Positions 1 to 64,000 of a DNA stretch of 64,000 nt are shown piece by piece. How positions within the stretch are numbered: the first letter of the stretch is position 1; every line of letters starts with the position of its first letter. The notes under the pieces are model-generated. The model was not told the DNA's origin and did not search any database. It saw only the letters and a list, made by a program, of their open reading frames with translations. Source of the DNA: Paracyclopina nana (lineage: Eukaryota > Arthropoda > Copepoda > Cyclopoida > Cyclopettidae). The position numbers and the translations under genes were made by a program. Location of the stretch: the NCBI GenBank assembly GCA_019096065.1, contig JAGUCH010000001.1, positions 8,556,001-8,620,000 of the forward strand. The letters are read 5' to 3'.

Positions 1-423
1 GACCCAAATGATATTTACGAACGAAACCTTGAACGGGTTTTGAAATTAGCTGATGCTGCGTCCAAGGATTCATTAGTACCAGTGGCTGAGTCGGTCTACC
101 ATGAAGATGCCCCACTGGATGAAAGGATTGAAGCTATCAATATTAATGAAATAATAGATGTTGAATCTGCTAGGCGAGTTGTGTTGCAAATGGTGGATCC
201 GGAGTTGTCACCTGGAAAAAAGGTCATTGAGATGCAAAAACTATTTCAGGCCTTGCAGACCAGACCTGAGTTCACCCCATTGCAGCGCAAAATCTTTGTG
301 GAATGTCACTTAAAAAGCCCTGAGGTGAGCTATGCTGTTCCCTCGTACTCGAACATTCGAAAAGTGTGTATGATCCTAAATACAATAAGGATTATATACC
401 TTTGCCTCCTAATGGGCATCTGA
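1..423 (+). CDS. Gag N-terminal segment (partial, frame 1)
   Basis: The frame is open from the first base of the window, so the true start is upstream. The segment is charged and helical-looking without a recognised motif, as expected for a matrix-like N-terminus of Gag. It stops making sense near 366, in a short GTGTG run, where the capsid-like sequence continues in another frame. The last 18 or so residues before the stop at 423 are therefore out-of-frame readthrough. This is probably a small indel in a dinucleotide run and not programmed recoding. The family is assigned by position only. Confidence 0.55.
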   Translation, partial: DPNDIYERNLERVLKLADAASKDSLVPVAESVYHEDAPLDERIEAININEIIDVESARRVVLQMVDPELSPGKKVIEMQKLFQALQTRPEFTPLQRKIFVECHLKSPEVSYAVPSYSNIRKVCMILNTIRIIYLCLLMGI

Positions 424-1514
424 AATTTGCCAATACTAGTGCCCTCAAGGAGATCAGAGCAAAGTACGCTAAGAGGTTCGATATGCAAAGTTCTTCTAAT
501 ACTGCTGATAGTGTGCTAGAATTCTTGCGCACAGTGAGCACACTGGCCCGCCGGTATGACTGGAGCCATGATGCTATAATTGAAGGTTTATGCGAAGGGG
601 CTACTGCAAGCACAGCTGAGTACTTCAGAGGTGTGGCAAGTGAAGGCGTAGAGATCCTTTGGAATGACATCTATGCTTACACCAAGAATGTCCAGGAGGT
701 AGATGAGTTTGTAAGAATACATAACATCATCAGGAACCCCACCCAGACTTTTGATCAATCCGTTAGGGAATTGTATAAACTCAGGTTGCGAATCCATAGA
801 GACTCTATGGATGGAGATGGCAAAGCACATGCCATTTCTGAGACGATCACTGATGCACATGCCCTACTGAAAAGGCATTGGCCTCAACAATACCAAGGGT
901 ATATCAATATATACCATGAGCATCTGTTGAAACAAGGTACGCCCCTGAGGAGCATGGCCGCTCTATCGGAGATGGTCAAGGTAATTGGGGGCCATGTGGG
1001 GACTCACATACCGAAAACTGAGCGAGACAGAGGGGCTAGAGATGCTAGGCTACCTATGGCCCCAGCTGTTAAACACAAAGCCCATCTTGCTATGGTTGAA
1101 GTTGATGAGGACAATTTGGACAGTGCTAGCATGCTATCAGTGATGTCACATGTTAGCTCAAAGAGTGCCAAAATAATAAGTGCTCTGCATGGTGAGTTGG
1201 CTAGAAAGAATACAGAATTGGAACGCCAAACTGCTGAAGTAGCGGCGTTAAAAGCCGAGACTGAGGCTGAGCGATCTAAAAGAATTGCAGCTACCTTTAA
1301 TATCGACATTAGTAAGCTGCCGGCGGGAAACCCATTTGAAACAGGTGGATGCCTGTTCTGCAATGGGACCCACTATGCCAAAAGTTGCGAGAACTATCCA
1401 GGTGTTTCACTGGATGAGTTAAAAAAGGATGGCACTGTGTGTATATCTTGTAAAGGATTACACAAGGTCATAAATGGATTACCGTGCTGGAAGTCGAGAC
1501 AAGCACGAAGGTAA
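366..1514 (+). CDS. Gag capsid-nucleocapsid segment with two zinc knuckles
   Basis: The first three quarters form a helical capsid-like region, followed by a Glu/Lys/Ala-rich stretch at about residues 265-315 that looks like a coiled coil. Near residue 328 comes a CX2CX3HX4C knuckle, then a second Cys/His cluster (CX2C, H, C) just before the end at about residues 358-375. Knuckles of this kind bind genomic RNA during packaging. Two widely spaced knuckles are more typical of BEL/Pao Gag than of gypsy Gag, whereas the downstream pol is gypsy-like. The listed start is a GTG that only marks the frame; translation surely enters from the upstream frame. The 3' end overlaps the next pol frame by about 60 nt in a -1 relation, where Gag-Pol recoding would be expected, but I see no canonical slippery heptamer there. 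Confidence 0.7.
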   Translation: MYDPKYNKDYIPLPPNGHLKFANTSALKEIRAKYAKRFDMQSSSNTADSVLEFLRTVSTLARRYDWSHDAIIEGLCEGATASTAEYFRGVASEGVEILWNDIYAYTKNVQEVDEFVRIHNIIRNPTQTFDQSVRELYKLRLRIHRDSMDGDGKAHAISETITDAHALLKRHWPQQYQGYINIYHEHLLKQGTPLRSMAALSEMVKVIGGHVGTHIPKTERDRGARDARLPMAPAVKHKAHLAMVEVDEDNLDSASMLSVMSHVSSKSAKIISALHGELARKNTELERQTAEVAALKAETEAERSKRIAATFNIDISKLPAGNPFETGGCLFCNGTHYAKSCENYPGVSLDELKKDGTVCISCKGLHKVINGLPCWKSRQARR

Positions 1515-4018
1515 TGTCTGAAATGGAAGAAGAACCTAAAACAGACACTACACTTGATGATTGTTATGTTCTGCCCTCATTTATGCGTGGAGAATGTAAC
1601 AAAGAAGTAGGGAGAGTGTATTTTGATCATCTAAAAGCACTCTCAGAAAAGAGAAAACAGTGCGCAAAGAGGCCTGATGAAAAAACCTCAAGTGCCATTG
1701 TTTTGGCCATATCTGGTTCTCAGTACATGAATGAGACTAAAGATGGGTTAACCCCACCTAGGATGTGGAAAGGAATATTGTTATGGGTAATTGTGATGCT
1801 AGCTTTGGTGCTGTGGCTGAACAATTATGACCAAGTCGTGCCTGTAGCGATAGTATACATTATAATAATGGTATGCTGGTGTATGTGCTGGTTTTTTCCA
1901 GACACATCCCACACGTATGATGTACCTGTACATGTGGCGAAGCTAACTGCTGGCTGCATTGAAACTCCGGATGAAAATGTACAGCCAGAAGGGATCATTA
2001 AAGATGATGACACGCTAAGTGTATTTTCCTTAAAACTACACAATGTGTGTGAAAGGTACTACATACCTGTCCAAATTACAGGCCAGATAAGACTTCATGC
2101 CTTATTTGACAGTGGAGCAATGGTTCAAATCATATCTCGCACACTAGTAAGGTTAGTTGAAGAAAAATTGGGTTACTCATTACCGCGAGTTCAAACCAAT
2201 TATCTTATTAAGAATTTCAATGGGGAAGAATTTCCCAGCACTGAAGGCGTGGTTCTGCAAGTCGCCTTTAACAATAGAGTACTGATTAGACAAGCAGTGT
2301 TCTTAGTCTCTGACTGTGAGACCCTGCTTATGATTGGGAATTCATTATTAGTAGATAACAACATACGCTTGACTAGTAGGGATGGAAGTCATTTTATTGA
2401 TTTCCCAGGGCGAATAAAATATAAAAAGATTCCCCTAGTCCTTACTAAGGAAGCGTTTTACCCTGTAGCTATAAATGAAAGTATTACTGTGCTACCTGGA
2501 AGGGAAGTGACAGTTAATGCTAGCTTTCCACATGAGATACCTTTGGTAGCTGAGCCCATTCTTGGTGATTCAGACGCCGAAGTGGACCATGATGAAGTTA
2601 AAGTAAAGCCAGAAAGTAAAAGCGTTTACTCTAGCTTTCATGATAAGTGTTTGGAATTTAGTCCGGATGAGGATTATACCAGCGCTACTGCTGAAGGATG
2701 TGTTACTTCTGTGACCCGGAAGGGCACTTTTCCAGTGCAGATAGGTAATAATTCTGACGAGCCCATTTACATTGAGGCTCATTCTATCATAGGAAAGGCT
2801 AATATTGTTAAGAAACAACGCTATAAGCCTACCCAAATAGTGCATAAGTTAAACCTCAGTTTAAAGTCTTTGAACCATATAGTGGACACTTGCTATTGTG
2901 AGTTTATTGACACGCATATTTTGGTGCAATTTGTTGACATAAATGGATTAGCTTTCACTGACATGCACACCTTTAATGAACAAGTTCACGTAAAGGGTAA
3001 TGTTAAACAAAAGCTAACCAGACATTGGAACCATGTTTTCATTGCCTCTAACCAATCTGATGGTTTTGAGGAAATCACTGATGACTTATTGATAGAGTTT
3101 GTCAGTAAATGGAACTGGAATAGCCTACCATGGGTAGTTGTTGTCCCTAGTGACAAATTATTGTCTGGGGAACAAAAGCGGATTATATTAAAGCTCAACT
3201 CTATAGTTGAAAAACTAAGTGTAGTTTGGGTAAAATACAAAAACGTTCATGATAAATGTAGGACTATAGCTCTCACTCCTATAGAGAATTACCTGGCTGG
3301 TATGGAGAGAGTGGTGCTAACTATCATGGTTCATAGTTATGATTGCTTTCCTGTTGCTTATCAAAGAAATGGAAATGATAAATATTACGAATTCACTATC
3401 TTGGGTGCTCCCACCGTCATGTATAAGATAGCAAATGATATAGAACTAATGATCCATGTGCCTTGCCCCAAATCAAGGGATGTTGGTTACATGGCTACCT
3501 TAGTTTACAATATATTTGGCCACTTACGTTACAAATGTGTGGCTGATAATATATGGGTGAGAACCTTAATGGATGGTGATGTGTCAGTAGAAGAACCTGT
3601 GTGTTTAGCAGTGTCTTCTGCATTGTTATTACTATCGGGCTTGCCTATGTATCCACATGAATCTACATTTGAGGATATAAAGACAAAGTTTGGTGGTTTT
3701 ATACCTTTTGAGTTTAAGCCAGAAAATTGTGCTTGTGCTCTTTGTCTAGCTAACCGTGCTGGGTCTAAGATAGTGTGTAAAAGTTACACTACAATATATG
3801 AAGGCCCTATAGCTGATCTTTGTGTCAGGCAAACGGTAATTAAAAACCCATCTGAATTGGACCTAGTGTCCGCTTCTTTAGAAATAACGCAAGACGAGGC
3901 AAAGAATCAGAGGCTGTATGAAGAGGTTTATAACCTTTTATTGCAGTTCCCTAGTGAATTTGACCCACATCGAAGTTCTAAATGGAGTAGCTGGCTACAC
4001 CTTTCCATTGGAACTTGA
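1454..4018 (+). CDS. Pol 5' segment: predicted membrane hairpin plus aspartic protease
   Basis: This frame opens after a TAA at 1451 and overlaps the end of Gag. Counting from the CTG at 1484, residues 96-114 and 118-138 are two strongly hydrophobic stretches separated by a short polar turn, which predicts a transmembrane hairpin. That is odd in a retroelement polyprotein. The retropepsin active site DSGA follows at residues 209-212 and marks the protease that would cut the polyprotein. Several hundred residues downstream, before RT, show no motif I recognise, so the segment is far longer than a normal gypsy protease module. It ends at 4018, while the RT frame begins inside it from 3918. That is a +1 step, likely a one-base lesion. 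Confidence 0.7.
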   Translation, partial: RITQGHKWITVLEVETSTKVMSEMEEEPKTDTTLDDCYVLPSFMRGECNKEVGRVYFDHLKALSEKRKQCAKRPDEKTSSAIVLAISGSQYMNETKDGLTPPRMWKGILLWVIVMLALVLWLNNYDQVVPVAIVYIIIMVCWCMCWFFPDTSHTYDVPVHVAKLTAGCIETPDENVQPEGIIKDDDTLSVFSLKLHNVCERYYIPVQITGQIRLHALFDSGAMVQIISRTLVRLVEEKLGYSLPRVQTNYLIKNFNGEEFPSTEGVVLQVAFNNRVLIRQAVFLVSDCETLLMIGNSLLVDNNIRLTSRDGSHFIDFPGRIKYKKIPLVLTKEAFYPVAINESITVLPGREVTVNASFPHEIPLVAEPILGDSDAEVDHDEVKVKPESKSVYSSFHDKCLEFSPDEDYTSATAEGCVTSVTRKGTFPVQIGNNSDEPIYIEAHSIIGKANIVKKQRYKPTQIVHKLNLSLKSLNHIVDTCYCEFIDTHILVQFVDINGLAFTDMHTFNEQVHVKGNVKQKLTRHWNHVFIASNQSDGFEEITDDLLIEFVSKWNWNSLPWVVVVPSDKLLSGEQKRIILKLNSIVEKLSVVWVKYKNVHDKCRTIALTPIENYLAGMERVVLTIMVHSYDCFPVAYQRNGNDKYYEFTILGAPTVMYKIANDIELMIHVPCPKSRDVGYMATLVYNIFGHLRYKCVADNIWVRTLMDGDVSVEEPVCLAVSSALLLLSGLPMYPHESTFEDIKTKFGGFIPFEFKPENCACALCLANRAGSKIVCKSYTTIYEGPIADLCVRQTVIKNPSELDLVSASLEITQDEAKNQRLYEEVYNLLLQFPSEFDPHRSSKWSSWLHLSIGT

Positions 4019-4337
4019 CACCGTCTTAAAGTTTGACCTGGACCACATACCAGTGGAAGTCAGAGAAGACTACAGGAATATATTGATAGAATATAAGGAC
4101 ATCTTCTCTGATGATCCGAGATCTTTTAGGTTATGGAATGTGGACCCCGTAAAGTTTCAATTGAAGGACAATAAACCCCTGGTACCGAAGGTGTTTAACA
4201 TGTCTGAATATGAAACCACTCAAGTGGATAGAAAGATATCATTGATGTTATCTTCTGGTCTAATTGAGATAGTAGATAAGTCTTTGAATAGGTACTCTGC
4301 TTGTCCTTGCTTCTTGACATCAAGGCCAAAGCGATGA
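3918..4337 (+). CDS. Pol: reverse transcriptase fingers segment
   Basis: This short frame carries the N-terminal part of a gypsy-type RT. It contains a stretch of the Y-K-D-I-F-S type before the palm, then the block leading to a conserved L-I-E-I-V-D-K-S motif and the S-R-P-K end that normally precedes the catalytic fingers. It stops at the TGA at 4335-4337. The next RT block continues at once in the +1 frame, which is open upstream of the stop, so one lost or gained base explains the break. It cannot act alone; as read, RT is split and this copy is probably inactive unless the break is an assembly error. Confidence 0.7.
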   Translation: MKRFITFYCSSLVNLTHIEVLNGVAGYTFPLELDTVLKFDLDHIPVEVREDYRNILIEYKDIFSDDPRSFRLWNVDPVKFQLKDNKPLVPKVFNMSEYETTQVDRKISLMLSSGLIEIVDKSLNRYSACPCFLTSRPKR

Positions 4338-4347
4338 AAAGTTACCT

Positions 4348-7300
4348 ATGAAACAACGTAAACCTAGGTTATTAGTGGACCTGACGTCCTTTAATAAGAA
4401 CCTAATTTTCACGCCATCTGAACATATTGTTCCACCTATTCCTACATTATTAGGGATGCTTTCGAACTCATGTTTGATGTCATCTTTTGATGTCACCTCA
4501 GGATATGACAATTTACCTGTCGATTCTGACAGTGCAGATATGTGCTGCCTAGCTGTGACGTCACCACGGTCTAGGTATAGAGGCCTTTATTTGAAAAGTA
4601 AGGCTATATTGCAGGGTACGGCCTTGGCTGTGAGAGAATTTTCATCTTTATTAATTCAGGCAATTAATCCTGAAATATTACCTTTCACTTGTGTCTATGT
4701 AGACGATTTATTGGTCTCTTGCAAGAATCCGGACAAACCGAAGCCGGCAACTCTAGACGATTATAAGAGGCATTTAGGTGATCTCAGGAAACTGTTTGAC
4801 AGTTTAAGGGAACTAAATGCATTATTACAAATCAACAAGACTCAATTAGGGGTCAAGGAAGCTACAGTCCTTGGACACCTCATAAAAATTGATGAGCATG
4901 GAGTTATGACGATGCAGATGCCTGATAAATACAGGACTGCGTTTGATGACTTCCCGATGCCTTCAACAAAGAAGCAATTACAAAAGTTCATTGGTATGAC
5001 CAACTGGTTAAGCCAATATTGTCCTAACATGGCCACTTACACGGCACCTCTATTGGATGTAATGGCAACTAAACAGGGGAAAACAGGGAAGTTTAACTTC
5101 TCCCCTTTTCAAGAAAAATGCTTTTACAAGGTTATAGAGGAAATAAAGACAGGAATGTCCTTGGCCTTGCCTAACTTCAAGGAAGCGTATTTAGTAGTAG
5201 ACTCGGGTGTAATAAGTACCTCAGCTCTACTTATGGAAATTGATGCCAATGGGAAGGCAGTGTGTGTTGGGGCTCACAGTGCTAGATTCCCATTGTCAGT
5301 GTGCTTGTCTTACCACTCGTTTCAGCGAGAAGCATTAGGTGTATTAATGATGATACACCACTATAAAAGTATACTCTTTGCGTATGAGCGGTTAGTGATA
5401 GTAACTGATTGTCTATCGATTGCCAGTATACTGGCTAGCTCATTTACTGGTAAAGATGCTTTTACGCACAGACTTGCAGCGAGAATATACTCCTTGCCAG
5501 TAGCGTGGAAAATACGTGCTGTGCCAAGAACTGAGATTGAAATTGTTGATATATTATTGAATAAGTATCATCAAACTGAGGGAAATACAGTGTTCTTTGC
5601 ACCGTATTCCATTCAATCGCAAATTACGAAGGACATTTATGCTGGTGTTTATCCACTCCCGGAGGAAATTTCCTCTAAAGTAATAACCACGCAGGAACTT
5701 TTGACACATGTATTTGACACTTTGGTTAATTCAGGTACTATGTCAAAGTCTTTACTACAAAAAAGATTACAATGTCTGAATGACAAGTGGGTTGAACTAA
5801 TAGGTTCCTCTCCACCTTTTGTTCATGATGACACTTCCACTATTCTTCATGCGCGTCATAAGGATGATGATGAGGTTGACAGGTTAACTGAGGTTTCGCA
5901 TTCATTTGAAGGTGAAGCTAACCCTGAATCCCCTGTCTTTGACATAGAAAACAATGTTATTGTTGACGCAATTACTGTTAAGCGTAAAATATCGGTACAT
6001 TTACCAGGAATTACACGCAACCTTCTCATACGTTTGCAACAAAACTGTGAGGAAACTCAAAAACTAGTGAACATGTTAGTTCTCACTCCTGAACACGAGG
6101 TACCTACCAGTATTGCGGCCAGGTACCGTGTCATTGATTGTGCACTTCTTGTTATTAGAAAGAATGTAAAGTTACCTTTTACGAAGGCCACCAACACGAA
6201 AGTGTATATGAGCATGCAAAATTGTGTTTACTTGATGGCCTGCATTCACCTTTTACATAACCATTTAGGAAGTAAGAAGGTGAATACCTTGTTTACACAG
6301 TCTATGTTCTCAACTTATTCTGCTAGAATAAGTAGAATAATTGTAGGTGCGTGCATGCATTGTGCACTGTATAGACAAGCAAATACAAGGTTTGTGGGTA
6401 AGGGCAGATTCCGTATTCCGGATAAGCCCTTTGACCTTGTTATGATTGACCTTGCTTACTTTGATCAAACTTTAGTCAAAGGAAAGGATGCCAAAGTATG
6501 CCTAGTTATTATCGATGTTTATTCGAAAATGATAATAGCTAAACCTTTGTTAAATTCCACTTACAGGGAGGTAGCTACTGCTATGGAAGAAGTAACCTCC
6601 TTGTTTGGTGTGCCTAAAACCTTATTGGCTGATAATGGAGCGCAGCTTACTAGTAACCATGCCCTCCAGCGCTTGATTGACAAGTATAAAATACAGGAAT
6701 TGTGCCAATACAGAACACTGTCACCAAACAAACATTCAAATGCTTATGCTGAGAACAGTGTTCGTGTTTTGAGGAATGCTTTAATACTAAACTCCAAGTC
6801 ATATAAGCGGCCTATGAGTGAAGTATTTAAACTGTCTGTATATGCCATAAATAACCGCCCACTAACTTATTTATCATATACTGACCCGAATGGAGTCAAA
6901 GTAATACCTACTCCATTCTCTCTATTCTTTGACAAAATGCCAGGTTACCACCTTGGACGTGATGTCTTTGAAATATTGAGCGAAAGTGAGGACATCATAC
7001 ATAAAGCTGAATGGCAGGATGTCATGAGGACGTATGATGAGGAAGAGCAAAGACGTTTTGAACTAATGAAAGCCACTGAAAGGCCTTCGTTTAAACCTGA
7101 AATTGGTTCATTAGTCTTAGTTATTAAACATCCTGTGAATAAGCATGGGTACAAATTCATGCAGGATCTATTTGAGGTGATTGATGTGGGGTCCCACTCC
7201 ACTGTGACAGTAAAACCTTATTTGCATGATGGACTAACTCGTGAAGTCAGTCTGGATCATGTAAAGTTGTACCGGTTTCATGAGTTATATAAGTTCTTAC

Positions 7301-8997
7301 CTGAAAAGATAACTCATTTGCTTATGCGGCCTTACACTCCTGATGAGATGTTACAACGTCTTTCCAGGAATGAAATGCTTAAATTCTTGGAGGAGGATGA
7401 GCCTGAAGTAAATGAGTATGCATTGCGAAATCGAGTGTCACAAAGTATTGCCGCTCGAGATGAAGCGAAAAGTGAATGGGCTTCCAACGTAACAGAAGAA
7501 CTTATTACTGCTACTTCTTCGCTAGGAACCTCTACCATAAAGGATCACCAAACCTTGAAACATTCTGGATCTATACTGCGGAAGAAGGCTACTGATTTGT
7601 TTAAGCCCTCTGATGTGCGTCGCATCCAGGAGGAAAATCGTAGAATTGTTAAGCAGCAATGGGACAATTATGTACCTAAACCACCGCCTAATGAAGGTGT
7701 GACTGATTCTGCTGATTCTGCTCATATGAAGGAAGGTTCGTACCTTTCTCCGGATGAACAGAAGGCTGATAAACTCATTGACCAGTTACTCGAATCTAGT
7801 AGCAAAACATATGAGACTACCCTCTACGAGGAGCTTAAGTCTCTCCAATCGGAAGATTTACCCACTTTTGAAGACTTGGCTGCAAAAGGGAAGGTATTCC
7901 TCGAAGTACCGAAATCCACTCGACCACGCAGCCCCAGTCAAATAAGTACACCTACTAATATGACTGGGACACTATTGAATGATGATGTCAGTCCAGTTCC
8001 TCGTGCTTTTAGAGGTCGAAGGTCACCGCGCCCCAGCCCCAAAAGCCCAGAACAGGAAGAAGCTGACATCTCAAAAGTAGTGAGCGAGGCCTCGTTGCTT
8101 ATAAATCAAGATAAGTTTGATACGGATCTTGAATCGCTAGCTTCAGCACTAGAAAATGTAGGTGAATTCATAGATGATGAATATATAGACAGCCAACCAC
8201 TATATCAGCCTACAATTGCTGATGTGCTAGAAACCTTTGAATCTGAGAAAGATTTTGAAGAGACTCTATCTAAAGTAATGGCGGAGAACAGAAAGTTTTC
8301 TCCTGATACAAAAAACCGATTTCTAGATGCCTTTAAGCGAGGCTCACAATTACTAAAGAAAAAACTCTCTATGTCGCCAAAGAAAAATGACAAAGAAGAG
8401 GATGGAAATCAAAGTATAAAAAGTAATGTAATTCCGTCAGCCCCCACACGGGAACAAATATACGAGACAGATATGTTACAAAATGATAGTGAGTCTTCTA
8501 GTACTAGTTCTCCGGAAGATGAATTGTTATCACCAATTAAGGAAGCCGCAGTGCCTGGGGCCAGTGATGAAGTGGAGCCGGAAGGTGCTGCTGCAGCGAT
8601 ACCTCTAAAAATTCTCCAGCGTCCTCGTGAAGGGCTACGAGACAAACCAAGAGTTGATTATAAAGCGATGGTAACACGCCGATATAATAGAAAATTACCT
8701 ATCCACTATAATCCTGGACATCCACGTGAGTCTGCGCTCACTCCAGAGGAACGTGAATTGGCCCGGATCAAATACTCGTTCAGGAATCCTAGGCCAAAAC
8801 CTAATGAAAAATATATTTTACAGAAGGTGGTTCCTGCTTGGAGGAAAGATACTAACGTGGCAACGGTCCAAGATTACTCCAAGTTCCTGGAAGCAGGTGG
8901 CTTAGACCACTTGAATGATAGTTTTGTACAAGAGCTGAAAAAGTTGAGGCTGAACCGCCACGAACTCTATCTGCTGGTACATAAACAATTCAAGTAA
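4348..8997 (+). CDS. Pol: RT palm, RNase H, integrase and long acidic tail
   Basis: Reverse transcriptase: the palm includes S-F-D-V-T-S-G-Y early on and the catalytic YVDD at residues 117-120. The connection segment with a K-F-I-G-M-type motif is characteristic of Ty3/gypsy. RNase H spans about residues 280-400. Integrase has an N-terminal H-H-C-C zinc module (about 631-672, ending CMHC) and a DDE core with Asp701, Asp762 in LADNG and Glu802. A GPY/F- or SH3-like C-terminal module lies near 915-975. From about residue 1000 to 1549 there is an acidic, Ser/Pro-rich, low-complexity tail with no motif I know; ordinary gypsy pol ends shortly after integrase. The frame also opens slightly upstream of this ATG (from 4339), continuous with the RT fingers apart from the break. 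Confidence 0.9.
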   Translation: MKQRKPRLLVDLTSFNKNLIFTPSEHIVPPIPTLLGMLSNSCLMSSFDVTSGYDNLPVDSDSADMCCLAVTSPRSRYRGLYLKSKAILQGTALAVREFSSLLIQAINPEILPFTCVYVDDLLVSCKNPDKPKPATLDDYKRHLGDLRKLFDSLRELNALLQINKTQLGVKEATVLGHLIKIDEHGVMTMQMPDKYRTAFDDFPMPSTKKQLQKFIGMTNWLSQYCPNMATYTAPLLDVMATKQGKTGKFNFSPFQEKCFYKVIEEIKTGMSLALPNFKEAYLVVDSGVISTSALLMEIDANGKAVCVGAHSARFPLSVCLSYHSFQREALGVLMMIHHYKSILFAYERLVIVTDCLSIASILASSFTGKDAFTHRLAARIYSLPVAWKIRAVPRTEIEIVDILLNKYHQTEGNTVFFAPYSIQSQITKDIYAGVYPLPEEISSKVITTQELLTHVFDTLVNSGTMSKSLLQKRLQCLNDKWVELIGSSPPFVHDDTSTILHARHKDDDEVDRLTEVSHSFEGEANPESPVFDIENNVIVDAITVKRKISVHLPGITRNLLIRLQQNCEETQKLVNMLVLTPEHEVPTSIAARYRVIDCALLVIRKNVKLPFTKATNTKVYMSMQNCVYLMACIHLLHNHLGSKKVNTLFTQSMFSTYSARISRIIVGACMHCALYRQANTRFVGKGRFRIPDKPFDLVMIDLAYFDQTLVKGKDAKVCLVIIDVYSKMIIAKPLLNSTYREVATAMEEVTSLFGVPKTLLADNGAQLTSNHALQRLIDKYKIQELCQYRTLSPNKHSNAYAENSVRVLRNALILNSKSYKRPMSEVFKLSVYAINNRPLTYLSYTDPNGVKVIPTPFSLFFDKMPGYHLGRDVFEILSESEDIIHKAEWQDVMRTYDEEEQRRFELMKATERPSFKPEIGSLVLVIKHPVNKHGYKFMQDLFEVIDVGSHSTVTVKPYLHDGLTREVSLDHVKLYRFHELYKFLPEKITHLLMRPYTPDEMLQRLSRNEMLKFLEEDEPEVNEYALRNRVSQSIAARDEAKSEWASNVTEELITATSSLGTSTIKDHQTLKHSGSILRKKATDLFKPSDVRRIQEENRRIVKQQWDNYVPKPPPNEGVTDSADSAHMKEGSYLSPDEQKADKLIDQLLESSSKTYETTLYEELKSLQSEDLPTFEDLAAKGKVFLEVPKSTRPRSPSQISTPTNMTGTLLNDDVSPVPRAFRGRRSPRPSPKSPEQEEADISKVVSEASLLINQDKFDTDLESLASALENVGEFIDDEYIDSQPLYQPTIADVLETFESEKDFEETLSKVMAENRKFSPDTKNRFLDAFKRGSQLLKKKLSMSPKKNDKEEDGNQSIKSNVIPSAPTREQIYETDMLQNDSESSSTSSPEDELLSPIKEAAVPGASDEVEPEGAAAAIPLKILQRPREGLRDKPRVDYKAMVTRRYNRKLPIHYNPGHPRESALTPEERELARIKYSFRNPRPKPNEKYILQKVVPAWRKDTNVATVQDYSKFLEAGGLDHLNDSFVQELKKLRLNRHELYLLVHKQFK

Positions 8998-9008
8998 CCT
9001 GATAAAAT

Positions 9009-10898
9009 GACCAGAATCTGGTCTTTATTTGGTATTCGTAAGATGCCACATTTTCATATAGTAAGTACGGTGGCCATGCTTTTTACGAAAACAAACATTA
9101 CCAGCTAGTAACTGGTAATGGAATACTAAAAGTGTAAAGAAAAAGGTTATATTTTGCCTATTGCTTTAACCATAACCGAGTGTGGTCATGCTTTCTAAGT
9201 ATATACATTTGTACCATAAAGCACTTATGTATATGGGGAATCGTGATGCACAAAGGCCAAATACTCCCGTGGCAGATGCCAGAAAGTATGAAATAAAGTG
9301 AACAAAATATTGCTGCGTCTGATTTAACAAAATCAGTGTGTAGGGTAATATGTCATCACCAGGGAATGGAGCCTCTTATTAGGCCCCTGATACTGTTATA
9401 GCTAGTATACTAAGAACGTCATGCAAATAAAAATCTGATTTGGCGTAACTTAGGATGCTGGCTTCAGATGTATGATAAAATCTTGCAGAACTTTGCCCCT
9501 AGGCAATTGGAAGTTGCAAGTGGGGTTGATCAAAGTGATCAGTGGGGCGCAGCCTTTATGCCACTCCCACTGATGATATTACTATAAAATTAACGAAGTG
9601 CCTGATGCACTGTGGCTATGTTCAAATGGAACCCTTGAACAACGCATAGATGCGAATGGTACGATGTGTGGAACTGTTTTCGAGCTTATAACTTGAAAAT
9701 AACCCGAACAAAATGTCACGAATGATTACAAATTCGTGTACCTTTTTTACGATTTTTTACTCATCAGTGAAATGCTTAGCCAGCACAATAGCACTGGCGT
9801 CAGCGTTACAATATTATAAAATATAAGGCATTTATGTCTTGCTACCTTTTAATAGAACACTATTTGTCTCCAAAAGATGATAAGTGAAAACCATTTGCAA
9901 CCTTTTGGGGGCAGCTCTGGTGTGACTAGCTCCATACCAGTGTGCGACTGCAAGTGCAAATGGGGTTGATTAAGGTTGATTAAGCAAAAATCTTGCTTCC
10001 ATTATGGACTTCAGAGTTGACCGCCTCTTTGATAAAATCTTAATGAGGCGATGTAAGAGTTCAGCATAAAGGATAATTGCTGGAATTCTACGCTTGAGTT
10101 CCACGAAGGTGGAAAACTCAAGCTATAAACTAAATGCGAAATGTACGCCACCCTCGGACTGAACCGAACAAGGGCACTCGCATAAGATTACCACTACTAT
10201 CGGCCACTTGGCACGTAGTGTAATATAAATAAAATGAATGATAAAATAAGGTGTGTGCTGAACAACTAGGGCACATCAATTCTTAACATCATGGACGAGA
10301 AGTATCAGGCTGCCACCTGATACTTGCATACTATATGGATTTGATAAAAAGAGCAAGAATAAAATAGGGGAGCTCAGTAGCGCCTCTTGGCTACTTCTTC
10401 TTGTCCCACGTACAGCTCTTTCAACTGAGCGTGTACTATACAATATTGCCAAGCTTCCAGATGGAAAAGCAATCTGCTTAAGCTGCAAAAAGACTTTGGC
10501 CAACTTGACAAGTGCCAATCGACATTTCAATATGAATCAAAGAACGGGTCGCCATTCTTTAATCGCAGCGCTGCCCAGCCATGGGTGGGCGTGGGCTAGC
10601 GCAATAATAGCCTACGTTGCATTAAGCAACTTTAAAAATAAAAATTAGAAGACAAAAATGAAGGATGCGACACCCTTGCAAGCGGGTCGCCGTTCTTCAT
10701 GCACTGCTCTGCCCGAATTGGGCTAGAGCAAGCGCGATAATAGATTACGTTGCATTAAGCAACTTTAGAAACGTTCTTGGCCACAGCGTCCTGTGACCAT
10801 GTTTATTTAAAAAATTATTATTATTTTATTAGTACTGAGCAAAAGGATACTTACCTGAAGACTGCCAAGTTTTGGAAGGATTTTCCTCCCAAAACCTG
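9009..10898. repeat. Stem-loop-dense non-coding segment after pol
   Basis: No reading frame is convincing here, but perfect or near-perfect inverted repeats with short loops recur. They include 9009-9023 (6 bp, 12 bases after the pol stop), 9096-9120 (9 bp), 9319-9336 (7 bp), 9360-9388 (nested 5+4 bp), 9482-9520 (6 bp enclosing 5 bp), 9597-9611 (5 bp), 9620-9640 (6 bp), 9643-9654 (5 bp), 9717-9738 (7 bp), 10092-10123 (7+6 bp with a GAAG loop), 10300-10325 (10 bp) and 10866-10898 (about 10+4 bp with one mismatch). A similar sequence ending in TGGGGTTGAT occurs near 9512 and 9948, suggesting old duplication. Inference: the element's transcript, or its single-stranded cDNA, folds extensively here. 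Role unknown. Confidence 0.7.
10546..10767. repeat. Imperfect direct duplication, about 138-bp period
   Basis: Copy 1 is 10546-10635 and copy 2 is 10684-10767. Both begin GGGTCGCC and end with the same 20 bases or so around ACGTTGCATTAAGCAAC, with a diverged, GC-richer middle. The identical ends with a changed middle resemble the hairpin units further downstream. No coding frame is shared between the copies. Confidence 0.75.
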
Positions 10899-11593
10899 AG
10901 CTTCTTGGGTAGGGGGGGTACCCAGAGCCAGAGCACGCACAAGCCAGAGAGCGAGTGCGCGCTGTCACTAAAAATTCCAAAAAAATGGAGGCGTCCTTAA
11001 AACAGACGCGACCACATCTAGTTTGAGGCGGTTTTACCCCTTTGTTAAAGCAAGCTGAAGTCTAGACCGAAACAGCCCAAGAATTCCAAGGGAACAGTCT
11101 GCCCTAAAACTATAACAATGCACACCAATAGGAAAAACGTAGCGCTTATATTATAACATCCTGGCCCGCGTCAGGGTGCAATTATATAAGGGGTGTGGCG
11201 CCACCTAGAGACCAAGGGGCCCGCGCCCATTTGAAAACGTTTTTGCTAAATTAGCAGATAATTTTGCAAAATAAGCAGACTGCAAACTAAAACATTGTAG
11301 TTTTGCTCGGGAAAAAGATATCCAAAAGCGACTGGATTTGTCAAAATTCTGCCAAATTCTAATAAATGCTGAGTAGCCTTTGCAGAACTTTCCCTACAAG
11401 ATATGTACACGTATGGAAATTTGAGCATTAAGGTAAACTAAGCTAAAGTTCTTGCTCGGTCAGCTGAACAAGCTTCTATATAAAAAAGCTGACTTATATC
11501 AAAAAATCTGTCTATGATATTTTGGGTGCAGTGACCACTGAAACCATTAGTAAAAGTGTGCTGGCTGCAACGTATGTGACGTAGCCGTAGCCT

Positions 11594-13868
11594 CCAGGGG
11601 GCGCGACTATCCCCATATAACTGTGGCAAGGATGATGCATATTTTATGCAACAACCTAGTACCTGAAACAGTACATCATTGGTGCCGTTATGCATGGCTT
11701 AATAAGTTGACCAGACCAATACTAAGTTTGGCAAGGAGTTTATAGAAAACATCCGGACTTGATTATGTATTCAAAGATAGATATCATGATGCTTGGTCAT
11801 GAATTGAGCTAGAACCTACTGGAAACCATACTTTATTATCTTTTTGTTCCTCGTCTGGTTCTATGGTTTTGCCCTGGGACCAGATTGAGTTGCAAAGGTG
11901 ACTGATGCCGCAGAGTACGCGCCTTATAAAAAGGCCGATAATTGCTCTAGTAGCTCTTGCTTTTCCGTCCTATAACCGAGCTATCTGTACTGGTACTCAG
12001 TCACAAATAAGCACAATTTTTATGTGGCCCCATTTTGGGCCTTTAATGATAACTAGACAAAGCTATAAGGTAAAGCTTTACAATGAAAACGATAAACAGT
12101 GAGTGCTCGTTTACCATTACATGGAAACAAATAAATAGTACTCAAACAGGTTATGTGTCTGTGCCTAAAGTTGGCCTTTAGCGAGCCAGAAGTTTTGGGT
12201 TGGATGAGGGACAATGACCCTTCTGAACAGACAATGAACTGCCATGAGTTGAGTAATGGTTATTGCTTGGCAAAAAACATTATTGAACGTCTTCCCCGCT
12301 GTGTGGTTTTGCTAGAAGATGAAAATAATGGCAGACACTGCCCATAAAAAGCAATGGTACGGCAGACAGTAAATGGGTAAAACGTTACAAACGTTGCAGT
12401 TAATAGTACTGAGGGTTGCGCCAGAGGGCGCTCCATGGCTCGTTGACTATGCTGCACCTGAAAATTACTGCCTGCCTGCGAAGCGAAACCCGAAATAATA
12501 GCTTTGCAGGTATGTGCTTGGGGCTGTAATACATAGCCTTCTTTACTGTAGCTGCAGGTGGCTTAAAAATGGCTATTCATGCTACAAGTATGAGAATGTT
12601 CAATGTAAATGAGAAAATGGTTTGATGGTTGCTAAACAAAAATGTACGAACAAACCATTACTTTATGACAACTTTGTGCTTGTCTGCTTCTGGGGTTCTG
12701 TCCCCAGGAGTAGGTACCGTGCAGTAGCATTCAGTGGTCTGTCATGTAGCAGTACACTGGAATCTTACTAAAAGCTTCCAGTTAGAAAGCGCTTAATATA
12801 AGCTTATGGCCATAGGACCACTGTCTGCTAATAGTCACACAATATTTGTAGGGCTTCGAGCCCATTATAATGTATTATGTGTGGCCTAAGAACACTTATG
12901 ATGCTTATAAAAAACTTGAAAAAAAAGTCATGTTCTATGAGCAATAATGTTAAGCGTGGAGGCTAGTAAAGCTAGCTGACATGATGCTACTATAATTTTG
13001 CACTTCCTGTAAATCGTTCGATTTTAGGGCTCAACCACTGTGCAAAATGGGGCGATCTGATCTGGAACGTGTTACTGAGGCTCCAGACTTAGCTGAAAAT
13101 AACTTTCTCAGTGAAAGAAGTAAGCTTGCCCACCAACAAAATGATCGCTAAGATAATGGCGATAAAGAATGCGAGATAAGCTGTGTACGCTGGCATTTTA
13201 CTTGCTTGCGCCTTATGAGCATAAAGGTTAGTACAGCAGTGAAGCTCGCTAGATGGTGCCGCTAGCCAAAAGAGTGGCTGGAACGGACAGTAAAGTTTGC
13301 AATATACAAAAGGTGTAGCAAAGGAACTATTTCCATTTGCTTCATCGACAAAATATGATCTAGAGGGATCATGAATGCGCACATGCTTTGTGGATAAGAA
13401 CTACGTAGCACGCTATAACTTGAGAAGTGTGCAAACGAGGAGCATATCGCCACATTGTACGTAAAGAAAATGTGCATCAATAAAGGCATTTAACTTTGTG
13501 ACTCTGTTTGTGCTTGGGGTTCTGCCCCCTACAAGCCAAATGAGACGCTGCCGTAATAGTGGCCATAAGCTGAGTAGTTGCCTCTCCACCTCAGGTTAGA
13601 CTCATAAATGAGCTCTTGGCAAATGGCGCTAATTACACGAAGGCAGTTAATTTTTGTGGGGCTCAAAAGCGAGCCCTATCATTAAAATATAAGATATGAG
13701 GGCATTGACTTGGAAAAGTTCTGAGCGTGCTGATGTGAAAAAGAGCTCATGATAATAACCGGTGCTTCTTATGCGCCAATGAGAATGCAAATATCATCTT
13801 AGCACTCAGTCTAAGAACGAAACGTTATGAATATAAATTACCGCTGTGTTAGTGCTAGGGGGCGCCAC
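11594..13868 (+). promoter_or_regulatory. CTCF-like zinc-finger motifs, one per array unit
   Basis: Four sites resemble the bilaterian CTCF core (CCA..AGRKGGCGC): CCAGGGGGCGC at 11594-11604, CCAGAGGGCGCT at 12421-12432, CTAGATGGTGCC at 13249-13260 and CTAGGGGGCGCCAC at 13855-13868. A further copy on the minus strand, CTAGGTGGCGCCAC, is at 11195-11208. All four plus-strand copies are in the same orientation and at a constant distance from the following hairpin. Established: CTCF is a conserved insulator protein in arthropods and vertebrates, and the Drosophila gypsy element carries an array of Su(Hw) insulator sites. Inference: this may be a built-in insulator. The match is by eye; binding is unproven. 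Confidence 0.5.
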
Positions 13869-14306
13869 GGGTGGTAATCGTGAATCATTAATTCCACCAG
13901 TAATGTCATGCCATTATAGCGTAGAGGCATGAGAACCAAGGAGCAGTGCTTTAATGTGGACTTATTATTAATGTGCATCGAGAACCTTGCTGAAGTTTTG
14001 AAAGGTGTCGAGGCTAATATGTACTGCGTCTTTTATCAAAAGAGAAAATAAGACTGATGGAAAGATGGTACCGCAGTGTGTGCTAAACAGACCATATTTT
14101 TGTTCACTTTTTGTTCCTAGTCTCAGCTTGGGTTTTGCCCCTTGCTTGAGCTAAGGTGCGTAAGGCATCTGGGATCAGAAGAATAAAGCGATGCTCCAGG
14201 GGCTAGTCCCTTGGTTTATGGGCTTGAACTTTCTTCTTTTCTCTGCTTATGACACCTGATTTCGGATGCCTCCACGCACCCGTATTTTTGTTGGGCGATG
14301 GCGCCC
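11594..14306. repeat. Array of four degenerate units: CTCF-like motif, hairpin 1, hairpin 2
   Basis: Hairpin 1 has a GGTTYTG(C/T)CCC apex at 11865, 12694, 13518 and 14131. Its arms differ but pair: 11854-11884, 12687-12710, 13512-13536 and about 14122-14150. Hairpin 2 lies at 12026-12041 (GGCCC/GGGCC), 12851-12863 (GGGCT/AGCCC), 13659-13676 (GGGCTC/GAGCCC) and 14293-14306 (GGGCG/CGCCC). Each copy is preceded by a T-rich stretch ending in GT or GTG and followed by AT-rich sequence resembling TTAAT. Hairpin 2 starts 161, 157, 141 and 162 bp after the hairpin 1 apex. The CTCF-like motif lies 269, 271, 267 and 274 bp before the apex. Apex spacing is 829, 824 and 613 bp. Most of the sequence between these landmarks is not alignable by eye. 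Sequence change with preserved pairing implies selection on structure. Confidence 0.75.
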
Positions 14307-14756
14307 CTTAATATAGCTAATATGGAAAGTAATCTGTTCGTCGCACCGTACAGAATTTTATGTGCAAGTGCTGAACCGAGTACGAGAAGGTTATTGTTAT
14401 TACCTGCTCACGTGAGGTGACGAGATAAGACCTTAACCTCTGATTTTCTGCTATGGCTTTCTACCTGTGGAGCTAATTATAATGTGCGTGACGAACGCTG
14501 TAAATGTAGCTTTTCGCTGAGATGCGTGAAAAAGTGCGAATTAGCTATATACGCACATGAGAATATTGTAGTCGGCAAGGCTCAAGTTATGCCATGCTAA
14601 CGTAAATATGATATGATAAGATGAGGCAGGCAAAGCAATTCGGCACTTGAAGAAGCCGTAGTTTTTGCTGAGGCCCAGACGATGATAAGTTGCTCAGCTC
14701 AGAAAACGCGAAATGATTTGCGAAAACTCAGATATCAGAAGTAAGGTGGAACTGGC

Positions 14757-14762
14757 TTTATT
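14757..14762 (-). terminator. Candidate polyadenylation signal for antisense transcript
   Basis: AATAAA on the minus strand lies downstream of the GC-rich antisense exons. It follows a last putative exon that starts at 14844 after a pyrimidine-rich TTTTTGCAG acceptor. This fits a 3' end for antisense transcription through 15.3-14.7 kb. Confidence 0.4.
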
Positions 14763-14902
14763 GCCTGAAGGGAGGCGAGGCCGGGCCCGGCGGAAGGGTG
14801 GGCCGGGGGTGCGCCCTGTCGCCCCTCCTCGAAACCAGACAGTTCTGCAAAAATAAAAGACAGTGTCAAGGGTGATTTCATTAATCCTGATAAGGACACT
14901 TA

Positions 14903-15348
14903 CTACACCACGCCCTCGAGGGGGTCCTCGGTCTCGGGGATCCCGAGGAGGCCGAGGACCCAGCGGGTCACCCGGGGGAGCTCCTCTGGCTCGGCCCAGA
15001 CTCGGCTGACGAGCCGATACAGCCCCCGGGGCTTGGCCCGGTTGACCCAGACCAAGCCCGGGAGCACCACCCCATAATAGGTGGCCGCCGCTGCCACGTT
15101 TATGGCGATGCCCTAGAGAATCTCTTCGGCCTGCAATGAAAAGGAAGATCGCTAAAGGGATCTAATCTGTTATGAAAAGAACTTACAACACCATCCCCCT
15201 GGCAGGTTTGGCCTTGAAGGCCCGCCAGCTGGCCTGCGGGCTCCGGGGGCAGCAGGACCGCGGACTCGGCCGCGGCCTGCCCCCCTTCGACGGGAAGGTG
15301 GGCGGGGGCAGCCGTTGCTGCTGCTGCTGCTGTTGTTTGTTCGTTTGA
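14903..15348 (-). CDS. GC-rich antisense exon pair, unknown protein fragment
   Basis: Exon 15187-15348 starts after a TTTTACAG acceptor and ends at a GTAAGT donor. It encodes 54 residues with a Gln/Thr/Ala-rich start and Ala/Gly/Pro-rich body, in phase 0. The next exon can start at 15112 (CTCTAG acceptor) and reads 69 residues to a TAG at 14903-14905, overlapping another GTAAGT donor. A stronger-looking acceptor just upstream (exon start 15130) would give an in-frame stop after five codons, so the exact splice is unsure. GC content is far higher than in the flanking AT-rich DNA, which suggests captured host or foreign sequence. I recognise no domain. It may be a separate gene or a 3' part of the antisense gene at 15831-16840; no upstream start is identified. 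Confidence 0.4.
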
Positions 15349-15830
15349 CTGTAAAACATAAAAATGTTGTTTTATGTATAAGATTGCACTGGAATTTAAA
15401 GATTTCTGTTTGCACTTACGAAAAAACCGTCCAAAAATGGGGCCATCTTGGAAAGAATGCTAACTGTAGCGCTACCAAGTAATTTGTCACTTATATGAGT
15501 AAGAAGTTAACCAAAAGTGCCAAAATAAAAGGAACACTTGCATTAGCTCATAAAAGCAGCCCTGACTGCTATGCCGGCATTCTTGGTTGATGTAACTACC
15601 ACACTTGGCGGTATCGAACTTGTGTTATGAATATATGACTATTAGGGCATTAGTGCTTTTATTAGTTTATTGGATCTGTCAATGCTTATGTAAATAAAAA
15701 CAATAACATAGTGCTAAAACAGACCGCATAAAATGAATAATTTCCACCCGAAAAGTTGCACTTGACGAGTGGGATGACTAAGTGTAAGACTATTGGGCCC
15801 CGCGAGGTCTGATGAGGTCGCCATGGATCA

Positions 15831-16840
15831 CTAATTGGTGGGCTCTGCTACAGTGCTTGACAATGCGTGGGTGGCCTCGTTTGGTAGTTCTTGGATCACT
15901 GCCCCAGTGGTCCTCGGGACATTGACGTAGAACTGGCTCCGGTTGCGGCGCCTTTTGTTCCTTCTCCGCTTAGAGCGTTGGCTTTCATCTGTTTGCCCCT
16001 GTAAAAAAAAGGGCACCTGATGAGGATCTAAGGTACACAAAACGCATGGAGCAGACATCTTCATTGAGCTTTGATCCCATTAAGGAAACGAACAATTACT
16101 TACTTGTCCCAGTGGCCGCAGCACATCATAGATGGGCTCGTTCAATGATGGGCGTGAAAAGGTGGAGACATGGTAAGGGGGCGTGCCTCCACGCACCAAG
16201 ATCATGTTATCAAAATTGGACAATGGCAATGAAGGCAACGGTCTCCTACTCATAGTTTCGTAAAGTTCCGGGAAAGAGGGGTTTGCCAATGGCAAGGCCA
16301 GAGGCTCCAGCTCAACCTGGTCAATGACCTCTGCGTTCTCAACGCAGGCTCGGCATAGACAGCACCGCTTGCACCTCTTGTACAGGCGGTACAAGAAGCA
16401 TGTGACCATGATTAGAAGAAGCTACGATGGCGAGGAAAAGTATTAATGACTAGCCTTGCTTAAATTCAATGGTCATAATTGGACTCACCAAAATGATCAC
16501 TAGGGCCGCTACCAGGCCAACCCAATCCTGAACGCTGTACTGATCGAATTCGAAGAAACTTCGGGATGACGGTACAGAGGGGTCGATCTCCGCGGTATCC
16601 TTTGGAACAGACTCCATAGAGGTTGCAACCTCAGGGAGGACTAGTAGAGGCCGTGGTAACCCTAGTTGGGGGTGCTGCAGTCGCCATTGTTGAAGTCCTT
16701 GTCCAAGACTCGGGCAAGGTCCACCTAGTGGTGGTTGCAAGGGTCTTTGCAGTGGGACGAACTGTCGTTGGCAATGTGCTAGTCATTGCTGTTGTAGTTG
16801 TAGCCGCCGTAGTGGTGGTGGGCAACTGGAGGAAACCCAT
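15831..16840 (-). CDS. Antisense spliced gene: Thr-rich single-pass membrane protein
   Basis: On the minus strand, exon 1 runs from an ATG at 16840 to 16489, exon 2 is 16421-16104 and exon 3 is 15998-15831 (TAG). Introns of 67 and 105 nt have clear donors (GTGAGT, GTAAGT) and acceptors (CGTAG, a T-run then ACAG), and both junctions are phase 0. Exon 1 codes a Thr/Pro-rich, mucin-like ectodomain, then an acidic stretch and a transmembrane helix that is completed across the first junction. Exon 2 gives a juxtamembrane Arg/Lys/Cys cluster (KRCKRCC) and a Pro-rich cytoplasmic part. Exon 3 has an Arg/Lys-rich block. Exon 1 is broken: the Thr-rich part and the membrane part are in different frames, joining near 16640-16660. 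A signal peptide is not visible after the ATG, so an upstream exon may exist. The family is not recognised. Confidence 0.55.
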
Positions 16841-17148
16841 GACTTATGTATATAAACAACTGTAAAGTTGGGCTATTATAAGTTCAAGGGTTGATATGCT
16901 GCTGAAGACTGCGTGAAAGCTGACCAGGGCATTGCCTTTTATGCAAGAGAGCTTGACGTATGTTGCAAGACCGAGACTTGAGCAGTGGAATTTGTTGACT
17001 CAGCATCTTGGAGACAAGAGCAACGATTTCAGCGGGGAGAAATGATTCACCTCGGCAACGAGAAAATTGCGCACTATAATATGAACGTGCTGGAGAAATT
17101 ATGGTAATAATAACGCTGTGAGGCGCTGTTGGTTACCTGGTTGAGAGC
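16841..17148. other. Spacer between antisense gene and 532-aa ORF
   Basis: About 300 bases with no convincing frame. It must hold the 5' side of both the antisense gene and the sense ORF, so it may be a divergent promoter region. A minus-strand TTTACAG at about 16863-16869 could be an acceptor for an upstream antisense exon. Confidence 0.3.
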
Positions 17149-17183
17149 TATAAAAGAAGGGGTGGAAATGAGCAGGTTCCAGT
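17149..17183 (+). promoter_or_regulatory. Possible core promoter for 532-aa ORF
   Basis: TATAAAAG at 17149-17156 is followed 32 bp later by TCCAGTC, a weak initiator match with the A at 17181. If used, transcription would begin downstream of the ATG at 17168 and translation at the ATG ATG at 17186. The evidence is weak because the initiator does not match TCAGTY exactly. Confidence 0.3.
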
Positions 17184-18766
17184 CTATGATGAACACTGCT
17201 GCCGATACCACCCTCCCCAGTCTTGCCAAACTTGGTGAAGCTTTGCCTGAAAACGAGATGGACCCGAAAAGGAACGGTGAAGTCCGAAAGGTTGACGTAG
17301 TCATGATCCCGCAACTGGAGGATCATGAACATGAGGCTCTACTTATGGAAGAGGTACCTGAGGGTGTGGCCCCTGGTACCATTGATCAGGATGCATACCG
17401 GGCTAATGCCCAGTTTTGGGACGAAGAAAGTGCTGGATTAGACCAGATGGCGCTCTTTGCTGATACCCAAACTGGTGATGAGGCTGACGAGGCTGAGGGG
17501 CCTCCCTTACTTGTGAGGGGAGGTGAGGCTTCAAGGAAGGACTCTGGTGACCAGGTTATCCACGAGAATGTAGAACATGAAGTTGCTACTGTGACTCGGG
17601 CTCCAAATGCTAGAGTTATGACTGAAAAAATGGATCAGGATGATGAAGGACTAGCACCTACTCACAATGTTGAGGTAGCCCGTGCTGACCCAAGATTGAT
17701 GAGGCCTTGCATAGTTGAGCTCCCCCTTGGGGATGAAGCTGTGAGGCTGAGGTATCCTGTGGCGTATCAGGACTTGATCCGCCCCCCATTTCCGGACACC
17801 GTCAAGACGTATAACCGTCAAGCAATGGCAGTACGAGAATTGGTCCAGAGGGGCTTTAACGAGGCCATGTTAAAAGTGGCTATCAGTAATACTCCGATGG
17901 TTAGCCGTGAGAGAGCCTTTGATATCACGGTACGCTGCAATGGCGAGGTTCTGGAGCAACCGGACTTCCGCCGCCCATTAAAGGTGTGTAACTTTGAGAC
18001 TTTCGAGTTACAATTGAAGCCAGTTAGCGAGGGAGGACCGCTACCAGATTTTGTGGTGGTCTTCTTGATGTTGGGGACGCTCCCGGTCTTCAATTTGCCA
18101 AAGGAGGCTGCGTTCAATGACACCTATCATCGACGCACTAATGTCAGGGATTGGGCTGCGATTCAAAGTCCCTCTGCACTTAGCTACGCAGTCTACAATG
18201 TCCAAGGAAGAGACGGTGCCAGGGTACCTGTTGTGGTGTCCAAGCATCTGGCTAAACATGGCGTTGTTCAATTAAAGCCAACTCTGGATAGGTCTTTTGC
18301 CAATGCCAGGCTTTTTATGGATGTGAGCTCACCTTACTTCCAATTGCACGTTGGAACCCCGTCTTGCCTTATGCATGAGGTTGCTCAAGCCCCACGAAGA
18401 ATCGATATCAAAGTTGACATGACTGCCATGCTACCTCGCGAGGTAGGCAGGTTTGTGGAAAGAGTAGAGTGCTCTAACCCCCAAGCGATGCGTTTCATCT
18501 CTGGGGCCCGCTCACTGAAGGTAGCTGAAATACAGGATCGGCCACAGAAAAACCGTCGAGGTACCCGCACTTACTTGGAGGCGGCGACCAATCAATCTGC
18601 TGGGGCCATGTCTATAAAACAAGGAGCTCCAAAAGCGAAACGTACCAAGGGTGACAAGGAAAAGGCTCGATTGGGCCAATTAATTGTAGCCAAGATGGAG
18701 ACGCTATCATCAACTGACTTGAAGTCCTTTGGAGCGGCGATAAATGAGTTTGTTGACCAATTCTAA
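17168..18766 (+). CDS. Unrecognised 532-aa ORF of the retroelement
   Basis: The first ATG of the frame is at 17168, giving 532 residues; a second start pair at 17186 is possible. The first 170 or so residues are acidic and low in structure. Residues about 175-465 look like a folded, beta-rich domain without a signal peptide or membrane helix. The last 70 or so are basic (K/R-rich, including AKRTKGDKEKAR) and could bind nucleic acid. I recognise no catalytic motif and no retroelement family. Lying between pol and the envelope-like gene, it could be a structural or nucleoprotein-like accessory protein acquired from elsewhere, but that is a guess from charge and position. The frame is intact over 1.6 kb while gag and pol are broken, which argues that it is or recently was under selection. 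Confidence 0.65.
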   Translation: MSRFQSMMNTAADTTLPSLAKLGEALPENEMDPKRNGEVRKVDVVMIPQLEDHEHEALLMEEVPEGVAPGTIDQDAYRANAQFWDEESAGLDQMALFADTQTGDEADEAEGPPLLVRGGEASRKDSGDQVIHENVEHEVATVTRAPNARVMTEKMDQDDEGLAPTHNVEVARADPRLMRPCIVELPLGDEAVRLRYPVAYQDLIRPPFPDTVKTYNRQAMAVRELVQRGFNEAMLKVAISNTPMVSRERAFDITVRCNGEVLEQPDFRRPLKVCNFETFELQLKPVSEGGPLPDFVVVFLMLGTLPVFNLPKEAAFNDTYHRRTNVRDWAAIQSPSALSYAVYNVQGRDGARVPVVVSKHLAKHGVVQLKPTLDRSFANARLFMDVSSPYFQLHVGTPSCLMHEVAQAPRRIDIKVDMTAMLPREVGRFVERVECSNPQAMRFISGARSLKVAEIQDRPQKNRRGTRTYLEAATNQSAGAMSIKQGAPKAKRTKGDKEKARLGQLIVAKMETLSSTDLKSFGAAINEFVDQF

Positions 18767-18972
18767 ACATTGTATTTTGACTTTGTTGTAGATATGGATT
18801 ATGAGTTTTGATCTAATTTGCTAATTGGACCTCGGGTTCTAAGTAGGTTAGACTCGAGATATACGGTATTATAAAGTAAGATATGGTCTTGTGCGCACCT
18901 GACTATACTAATAAATGTTTAGTGGGGAAGGCTGGCTCGCTTGCCTTGCCCGAAACAAGTACCTGTTGTACA

Positions 18973-19008
18973 TATAAAGGCGGCGTAGGCCTGGGGCCTA
19001 GTCAGTTT
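18973..19008 (+). promoter_or_regulatory. TATA/Inr core promoter of the envelope-like gene
   Basis: TATAAAGG at 18973-18980 is followed by TCAGTT at 19002-19007. The initiator A at 19004 lies 31 bp from the first T of the TATA box. This is the canonical arthropod geometry and exact TCAGTY consensus. The first ATG of the envelope-like ORF (19034) would then have a 30-nt 5'UTR. It suggests the gene has its own promoter instead of relying only on a spliced LTR transcript. Confidence 0.55.
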
Positions 19009-19033
19009 TTACTTGACATTCGCTGAGTTAATA

Positions 19034-19906
19034 ATGTTGGTGCTTGTGCTTTTAACTTTGTCCGTGCCCATAATCAACAGCCGGGCTGCATCTAACGCAC
19101 TATTAGATGGACCGGTATGTCACAAAGGGCATGCCTTGGTCCCTGTGCGCATGGTTTATCATCCTAAGCCTGATAAAAAGGCTATGATCATTGACACTGG
19201 TAATTTCCGCCAGCTCCTTGAAAAGACCCGTGACTCGGTGAATATGCTTGAGGATGGGGTGGGACGATTAACGGAGGAGGTTCCTACAACTCAGACTCCC
19301 ACTGATGTAGTGACCTACCAAGATAGAGAATATGTGGGTGTTAAGGCTCTCCCAACGAAATTGGATGAGGAGTGTAAAACACTAGGACTTGATTTTAACT
19401 CGTTTATTCCGGAAAACCAAGTTGACATGGACAGAACATTAGAACTTTTGACTCAAGCAGCAGATTCTAATACTGCGACTACCTTCACGTTTTGCTTGAA
19501 GTTTCGTTTCATTGGGAACTCTCCAGTTTCACTGGATGGACGTGTTCAGTTTGATAGAATTCCATGGAAAGAAGTTCCTAAAGCTTCCATCAAACCTGGG
19601 TTCCCATGCATAACAGGGAAGTTTACTGATAAAAAACTAGTAGAGGCCTCGTCACATCTTTTTGACGGCACAAGCCCAGTGGGAACTATCTGTGTACGTC
19701 ATAAATATGCCATTAATCATAAAGGCCGGATCAGCCATAAATTGTCCAAGGCCAAAAGTATGGTCAACCATGCTTTGACCGCTCTTAATAACCTTGCTGA
19801 AGCTGGTCGCACTACAAAATTTACTGAAGGAATGATGAAGAAAGTCAAACTTCTGGTCATTCCGGATAATATTAGTTTGGCAGTACACATGCTACTTAAA
19901 GGTTAG
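19034..19906 (+). CDS. Envelope-like glycoprotein, N-terminal part
   Basis: The ATG at 19034 starts a clear signal peptide (LVLVLLTLSVPII, then Asn-Ser-Arg-Ala). The ectodomain has few cysteines and a helical, heptad-like stretch of Ala/Leu/Asn near its end that could form a coiled coil. The N-glycosylation sequon NIS occurs close to the stop. It ends at a TAG (19904-19906). The next frame is open across this point and carries the rest of the ectodomain and the membrane anchor, so the two halves are one gene with a +1 discontinuity. It does not match the errantivirus/baculovirus F pattern by eye, as I find no furin site followed by a fusion peptide. By topology it is an envelope-like protein; its family is unknown. 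Confidence 0.6.
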   Translation: MLVLVLLTLSVPIINSRAASNALLDGPVCHKGHALVPVRMVYHPKPDKKAMIIDTGNFRQLLEKTRDSVNMLEDGVGRLTEEVPTTQTPTDVVTYQDREYVGVKALPTKLDEECKTLGLDFNSFIPENQVDMDRTLELLTQAADSNTATTFTFCLKFRFIGNSPVSLDGRVQFDRIPWKEVPKASIKPGFPCITGKFTDKKLVEASSHLFDGTSPVGTICVRHKYAINHKGRISHKLSKAKSMVNHALTALNNLAEAGRTTKFTEGMMKKVKLLVIPDNISLAVHMLLKG

Positions 19907-20918
19907 TGACGCATTTGTAAAACTCGGCTACTTGCCCGGAGATTACAAGAAAGTGCTAGCGATGGTGGAACAAATAGTAACCTTTGCTAGAAACATTAGG
20001 CAGGTTGACAAGCGATTCAGTCTGCCCCGAGTTAACATAGCTAGTGATTTGGAGAACCAAGCTGTGACAAATAGTGTGTATGATCCACTAACTAATACTG
20101 AAGTGGTGGGCGATAGTGTATCTCAGGGAATGATGAGTTCCCACAGTCTGGATCCTGAACCTGAAGTGACATTTAAAGTAGTGTCTAGAAGTGTTCATGG
20201 ACAAGTGTTAGCAGACACATTCTTAACAAAATATAAAGATATGGCTTATGTCACTAAGGATCTACCTATTTATGGAGATTGCTATATGCATGATGCCAAT
20301 GTCACTGTGTGTGGTAATAAGCATGTTACAATACCATACGGAGCCCAACAGTGTGCCAAGTTATTATTGGGCCTAGCTTTGGGTGACCCTTTTTCCGAGT
20401 GTAACATGGTCCCACTGGCTGATAATACATTGGAAGAAGTGGCTTGCCAGGAGTACAGAGGATTCCTGAACGTCATCAAGGACACTTCTATAAACAGGAC
20501 TTGCTTAAATGACTTTAAGAATTCCATAACTTTAGTGCCTGGCTCGTACCAAGTACTGAGCCATTGCCTGGTCACGATGGGAAGTTATAGTACTGGGTAT
20601 GAAGACTCCCCATGGGAAAGTGACATTTTGAAGTTCTTTACAAAGTTTCCAGAGGAAGAGCCATTGGGTTTGTTTGACCATTGGAAAATCATACTAATTA
20701 TAAGCACACTTTCAGGCTTTATTATAATTTTGTTAGTCTGCATCCTAGTGTGGAAACGTCGGGCACTAATCCGCAGATGCTGTGGAGAGCCTGATTATGT
20801 TGAACCAAGAACCAGGCGCCGGCGGGTTAATGCCAGGCGCCTTGACAATGGAAAGGACCCCATGGAAATGGGGCTGATGGGTGGGAAAAACAAACTTGGA
20901 GCTGCTACGTTAGTATAA
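19902..20918 (+). CDS. Envelope-like glycoprotein, C-terminal part with membrane anchor
   Basis: This frame is open from before 19902 and continues the preceding ORF. It contains sequons (NVT, NRT), six or more spaced cysteines, then a hydrophobic transmembrane helix at about 20684-20748 followed by an Arg/Lys/Cys-rich cytoplasmic tail (KRRALIRRCC) with a further RTRRRR cluster. This is the usual type I envelope layout: ectodomain, single anchor, short basic tail. The break at 19902-19906 could be a one-base lesion, a +1 recoding site or a very short splice (AAAGGTTAGT resembles a donor). Sequence alone does not decide. Confidence 0.6.
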   Translation, partial: VSDAFVKLGYLPGDYKKVLAMVEQIVTFARNIRQVDKRFSLPRVNIASDLENQAVTNSVYDPLTNTEVVGDSVSQGMMSSHSLDPEPEVTFKVVSRSVHGQVLADTFLTKYKDMAYVTKDLPIYGDCYMHDANVTVCGNKHVTIPYGAQQCAKLLLGLALGDPFSECNMVPLADNTLEEVACQEYRGFLNVIKDTSINRTCLNDFKNSITLVPGSYQVLSHCLVTMGSYSTGYEDSPWESDILKFFTKFPEEEPLGLFDHWKIILIISTLSGFIIILLVCILVWKRRALIRRCCGEPDYVEPRTRRRRVNARRLDNGKDPMEMGLMGGKNKLGAATLV

Positions 20919-23653
20919 AGCTAAAGTTTTGTTGTATCACTTATCATTTACTATTGAGCAATCTAGTCACCTTTTTTCATATTTTAGTTCATAAAATGAT
21001 GACAAAAGCTGAAAAAGTTTGGGCCGGGGTAATGATGGACGACAAGTTCATCATGGCGTTATGATATGGAAATGGGATGACAGAAACAGAAGGAAGAAGA
21101 AGATGACTATTCAACGCAAAAATATCAACCATAACCTCGCAACCTCCCTGTTGAATTGCATCAGAAATATAGGAAGGAAGATGAAGCTACCTGGTGAAGG
21201 GAGGTTAGCCTTGGGAGGACAAGGCAGGATTGCGAGGTAGAAGGGAGTTCTTCAGGGGACTTCAGAGAAGCAACATGTCAACCTTATAGCTAGAGGTTGA
21301 CTGGTGTGAACTCTGCCAGCAGCTGGAACCTGAAGATCCTCGCCAAGTTTGACGTGTGCAGCACTGAAGAGACAGCCACAGAGAAGAAACTTCATTGTCA
21401 TATATATTGTTTTGAGCTCTGATTAGAAGCAGCTGTTATGTTGTGTTGTGCCAGCTAATGAATAGAAAATACCATCAGACCTTAATGAAGTATATTAGTG
21501 CTCAACTCATAGCGAGGTCCTGATCCCTGGAATGATCAGGGTGAAAGGGCGAGCCTTAACCACTGGTCAACTGTACATAAGCGTGCCGAGAGGTTCCTTG
21601 CCAGAAGCTGTGTACGTGAGGCTGCGGCCTCTGCATAGCGGCTCGTGAGACCTGGCAGCTCCGGTGTTGCGAATGAGTACTGGACTTGGGACCGATGCTT
21701 AACCTTCCTAGGTTCCTGAAGAGAGTACGAATTGTACACCAAATCTGTCCTGGCCTCAACATTCGTTAGTTTTCAGCATAAAAAAGCATTTCATACCGCA
21801 GGCAAGCATAAATTACCTTACACTCATTTCCATCCCCTAATTCTTAATTAACTTATGAACTCATTTCGGTGAGAGAAACTTTCTGCATCACAGTAGGTAA
21901 AAGTGATACCAAGAGCTACAGCACAAGCAGAGCTCTATTAAGATTACTTTGATATTTCCCGCAGTGGTGCAGTAGCCAGCGTTTGCCACCCCTCTTTTTG
22001 GAGCATAATCAAGATTGTTGAAAGTTGACTACTTAGCGAGGGAAAAATGTCACTTTTTTCGTGCTTCAAGTTGGCGGCTTGGAAAACCGATTAATTACTT
22101 GCTTCTACAAAAGCTTTTGAGCTATAGTAGTGTAAGGTGCAGTCGTGGAAAATTGGCCTGAAATGTCCCCCCAAAAATATTGCACAGCATGGTTGTAGTA
22201 TATTGCATTTTTCTACATTGCACTGAAAAAGTGTTCGCTATTGATGATCTGCCAAAGGGGAGAAAGCAGGCGAAAATTGTTTTGATTTATTGACCTAGTT
22301 ATAAAAGCTATTTGTTATCCAAACAAGGCCTGCATTATTCCCTCCAGGAGGAGGCCTTCTTCATTATTTTCTTTCTCCATGGCTTCATTTTTTGCGCGAA
22401 ATACATTGTTATAGCAGCCTTTTTAAAATAAGGTGCTTTGATTGAATGCTTTCTTTTGTGCTATCTATTGTAATCATTGTAATAAGGATGCTTGGCTCAT
22501 TGCTCCCTACTTCAGCCTTTATCGATTCTTTTTGTCCATTTTATGCTTTCATGGGCTTTTACCTGTTTTACTTAGGCAGTCGTCGTATCTTGGCATCCCT
22601 AGACAGATAAAACAAATACATCTCCTGGCTCTACTTTGTCTGATCTCATGTGACCTTTCAGCGACATAAAAGCATTGTGCTCCCAGTATTACTTACACTG
22701 TGTTTCGTAATTTCATGCAGTTCAAGTTAGGTTCTACACATAGGCTGCTAGAACTTTCCATTTTAAATGGCCTTCAAGAACAATAGCTTGAGGTACTTTC
22801 GGGAGTTTGTCAGACATAAAAAACGCGCGGGTTAGCATAGTGGCGGCATTTTCCTGCGGATCGCAAGTGTAGCAGCGGTCCATTTTTGGGGATCCATGAA
22901 AAGCCGGAAACGGGTCCTCGTAAACATATCCAAGGTCCTCTGGAAAAGCACTTCAACTTGAATGGGATGCTCCTTTGCCATACCTGATTGCCATCAACGG
23001 CTATGTTGTACAACGCACACAGCAAAACCCTCACTACATAAATTTGCATCCTTTATCTAGCTGCCGATGCTGCGCAGAGCCAGGAATCTTGTGCTGCTGG
23101 CAGCTTTTAAATAAGTCCCTCAAAACTAGGTTTTAAACAGAGCTTCTACAGTGTACCATCATTCTCCTTTTTTCGTATTATGGCTGCTTGTGTGAGCCAT
23201 AAAATTGCAGGATTGTATTTCTTCTTTGTGTGAAGGCCCAATTCTCCTTTTTCAAAATAAGACACCAGGCAATTTAGAGAGGACAGTTCATTCCTCCATT
23301 TTTTTGTTTGTAGCTGCAAATGATTTAGGCCAAACATCGTGGTTTGAACTCGACATTCTTATTTCATTCATTCCATTAAAATGTGTGTCACCAAGTCAAC
23401 CGCGTTCAGTTCGAGTTTCTTATCGATCCATCACCATAAATTCACCAAACACACTTCGGAAAGTATGCCAGCTTGAAGTATTGTAGAGGAACCTTGAAGA
23501 TGCAAATTCTGTGACCTAAATAAACACGACCATGATTGGACAGACTCCTACATAGCCTGACGGGGAAAAATGAAACGAAAACACACACACACAACTTTTC
23601 GTAGCATGAAATCTAACATGCAATTGAAATGCGTACCCTCCTTTAACTTTCAG
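20919..23653. other. Right flank of retroelement and intergenic DNA
   Basis: The first 400-900 bases probably include the element's 3' end. Purine-rich sequence lies at about 21160-21260. A GTCAACC/GGTTGAC hairpin is at 21277-21301 and a CCTGATC/GATCAGG hairpin at 21519-21540. I could not define LTR ends without the left LTR. From about 21.8 kb the DNA is AT-rich with short chance frames only; a short CA run lies near 23580. The missing first exon of the dpr-like gene may lie here or further away. Confidence 0.4.
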
Positions 23654-26137
23654 GCATGACAGTTCCTGGAAGGCAGCAGCAGCAATTGGAACCAAATGAG
23701 GAAGAGATAACCAGTTCGCAGCACCCGAGGCGCCACGAAAAACGCACAGCCAATCCATTCAGTAATGGAGCCGGACAAAAGTTTGCCGGGCTATATACTG
23801 GGCCTTACTTCGATCCATCAATGCCAACCAATGTTTCTGTGCAATTGGGCGACACTGCCCTGCTCATCTGCAAAGTCAATCAAGTTGGCAGGAGAACGGT
23901 ACATATATTCAAATCGGTTTAAATCCAACGCATGCGCATATCTTTAACATTGTGTTAGGTATCCTGGATTCGGAAACGCGACTCGCACATTTTGACCGTG
24001 GACAGCACTCCATTCATCTCGGACGACAGATTTTACATTCTAAAGCCTGAAAACAAGCACGTGTGGACGCTGAGAATAAGGTTGCTTTCACTTTGACCTC
24101 GCCTGTCGAATTTACATATTAAATTTTCCCCGCTAGATATGTCCAACCCCGCGACGCTGGCATTTATGAATGTCAAGTCAGTACAGAGCCAAAGATGAGT
24201 CACTTTGTTCAACTCAATATTGTCGGTACGTGATTTGATTTTCCGGGAGGGAAATTGCACTACTGTGAGGATATCGCAGTAAAGCATTCCTTTGAGGGTT
24301 TCAGCATCACTGAATCCTCAGTAAAATCTTTCTGATGTAGCCTGGCTTTTCTATATGCGAGCAGCAGCTAATTTCCCCTTCTGCATTTTATCCGATATTC
24401 CTCACACTGTGCACCACCGAGAAAGCAATATTTTCTGACATGATTGACCCTTGACCATTTTCCAGAACCAACAGTTTCGATTGAGGCCAACGATGGCAGA
24501 ATTCATGCACATCAGGGCTCTGATGTGGAATTCAAATGTCTGATTCGGGGCATGCTTCAAAAACCAGCATACGTATTCTGGTAAGATATCCTGGGGTTTT
24601 TTCCTTAAACTCTCTCCCAGCTCGAAATGGGTTTATAAAGTTTTGGAGGCTCAAAAGAGCCAAGCCTAAAATTTACAGCGCGTTTGAAACTTATGACTAT
24701 AACAAACTTTTCCCTAAGAAACTTTGTGCAAGAGGCTTCTATGCAACGCAATGTTTCAATAATCTTAAATAACATCAACGACTCATAGCATCTTCCGTCA
24801 GCGCAAAGCTGATTAGCCAGAAGTTAATGAAAACTTTGAAAAAATATATTCCCATAGCTTTCATGCAACATGCGTGCATTTTTATACGGCAATTTTAATA
24901 ATTGAAAGCCACCTCTCCCCTCTTTTTCGGCTAGCATGGCCACAACGTAAAAGCTTCTGGGGAAAAACTAAATTATAAGGCTCCATTTGTATTACAGATA
25001 CTTTGACCTCAATACAGTTACTGAGAGACTTCGACAAATACGGCCTTTTTCTGTATCTCAAAAATATGTCCAATACTTTTTCCATACTTGAATGTGAAAA
25101 AAGTTCGGCTCTCACATTTTCCATAGAGGCGGGTGGCTCGTCAAAAACCCAATAACAATAATTTATATTTTTTGCTGCATGGCTGTTCTCAAAGATGCAC
25201 GCGTCTCTTTGTGCTGTAAAATAAAGTAATTGTGTTTTTACAAAGGCTTGCTTTTTTTATTGGGCCACCCGCTCACAAGAAGCAATATCAATTTTTACAT
25301 CAGAAAAAGCCAAAACGGAGGAGGACGTCAGCAAGTGTCGCAAGAACAGCTGAGCTGTAAGAATACTTTCCTTACTTTTTTAGGTATCACGGGGACGAGC
25401 GAATCTTACCCGAATACGAGCCTTCAATGTCGGATCACGTGAAGGTTGTAGAAGATCCTTCCGAATTGGCAGCCGTTAAGGACTCTTCCACCACATTTTT
25501 CCCCGACTATTTTGCGGATGACTTGGAGCTCGACAAGGCCAGCTCAACACGATCGATGTATCTCGCCACATTGAAGCTGAATAAAGTCCGACCTGAGCAG
25601 AAAGGAGTGTACAAATGTGGACCCTCCAATACGAGATCCGCCTCAGTGGAACTTCATATCACTGATGGTAAAAACCTATCGATCCTCAAACTGTCATAAA
25701 CATGACAAGTACCCTTCTTCCATATCCACGACCTCCATTCATATCGCACAAAAGAGCTTTTTAGCGAGCCTTCATTCATAACTTTTTGCCTTATCAAACT
25801 TCTGGTAATTTCACTTATACGGCAATGGAAAGCAATCTAAGCTCTTCTTTGAGCGTAATTACCCTGTCAAACTATTTCAAGATTTTCTTGATGAATTTAC
25901 AAGTTCTCCAAAAGTTAAATAAGCAATACGGGAAGAAAAAGCTCTGCGTGGATTTAAGTATACTGCTAACTTTGTTCATTTTTCATTATTTTAGGCGAGA
26001 TTCGAGCCGCGATGTCTGAAGGCACGAGCAACAGTTGTAGTTGTACAAAATCACTTTGCAACTTTCTCTTGCAAAGTTTGCTGTTGTGGCCTCTGCTGAA
26101 GCTGATCGTGACCACTCAAAGACTATTATTGCTGTAA
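23654..26137 (+). CDS. dpr-like two-Ig cell-surface protein
   Basis: Six exons: 23654-23898, 23959-24080, 24137-24225, 24466-24580, 25384-25667 and 25995-26137. All have GT-AG borders and a continuous frame (331 codons from the ATG at 23656). Ig1 carries the family hallmarks: Cys in LLICKV, then VSWIRKRD, and DAGIYECQVSTEPK. Ig2 has paired Cys (FKCL, YKCG) and a Tyr-x-Gly-Asp strand. The C-terminus is a short Cys/Ser linker plus a Leu-rich hydrophobic tail ending in LLLL, as in a GPI-attachment signal. Established: dpr proteins are neuronal surface proteins that bind DIP partners in arthropod synaptic matching. No signal peptide follows the ATG, and exon 1 starts with an acceptor (TTTCAG) two bases earlier, so at least one upstream exon is missing from this model. 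Confidence 0.85.
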
Positions 26138-26342
26138 ATGCAGCTCTCGAATGAAGAAGCGATATGTGCTTAGAAAAAACACAATATACACACAACATGG
26201 ACACCTTGTGATTTTCGAAGACGAAGAGAAAAAACTCCGACTCGTTTCAGAGCTGAGTGACTATGAAAACATATAGTGTACTTGTACAATATTGTAGATC
26301 CATAGATGATTTTATGGTTTGATTCTTTGAAAGGAATAGGCA

Positions 26343-26348
26343 AATAAA
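26343..26348 (+). terminator. Poly(A) signal of the dpr-like gene
   Basis: AATAAA about 205 bases after the stop codon at 26135-26137, in the expected orientation. Confidence 0.5.
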
Positions 26349-28192
26349 AAGTTAGCTGTTACCAATCGGCCTTATTTTCTTTAGCTTAATTTTCTTAACA
26401 GCGATTCGGTTTTTGGGTTGTACGTTTGATTTAACAAAGACGTTTTCCAACGGAAGAATTGGTACGAATATCACGCAACCTTTCCTATAATGCCGTCCTC
26501 GTTATAATTCAAGACTGTCCCAAGATGATCTAGAATATAAGGTGACCCATAATCGCAGATGTACTTCTGCGCTTCGGCTGACTATGCTTAGAAAGAGCTT
26601 CCGACGAAAAAAGTAGAGCAATGAGAAAAAAAGTAGAGAGCTGTGTTTATTCTAATTTCTTAGTTTTATCAAATAGCCATAATTTGATACAAAAAAGCCA
26701 AACTTAGCCAATAATTATAATCTAACGTGTAAATCTGGGAAAGCTTGCTAGCAAGCTCCGCCAATGTGCGCACTAAAATAATGGCGCAATAATTTGAATT
26801 TGAATTTCCCGCTTTTCTTAAGAAGTAGGCTGCATTGGCGCCCTCGCACATATAACGAAGGAACTAATGATAGGGTGAGAGATAACATTCCATAATTTCC
26901 GTCTAGAAATGACACACTGGACGGCTCTGGACTGTTCAACCTTTTTTGAAAATAAATGTGCACATTGATAAAAGGTAATATTTGCAAAAGATGATCTTGC
27001 AACTTTACCTTAAATATATTCGTTGACAGTTTCCTTGTATTTCCTTGATTCTTAATTCTTTATAGGGCGTTCGCCCATTAATCGTTTCCTTAAAATCGTA
27101 AGATATCCTAAAAATAAAAAGTTTTCGTATTTCTCATAAATCAAAACACTCCAAACTCATATGACTGAGTTCATTTCTCCATAATGATTTTTTAAAGGCT
27201 TTAGATTACCCATCGAGTATGTTGATGTTAGCCATAGCTCAATCTTCATTACACTGGATGGTGTAAACTCAACAGAACCTATGAAATTACTCCATTTGTT
27301 TACGTGTGTTTCTGATCTATGCAATCTCATTAGTATCAAAGGAAGAATCTCCTCTTGCCAAATTACTCGTGTAAGTGCAAAGAAAGCCAGCGTCTGATCA
27401 AAGCTAATTATGATGGGGTGTGGTAATAATAATGATGATGCAGTCAGACTTTGGCATCGAATAAGCAGGGAATCGTTCATTCATTTTTTATGGCGCTTTT
27501 GGCAACTTTTTGACACTTTCTCCGATTAGTATTACTGTCTCTCTCTCGCTCTCCCTAAAAAAAGATTCCCTTCGTATTTCCCAAGAGGGGTGTAAAGTGT
27601 AATTGTGTTTTTGACACCCTTGAGCACAAAGAAACGAGACTTTTATTGAGCTTCCACACTGGACACCAATGCAAAGTAAAAGTAAGCGTTACTTAGACAT
27701 GAAATCTTTTGAAGAATAAAGATCAAAACCCAAGAAATGTTTTTTGAGTCAATTGGCCCCGTGTGCATTTTTGATAATCTCCTAGATGGAATTAGAGCGA
27801 TCATCCTCACTCAGGGGGACGAATAAGTTTTTACATTCTAATTCATTCTCCCCCTCTCTATTATGAGATCATCATTTTAGTAGGTCAAAAAATTATGCGT
27901 TTAATGGCTCCTTTGAATACTAACAGCTTTCTTCTCGAAGGCTTACACAATTTCTCTAGAACGCGTACATATGCTAATATGCTAAGCTAGGGGAACTCTA
28001 GTAAAATATACGCATGCTTATTTATAGCTGCAAATGTTGCAATATGAATTTATGTCCACAAATTTTTATTTGTCATTACAGGAAAAAGTAATTAAATCAA
28101 CAGAGGAAACTTCACATCCACGTCCGCACCCGCCATTTTTTCTGACGAGTCATCTGAGGTCTGTAACGCATTTTTTCATCTTTGTGTTTTCA
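26349..28192. other. Intergenic DNA, no gene supported
   Basis: AT-rich sequence with short frames only. The longest is a 107-codon minus frame at 27157-27480 without a recognisable domain or splice context. A CT-rich run lies at about 27538-27552. Confidence 0.5.
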
Positions 28193-29133
28193 TCACACGA
28201 TGCAAGTGACAAATTCGTTATTATAATGGTACAAAAAAGTTGAGTAGTAGATCCCAATTTTAGATTCTAATATTTTTCGTATTTTTCTATGCTTGAATAG
28301 GAAAACGATTGGCAAAACAAACTGTATGACGAAAACTGCGGCTGAGTATGCAACTGCTCCAAATTCCGGGGACTTTACTCTCGGGACAGCATAAAATAGG
28401 CCGCATAGTGAAAGAGTCAAGAAACAAATTGCAAACCTTAAAATATTGACCCCATATGCAGAAGTTTCAAATTTGTCCTGGTCAGAGTAATAAAGGGGAT
28501 CCGATTTCCGTACATCATGCTCAATTTTTAGGTGAAGACCTAGATCAAAATTGTATTGGTATTTTTCTCATTGTAATGCTTTGAAGCTTTACCTATAGCA
28601 ACTAGCATAGCTGTCGATCCCAAAATTGGAGGGAATATGCCATAGTTTTCGACGACGCTTTCAATGAATACTTCTCCATACATGATGTATTCGTAGGTGA
28701 AAAACTTTTTTGCCACGAACGTCATGTCAATTCCCATACAAGTGATTGACAAAATTGCCATGACTATCTTTGTTCGGAAAATGAATTGGTCCTCGTTTAG
28801 AAAGGTGTCCATTTTTCCAGGGTGGAAGATGCTGACATATTTTACCGCCAAGTAAAGTAGGACACAGAGATAGAAGTAGTTGACTGTGGTGCTCAGCGAA
28901 TTTGCAAGGATGAGAGCGATCCAATGGTTTGTGGGCCAAAACACGGCCAACATTGCTATCATGTGAATTACGCTCACATAAATGAGAGCCAATTGGGCCT
29001 CAATCATGCATCGGTCAAGGAATGATTGCATTCCCAATGATTTTTTCTTAAGATATGCTATAATGATGACCGAGCAGGCGATGCTAACCAAGCCGCAAAT
29101 CAGGCAAGTTAAGCTTAGCAAAAGTTTCAACAT
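28193..29133 (-). pseudogene. Seven-helix receptor-like gene with a frame break
   Basis: Exon 1 runs from the ATG at 29133 to 28593, and exon 2 from 28539 to the TGA at 28193. The 53-nt intron (28540-28592) has a GTAAAG donor and a TTGATCTAG acceptor and keeps phase 1. Exon 1 gives five hydrophobic helices; the third ends in a YVSIFHP-like stretch that resembles the region after helix 3 of rhodopsin-type receptors. Exon 2 continues in frame for about 30 residues, then near 28439-28445 the frame must change by one base within a short T/A run to enter helices 6 and 7, which end with a basic KHRKIRKIL tail. So it is either a recent pseudogene or a one-base sequence error. No ligand class can be assigned. 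Confidence 0.5.
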
Positions 29134-31340
29134 GTTTAGCAGTGCAACGTACGATCGCTAACTGAGGAAAAATGAAACCTGACAGGTGTAACACATGCTC
29201 TGTTGATGATAGCTTTCGAGTAGGTGAAACTAAGAGACGTATCAAGAGAGAATGCTCACTATGTAGCGTTTATACCTGCATTGAATTGATCGAATATTAT
29301 CTACATTAGTAAAAGTCATCATAATCATACACTGGACCCGGCTACGAAAAAATGCTTTCAGGAGATACATATCGAGACAAAAAAAACATTCATTATTTAG
29401 CTCGTTGAGTAACTCTTTATTTTATCCGCGAGGCTGCAAACGCCATTTCAAGTGATTTATTGCCATCGTTTTGTATCGGAGCGAAATTGGCTCTTTTTAG
29501 GCTATGCTGTATATGGTTAACAAGGCCGTTGAGTTAGTTTCACATAAGCCCGGTTCCAACAACAAAATAAGTATAGTATAAGTACGATTAACCAGTATAG
29601 TATGGTGCAGCTGAGCGCGCGAGCTAGCACGGACCATACTATACTTATAAGTATAAGTAAGGTGTCTATACTATACTGATTTTCATTGTTGGAACCGGGC
29701 TATTGACTGATGCGAAAATTGCAAAAATTCTCAATTGCACTTTAAGTTATAATATGTTATTTAACTTCTTTAGACAAATGTAATCCAAACTTACTAAGCG
29801 AATAAGCTATTTAAGAGACCGATATTTTTGCTCCACACTTCAGAGACCGGAAAAGATCCTTACGCTGGAAGGAGTAAGCAACAATTTGACACAAGTTCTT
29901 CGAGTATCGGCCAGCATTTACCTTTCTGAAAGGCCTACTTAGAGATTGGAGCAAGGCAGGCTACAATTGACTGCACTCAGTGTAATTCATTTATGTGCTA
30001 CTTGAATAATGAATACTTTTTGACATAATTGGTAAAAAGAACATGTGTGAGAGCGGCCATTTTTCATGCTTACTTTAGAAGCTTTTTTAAGAAGAAATCC
30101 GACACTATACATTACTGTTAAAAGCTTCCTACTCAAGTTTTTGAAGAGCAGCATGAAAATGGCAAAAACTTTTTTCAGCCTCTTTACGCCCGCTTGGTCA
30201 ACGCCTTTTTAAAAAGAAGCAAATATTTCGCTATACTTATTTGCAAGTGTTCTGCATAACCAATTGTTGATGCTCTTTTGTTCATTTTTGGGCGACTTTC
30301 TCCCATTGTGCCGTACGCGGAATATAGAGCAAAAATGCGCTCAAGATTGAAGGTGTCAAACCATCTCTTCTCGCGCACGTTTTCAATGACTTCGTAGCAG
30401 CAGCCGGACCAACAATTAGCTGAAGAAATGTGCAAAGTTCAGAAGACTTTAAGCAAACAATGATCAAATGCAGGTGAGTGTTCTCTTCAATTACTTTTCC
30501 GTGCTTGGAAATATTTTTGAGCACTGACACGCACCCATTACAAATACTTCCATAAAGGGATGGAAAAACAAATATTTTTTTCCTTCACTTGAAGAATATC
30601 TGTCATGACATGTATTTGTTCATGCTAGATAGATTAATTTCAGCAGAAATGCTTTAAAAACAAAAGTAAGAAAAACAGGTTTATGTACACGCGCATTAGA
30701 AAATATTCGCAGATTGAAGCTTCAAATACCCCACATATAAAATCAGAAGGCCTAACTTTCGTAGGTTCACATTGGAAGGCAAATCGCTAGAATGACCAGG
30801 AAAAGATAATCAAGATTTTATGGCCACAGTTGTCCTTTTTGAGCTCAGTGCATCTCTTTTCATGGGGTCTCCTCATAACGCGTCCGTGCTGAAATACAAG
30901 AGCACGCACATGACCTCACTTAACATTCGTAATTTAAATTACACCTTCTTGCAATTCCGTGAAATTAGATTTCCAATGATACTCGCTTGAGATAGCCCAT
31001 AGTAATGATAACATTGAAACAACGGAATAGATTAATATCGGTAAAAAAGCTTTTTAAAAGCAAACTTTGCTCGCACTTTGATGCTTAAAAGCACAAATAT
31101 TATGTTTCATTCATCAAATGGAAATGCTCATTTGCTTGCTAGATCACAGAAATTACGCTCTATTTTTCTTCTCTGTTATGTTTCAGGCTGACCACACGAG
31201 TTGGCCCCTTTGTGAACTAGGTGAAAGTCATAATCTTTGGCACATCTCTGACCTTGGCTTTGTTGGTTGCCAAATTGCGCAATAATCTTGATGATGGCTG
31301 AAAAATTTATGAGCCGAAATTGAGCCCAACATGATCAACA
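29134..31340. other. Intergenic DNA with one foldback element
   Basis: Apart from the inverted-repeat element at 29547-29701, I see only short frames. The stretch just before 31341 must include the innexin promoter, but no TATA/Inr pair stands out. Confidence 0.4.
29547..29701. mobile_element. 155-bp foldback/MITE-like element
   Basis: The ends are perfect inverted repeats of about 15 bp, AGCCCGGTTCCAACA at 29547-29561 and its complement at 29687-29701. Inside, several GTATAGTATA-type motifs face each other, so much of the element can fold back. It has no coding capacity. A target duplication is not clear. The type is a non-autonomous DNA element, superfamily unknown. Confidence 0.65.
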
Positions 31341-34182
31341 ATGGCAGGAGGAGGATTTGACTTGTGGTATCAAGTCCGGAGATTTGCGGATCTTGACCCG
31401 GTGCAAATTGATGGTTGGGTCTTCAGACTCCATTACTGGGTGACAAGTACAGGGATTTTCGCTGCTAGTGCTGTAGCTTTTGCAAAGCAGTACTTTGGAG
31501 ATCCCATCGAGTGTATCTTTGTAAGTTACCAGATTTCTATTGATTTTGCACAATGCAGCCAATAGGCAAGATGCTCTAATATGCACATTTGTAAAAATGT
31601 CCCACATGGCCTACACGCAAACACCCTCTGATTGGTCTTGATGCATCAGCAAAATCATTTCATGCAGGCTACCAAACCCTTGGGGAAATAGAGCTAGCTG
31701 TTTTTGCCTTGTATCCTCTGTTACATAAGCATCCAATTTAGAAGGTTGGACAGCGATTAATTTTCTTTTAGCCAATAATTCTTTTGAGCACATACTTCAA
31801 ATTGTAGGTAGTAACCAGTTACTTTCCCCTAATGTTCTTTTAGCGTCATTTGGACACCGTAATGGCAGTTTATGGCTACAGGGGCATAAAAAATTTGCGG
31901 TTGATCGCCTACCGAGTGGGCTTTCATGAAATTCTAGCTACTCAGATCAAACTTGGTGTATCAGTCATCGCTTTTATGTTGGACAGCAAGAAAAGCAAAA
32001 TTTCCGTGGGAACGCGCGCTGATAAAGTAGCAAAGTTTTTGGATATTCCTAAAGTTTGAGCAGAGAAGATTTGACGGGCCCCAAAATGCTGATCTTTCTG
32101 AAATACATGGGGCTGAGTAAGGTGTTTTTGTTTTCCTGCAGGACGCAAAACATGGCGCAGAAATCAAGGCTGTGGACGCCTATTGTTGGCTCCATTCCAC
32201 GGTGCATTTAGACATCAGCCTATTAAGGAAGCTAAACTCAATGCCACAAATCAGAAGTCCTTGTATCGGCCTCACTTCTCCCTCGGCGGGCTTAGAGGCC
32301 TCGGGCTCATCAGCCCCTTTGGAAACCCTTTACTACCAATGGGTTCCATTCTTCCTCCTCTTCCAAGTGAGTTCACCAAAATTACCTCCCTAGGCTAAAA
32401 GGCTCATATTCACCAAGCTGCTTTTCTTACATCCCCCCACATCCAAAGAAAAGATTTTCAACAATCTGCAAAATTTACTCGTAATTCACTAAAACGGAAG
32501 GAAGGACCACGAAAAAAGTAAGGCAGAAATTGGCCCGCTAATTCCTCCCAAAGATTTACTGCCCCGTGCTTTGGCACTTGTTTTCTGCACTTAATTTGAC
32601 CACCACCATACCCAATCATCTGAATGCTCCCTCGAGACCGAGTCAAGAAAAAGAGGGGAGAGGAAATAGAATAACTTTGGATTACTCCACAAAAGCCACT
32701 GAGGCATAGCCCATTTGGAAAGCAACAAGGGAAAACTTTATGATGGTGTTGCTTAAAAAGCAAGGGAAGGGCTCCTGATGGATTAGCATAAAAAACGCTC
32801 AGATTAGTGAAACTCCTCCTATTTTTTGGAAAGCACGAGATTGATTTCGAGCTCATTTTTCAGGCCCTGTTATTCCGGCTTCCATGGAAGCTTTGGAGGC
32901 ACCTCGAGGGTGGCAAAATGGAAGAATTTGGCCTCGAGGCCAAACGACACTTGCTTTCACACGAGGACTCTGAATTGGTTGCCCGCCAATATGCAGAGGC
33001 CTTCGAGGCTGTTTTGCATCACAACAACCCTTACTTTTGGCAATTTGTCATGTGCGAGTTGCTCAACTTTGTCGTCCTCTTCGTGGTCATTTCCTTTACA
33101 GACATTTTTTTGGCCGGTCAATTTTGGGGCTACGGCTGGAGAGTGTACGATCATTACAAGCAGCAAAGCCTCTTTGATTCAGGTGGGGCCTCGAGAGGAA
33201 GGCCGACACCGATGTGCTCGCTTTTTCCCACTGTCACTTCGTAAGTTTTATGGGATAGTTACTTGCGAAGTCACAAATTCTGTAGCAGCTTTTGATTTTA
33301 AAGAAGTAGGTAATTGCTTTTGTTTTCATAAGCGAGTTCATCTCCGCAATTACTTTCTCAAGAACAATGCCCGGAAAAAAGCTCTACGCTGAAGGAAGTG
33401 CGCTCCTAAAAATGTTAAATATAATTCTTCCTCAGTAAATTGTTCTTAGCCACAAAGCTCCTTATATCGGCACACTGGGAAATGCACCCACATGATTGTT
33501 CTACTATAGCTTGTGCATTGAAGGAAAGTGGCCCTTTTTGAACTGCTCCGCTTTAGTGAGGTGGATTCCCCTCAGTGATAATCTGGATTTTGGTTGCAGA
33601 TGTCAATTTCCCTCTGGAGCCTTGACAGGCAATCTCAATGTGGATCATGCCATGTGTGTCCTCAGCTTGAACATCATCAACGACAAAATCTTTCTCCTCG
33701 AGTGGATTTGGTTCTATGTTCTGGCCCTTCTCTCCTCCGGATCCCTCATCATCTCGGCCATTCTAGTCGTTTTGCCGCCCACCAGAAAGCTATGGCTTAG
33801 GTGACATTTCTATTCCTATACTACCTTAAATGCTCTTATCTTTGGCAAATGAATGCAAATTGCATCTGAGGTCGGGCCTTCGCCGTGATTGTTGCACACT
33901 TCAATTACGGCCACTTTCAGGCAAAAAACGCGCATGTGGACCGAGCATGACCGCGAAGTCATCGAGGATATCATGGACAAGTGCTACATCGGGGACTGGT
34001 TTGTCCTTCATTTGCTCTCGAAAAACACGAATAGTTACATCTACAAGCGGATCGTCAAGGCTCTCGTCAACGTGATTCGTGAGAGGAAAACGTCCACATC
34101 CGTTAACGGCGGCGGCGGCTCAAGTAACGGAGGGAGGCGTTATTCGATGGAGCAAAGGCTGGAAGTGGTTAATGGGGTCTAA
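31341..34182 (+). CDS. Innexin (gap-junction channel protein)
   Basis: Five exons, 31341-31520, 32142-32366, 32864-33240, 33600-33800 and 33921-34182, join in frame to 414 aa; innexins are usually 350-450. Hallmarks are the N-terminal cytosolic segment before helix 1, QYFGDPIECI after it, a first extracellular loop with two cysteines (YCWLHST, SPCIGL), the signature YYQWVPF at helix 2, a cytoplasmic loop with KLW..LEGGKM, helix 3, a second extracellular loop (FPTVTSC and MCVLSLNIINDKIF) and helix 4. The tail ends in Gly/Ser-rich sequence. Established: innexins form hexameric or octameric hemichannels that dock into invertebrate gap junctions. All splice sites are GT-AG. The ATG at 31341 is chosen because the family starts a short distance before the first helix and upstream frames close. 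Confidence 0.92.
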
Positions 34183-34405
34183 GAGGCATAAACAAGTTTT
34201 TCTCACATGTGTTCCGCCAACTGCACAGTGGCGCGAACACAGCAGAGAAATGGATTAGCATGCTTACCTATTCAACCTTGGGACCTTCAACCGGTTCTTT
34301 GCCAACTGTGCTCTGCTATATACTAATTGGATTACCGATGGGACTTAGCTACTGCCTATTTTTTTCTTGTGTCCCATGGGATGCCATTTGGGGGTCCCCT
34401 ATACA

Positions 34406-34411
34406 AATAAA
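34406..34411 (+). terminator. Poly(A) signal of the innexin gene
   Basis: AATAAA about 225 bases past the stop, followed by a GT-rich stretch as expected downstream of a cleavage site. Confidence 0.55.
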
Positions 34412-34740
34412 AGTCTGTGTGTGTGTGCGCGCGATGAAATAGCAAATATACTGCCAATATCATACTACATATGACGTCATCATCCATTCCCAGAATATTT
34501 CATGCAAATTGACCTTAATATCGCGCACATTTCTATTCTTTGACAATATTACATGTATAGCAGGGCGGCTGATCTGAAAATCCCTGCACATCCCCTTTTA
34601 TGCAGGAAATCTCACAAGGACTTTTTCCCGTGCTGCAGAGGATAACTGACTTTCTCTTGGTCAATCTTGCCTCATCATATTGATACATTTAATTCAAGAA
34701 GCTGGTAAAAAATTACTAGAGTGTTGAAACATGAGAATAT

Positions 34741-34746
34741 TTTATT
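34741..34746 (-). terminator. Poly(A) signal of the polybromo gene
   Basis: AATAAA on the minus strand 32 bases past the TAA stop of the polybromo reading frame. Confidence 0.55.
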
Positions 34747-34777
34747 ACTATTTTACACCATTGAATTAAGCAGCTGC

Positions 34778-37700
34778 TTAAAGGGGGCCTTGAACAACCC
34801 TGGTGACCCCCAAAGAGTCGCACATGAGAAAGTCTCTCAGTGCCCACAGAGCATCCAAAGAGGTGCCGTGGTCTCCGTTGTTTGCCAGCCAATGAGCTGG
34901 TAGACGAGCTTCATCCGGACACCTGACGTTATCTTTGGTGGCTTGCAACTGCTTAGCCCAATTGCTCATAGTATTCGACTCCGTGGAAAGACCTTCAATG
35001 TACCTATTGTAAAGGAAGTGCACGAAGGGTTAAATCTATTGGAAAATTGCGGAATCTTCCTCAAAATCTCACCTGATGTAAGCCTCGGAATGTAGCAGTC
35101 TTTGTGGCCTGGGTGGAACGGTGTGGAAGATGGGCTCCACTTGCTTTACCGGAGCGGCATTTTGAGACGCTGCAATAAAAATCGTTGTTATAAAGATTTA
35201 TTTTCATCCGCACGCTCTCGAGTTTAACGAAGAGAGGCAACAGCATTAGCTTTCCATTTTTTCACTTGATAGGTAAAAACCTAATTACTTCGTCTCATCC
35301 AATTTAAAGTGCCAAAAATATCAGACAGTGTAACAATGGATGCCAATTGGCTGTTTTCGATGAGGAAAAAGAATGTTATTCATGCAGGGACGCTCTTAGG
35401 CTGAGCAGTGAAAGATAAAAGAAAAGTGAAAGCCTTGGCCAACAAACTCATCATTTAGATAGCAAGATTTTGCTAGGCCTAAAAAACATGAAGATAATCT
35501 TACGTGGTCGAGAAATGGTTTGATGCGGTGCTGGAGACATGCTACCCAAGCCCCGAGGGGCAGCTTGGGGTGTGGATGAGACCATGCTAACATTACCTCC
35601 TGTCATCATAGCCAATCCGGATTGGTTCAAATTGTGGCCATTCCGAGCCAACGTTTGTTGCTCAAGAATTTTACGTCTACACAGGTAAAAAAAAATACTA
35701 AAATGAAAAACGCATGCAAGAACATAAAAGAACATCATAGGAGCGCCAGAGGGAGTGGAAACATGAACTGAACATTGAACCCCATTCAGTTTACTTACAA
35801 CTCGAAGAAGCAGCTTGGTGCTCTATTTTTAAGGATTTGGACCCACTAAAATATTATGCATGTCAACCTTCTTAAAAGTTGGTCACTTTTTAAAAGTAAT
35901 TTTAAACACTTACTGTTCTTCAATTTTCTTCTCCTCGGCAGCTTTGACAGCATTGTCCTCGTTCATTTTCTTGGCTTTTTCTTCGTAGATTTGCTTTTCC
36001 ACATCTGTGAGTTGCCTCCACTAAAAATTAATCGACACAATATTTTAACAACTTGAGCTTAGCAATATGACGACGAGCTACACGTAGCGTAAAACGACAT
36101 GCAACAATGTTCATGCGACAATTGTCGTTATGAAGGCCGAAAAAAAAACTTTAAACAGCAAGGCCCTACAGTCAAAGTCAATTGGCATCTTCAGCAGAAA
36201 ACTATAACAGCTTTATCTAAATAATAAGATGGGACAACCGAAAATAGGGATGTCATGCCTCATTCGAGCTGGGTGGTGAACAACAGTATGAATAAAAGTC
36301 GGTATAAAGGGAGCCATGATTAACCTGATTGCCTATTTCTCTGCTGATTTCAGCAAAGTTTCCGCTCGCCATTTCGGCCTTGACCCTAAGCCAAATTTGC
36401 GACGAGAAAATTTGGTAGCCTGTTCGTAGCCTCGATTTGGCCACTTGATGCTGGCGCAGCTACGCAGAAAATTTCCTGATATTAGTATCGGGCGTTAAAT
36501 CTTTACCTTATCTCCGACAATTTTGCTGATTTCACCAAAAGAACAGGACTTGTTCTGGTCAGTCACAGCTTTGCGAATCTCGGAGGCAAACATGATGTAT
36601 GGGGTCACATATTTGTTGCCACCTCTCTTTACCTACAAAAAGTAATTGGCACAATTAAAGAATAAGTAAAGTGTTTCAAATTGATTCAAAAAGTTCTTAA
36701 CCTTTTTGCTGGCAGGAGTGCTTGGAATTGGGCTGTCCACGGATCCGATGGATGGAGCATCCATGGAATCTTCGTTGTCCACATCCATCATTGATACTCC
36801 ACCAGGAATGCTAACCAAGGCCGTCTCCTTTTGGGGCTTGATTGGCTTTTTAAAGTAGAAGACCTCATCGGCAGATACGAGCGTTGAGTTGTACTCATAG
36901 CGCTTGAGCCCGGTGGGTGGCAAATTCCGGATGACGCGTCGCGATTCATCATAGACATTTTCACAAATGTACACATCCTCCTCGCCGTACTGAGTTGGCC
37001 TTGATTTGACGTAGTCTTCCATTTCGAGGATGCAACAACGACCGACAACAGACAAGAGCGGATTAGTATCCTGGATCGTGGAAATGAAGGCCTCGCGGGG
37101 GTAAAACATTTGGGTCGACGGGTGTGGAGTCTCCTTAGGTGTTACAAACCAAGGGCCATGAAAGTAGGCCATGCCATCCGGAGCCGTCCACATGGAGTCG
37201 ATCTGGGCAATCAGGTTCTTTCCATTCTCGGCCCTGCAATTAGAAAGCAAACGTTGGACATGACTACAAGGTAGGCTAATATTCCCCATACCTAACGTAG
37301 ACTGCATCTCCTCTTCGCAGAGTGATAGGGCCTGGAATGGTGTATTGCTCATAGTAGACGCATCCATCTGCGTGGCCAGACACAGTTTCCGGATTCTCCC
37401 AAATGATGTTGGGTGGAATTTCCGTTTGCAGTGTGGTCTCCAGGATGGCCAGTTCCTCCAACTCTTCTTTGTGCTTTTCTACCCTCTCCTTGAAGACACT
37501 CATGACTCTCTTGGGCTCCAAAGGAACCTTCCTGTCTTCGATTGTCACATATTCCGGGGTGCTCCAGAAAAGCTTCATTTTCTTGAACGTCTTCGACTTG
37601 GGGCTGTAGCGAGACTCGCAAACAAAAATATCCTTGTCCTCGAAACCTTGTGGCTTCTTCGAAAAGTAGTCTTTGACAGACATCACATAGCATCTGCCAA

Positions 37701-40700
37701 CGATATCTTTGAAGGCCACATCCTTGAACTCGCTCGTACGAAAAACTTCTTTTTCCAAAAACTTTCGGGTTGGCACGTGGAAGGTGTCCATTGGGCGGAA
37801 TAGTTGGTTGCCCTTAAACATCTCCTTGGTGTTGGTAATATTTTCGATGGCATAAATGAGGGGTTCGGAACCCTTAGTGGCCGATTCAACGTAGACAAAG
37901 TCACCAACATGGTACTGTTCCTGGTTGAAGGTATGGGAGCTCGCAGACCCTTCAACATCTTTGACATCTTCAGTGGTGTCTTCGGGCTGCTCAGATTCTT
38001 GCTTGATTGCCTTCATGTCCTCCACGGACTTTAAGAGGTCGCTTTGAGTGTAGAGCAACGCCCTCGATTGAAGAATCTCGCCATGCCCACATGCTTCATC
38101 TCTGATGCGGATAAAGTGAGTTTGCAGCTCAACAGAGTCTTCAAAAACCTGTGAAATAAAAACTCAATTCAGAATATCGTCAAATGGTTGGGCGCTAGGC
38201 AACATGGCCTCCGATTCGTTGCTTAGCTTTTTGATGGGCATGGTAAATGCAATTTGCTGCATTCTGACAGTGCTGGAAGGCGTTTGGATCATAATGGTTG
38301 GAAACTCAATGGACAAGAGCAACGACAGAATTGCCACTATCAGACTTATTTCACAAATTGTGGGCATTATGGTGTGCCTTTTAGCAATCGTATTTTTGAC
38401 GAATGCAATCACCACTCTAGTTCGTTTTTGCAAGAAAGCTCCAAAATCAAGCAAGATTGGTCGTAAATAAATAAATTGTGAGCGTTCTAATGACAGACCT
38501 TCTTTGATTAAAGCTTACCTGGGAATCGGTCCTTGTCAAGTTACGAGCGCGTTCCAATACGCTGAAGATGTCTTTTTGGAAATCATCCAGCCTCTTGTAG
38601 AGCCCTCGATCCAACCTTCGCTTGATAAGGTCCAAATTGATGGCCCTGACCTTTTTGCCGTCAACCTCATCATGTTCTGGCAGCTCAGCCAAGCTGTCAG
38701 AAAAGCAGCGCTCTTCGGTATCTTGTTGGTTGTACATTTCGATGAAAATATGGCTGAGGATCTCTTGCACGGCCTCTGTCACATTGGGCACGGCCGACTC
38801 ATCGAGGTCTTCCTCCAAGAGCTTCTTGCAAGTTCTGGTCACCATGCTTTGCAATGTGAGAGCATCCTTATAAATTTGGGAGTCGGGCTCGTTGTACTTG
38901 CAGGCATTGTCGAACATCAACACCAGATCGGCCTGACACTCCTCGAGGCTGTTGTACGAGTTGGTCCTCAATTTGGTGGCAATCTTATCCAAATCTATGG
39001 GCCTTTTAATGACCTATTTATGAAATTATATGAAAATTGCCGATAACCCTAGATTGGTCGCGAATACCTCATAGTAGTCTGGGAACTCCTTAGCGTTTGG
39101 CAGCTTCATGAAGATAATAGCCAACTGACGGCCCTTAGGGTCCTTGTACTCCTTCACGGTGTCTACAAGCCTTTTGACCTTTTCTCCCAGAGCCTTTGGA
39201 GAGATGGGCTTCGTCCTTCGCGAGGGTTTCGTGGGAGCAGAGACGATGCCCATTTCCTTACACTTGGCGTACAGCTTCTTCTCCAACGTATTGGCGTCCT
39301 TCACGATGTCCGAGCCTTCCTCATTGTATTGTCTGCAATTGTTGAACATCAATCTAGCGTCGGCGATGAAATCGTCGACCATCTTATAAGAGCCATTCTT
39401 TATCCTCTCGTTGATGGTCTTCATGTCAATTGGGTTGGCAATGACTTCGTAGTAGTCTGGATAGTCCTTCTTGGAGGGTTTCTCCATGAACATTCCAATC
39501 AGTTCAACGCCATCCATGCTCTTGTACCTAAACAAATTGTATAGCATTTTTCCAGAAGAGCAGTAAATAATCATTATTGTCATACCTCAAGAGTGTGCTG
39601 TAAAGAGCCTTCATTTTCTTGACCTCTGAGTCACCGCCCATGTCCTCGTCATCGCCTGACTCGCTATCGTCCTCATCGTCATCCTCGCTGGTCTCCAAGT
39701 CCTCGTATTTATTCTTTGTGAACTTTTGGAGCTTGCACGCGTCCTTGAACAGCCGGGAGTCAGGTCTGTTGTAGGTCTTGCAGTTTTCGAACATGAGAAT
39801 GAGGTCTTCATAGAGTCCCGATGTCTCACCGTTGTACTCGCCATTTTTCAGCTTTTTCCTGATTACGTTCAGCGAAATTGGGTTGGAAATCGTGAGGTAA
39901 TAGTCTGGGAGTTCGCGCTTGGAGGGGAGCGTCAAGAAGGGCTCGGCCAGAGCATTTCCTCGGCTAGTTTTGTAATAGCGAACAGCGCTAAAAAGAGCCC
40001 ACAACGGATCCTCCTTGTCGATTCCCTCCTCACCTTCAGAGCTTTCTTCACTCTCGCTGTCTTCATACGACATGTTGGCAATCTGAGAAAAAATGAACTT
40101 ATCACTATCTTTTAGAGTACTACCCTATCAGCCTAGCAAGATAAATTAAAGTGCAGCGATTTCAATTCACTGCCTCCCCTTTTTTTCTTTTCATCATACC
40201 ATAGTGATCTAAAATGAAAAGGGGAAATAGCCTCCTCAATCAGTACTACACTTGAGAGCATTCAAAGTACCTCAGTGGAATAATGCTTTTTCGTGGTTTG
40301 AACCCTTCGAGTTGTTCTCGAGCCCCTATTTTCTCTGGCCACTTTATTAGCTTCCAGCTCAAACTTCTTCTGTTTGACCGTCTTCAAGATGATTCTGGCA
40401 TCCTTGTAAATCTGAGATCCAGGCTCGTTGAAGAGCTGCGCATTTTTGCACATTTGCCCAATATCATCCTCCAATTGGTTCAAGTTCGTGTACTTATTCT
40501 CCACGATTTTCGTCGCTATGATCTTCAAGTCGATGGGTTCGGTGATGACCTTGTAGTACTCGGGGTACCGCTTTTGGGAGGGCAAAAGGCGGAACATCAA
40601 GTGGAGCAGTCGAGTGGGATCAGCGGTGTCCGTGACGGTCATGACTGCACCGAAGAGCTCCTCAAGCATTTCAGACATTTCGTTCTCTTCGCTATCTTCG

Positions 40701-41550
40701 CGGCTTCCGAGGGTTGCAGCTGGATCCTCTCCGGCCTCAACTTTTGCTAAATAAAAAAGGTAATAAATTAGCGAGCAACTTTTGAGCCAAGGCTACTAAA
40801 TATGATTGGCAAGTGGCATTACCTAAGGCCTTGTTGAAAAGTTCGCTCAGCTCGCTCGCGTCCTTGTATTCCTGAGAGCCCTTTTTGTAGTACGCGTACG
40901 CATTTTTGAGCAATCGATCGAAATCTTCCTTGAGCTCCTCCAGCTTTGTGTACTCGTCCATTTTGAGTTTCTGCTGAATCCTCAACATGTCGATGGGGTC
41001 CGTGACGACCTCGTAGTAAGCCGGGTCTGTTCGACGCTTAGGGGCACGGATGAAAGTGTCACACAACTCGGTACCATCTTCGCGGCGATATCGGCGCACG
41101 AAGTCAAACAGAACTTGAAGCTGTTGAGCCTGCAAATAGCATTTAAATAGGTATGAGATGTAGCCGTGCGCGCTTATGGTTAGGCAAAGGGGGAAACATC
41201 ATGAGATTAAAGTCATGTAACAGAGGTGCATTATTTCAAATACTTCCGAGAGAGCCCTCAATCAGTTGGCACATTGAAAAAAGCTTTCGTCGCCTCCTTT
41301 TACAAAACTCGTTACAATGAATACCGAAATAGCTTTGATAACATGAAAGTAATTTTACCGGGTCCATTTTCTTTTTCTTTTTCGCCGGCTCAGGGGTTGC
41401 TGACCTTCTGGAGGTCGAGCCTTCGTTGCTCTCTTCATCCTTGGCTTCAGAAGCTGATCTTTTCTTATCTGAGGTTTCCAGAGAGGGCGTAGAATCACCT
41501 AGAAATATGTCAAGAAAAGAATCGTCAAAATCTGGTGTGATGATGTCCAT
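34778..41550 (-). CDS. PBRM1: Polybromo, PBAF (SWI/SNF) chromatin-remodelling subunit
   Basis: Fourteen minus-strand exons join without a stop to 1559 aa: 41550-41359, 41129-40823, 40746-40271, 40082-39586, 39527-39068, 39013-38519, 38148-37292, 37233-36702, 36632-36507, 36459-36325, 36020-35914, 35676-35504, 35169-35073 and 35003-34778. Domains in order: acidic/basic N-terminus, six bromodomains (exon 2, exon 3, exon 4, exons 4-5, exons 5-6, exons 6-7), two BAH domains (exons 7 and 8), an HMG box (exons 9-11) and the conserved C-terminal block with QRLLHSEAYI. Established: polybromo reads acetylated histones and targets the PBAF complex. The acetyl-lysine Asn is present in bromodomains 2-5, replaced by Tyr in the first (also so in vertebrates) and lost in the degenerate sixth. 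The start is the first ATG of exon 1. Confidence 0.95.
38204..38470 (+). CDS. Small two-helix membrane protein nested in a polybromo intron
   Basis: An 88-codon frame runs from an ATG (context CAACATGG) to TAA, entirely inside the 370-nt intron between polybromo exons 6 and 7, on the opposite strand. The protein has two strongly hydrophobic segments (about residues 8-32 and 46-72) separated by a polar, charged loop, and a basic Lys-rich tail. AATAAA overlaps the stop codon. It is not a shadow of coding sequence because the host strand is intronic here. I recognise no family. It may be a nested gene or a chance frame; a hydrophobic two-helix pattern with good context favours the former slightly. 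Confidence 0.4.
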   Translation: MASDSLLSFLMGMVNAICCILTVLEGVWIIMVGNSMDKSNDRIATIRLISQIVGIMVCLLAIVFLTNAITTLVRFCKKAPKSSKIGRK

Positions 41551-43508
41551 GACTAAAGCTTTGGTCGAGTTGTGGAAAGTAACTAACTGCCATCAAAGGC
41601 CAACCGATCTCAATTTTTGTTGTGGAGGCTGCAGCCTAGCAACCTCCTTTTAGCACGCGCGCTGGGTGGCAGCCTAGGCCAAGGTTTATTTTTCTTGAAT
41701 GTGTTCCAGCATTCTCTTACTTTATTGAGCATTAAGGAAAGTAAGAATGAAGCTACACCAGAAAAAAATTCCGATTGCAAAAGAGCAAACTCGTAAAAAG
41801 TGCATTAAGCTGATATCATGATGTATTTGAGTTAACCATTGCATCAGCAAGCTGCGCCGAATTTAAGGAAAGAGCTCATTTTGAGGACAAATGTCAAATA
41901 AAAGTACCATACCAAAACTCATATTGAAGAGCCACCACTAACCTAGATAATACTTCATCGCTCACATTAGAAACTAAGATTAGCCATGATGGGAAATGCC
42001 GAGCTAGTACGTCTCTATTATCTAAAGTAAGAATCAATTCTTCTCTGAATAGGAGTTAATTATCTCAAATATCTCGATTTTATCGAGGTCACGTCTCTCA
42101 GGAGCCAATAACAAGGCTTTCTTCGCCCACAAGAAGAAATTAAGCTTGCAAAAGCTAATTGCAATCAAATTAGAGATCATGCAACCCTTCAAGGGAGAAC
42201 ATTTCAAAAAGTACGTATGCTAGGAGCGACGGGCCAGCAGAATACTTGAAATACACGGACTGTCCTAAAAGCAACGGAACTGCGTCATTAAAGCAAATTT
42301 AAAAAAAATAAAGTAAAGGCAAAGAATCAAAGATAACTCCACTGTTGCATTCACGATCTACAAGCCATGGTCAATCTTAAAAAGTAGTTTACCATATGGC
42401 ACGCATGATGTCGTCAGTATTTGTTTTTTGGCTCTATCTCGAATCTTCGATATTAAAAGGAAGAGAGAAGAAATACTTCCAAGGTTTGTTTATTTCATGT
42501 TGTTGTAGTAGCAATATAGGTAAAATGGCTACTGATGTCTTTCTAGGAGTACTTTGTCTACAATAGTTTTTGTTTTTTCGGGGGTATCACAATCAAAATG
42601 TGGTAAAGTAGTATAGTAGATGGATTTCTTTTGTTCTTGATCCCTACCTACTTACACATTCATTTTCTTCAACTAAGCAGATATCTCAATTATGAAGGTA
42701 TGGGGTGGTGGGAGAAGACAAGAATGATCGAGGAGGGTCTACATGTAAAAAAACGGGGACAATATTTCAGTATTTTCTTTTCTGAGTAGTTAGAACACCA
42801 AACAGCAACGATTTCCTCTAATAGTATATGTTGTTCGAGCACACTTAATTTTTTTGCGTAGTTTATACCGTACGATTATAAACGTTCTTTCCCTATTAAT
42901 AGTAATGATGAGCTGATTCTTCAGGAATGTTTTCTCTAGATCTTTGGTTACTCTTACTGTCAATCCTTCTTCTTTGTTCTTGATTGCCTATTTTTCTGTG
43001 GTAATACTTTCTTGCTAAATTAACCTTGAGTAGAAGAATTTCTAGAAAAAAATGCTCTGGGTATTTCAGCTGACGCAGTGCGCCCGCTTTGACACGTTTC
43101 GACACAATTTTTCGACAAACACGAAAACACGCCTAAGGTTCGAGTCACTTTTTGTACAATTTCTTATTTGTCTGACATTGAAGCCGTTAAGGATGGCCGC
43201 CTTTCTGTTAAAAGTGTGGGGTAGATAAAAGAGTGAGGTCACCCATGCCGAGGACTGCCGCCGAGGGGGATCAACATTCAACATTTAAACCAAAGGTTCC
43301 CACATATCTAGATATATGCATGGAATTTTCGCTAGTCTTTTGTCTCTCAGTAATTGAGTGGAGGAGGAGAATTTGGCAGATGAGTGCCTCCACAAGAGGA
43401 GCCCAGAGTGTTGTGACTCTGGACTCTGCAGGAGCACTGAGTGTTGTTCTCTTCAATGGGCCGGTGTACGTGTTAGACCCGCACGACAGCCTAGACGACC
43501 CGCGCGGT
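41551..43508. other. Intergenic DNA upstream of polybromo
   Basis: AT-rich and without a convincing frame. It contains the polybromo promoter on the right of 41550 and the 3'UTR of the zinc-finger gene on the left of 43509, but no clear core-promoter pair was found. Confidence 0.4.
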
Positions 43509-45569
43509 TCATGTGGAAGTCTTGATGGTAGAAGCTGCAGCCATATGGGACTTGCTCGAGGTGACCAGGGTCGTTTCTCCGGAAGCGGCCTCCAGAGACC
43601 TCGAGGTCGTGGTGGAGGCCGCCGCCATCGAGGTCTCCACAGTGGTGTCCGCCCTGGTCACGACGGTGCCCGAGGGCAGCGCCACCACTGTGCTCGTGGT
43701 GGGCACGACAGTGGCCTCTCCCTTGGCGTTGGAGGTCACCTTGACGACCACGGTTTTCATGTTGTCCTCGTCGTCCATCTCTTCGGCGTCGTCCATGCCG
43801 TCGTCGAGGTCGTCATCCTCGTCCTCGTCCACGAGCTTGGGCAGCTCGAAGTTGAAAAGCGACATGGGCACTGAGTATCCGAGCCTGGCAAAGTACTGGT
43901 CGATCTCCTCCTGGCCGGAGAACCTCTTCCCCACGGGGTTGTAGTAGAACACCTGTTGAAAGCCCTTGCTCGTCGTCACCACTTTCCTCAGCCAACCCTT
44001 GGGGATCGATGTCAACTGGCCGTGGAAGCGGTTGCTTGGCAGCAACGAGCTCGTGAATGGGAGGTCCTCGTCCTCTTCCTCCTCGGCCTCCGAGGCCGGC
44101 TGAGGCTGCTTGATCACCACCACCTTGTCCATGCTGTTGCCCTCGGGCATGCTTTTGATGGCGAGGTCGCCGTTGAGCGAGGGGGGCGGGGTGGGGGTCT
44201 CCGTGGTCGTGGCGACGGACAGCGCGTCCCCGTCCTCCGAGTCGAAGAGGTCGGCCGGAGGCTGCTCGTTGAACCCGCCCGTCGGACTCGAAATGGTGGA
44301 CGAGGTGACGACCGCCTGCAGCGGGGTCAAGGTGGATTGGTTGGAGGAGGAGGCCGCCGTGGAGGACACAATGGACCGGTAGATGAGATCAGCTGGACTC
44401 GAGGTCGACGTCACGACCACGCGGTTGGCCGTGTCGATCGCGGTGGCCGCGATGCCCGGCATAAAGTCCGCCACCCTGGCGGCCATTTTGGTCAGGCTGT
44501 TGGTCAGAACGAACTGGCGCGACTGCACAAGGGGTACGGGTTGCTGAGGAAAGGTGAGGGTGTTGGAGGTCGTCGAGGTCACGGGGATGGCCTGAAGCTG
44601 CACCGTGGCGCCGGTCGTGAGGCCGGCCCTCGACTGGGTCGTGGCTATGATTTGGGGCGCGTTGATCACGCGCACGATGCGCTGACCTCCGCCTTGAGCC
44701 AGACTCTGGATGATTTGCACGTGTTCGGGCAGAAGGCCGCCCGCCTTCGAGGTAACAATTGTGGCCGTCCGATGGCCGGAGGCCACCAGTTGACCTTGCG
44801 CGTTGACAGCTAATTGAACGGTCATGGGCTGGTGAGTCTGAGGTTGATGCTGCTGCAGTTGTGGTTGAGGCTGCTCCTGATATGTCTTGACCACGGTTTT
44901 CACCAGCGGTGCCGAGGTCACGGAGGTCGCTCCGCCAGAGCTCGACCCACTGCTCACCCTCCGGACCTTGACTTGGCCGCCGCCCACGGTCTGCTCGTCT
45001 TTGGATTTGTTTTTCCGCGAGGGCTGCGAGGCCGAGGGCGGGCCCTGGATGGGCACACCGGCCTCGCGGCTCCGGCTGCAGTGCATGTTGATATGTCGCT
45101 TCAGGTTGAACTTGGTCGTGAACGCTTTGCCGCAGGACTCGCACGCGTAAATGCATCGGGACGGATCCACGGGCTCACGCTTGCGAGGCTTGTCCGTCTT
45201 GGAGGACGAGGAGCCCCCCGAGGCTGGGCCGGAGGACGCGACGTGCTCCATGCTTCCAGAGGGGTTGGGAGGCTCGATTTGCACCACCACTCGAGCTGGA
45301 CTGGACTTGACGTCGGGCAACATGGGCGGGGGCGGGCTGAGGCTGCCACCGCCCGAAGCTGACAGGACTTGCTGCACGAGACCGTTGTTGTTCATCAGTT
45401 CCGAGGCTGTGGTGATGGTGATGCCTCCGTCCGAGCCAGCGTCGTCGGCGTTGAAGCCGAGCAAGAATTTTACAGCCGACTCGTCTTCGCCGCCTTCAAG
45501 GACGTCAAAGATGTCGGGGATGTCCACTTCTTGCATCTGCCCGCTTTCATTGAACAGGTGAGCAGCCAT
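43509..45569 (-). CDS. C2H2 zinc-finger and MBD-like domain nuclear protein
   Basis: A single uninterrupted exon of 686 codons on the minus strand, starting at the ATG at 45567-45569 and ending at TGA 43509-43511. Residues about 135-162 are a C2H2 finger (CESCGKAF then LKRHINMH). Long Gln-, Thr-, Ser- and Pro-rich stretches follow, typical of transcription regulators. Residues about 505-575 resemble a methyl-CpG-binding-type fold (IPKGWLRKVV, FYYNPVGKRFSG, then a helix-forming stretch). A run of Asp/Glu near residues 580-602 precedes a Thr/Val-rich tail. Known: MBD-type folds can bind methylated DNA or other partners. Whether this one contacts methyl-CpG cannot be told. It is much more GC-rich than its surroundings and lacks introns, unlike its neighbours. 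I do not recognise the exact orthologue. Confidence 0.8.
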   Translation of the reverse strand: MAAHLFNESGQMQEVDIPDIFDVLEGGEDESAVKFLLGFNADDAGSDGGITITTASELMNNNGLVQQVLSASGGGSLSPPPPMLPDVKSSPARVVVQIEPPNPSGSMEHVASSGPASGGSSSSKTDKPRKREPVDPSRCIYACESCGKAFTTKFNLKRHINMHCSRSREAGVPIQGPPSASQPSRKNKSKDEQTVGGGQVKVRRVSSGSSSGGATSVTSAPLVKTVVKTYQEQPQPQLQQHQPQTHQPMTVQLAVNAQGQLVASGHRTATIVTSKAGGLLPEHVQIIQSLAQGGGQRIVRVINAPQIIATTQSRAGLTTGATVQLQAIPVTSTTSNTLTFPQQPVPLVQSRQFVLTNSLTKMAARVADFMPGIAATAIDTANRVVVTSTSSPADLIYRSIVSSTAASSSNQSTLTPLQAVVTSSTISSPTGGFNEQPPADLFDSEDGDALSVATTTETPTPPPSLNGDLAIKSMPEGNSMDKVVVIKQPQPASEAEEEEDEDLPFTSSLLPSNRFHGQLTSIPKGWLRKVVTTSKGFQQVFYYNPVGKRFSGQEEIDQYFARLGYSVPMSLFNFELPKLVDEDEDDDLDDGMDDAEEMDDEDNMKTVVVKVTSNAKGEATVVPTTSTVVALPSGTVVTRADTTVETSMAAASTTTSRSLEAASGETTLVTSSKSHMAAASTIKTST

Positions 45570-48500
45570 TGCGCAGCAGAATTAGTAGTAACAAGGGCTT
45601 CTTCAGCAACAATCCAAGTGCTTTACTCACTTTTGAAGGAGTTGTGCTTGCTTGCTTCATCATCATCATTAAGGCTCGCTTGCGAGGAGATTGCGTGAGC
45701 ATGTTTCTTTCTACATTGCGTGATCCCTACTCTGATGCATGATGATGCGTTGCGGCCAAACGTCAGCGGACTAATATCTAATTCTATGAGAAGCTGATAG
45801 CTTACAACCAAATATCGTCTGGAGAGTACAAGACGTATTGATCGCATATCGATTCAGCGGTATTGTAATGCATGCCAATTCTCTTTTGGTGCAGCCGAAA
45901 CTGCACAGCAAAGGAATGAACACACATGCGCAAAAAAAAATCTGTTTCTTTTTCTGCCAAAAGCGTTGTCTAGTTTTTGAGGCACTTGATCAAATTTCTG
46001 CTAAAGTTTTAACAACTTTAGCTGACAACAACAAAAATCACCAATTCAATGATTTTTTCAGCTGTGCAGCGTTCGACCCTCTGAAATTCTACGCACCGAC
46101 TGTAGCACAACATCCAGAGCATTACGGATTCAACTTAATGAGGTCACAGAAACAAAAACAGCTGTTAAGAATCGCTCCCATAATGGCTGCATTCAGGTAG
46201 AAAGGACCCTACTTGTTCTATACCTTTCATTGCTATTATGGAAAATGATAGCCAAAAAAAGAAAGAACTAAATGAGCCTGCTGTTGTTTTCTGCACATAA
46301 AATATGCCAAATTTTGCTGAGCTGCAGGCAAGCGAAGCGTCCATTTGATGCACCATCAAATGTAAGCCCTCTTCCCAATCCTATCTAATTGAAGGCTTTA
46401 TAAGAGTTGAAAAGGACATTATCATGTAAAAGGAATTTTCCATGAGAAGCAGCTTCAAAGAGGGCTTTTTTGACAGGCAAGCTATTTGCGTATTATTCTG
46501 CTTTCTTGCCAAAAGACATTTCAAAAAGGGTCCGCCCTGAACGACCTCTAGCGGGCTCGGGCGAGTGTCCAAATCAGCAATTCTCTGCTTCACAACATTG
46601 TATACGTTATATATATATATTCTATGTATACAACGCAGCGCACTGCCTCCTTCCAGCTAGATTATCTCTACATTTGACGGTATCTGTTAACGCGAAAAAA
46701 GTGTCACGTGACCCACTTGACATTCTCAATCGGAAGCCCTCAGCTCTTCATTGATGGCATACAAATTCGCCAGTTTCTGGGCAAAACGCTAGCGAGGAGT
46801 CGCAAACTATTTACTTGCAATGTTTGCTGCAGACGAAGTGCCTCTCTCTTTTTTTCGCCAAAATCGTTTTTCTATGAAAAGATGTTGCATAATGTATAAT
46901 AAAGCTGCTGCAATTACATCCTAAGCTCAGTAAATGCGATCTTGACAGGAAATCCTCAAAAATACACGCTCGAAAAAGGGTGTGCGGGAAGAAGCCCATA
47001 TTTCGAAAAGTGCGATCGATGTTAGGACGTTAGGGGGCATCAAGACACTGAATGTACCAGCCCTAGCCGGCTAATAGGGGCAAATCACGAGATTACGATT
47101 AAGTTACACTTCTATTTTCTACCTGCAGGGATAATTAGTTTAACGAAGGAAATTCTACGCGCCAAGCTGATTGCAGCAGCTGATGCGCGTGCGAGGATTT
47201 GAGCCCTCGCAACAGCTGACGTTGCCGGGGAAAAGCAATTCAGCTTGAACATTTGAACGTAATAAAAATAGAGCCAAGAAAACTATGAAACTAGAAAGTA
47301 GGTCAATCAAACTCAGATTTTGTCGGAAAGGCCACACTTCTTAAACGACGGCTGAATAAAAGGTAGTTAAAGAAGTTTCGCCACACGTCAGAGGTAGCGT
47401 ATTGCAAAAATGTAAGCATTACAGAACCATGTCACGAGTTCAAGGACACCTTCGTTAGCAGCCAAGGATGACCTATTTCTGAAATGCCCTTTTTAGGCTA
47501 CTACCTCTAACAAGTTGCCGTAGGCAATTAAAAATTGAGGGCACTTTTCTCGCTTTGAATAACCCACTCCAGTGCAGATACTCTAAGGCCTAATTAAATC
47601 ACAAAATGCTCATATCGTACACTTTCGTCTACGCTCCAAATCTTTCGACTCATCCAGCCGTCAGATCGACGACGAACAACCTGTCTAGAAAACCACGGGA
47701 GTCTAGCCTCGGTGAAGCAAGCAAGCAAGTAAGCACCTTTTCAGAGATCACTGAATGGCGAACCCCACGAGGGTGTCTTCATCTACACTGTGTCCAGACA
47801 CACGAAGAAATGATCTTCCACAATTATGCAATTTGGTGGGCTTTCTGTCGTCTGCGGCTCACGCTCTTCCAGCAGATATGTTTTTCTTCAGCTTATGAGT
47901 CTTTTCGAGAAGCAATAGAAGCAACAGTGGGTGCTCATGATCATGAGCTGGAATCACAAGCAAGCCAAAGTCGAAGTCGACGTCGTCGAATTACTCTGAA
48001 ACTCGAGGCTGTTGAGGCCGCTGAGGCCGCCTAGGGTCACTTGAAGGTCTGCTGCTGCTGCTGTTTTGCTTCTGCTGCTGCTGCTACTACTGCTGTCACC
48101 AACAAGGTAACAAGAAGAAGAAGAAGAAGAAAAAGTTGTGAAGGCTGAGGCCGCCACTGCCGGCTGATGCAGCAGCCTCAAAGAACTGATCAGGGCCTCG
48201 CCTGCCAGCCACAGCAGCGTAACGATTTCTTCTTAGTAGCCTCGGATCGGAGGCTGGATGACTTTCGCCAGATGCACCACAGCCAATGGTAAAACCAGGA
48301 GAAAGCTTGCGCGATCAATTCCGCGGGAAAGCCGAGCGCACGCAGGGGAATAACGGACCCAAAACGAGCCGAAAATTCTCATGATGCTCAAAATTTCTTT
48401 TTCAGCCAATATAAAAAGGAAAAATAGTACGAAAGAGCATTTTACAACAATATTTCCTTCATTTGAAATAAGAATGTAGGATCGTTTAAACTGGAGCATT

Positions 48501-51500
48501 AGAAGAGAAAGCCTCCAAAGAATAATTAAAAGAGAGTTGGCTTTAACAATAAATTAACCGATAGTGCCGTATTGAGCAAACTTGCGGCTACGCGCGAGCG
48601 AGCGTCATCGCGCGCTCCAATGCAAAGAGGGGCCGTGCGGCAAAAGAAAGCCCTACGATATCGAGGGAAGAAAGCTGCCAGCCCCTGAAGAGCCTTTCTT
48701 TTTTGCTTATCAAAAATAGCATAACAATTTAAAGGGATTTCCAATTTGTAGATTAGCACGCCAGAAGGTGCAAGATTTGTGCGCGCAATATTCCCCCACC
48801 TCGATGACGTTGGCCTTAAGGTGACAGCTAGCTACTGATATATGGCCACGGATCGTTCCATACTTGCAAGAAGTCATAATTAAAGGTTCCAAGGAATCAA
48901 AAATGATTGGATATGCGCGCGCGAGCATGAGCGCCCTTGACTTTTTTAGCATTTCTGAATTGCGTCGAAGGGATAGGACAAAGAAAGGAAGAACAGATGT
49001 TTTTTACAAGATAATTCCATTATAATTCAAGCACCAATGAACGCATTAATAACACACAGAAGAATTCGGCGCTTTTGTAAGACAATCGTGGTAAACAGGG
49101 AATTAGGGAACAATGAGGTTTTTCTCCCACTAAGCTACCTTATTTGCAGCATTTGGCAAATGGAAAGCTTCTGCTCAAACAAAAATTACTTTGGCAGAAA
49201 TCCCCACAGGAATAGCGAGATAATTGCCAGATAAAGCAAGAAGCTAAAGAGAAATGGAAGTTGTTCCCATTCGAGCTAAAAACTCTCTAGTTTCTGCTAA
49301 AGAGGAGAACCTCAGGGCTAGCAAAGGAAAGAAACTGTTGAGTCCTCATGATGCTAAAATCAAGGCAAATACAGGAGAAAGAGGCCAAAAATGGGCTTTC
49401 TCCCCTCTTTGGTTTGTTGAGGTTGCGTGACTCACGCTTCATTTCTTTCGCTTAGTACAAAGCCCTAAAAGCACTTTCTCTTGATAGCCATGTTAAAACC
49501 ATAAATGAATTTTACGTTTTAAAAATGATTTTCTAAGAATAAGAGAAAATCATCACACCTTTCTTAGCTTACCTAGGAGGCGAGCCAAAATGAACGATAA
49601 TAATGACTTTTTTTTAAAAAATAATGCTTTAATTAAATCTTAGTACATGCCTGATAAGGTGAAAAATTGAGAAACAGCCTCAAATCAAGAATTTTTTTGT
49701 TCGCGCATGATTTTCAGTCATATCAGAGACTTGTACACTGTTGAGCTATTTCATTCTTAAGGAGTGCTGAAGTTGAATATGAAATATATTTTAACATTCG
49801 TCATTGCAAGCCTTCGTTACTTTTTCGTTCAGATCAAACTACATCGATATACGTCTTATGTAAAAAGGAGTCAGCTTCTCTTTGTAACAAAGCACAACAA
49901 AGAAAACCCACGTGTGCCCACCCGAGCTAAGGAGTTTTAAAATACCGTCTTACCCCGCATTGACAATCCAACTTGCTTGGGTAACACATAATTCCAGATG
50001 TTTTCGTGCACCTATCACAAAGAAGTTAAAGAGTAGAACTAGGGCTTGAAGAGTATTTCTCTTTCTTTTAGCAAAGCTCTGCTACTGCTCCTCTTCTCTT
50101 AGAAGAAGTACATGGTAAAAACGAGGCTTGTTTACACCCTGTCCAGCCACAAAGAGAGCAAGGAGAGATGTGCTCGTCACAAAAAGGCGCGGGCACGTTG
50201 TAAAAGTCGTAGAGGACCGCGGAGGGCTCTCAGACCACATGTGAATGAGAGGTTGTGTCCTGCACCCCTCTCTCGAAGGCAGGCTTTCTTAAAGTAGAGC
50301 ATACGTTGAGAAAAACAAGCGTGTCTTTCTGAAAGTTATCATGCGAGGCCAAAACGAATCTTAACTCATGAGCTAAGCAACAAGCTGAGCAAAAAGCAAA
50401 AAGGCAACTTAAAAAGTAGCTAGAATTGAAAGCATCAGAGTTATCTATCAAATTGAAATTTGCAATTTACAACTCTACGCCCTGACGTTAGCAGAATTCT
50501 TGTAGGTTCTTTTTTCAGCATGCTTAACGGTCATGATTATCGTTAGGTTTTCGTAGCAGAATTCGAGATACTTTATGCATGAAGGCTCTACCTCTCACTT
50601 TCTTCTCTACAACTTCTCTACAGCTGTTGTTGCTCTCTTACTATCAAGTCTTCCTCAACTTGTCTCCCTTTTCAGAATCTTGGGGGGCCAACTCCTCTTT
50701 AGGCTCTTTTCTTCACAGGGATCATGCAGACCCTAAGACCGTCGCTAGTAGAGATGCGTCGAGGCTACGCTTGATAACTGCGTGGCATGAAAAACGCCAT
50801 TTTTTAAGACTCTCTACCCAATTCACGAGGGCCTGTAGCAAGATACCTTTAAAGCAAATATGGAGCTAACTAGTGCGCACACATAGTACATCAATTTTCC
50901 TATCAAGTTTCGCCTTTCTCCCCAAGAAATAGAACAATGTGCTGAACAGTTGAGGACACATTTCCGCTCTATCTCTAGCAGGGAAAATCCGCATCATTGA
51001 GAGAAGATCGAGCCTCTCTTCCTGCTATTCTTCTAAGAGCATCAGAGCAGAAGCTGGATTTATACAAAGAGAGCAAGTCAAGAAGGGTGGGGAGATTTCA
51101 TTTCAGGTGCCGAATCACGCTGGGATAATGGCAATGACTTAGAGCAAGATAAAAAAGACCGTAAGTTGGGCAGTAAAAGAGAGCTCATGAAAGCGAAATT
51201 AGATTTTTCACAAGGGGAAAAATCAGCCTGACTTCTGAATATAAAGGAGTTGTGCAATTTTTCGAGAGAAAAGCAGAATAGCAGCAACTTTCATATCGGC
51301 ATGGATTATTAATTTAGCATCCTTGGAAATACTTTGGCATTTCTAAATATCACCGCCAGTATCTTTCAGCACACAAAGTATAACAAATCATGGTAATGCA
51401 ATTGTAGTGCTCTTAACCTTTCAAATTCCGAACAAAAACCTAAGTAGTTTATGGACAGATGGACAAATTATGATAGAAATAATCTAATTTTCTTATCGTT

Positions 51501-52215
51501 TCGAAAAATAAACTTCCATTTTTTTACTATTCATGGGTTCCTTTCTAAACGAAACCTAAAAATCATTTAAAAACACCAAAAGCAATAAGACAAAATGACT
51601 TTCATTAGCAACTCCATTCGCACTTTAAGAGCAAAATGTAAAAGACCAAAGTTTATGTGAGAGGAGAAATAGAAAAAGTTTTCCTACCTGAATTCGAATC
51701 CATTTTGGAGCGGCTGAAATCTTCTTGAATCGGCTAGTTTTCCTCAAAATTCCAACTTTTCCAAGAAATTCACTGAAAAATTCGGCGTCAACAGACGCGG
51801 CTTTCGATCGCAACTGGACCGAACAACACCCCGAGCCAAAGCGTAACGCTGAAGAAAACATATAAATTTGAGTATTCTATTATTCAAACGAATACCAATT
51901 ATAGTTAAAGCGCATTTTTGAAATAATAACGCCCAAATATCCTTAAGTAAAACTATCTTTTCTGCCTTGCAAAATATGAGAATAATTTTGAGCCTTAAAA
52001 TTCGTAGCTCGGTTAAGATTCCCGACAGATCGTATTCGATCTTCATGCCAATAACTAGCATAATAAACAATTAGCAGTACCCTTTTCAGACAGTATTAGA
52101 TGAAGCTATATCAAACAATGATTTTCAGTAAGACTCTTGTTTCTTTTATAGCTTTGATAGCAAGTCTTGCTCGGTTAGTACAATTCTGTATGTGATTAAA
52201 CTATTTTTTAGATGC
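45570..52215. other. Long intergenic stretch without supported genes
   Basis: About 6.6 kb of AT-rich DNA with only short chance frames. The longest is a 142-codon plus frame at 47606-48034 whose 3' end is a Glu/Ala repeat and shows no domain. A TA run lies at about 46609-46620, with CTG and AAG triplet runs at 48049-48130. No RNA gene was detected. Long introns or 5' exons of neighbouring genes could be hidden here. Confidence 0.45.
48049..48130. repeat. CTG/CTA and AAG triplet microsatellites
   Basis: Interrupted CTG repeats at 48049-48098 and an AAG repeat at 48112-48130. These are simple-sequence repeats outside any supported gene. Confidence 0.85.
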
Positions 52216-53461
52216 TTAATCAAGGTCTTGTGCATCCATGCTGATTGAGGCATTGCTCTCATCTTCATTCTCATTCATGGCTGACATCAATGAGTCGATG
52301 AGACCAGACAGCATTCCACGAGGTTGTTGAGGCGGAGGAAGTCCAAAGAAATGTTGACCAATCTTATCGATGTACTCAAAGTAAGAAGGGTCCCTGTAAT
52401 GCAACATGAGCAATTGCCCTCCTTTTAACACTGATAAAAGTATACCTTTGCAATGAAGGCTTGTAAAGCTCCACCAGGGAAGAAAAAGCGGCAATATTCT
52501 TCTTATGCTCTATTGCTAGCAGAAGAAGCCAAACAAAGTTCAACAAGGGATGCTTGAATGGCGGTCCTCTAAAATTCCAAGAATATTAATTAGATATGAT
52601 GTAAATAGTTTCTCACATTTATCGTACCTTTTGATCGATGGATGGTTTTCTGTGTAAACCTTTAAAGCCCATGCAGCCACGATATGCTTTCTGAGCACAA
52701 GAAATTGCAGCACAGTTGAAGTAATGAAAAGGTCGATTTCACGGGGAAAACCTCTAGTCGTGTGGAATTCCACTAGCATCTTTCCACAACCAGAGCCATC
52801 ACAAGAAAACAAGAAGTTATTCCTCGACTCAGGATACCTCTTTAACGACCACAGGTTATGCGCAAATAATTGGTGTAACCTGGGATGGCCACTGGGATAT
52901 TCCGATGATGATGCCCAACGGATTGCAGTTGCCTTCACAATGTCATTGTCCGTATTCTCCCTTGGAATGTTTGCATACAGCCTATAAAAACGTTGTTCAA
53001 TGGCTACGAAAATTTTCCTGAGAATGACTTAAAGTACGAATTTGACTAAAAAGCTTTGGTAAGAGAAGCCTTAGAAAGCCCTAACCTAACAATTCTCAAG
53101 AAGGCTTTTTCTAGCTCCGAATCAGTCCTCTGCTCAGTTTCTTGTCTTTTCCCCAGAACTTCGATGTACAATTTAGTCAAGTCAATTCCGCTGCCAACTT
53201 GGCCATGGTTGAACAATTCAATGGCTCCATCATAGAGGAGGTCTTCTGCGTCAGAAAATTTTCCTTGACCCGAATACCTTAAAGAAAATAATGGCGTTAG
53301 TTAGAAAATAGAGAATGTCTTTATTATTTCTACCTAAAGTACAAGGTTCTGTAGAGTTGATGAGCTTCGTAGAAATTCCCAGTGTCCAAATTAGTTTTTA
53401 GCTTGGTTAGAATTCGGCTGACTCCAGCCGCAGCTCGCACTTGTCTTTGAGACGATGCCAT
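52216..53461 (-). CDS. GET4: GET4/TRC35, tail-anchored protein targeting factor
   Basis: Five minus-strand exons, 53461-53334, 53277-53086, 52981-52628, 52568-52446 and 52393-52216, join to 324 aa, close to the roughly 327 aa of animal GET4. The protein is an all-helical TPR-like solenoid. Recognisable blocks are the N-terminal [15 protein letters not shown], the region around [31 protein letters not shown], and the end with FFGLPPP then a Met/Leu-rich helix and acidic tail. Established: GET4 bridges GET5/UBL4A and the GET3 ATPase (with BAG6 in animals) to hand tail-anchored proteins to the ER membrane pathway in the cytosol. All introns are short (about 52-104 nt) except the middle one, and all have GT-AG ends in phase 2. 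Confidence 0.93.
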
Positions 53462-54599
53462 GGTTTATCTCATACTATGGTTGATTAGAAGTTAATTCAT
53501 TGACAAAATTCTCCGAGAACACTGAAACTTTCTTATGATTATTTTCAACTTTTGTTTATCATGCGTGGAACAGTAGATCGAATTTGAGCTTGAGCTCGTG
53601 AATAATTTTTGGACTTGCATTCGAATCCAGAGACTTATATAACAAGAGAAGTGCTACTGGGCGAGGCTTAAGGGGGTGCGTTTGCAGATCTGCTGCACGC
53701 CCAAAAAGAGACTACAATGGAGTTTTGGTCGCGGCTGCCTGAATTTGGGCCGGGGCAGACTTTTGGTTGCTAATAACTCCTAAATGAGTCCACTTAGCCA
53801 ACATAGTCCTATTTTACGAGTTGCTCAATTTTGCTTGAGCTATCTTTTGTCTGTTATTAATATTTTCCCAACTGTTAGGAATTAAAAGTTGTAAAACAGA
53901 GGTGCCAGTTGGCGTTTTCCTTTCTGGATCAATGCAGCCCGCTGACTGTTTTATTAGAACAGCTGACCTGAATGTTTTCAAAATCACTTGTAGCACTTGG
54001 CGCGCGCTCGCGTGCAGTGAGAATGCAAGAAGTAGCACTTCTCTTTCAATATAAGTCTCTGTTCGAATCTACGTCTAGGTATCATATTTTGCAATAAAAC
54101 AAAGCTTATGAGGTTTTTTTAGTGTTTATTAAGAGCAACTAATTTTAAAAGTTCATGTTAAGCTACTTTTTCCAATTTGCAATTGACTCAGTCCTTTTGA
54201 CAGACCTTAATTATTGTAACTCGGTTTTCAAAGCAAACTTTCGAATAACGAAAAACCATTGGTTTTTTAGATTGTTTTGCTTGATTTTAATTAGATAAGA
54301 AATAAAATGTTTCCCCAAAATCGAAGCTTACATTTCGTCTTAAAGAAAAGCCTTTGACAATGAATATACTCGTATGATATGTCGGTCTATTGACCTTAGA
54401 AAAGTTGGCTCGGTCCTTATGCAAAGGGCTCAGTAATTTTCAGAGCTGAGAAAACGAGCAATTATTACTGAGTGTCAGTTTATCGGCTTCGTAAGTACGC
54501 GAAATCGTCGGAGAAGAAAATTAGCGAATTAATTTGCTAAACATCACATCCATTTTGCAAAAGTTTTAAGTGAGTCCATCAGATCCCTATCCGAGCGGC
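53462..54599. other. Divergent promoter region of GET4 and RPB1
   Basis: About 1.1 kb between the divergently transcribed GET4 start codon and the RPB1 TATA box. No coding frame is convincing. The GET4 side shows no TATA/Inr pair. Confidence 0.5.
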
Positions 54600-54632
54600 T
54601 ATATAAGATCGGCTGGAGTTCCCGGTTCAGCC
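54600..54632 (+). promoter_or_regulatory. RPB1 core promoter (TATA plus initiator)
   Basis: TATATAAG at 54600-54607 is followed by TTCAGCC, with the initiator A at 54629, 29 bp from the first T. This matches arthropod TATA/Inr spacing. It predicts a first exon of about 54629-54761 ending at a GAG/GTGAGAG donor, and a 421-nt 5'UTR intron (54762-55182) ending in ATTGCAG just before the coding exon. Confidence 0.6.
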
Positions 54633-55205
54633 GCCATTTTAGTGCGAGCGTCCTTCAGTGACGAAGCGACGCCATTTTATGTAATTTGGAAAAATCACCA
54701 AAACAACCGAAATACGCACTCTGTGGCCGGCCAAGTTGCATGCCGATTTACGAGCATCGAGGTGAGAGTCATTTTAATGCCTTTTCAGCTCCGTTTCACA
54801 AGCTTTAGCCGAGTTTGGGTTTTGGCGGTATGATGCAACAAAGCTTTCCACGTTTTTAGCTAATAATTTGTTCCAACGTCTTCGAATGAGGCAGAAATAA
54901 ATTGATATCTTGTTAAATCAACTCCTATCGAGTCGACTCGTTTATAGCGTCAATTTCTATCAGAAAAAGCAGTGTACCAAAAGCTTCTCTATCGAGCGTC
55001 AGCGTCACCCTTAGCTGTACGTTAGCAATGCAAACAGCGAACGTACTTAGCTGTTTTTTGGCATATTATTCATGATTCAATTAGAACAATATATTAAGTA
55101 ATCGACGAGTGATTGAGTCCTTAATGATTCTCCTCTTTTTTCGGTTCAAGAGAGGATTTTGTGAAGCATTACTTAATTGCAGAGTGAACGAGAACACCTC
55201 TCAAG

Positions 55206-61421
<6,216 letters not shown>

Positions 61422-61759
61422 CTGTAATTTCCTGCTATTTTTGTGTATCTGTCAGCTGGATTCACTGCAGCTTGTAAAAACGTCACAGTACCTAAATTAT
61501 CAAATACATACAAGAATGTTAAGGGAGTGTTCTTGCCCCTCATTGGCATTTTGCGATTGTAACTGCAGGAATCACGCAACCTTGCCCACTTTACTGTGTA
61601 TTTTATGCTTTTCTGAAGCAACATAGTGCTATTTAGCTTTTTTGCGTGGGAGCCTTATTATGGTAAATTCCTTAGATAGAAACCTGTCAGATGATTTGTT
61701 AAAACGTGCAGTGCCATAAAAAGCTCGATTTTGAAGTTGGTATAAATATAGGTTGTGGT

Positions 61760-62214
61760 AAAAGATTTTGCATCACTTAAAGAGTGGACAAGCTATTTTG
61801 CGATCTCAGCGCGTAGACTGAAATTTTATTAGCATGGGTCGGAATTAGGATTTTGATAAAACGAGCCTACTTATTTGGGCCAAAAAAATAGCTTGTTTTC
61901 CATTAAACAATGACTTAATTTCTTTAATGGAATGGGAGCAAATAATTAAAAATAGTCATAGTAGGGCAACTCCTAACACAAGCTTTCATTTTCACCATTT
62001 TAGTCGCATTTTTGTTAAAAGTTCTGCAAAAAAAATTGCTTGGCTCAGTTCGTCAAACCTTTCCTGGAGCAGCAGCATCTCGGCGGAACAAATAAGATAT
62101 TGTCACTCAACTACACTTAAAACAGCTATTAGCGCAGAAAATCGCTGAGCACGGGCTGGCTTTTTTCGACCCACAAAATTGAACGTCCGCTCTTTAAGTG
62201 ATGCAAAATCTTTT
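61760..62214. mobile_element. 455-bp inverted-repeat element with 8-bp target duplication
   Basis: The left end (61760-61789) and the right end (62185-62214) are inverted copies over 30 bp with one mismatch, each starting AAAAGATTTTGC from outside inward. The element is flanked by the direct repeat GTTGTGGT at 61752-61759 and 62215-62222. No transposase frame exists inside. An 8-bp duplication with terminal inverted repeats fits a non-autonomous hAT-like element, although the terminal bases are not a textbook hAT end. Confidence 0.75.
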
Positions 62215-63919
62215 GTTGTGGTAGATTACCTCTACCAGAAACAAGTTGAGTCAATAAGGATTATTGTGTTGCACAATAATTCTGTAAGTCCAATCTTCCA
62301 TTTTGAGGGCAAACTCGGAATCAATTTATGGCTAAAATTAACTATCGATGCTTTTTACACAACTTCCTCCAGATGCTTACTCTGACGGCGGTATCAAAAA
62401 ATTAATAATCAACTCGACTCTCAAGCCTGATCAATTGAGCCGAAGTTTGCAAAAAGCACGCATAATGGGTTGCCTAAAGCTGTAAAAGCGAAGATGGCTT
62501 TATTGGAGTTGATTAGGGAGAGATTTGTGTGCTTTCGCTTAACTGTTTTGACTGAAGCTCTATGCAGGTCAATTTGTGACCATTATTCATCTGTGGGTTA
62601 ATTAAAACTAATGGCTCAACTATATTCACGCTTCGGACTAATTAATTAGCCACCAATTTTACGATTCTTTCACTATTCGTTGAAGCCCCAATCTTGATGC
62701 AGACTCTATCTCTGCCCTGATTAATTGTTGCTCCTGCTCACCAGAAAATTTGATGCTGGCCGTTCCAATTCTCGAGCTTATTATACGGTTTGAGGTCAGC
62801 CACAAAAAATAAGTGTCGGCCAAGAACATATGGCCGCTCAATTATTTGTTAGCCACCGAATTTGTCGATTCAGCGTTCGGCTGAAAGCTTTGACTTCCTG
62901 ATTCTTGACTCATCAGCTCCAGCTCGTTTGATGTTTGAAGACCCCGCTGAGATCTGGGGTTGATGAGAGCCACTCAAGACATTCGTAATATTGCGCTAGT
63001 TGTTGAAGAAGAACAAGCTGCTTGCTGCAATCCCGTCATGATGCATGACAAGCATCCAACTTCTGTAATAGTGGGGGGCCGAATAGGCAATTAAGTCTGC
63101 ATTGTCAAGACTCACCCAGAACATGAAATTGATGCTGGACCTTTAAGTGGGCCTAATGAGCTGGTTTTCAAACAGTTTACGTAGCCTCCTCTGAAAATGG
63201 AATTAAGAGGGCTCAAGTTTTCAATCAACTTGAAGAGTCTGTTGGGTCTTTGCAATTACCCAATTCTCACAGTGACGAACCAAGTCTAATTTGCCCGCAC
63301 TGACTCGCAATGCGGGTCTTTATACAGCTACACAGTTGTGCTTGGCCAAGGCAAGCCAGCGTCTAAAAAAGGGAGACGCTGTTTCACTTTGAAGCAGTTT
63401 GAAGTAAAAGCATTAAATACGATTACTTTTCGCTAGCGGTTGGGTTCGACAAAAATCTTCACTTTTTTTTAATTGATTGCCATAATTTTCTTTCCATTCT
63501 ATCCCTGCGCATCTCCAACAGCCTGGCAGGCTCTCTAATGGGTGCATTAAGAAGTTCAAGAGTGATTTAGCCATATTACTGACCAGTTTTAATTGCCGTA
63601 GAGCCATTAAGCTTTATAGGATGAATTTGGAGTAGGTGTTTTTCCTAATGGGGTAGAGCAGTCGTTTATGGCCAAGTCTTTTTGGGCTGAGCCAGTTTTG
63701 CTCTTTGTAAGCGAGACACAATAATTAATTAATTTCAAGCTCTTCATCTAATGAGCTTAACAGATTTTTGTTTTTGTCTAGCCCCATCTCGCGCACCAAG
63801 GCAAGATCAATCGAAAAGCTATTCATGGCTCTTTTTAGGGGTGAAAAGCGCAAGCAGGCACTCAGGGTAATTTGCATTAATTGCTTTTTGTTTTTCAAAA
63901 CAATCTGGCGATCCAGTCC

Positions 63920-64000
63920 ATGAGCTCACTTAGAGTAAATAACGCCCAAATCTTCGATTTTGCCTTTGAAGTCCGCCGCGTGGACACTTCGGGTGAATGT
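63920..64000 (+). CDS. Possible 5' end of a gene running off the window
   Basis: An ATG at 63920 opens a 27-codon frame that reaches the edge. Its composition is ordinary (Asn, Phe, Arg, Val mix) and balanced-looking, but it is too short to assign. The reported stretch could equally be chance. Confidence 0.15.
   Translation, partial: MSSLRVNNAQIFDFAFEVRRVDTSGEC

Follow-up and report, generated by a model that had tools for sequence, protein, structure and literature searches.

An array of four units in an LTR element

The window studied here, a 64,000-nt stretch of the 92-Mb Paracyclopina nana genome, lies, judging from its sequence, inside a large Ty3/gypsy-like LTR element whose 5' end lies beyond the window. 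Protease, RT, RNase H, and integrase are present in order, and Pfam searches and comparison with relatives place the element among Ty3/gypsy types, with the protease and RNase H matches falling below Pfam cut-offs. On the plus strand, a gag-like ORF of 396 aa (324..1511), named by position and without a Pfam match, is followed by an ORF with a weak, below-cut-off aspartic-protease match (1454..4015) and by a pol ORF (4318..8994), which has Pfam matches and Ty3/gypsy-type relatives and encodes RT, RNase H, integrase, and a long C-terminal extension. Homologs were sought for two further ORFs, with no match at E ≤ 0.001 for that at 18989 and none in viral contigs for that at 17114; a DNA search of phage records gave no match either.

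Four units sit in the noncoding stretch of the element (about 9.0-14.7 kb), sense to gag-pol, so the array does lie inside a retroelement, as had been proposed. The motif [CT]AG[AG][GT]GG[CT]GC occurs on the plus strand at 11596, 12423, 13251, and 13857, and the apex of hairpin 1, GGTTYTGYCC, at 11865, 12694, 13518, and 14131. The resulting spacings are 269, 271, 267, and 274 bp, the same range that the sequence-only reading had given (267-274 bp). That reading placed hairpin 2 another 141-162 bp on; its measured starts are 161, 157, 140, and 162 nt past the apex, and the stems GGCCC/GGGCC, GGGCT/AGCCC, GGGCTC/GAGCCC, and GGGCG/CGCCC are present as given. The apex pattern has no further occurrence anywhere in the window, and the motif core is found additionally at 17445 (+), 53671 (+), and 11206 (-).

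Near copies and diverged relatives also carry units. When units 1-4, one relative unit, and the opposite-strand RNA described below were used as blastn queries, all matches fell in one common set of loci, 12 near-identical and five diverged, though a diverged host source of the units could escape such a search. Element-protein homologs are encoded at four of the five diverged loci (within the 9 kb fetched). All four hairpin-1 apices are retained in 11 of the 12 near-identical loci, the window included, and unit 3 has been lost from one. The presence of the same array in diverged relatives had not been noted before.

The motif lies upstream of host snRNA genes

The motif was defined on the units and then sought in host genes; none of the 31 snRNA hits was set aside, even where a U5 or U2 assignment was doubtful. 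It occurs within one mismatch upstream of 24 of the 31 host U1/U2/U4/U5 genes, on the same strand and at -265..-222 (around -240), with nine exact matches; 27 control windows gave a mean of 0.5 and a maximum of 3 of 31, and the opposite strand gave 2 of 31. When motif discovery was run on the host genes alone, no other shared upstream motif was as strong (LL 171.5 in -275..-225; six other windows gave 49-83). The host genes carry a second signal, CAA[AT], around -57 in 26 of the 31 (1-8 of 31 in slid windows); this comes from an anchored analysis, a first unanchored motif search having been noisy. The motif that had been called CTCF-like is, from its sequence and position, the predicted distal promoter element (DSE) of host snRNA genes, and CAA[AT] is the core of the proximal one (PSE). 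An assignment of the motif to the PSE was dropped on reading the sequences upstream of host U1 and U5.

Predicted host-type promoters of the units

A DSE+PSE promoter model trained on host genes only scored units 1-4 at 29.4, 23.6, 15.0, and 22.4. Units 1, 2, and 4 exceed all of 6,000 random positions (maximum 17.6; p 0.00017), and unit 3 lies above 99% of them (p 0.0032). Among relative units, several of them near-duplicates, 10 of 12 reach p ≤ 0.0032, and the unit-3 class misses in two relatives (p 0.16 and 0.21). Scanning with a threshold set for the whole window recovers units 1, 2, and 4 but misses unit 3. The same scan returned two additional sites, which may be due to chance.

A DSE was found in all four units: at 11590..11607 (19.6 bits), 12417..12434 (17.7 bits), 13245..13262 (14.9 bits), and 13851..13868 (16.7 bits), all on the plus strand. 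The host-trained model also places a PSE around -57, within 172-210 bp of the DSE, in units 1, 2, and 4: TCAAAG at 11771..11783 (+; 9.8 bits, 181 bp from the DSE), TCAATG at 12600..12612 (+; 5.9 bits, spacing 183), and TCAAAAG at 14036..14048 (+; 5.7 bits, spacing 185). For unit 3, the best model site within range scores 0.1 bit and lies elsewhere than the weak candidate GCAAACG (13431..13437, +), which was read by eye and has the simple core only. Across all units, [TG]CAA[AT] occurs 97-70 nt 5' of the apex in 15 of 16, compared with 0-8 of 16 in control windows once one window that overlaps the signal (14 of 16) is excluded. This second promoter signal had not been described in the earlier reading. 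Units 1, 3, and 4 contain runs of five T, which count against Pol III.

Structure and conservation of the predicted RNAs

The predicted RNAs are ~190-215 nt long and share a layout. A U-rich leader precedes hairpin 1; next come an arm that a long covarying helix closes off, then an Sm-site-like AAUUUUURUG, and last the terminal hairpin, which is the hairpin 2 described above. All are on the plus strand. The unit 1 RNA (11828..12042) would start at ATACTTT, placed by the host PSE-to-start distance, and comprises hairpin 1 at ~11852-11889, the Sm-like AATTTTTATG at ~12015-12024, and the terminal hairpin at 12026-12041. The corresponding Sm-like sequences and terminal hairpins are AATATTTG at ~12841-12848 and 12851-12863 in the unit 2 RNA (12657..12865), AATTTTTG at ~13649-13656 and 13658-13676 in the unit 3 RNA (13488..13677, its start read from GCAAACG and not from the model), and TATTTTTG at ~14283-14290 and 14293-14307 in the unit 4 RNA (14093..14308).

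Compensating changes were assessed in a set of 12 units, which leaves out the near-duplicates L018m_1 and L019m_1-3. Both hairpins had been said to covary, and the case is good for hairpin 1. Its arms prefer their own partner over the arms of other units (permutation p 5e-5; 11 units, also without L018m_2), and double changes occur at 7 of its 14 pairs, with 23 cells compared with 7.4 ± 2.8 in shuffled sets (0/500); two weaker measures of covariation were reached in 9/500 and 55/500 shuffles. For hairpin 2 the support is weaker, with a modest own-arm preference (p 0.014; 10 units, without L021m_1). The hairpin was seen by eye in 11 of the 12 units and is not recognizable in the C9 relative, and AT.TTT ahead of it is invariant in 12 of 12. 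Across all 12 units, RNAalifold recovered hairpin 1 alone because the unit classes are unalignable in the middle; the closing helix was assessed instead by the swap test, in which its arms likewise prefer their own partner (p 5e-5). This long helix between the hairpins is an addition to the earlier description. In the class 2 fold, the covariation term is unfavorable (+1.36) and the closing helix is partly broken in two of five rows. Fold z-scores of units 1-4 are -5.4, -4.2, -1.9, and -3.8; the unit 3 value is no better than that of its own spacer (-2.0), and units 2, 3, and 4 fold roughly equally well when the complement strand is used.

Sequence between the landmarks had been described as largely diverged. 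This holds among the four window units, whose RNA parts are 61-66% identical, near the shuffled level, and it holds for the spacers, but the RNA parts are conserved between orthologous units: they are 70-84% identical in six orthologous pairs, in which spacer and downstream DNA are at the shuffled level. The proposal that spacing and structure are under selection is supported. In one class, the limit of homology coincides with the predicted start: blastn homology of unit 1 to the C9 relative spans 11828-12028 and begins exactly there. It begins 7-25 nt past the predicted start in the unit 2 and unit 3 classes and 32-59 nt ahead of it in the unit 4 class, and unit 1 of L020 implies a shorter leader, with a start 18 nt before the apex.

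No Rfam family matched at E ≤ 0.5 over 9,000-24,000, and a known U snRNA was set aside as the identity of the units, there being no covariance-model match to any Rfam family. For the leader, 24 comparisons gave no convincing target (best shuffled fraction 0.04); they covered the LTR region, the opposite-strand RNA, and U1, U2, U4, and U5 with one copy each.

A unit on the opposite strand

The promoter model finds a fifth unit, on the opposite strand, with a start near 10969; this unit (11212-10778) is absent from the earlier reading. Its DSE (11195..11212, -) scores 16.7 bits and its PSE, TCAAAC (11014..11026, -), 4.1 bits, with a spacing of 186. The predicted RNA (10778..10969, -) is aligned in four relatives, has a fold z of -5.95 (10775-10969), and contains CAGGTAAGTAT (10847-10857), a T-rich stretch, and, at 10779-10798, a terminal hairpin. 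Within it, GGTAAGTATCCTTTT is invariant in five of five aligned rows, with no match in L020. In relatives, the DSE is present, the PSE is weak (-3.6 to 4.6 bits), and the Sm-like stretch is poorly conserved. A U1-like reading of the plus-strand ATACTTACCTG at 10847 was dropped; the promoter and conservation of the opposite-strand unit fit.

Alternative explanations

The sequence-only reading offered a built-in insulator, a packaging or folding element, or a processing scaffold; the match to host snRNA promoters and the predicted snRNA-like transcript fit better than any of these. If the array were an insulator, its motifs would bind host CTCF and shield the element from nearby chromatin, the hairpins being incidental. 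The host does have a CTCF ortholog, so CTCF may bind the motif: its best match is 56% identical over what we take to be ZF4-ZF10 (the next best is 38%), and its two in-frame stops lie in an intron-looking insertion. A vertebrate CTCF matrix scores unit 1 at 21.8 bits, unit 2 at 12.4 bits, and the opposite-strand motif at 18.8 bits, but the other two units stay under 9 bits, so the label "CTCF-like" is strong for two of the four. Between 11500 and 14400, the matrix has three matches of at least 11 bits (Markov mean 0.24, maximum 2), two of them units 1 and 2 and the third, at 13520 (-), not a unit motif. An insulator would leave unexplained the PSE, the fixed distance, the -240 motif of host snRNA genes, and the covarying RNA structure, and having located the motif at host snRNA genes we now regard this explanation as quite unlikely. 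CTCF itself may nonetheless bind the motif, and it could do so as the DSE factor, in which case an insulator and an snRNA promoter are not mutually exclusive.

The hairpins, which are conserved in noncoding sequence and lie sense to gag-pol, could also be signals for packaging, export, or dimerization, folded as structured domains within the genomic RNA and not made as separate transcripts. This would fit the homology limits, which in classes 2-4 do not pick out the predicted starts. Such domains would not predict host-type promoters at fixed distances ahead of them, nor an opposite-strand unit with the same promoter, and we consider this very improbable. It is also unlikely that the units are passive passengers that bring the element no benefit, having been captured once as host snRNA-like genes or pseudogenes and then copied with it. 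Host-type promoters would be expected of passengers, as would the lack of Rfam similarity if the RNAs were decayed or lineage-specific. Against this, compensating changes keep the helices, and the RNA parts are conserved amid saturated spacers in four unit classes and several relatives; in addition, blastn of the units matched only the near-identical and diverged loci given above, four of the five diverged ones with element-protein homologs, with the proviso on a diverged host source already stated.

A probable cluster of snRNA-type genes

At the level of sequence, our analyses show the promoter match, structure, and conservation of the units. Given host-like promoters, RNA layout, and conservation, the four units are most likely Sm-class snRNA-type noncoding RNA genes carried by a retroelement, an interpretation in which we have good confidence. 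The host's own two snRNA promoter signals occur at similar distances in the units, so the element may make its own small RNAs. Each unit would be driven by a host Pol-II-type snRNA promoter with a DSE around -240 and a PSE (CAA[AT] core) around -57. The transcript would begin with a U-rich single-stranded leader, followed by hairpin 1 with a fixed UUYUG loop, the arm closed by the long helix, the Sm-site-like AAUUUUURUG, and a terminal hairpin marking the 3' end. We infer that these RNAs are transcribed, capped, and assembled with an Sm ring. They might form stable nuclear RNPs, as viral HSUR RNAs do, with the U-rich leader base-pairing with element or host transcripts and shaping their processing or silencing; this mode of action is the weakest step and is more doubtful than probable.

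A bolder possibility, which we hold tentatively, is an element with its own snRNA genes, in which the four Sm-class RNAs and a U1-complementary opposite-strand RNA control splicing and processing of element or host transcripts, and the general activator of host snRNA genes is CTCF or another factor of the same motif specificity. The opposite-strand RNA, with its full U1-complementary 5' splice site, would then be spliced leader-like or a U1 decoy.

Comparison with known systems

A literature search, made largely without subscription papers, yielded no precedent for snRNA-type genes in a retroelement. To our knowledge, herpesviruses (with the HSURs) are the only source of virus-encoded Sm-class RNAs, and the small-RNA gene clusters known from retroviruses all encode Pol-III microRNAs. 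If our interpretation is true, passage through an RNA intermediate does not keep reverse-transcribing elements from carrying autonomous RNP genes, which opens a tractable question: how do such RNAs benefit a retroelement? The host data also suggest that most snRNA genes of this animal have a CTCF-like motif as their distal element.

The units resemble host U1, U2, U4, and U5 in their DSE around -240, PSE around -57, Sm-site-like sequence, and terminal hairpin; they differ in having no match to those families and in being housed in a mobile element. Spliced-leader RNAs may be a parallel for the opposite-strand unit, in which a T-rich stretch and a terminal hairpin go with a perfect 5' splice site, but its predicted exon, at ~115 nt, is long for a leader. 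In Drosophila gypsy, a Su(Hw) array acts as an insulator. It too is an array of zinc finger-type motifs in an LTR element, whereas the units have one motif per ~600-830 bp, and with each motif go a PSE and an RNA structure.

HSURs have snRNA-type promoters and U-rich 5' ends. The HSURs of Herpesvirus saimiri are described as virus-encoded Sm-class noncoding U RNAs, and bovine leukemia virus as carrying a microRNA cluster made by RNA polymerase III. The latter, like the units, is a small-RNA gene cluster in a retrovirus or retroelement, but it produces Pol-III microRNAs, whereas the units have predicted Pol-II snRNA-type promoters. Like HSURs, the units are predicted to be Sm-class noncoding RNAs encoded by a virus or element; they differ in sequence and in their host-specific CTCF-like DSE, and in being carried not by a primate DNA virus but by a reverse-transcribing element of an invertebrate-like genome.

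Copies of the array

The sequence-only reading had described four spaced units, each with a CTCF-like motif followed by two hairpins, and all of these landmarks were located where it placed them: motif cores at 11596, 12423, 13251, and 13857, hairpin-1 apices at 11865, 12694, 13518, and 14131, and hairpin 2 starting 140-162 nt 3' of the apices. The apex pattern has no other occurrence within the 64-kb window. In searches of the animal's own genome with blastn, units 1 to 4 gave at least 13, 16, 13, and 15 matches, respectively. All four apices are present in 11 of the 12 near-identical loci read, counting the window, and unit 3 was lost in one. Five diverged loci (on C4, C5, and C9, and twice on C6) match at 76-79%, chiefly over the part from hairpin 1 to hairpin 2. 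They hold 12 further units arranged as in the window, nine of which have an exact motif core 251-274 bp upstream of the hairpin-1 match.

A promoter plan shared with host snRNA genes

We read the DNA upstream of 31 host snRNA gene hits (7 U1, 9 U2, 4 U4, and 11 U5) and looked there for the motif core, keeping the definition taken from the retroelement units. It lies at -265 to -222 within one mismatch in 24/31 (U1, 3/7; U2, 7/9; U4, 4/4; U5, 10/11), nine of them exact. Across 27 size-matched control windows the mean was 0.5 and the maximum 3/31; the opposite strand gave 2/31. When motif discovery was run on host genes only, the same motif emerged from the -275 to -225 window, far ahead of any other shared signal. 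A second host signal, CAA[AT] (C near -57), occurs in 26/31 genes versus 1-8/31 in slid windows. Together these are the familiar plan of Pol II snRNA genes, a distal (DSE) and a proximal (PSE) promoter element, in the terms used in PMC5493778. For most snRNA genes of this host (24/31), the distal element appears to be a CTCF-like motif. The host encodes a CTCF orthologue. At human U2 genes, PMC4802788 and PMC5493778 place CTCF downstream of the gene rather than at the DSE.

Trained on host genes alone, a DSE+PSE model scored units 1 to 4 at 29.4, 23.6, 15.0, and 22.4, against a maximum of 17.6 among 6,000 other window positions (p = 0.00017 for units 1, 2, and 4; p = 0.0032 for unit 3, with a PSE score of 0.1 bit). 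Among the relatives, 10/12 units reached p <= 0.0032, several of them near-duplicates, and two class-3 units fell short (p = 0.16 and 0.21). With the threshold fixed, a scan of the entire window gave six hits (Markov mean, 1.95; maximum, 4), and five of these fell within 9-15 kb (Markov mean there, 0.21; maximum, 3). These include units 1, 2, and 4 and a site on the opposite strand (11212, with a PSE at 11026 and a start at 10969); unit 3 is under the threshold, and the hits at 14967 and 41476 may be due to chance. The proximal signal also emerged from a 4-mer scan made without the host model: CAAA, present in 9/12 nonredundant units, is the only 4-mer they share more than 40 nt upstream of hairpin 1, and none was as common in 60 shuffles. 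The pattern [TG]CAA[AT] occurs 97-70 nt upstream of the apex in 15/16 units and in 0-8/16 in nonoverlapping control windows.

Predicted transcripts and their structure

Placing starts by the host PSE-to-start distance predicts plus-strand transcripts from 11828 (unit 1), 12657 (unit 2), and 14093 (unit 4), 37-38 nt before the apex; for unit 3 we read a start at ~13488 from GCAAACG, outside the model. Model starts in the relatives lie 18-39 nt before the apex. The four predicted starts read ATACTTT (unit 1), ATTACTTT, ATTTAACTTT, and CATATTTTT. The match between unit 1 and the C9 relative spans exactly 11828-12028, and in the other classes homology misses the predicted start, beginning 7-25 nt downstream or 32-59 nt upstream of it. 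The predicted RNA runs from a U-rich leader through hairpin 1, whose UUYUG loop is nearly fixed and whose outer arms vary, and an arm with a long closing helix to an AAUUUUURUG-like stretch (AT.TTT invariant, 12/12 units) and a terminal hairpin recognized in 11/12 units. The last two we take to be the arrangement of the Sm site and 3' terminal stem-loop of U snRNAs.

Arms prefer their own partners in hairpin 1 and in the closing helix (permutation p = 5e-5 each; 11 units), and more weakly in hairpin 2 (p = 0.014; 10 units). The 12-unit alignment of hairpin 1 has double changes in 7/14 pairs and 23 double-change cells versus 7.4 +/- 2.8 in shuffles, a number reached by 0/500; its counts of double-change pairs and of pair types were reached by 9/500 and 55/500. 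In the closing helix of the five class-2 units, double changes occur at three pairs, but the helix is partly broken in 2/5 rows, with an unfavorable overall covariation term (+1.36). Fold z-scores of units 1 to 4 are -5.4, -4.2, -1.9, and -3.8 (40 random windows: mean, -0.24; 5% point, -2.1; minimum, -8.5); complement strands are similarly low for units 2, 3, and 4, and the value for unit 3 equals that of its own spacer. Across six orthologous pairs the RNA part is 70-84% identical, while the DSE-PSE spacer and downstream DNA stand at shuffled level (57-63% versus 59-61%). The four units of the window, compared with one another, are 61-66% identical in the RNA part, near the shuffled level.

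In the mechanism we propose, host snRNA machinery at the PSE would recruit Pol II, assisted by a DSE factor that would be CTCF or another protein of the same specificity. The short RNAs would end after the terminal hairpin, with Sm proteins assembling at the T-rich site. Units 1, 3, and 4 contain stretches of five T, which argue against Pol III. For the leader of these putative Pol II transcripts, we would favor a guide or decoy role by analogy with HSURs; a small test of candidate partners found none.

An opposite-strand unit

The opposite-strand site would yield an RNA running leftwards from 10969 (10778-10969, minus strand). It contains CAGGTAAGTAT, the exact complement of ATACTTACCTG, which is the 5' end of 6/7 host U1 genes; the unit has a full U1-complementary 5' splice site. 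GGTAAGTATCCTTTT is invariant in five aligned rows (the window and relatives L017, L018, L019, and L021; no match in the relative L020), and conservation extends to the region that follows the start. The relatives keep a DSE at an unchanged distance from the best PSE (181-188), with weak PSE scores (-3.6 to 4.6 bits). The RNA could be spliced-leader-like, could act as a decoy that binds U1, or could be the opening exon of an antisense transcript.

Several other features lie nearby. Two 71-nt direct repeats within 10568-10771 (77% alike, 133 bp apart) adjoin the unit, and L017, L018, and L019 have a second, more diverged block of its kind. A further noncoding block, 9857-10057, is conserved at 77-84% in L017/L018; the L017 copy sits behind a DSE-like motif (16.9 bits), with no clear PSE. 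Similar 33-34-nt blocks at 9503-9536 and 9944-9976 (79%), around GGGGTTGATYAA, are perhaps remnants of another unit class.

The surrounding element

The assembly comprises 92 Mb in 10 contigs, of which the window is C1:8556001-8620000. It codes for animal proteins, namely polybromo and, from ORF translations, a largest subunit of RNA polymerase II that bears YSPTSPS repeats. A large retroelement fills its left 21 kb, with ORFs for an aspartic protease (weak match), reverse transcriptase (1.6e-9), RNase H, and integrase (3.1e-8). The reverse-transcriptase part is 18-27% identical to the 22 homologues listed, all with Ty3/gypsy-type polyprotein domains, the named animal ones being Ty3-G or 297. 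Homologues of the element proteins are encoded at 4/5 diverged loci (48-82% identity over the main stretches; 9 kb fetched each), with none in the 9 kb of L020. The units occupy a noncoding stretch (~9.0-14.7 kb) between pol and two further ORF regions, 17114-18763 and 18989-20915, neither with Pfam matches. The former has homologues in L017, L018, and L019; the latter, with an apparent membrane segment near its C terminus in translation, may be envelope-like. By eye, several 5' splice-site-like sequences and coding-like stretches at ~15000-16900 (minus strand) suggest a spliced gene within the element, and a possible 3' LTR lies at the element end (~21400-21760), the 5' end being outside the window.

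Relation to known systems

No Rfam family matched at E <= 0.5, and blastn located the predicted RNAs only at the 12 near-identical and five diverged loci. The nearest known kinds are viral Sm-class RNAs (HSURs) and retroviral small-RNA clusters (BLV). A retroelement with snRNA-type genes was not described in the literature searched.
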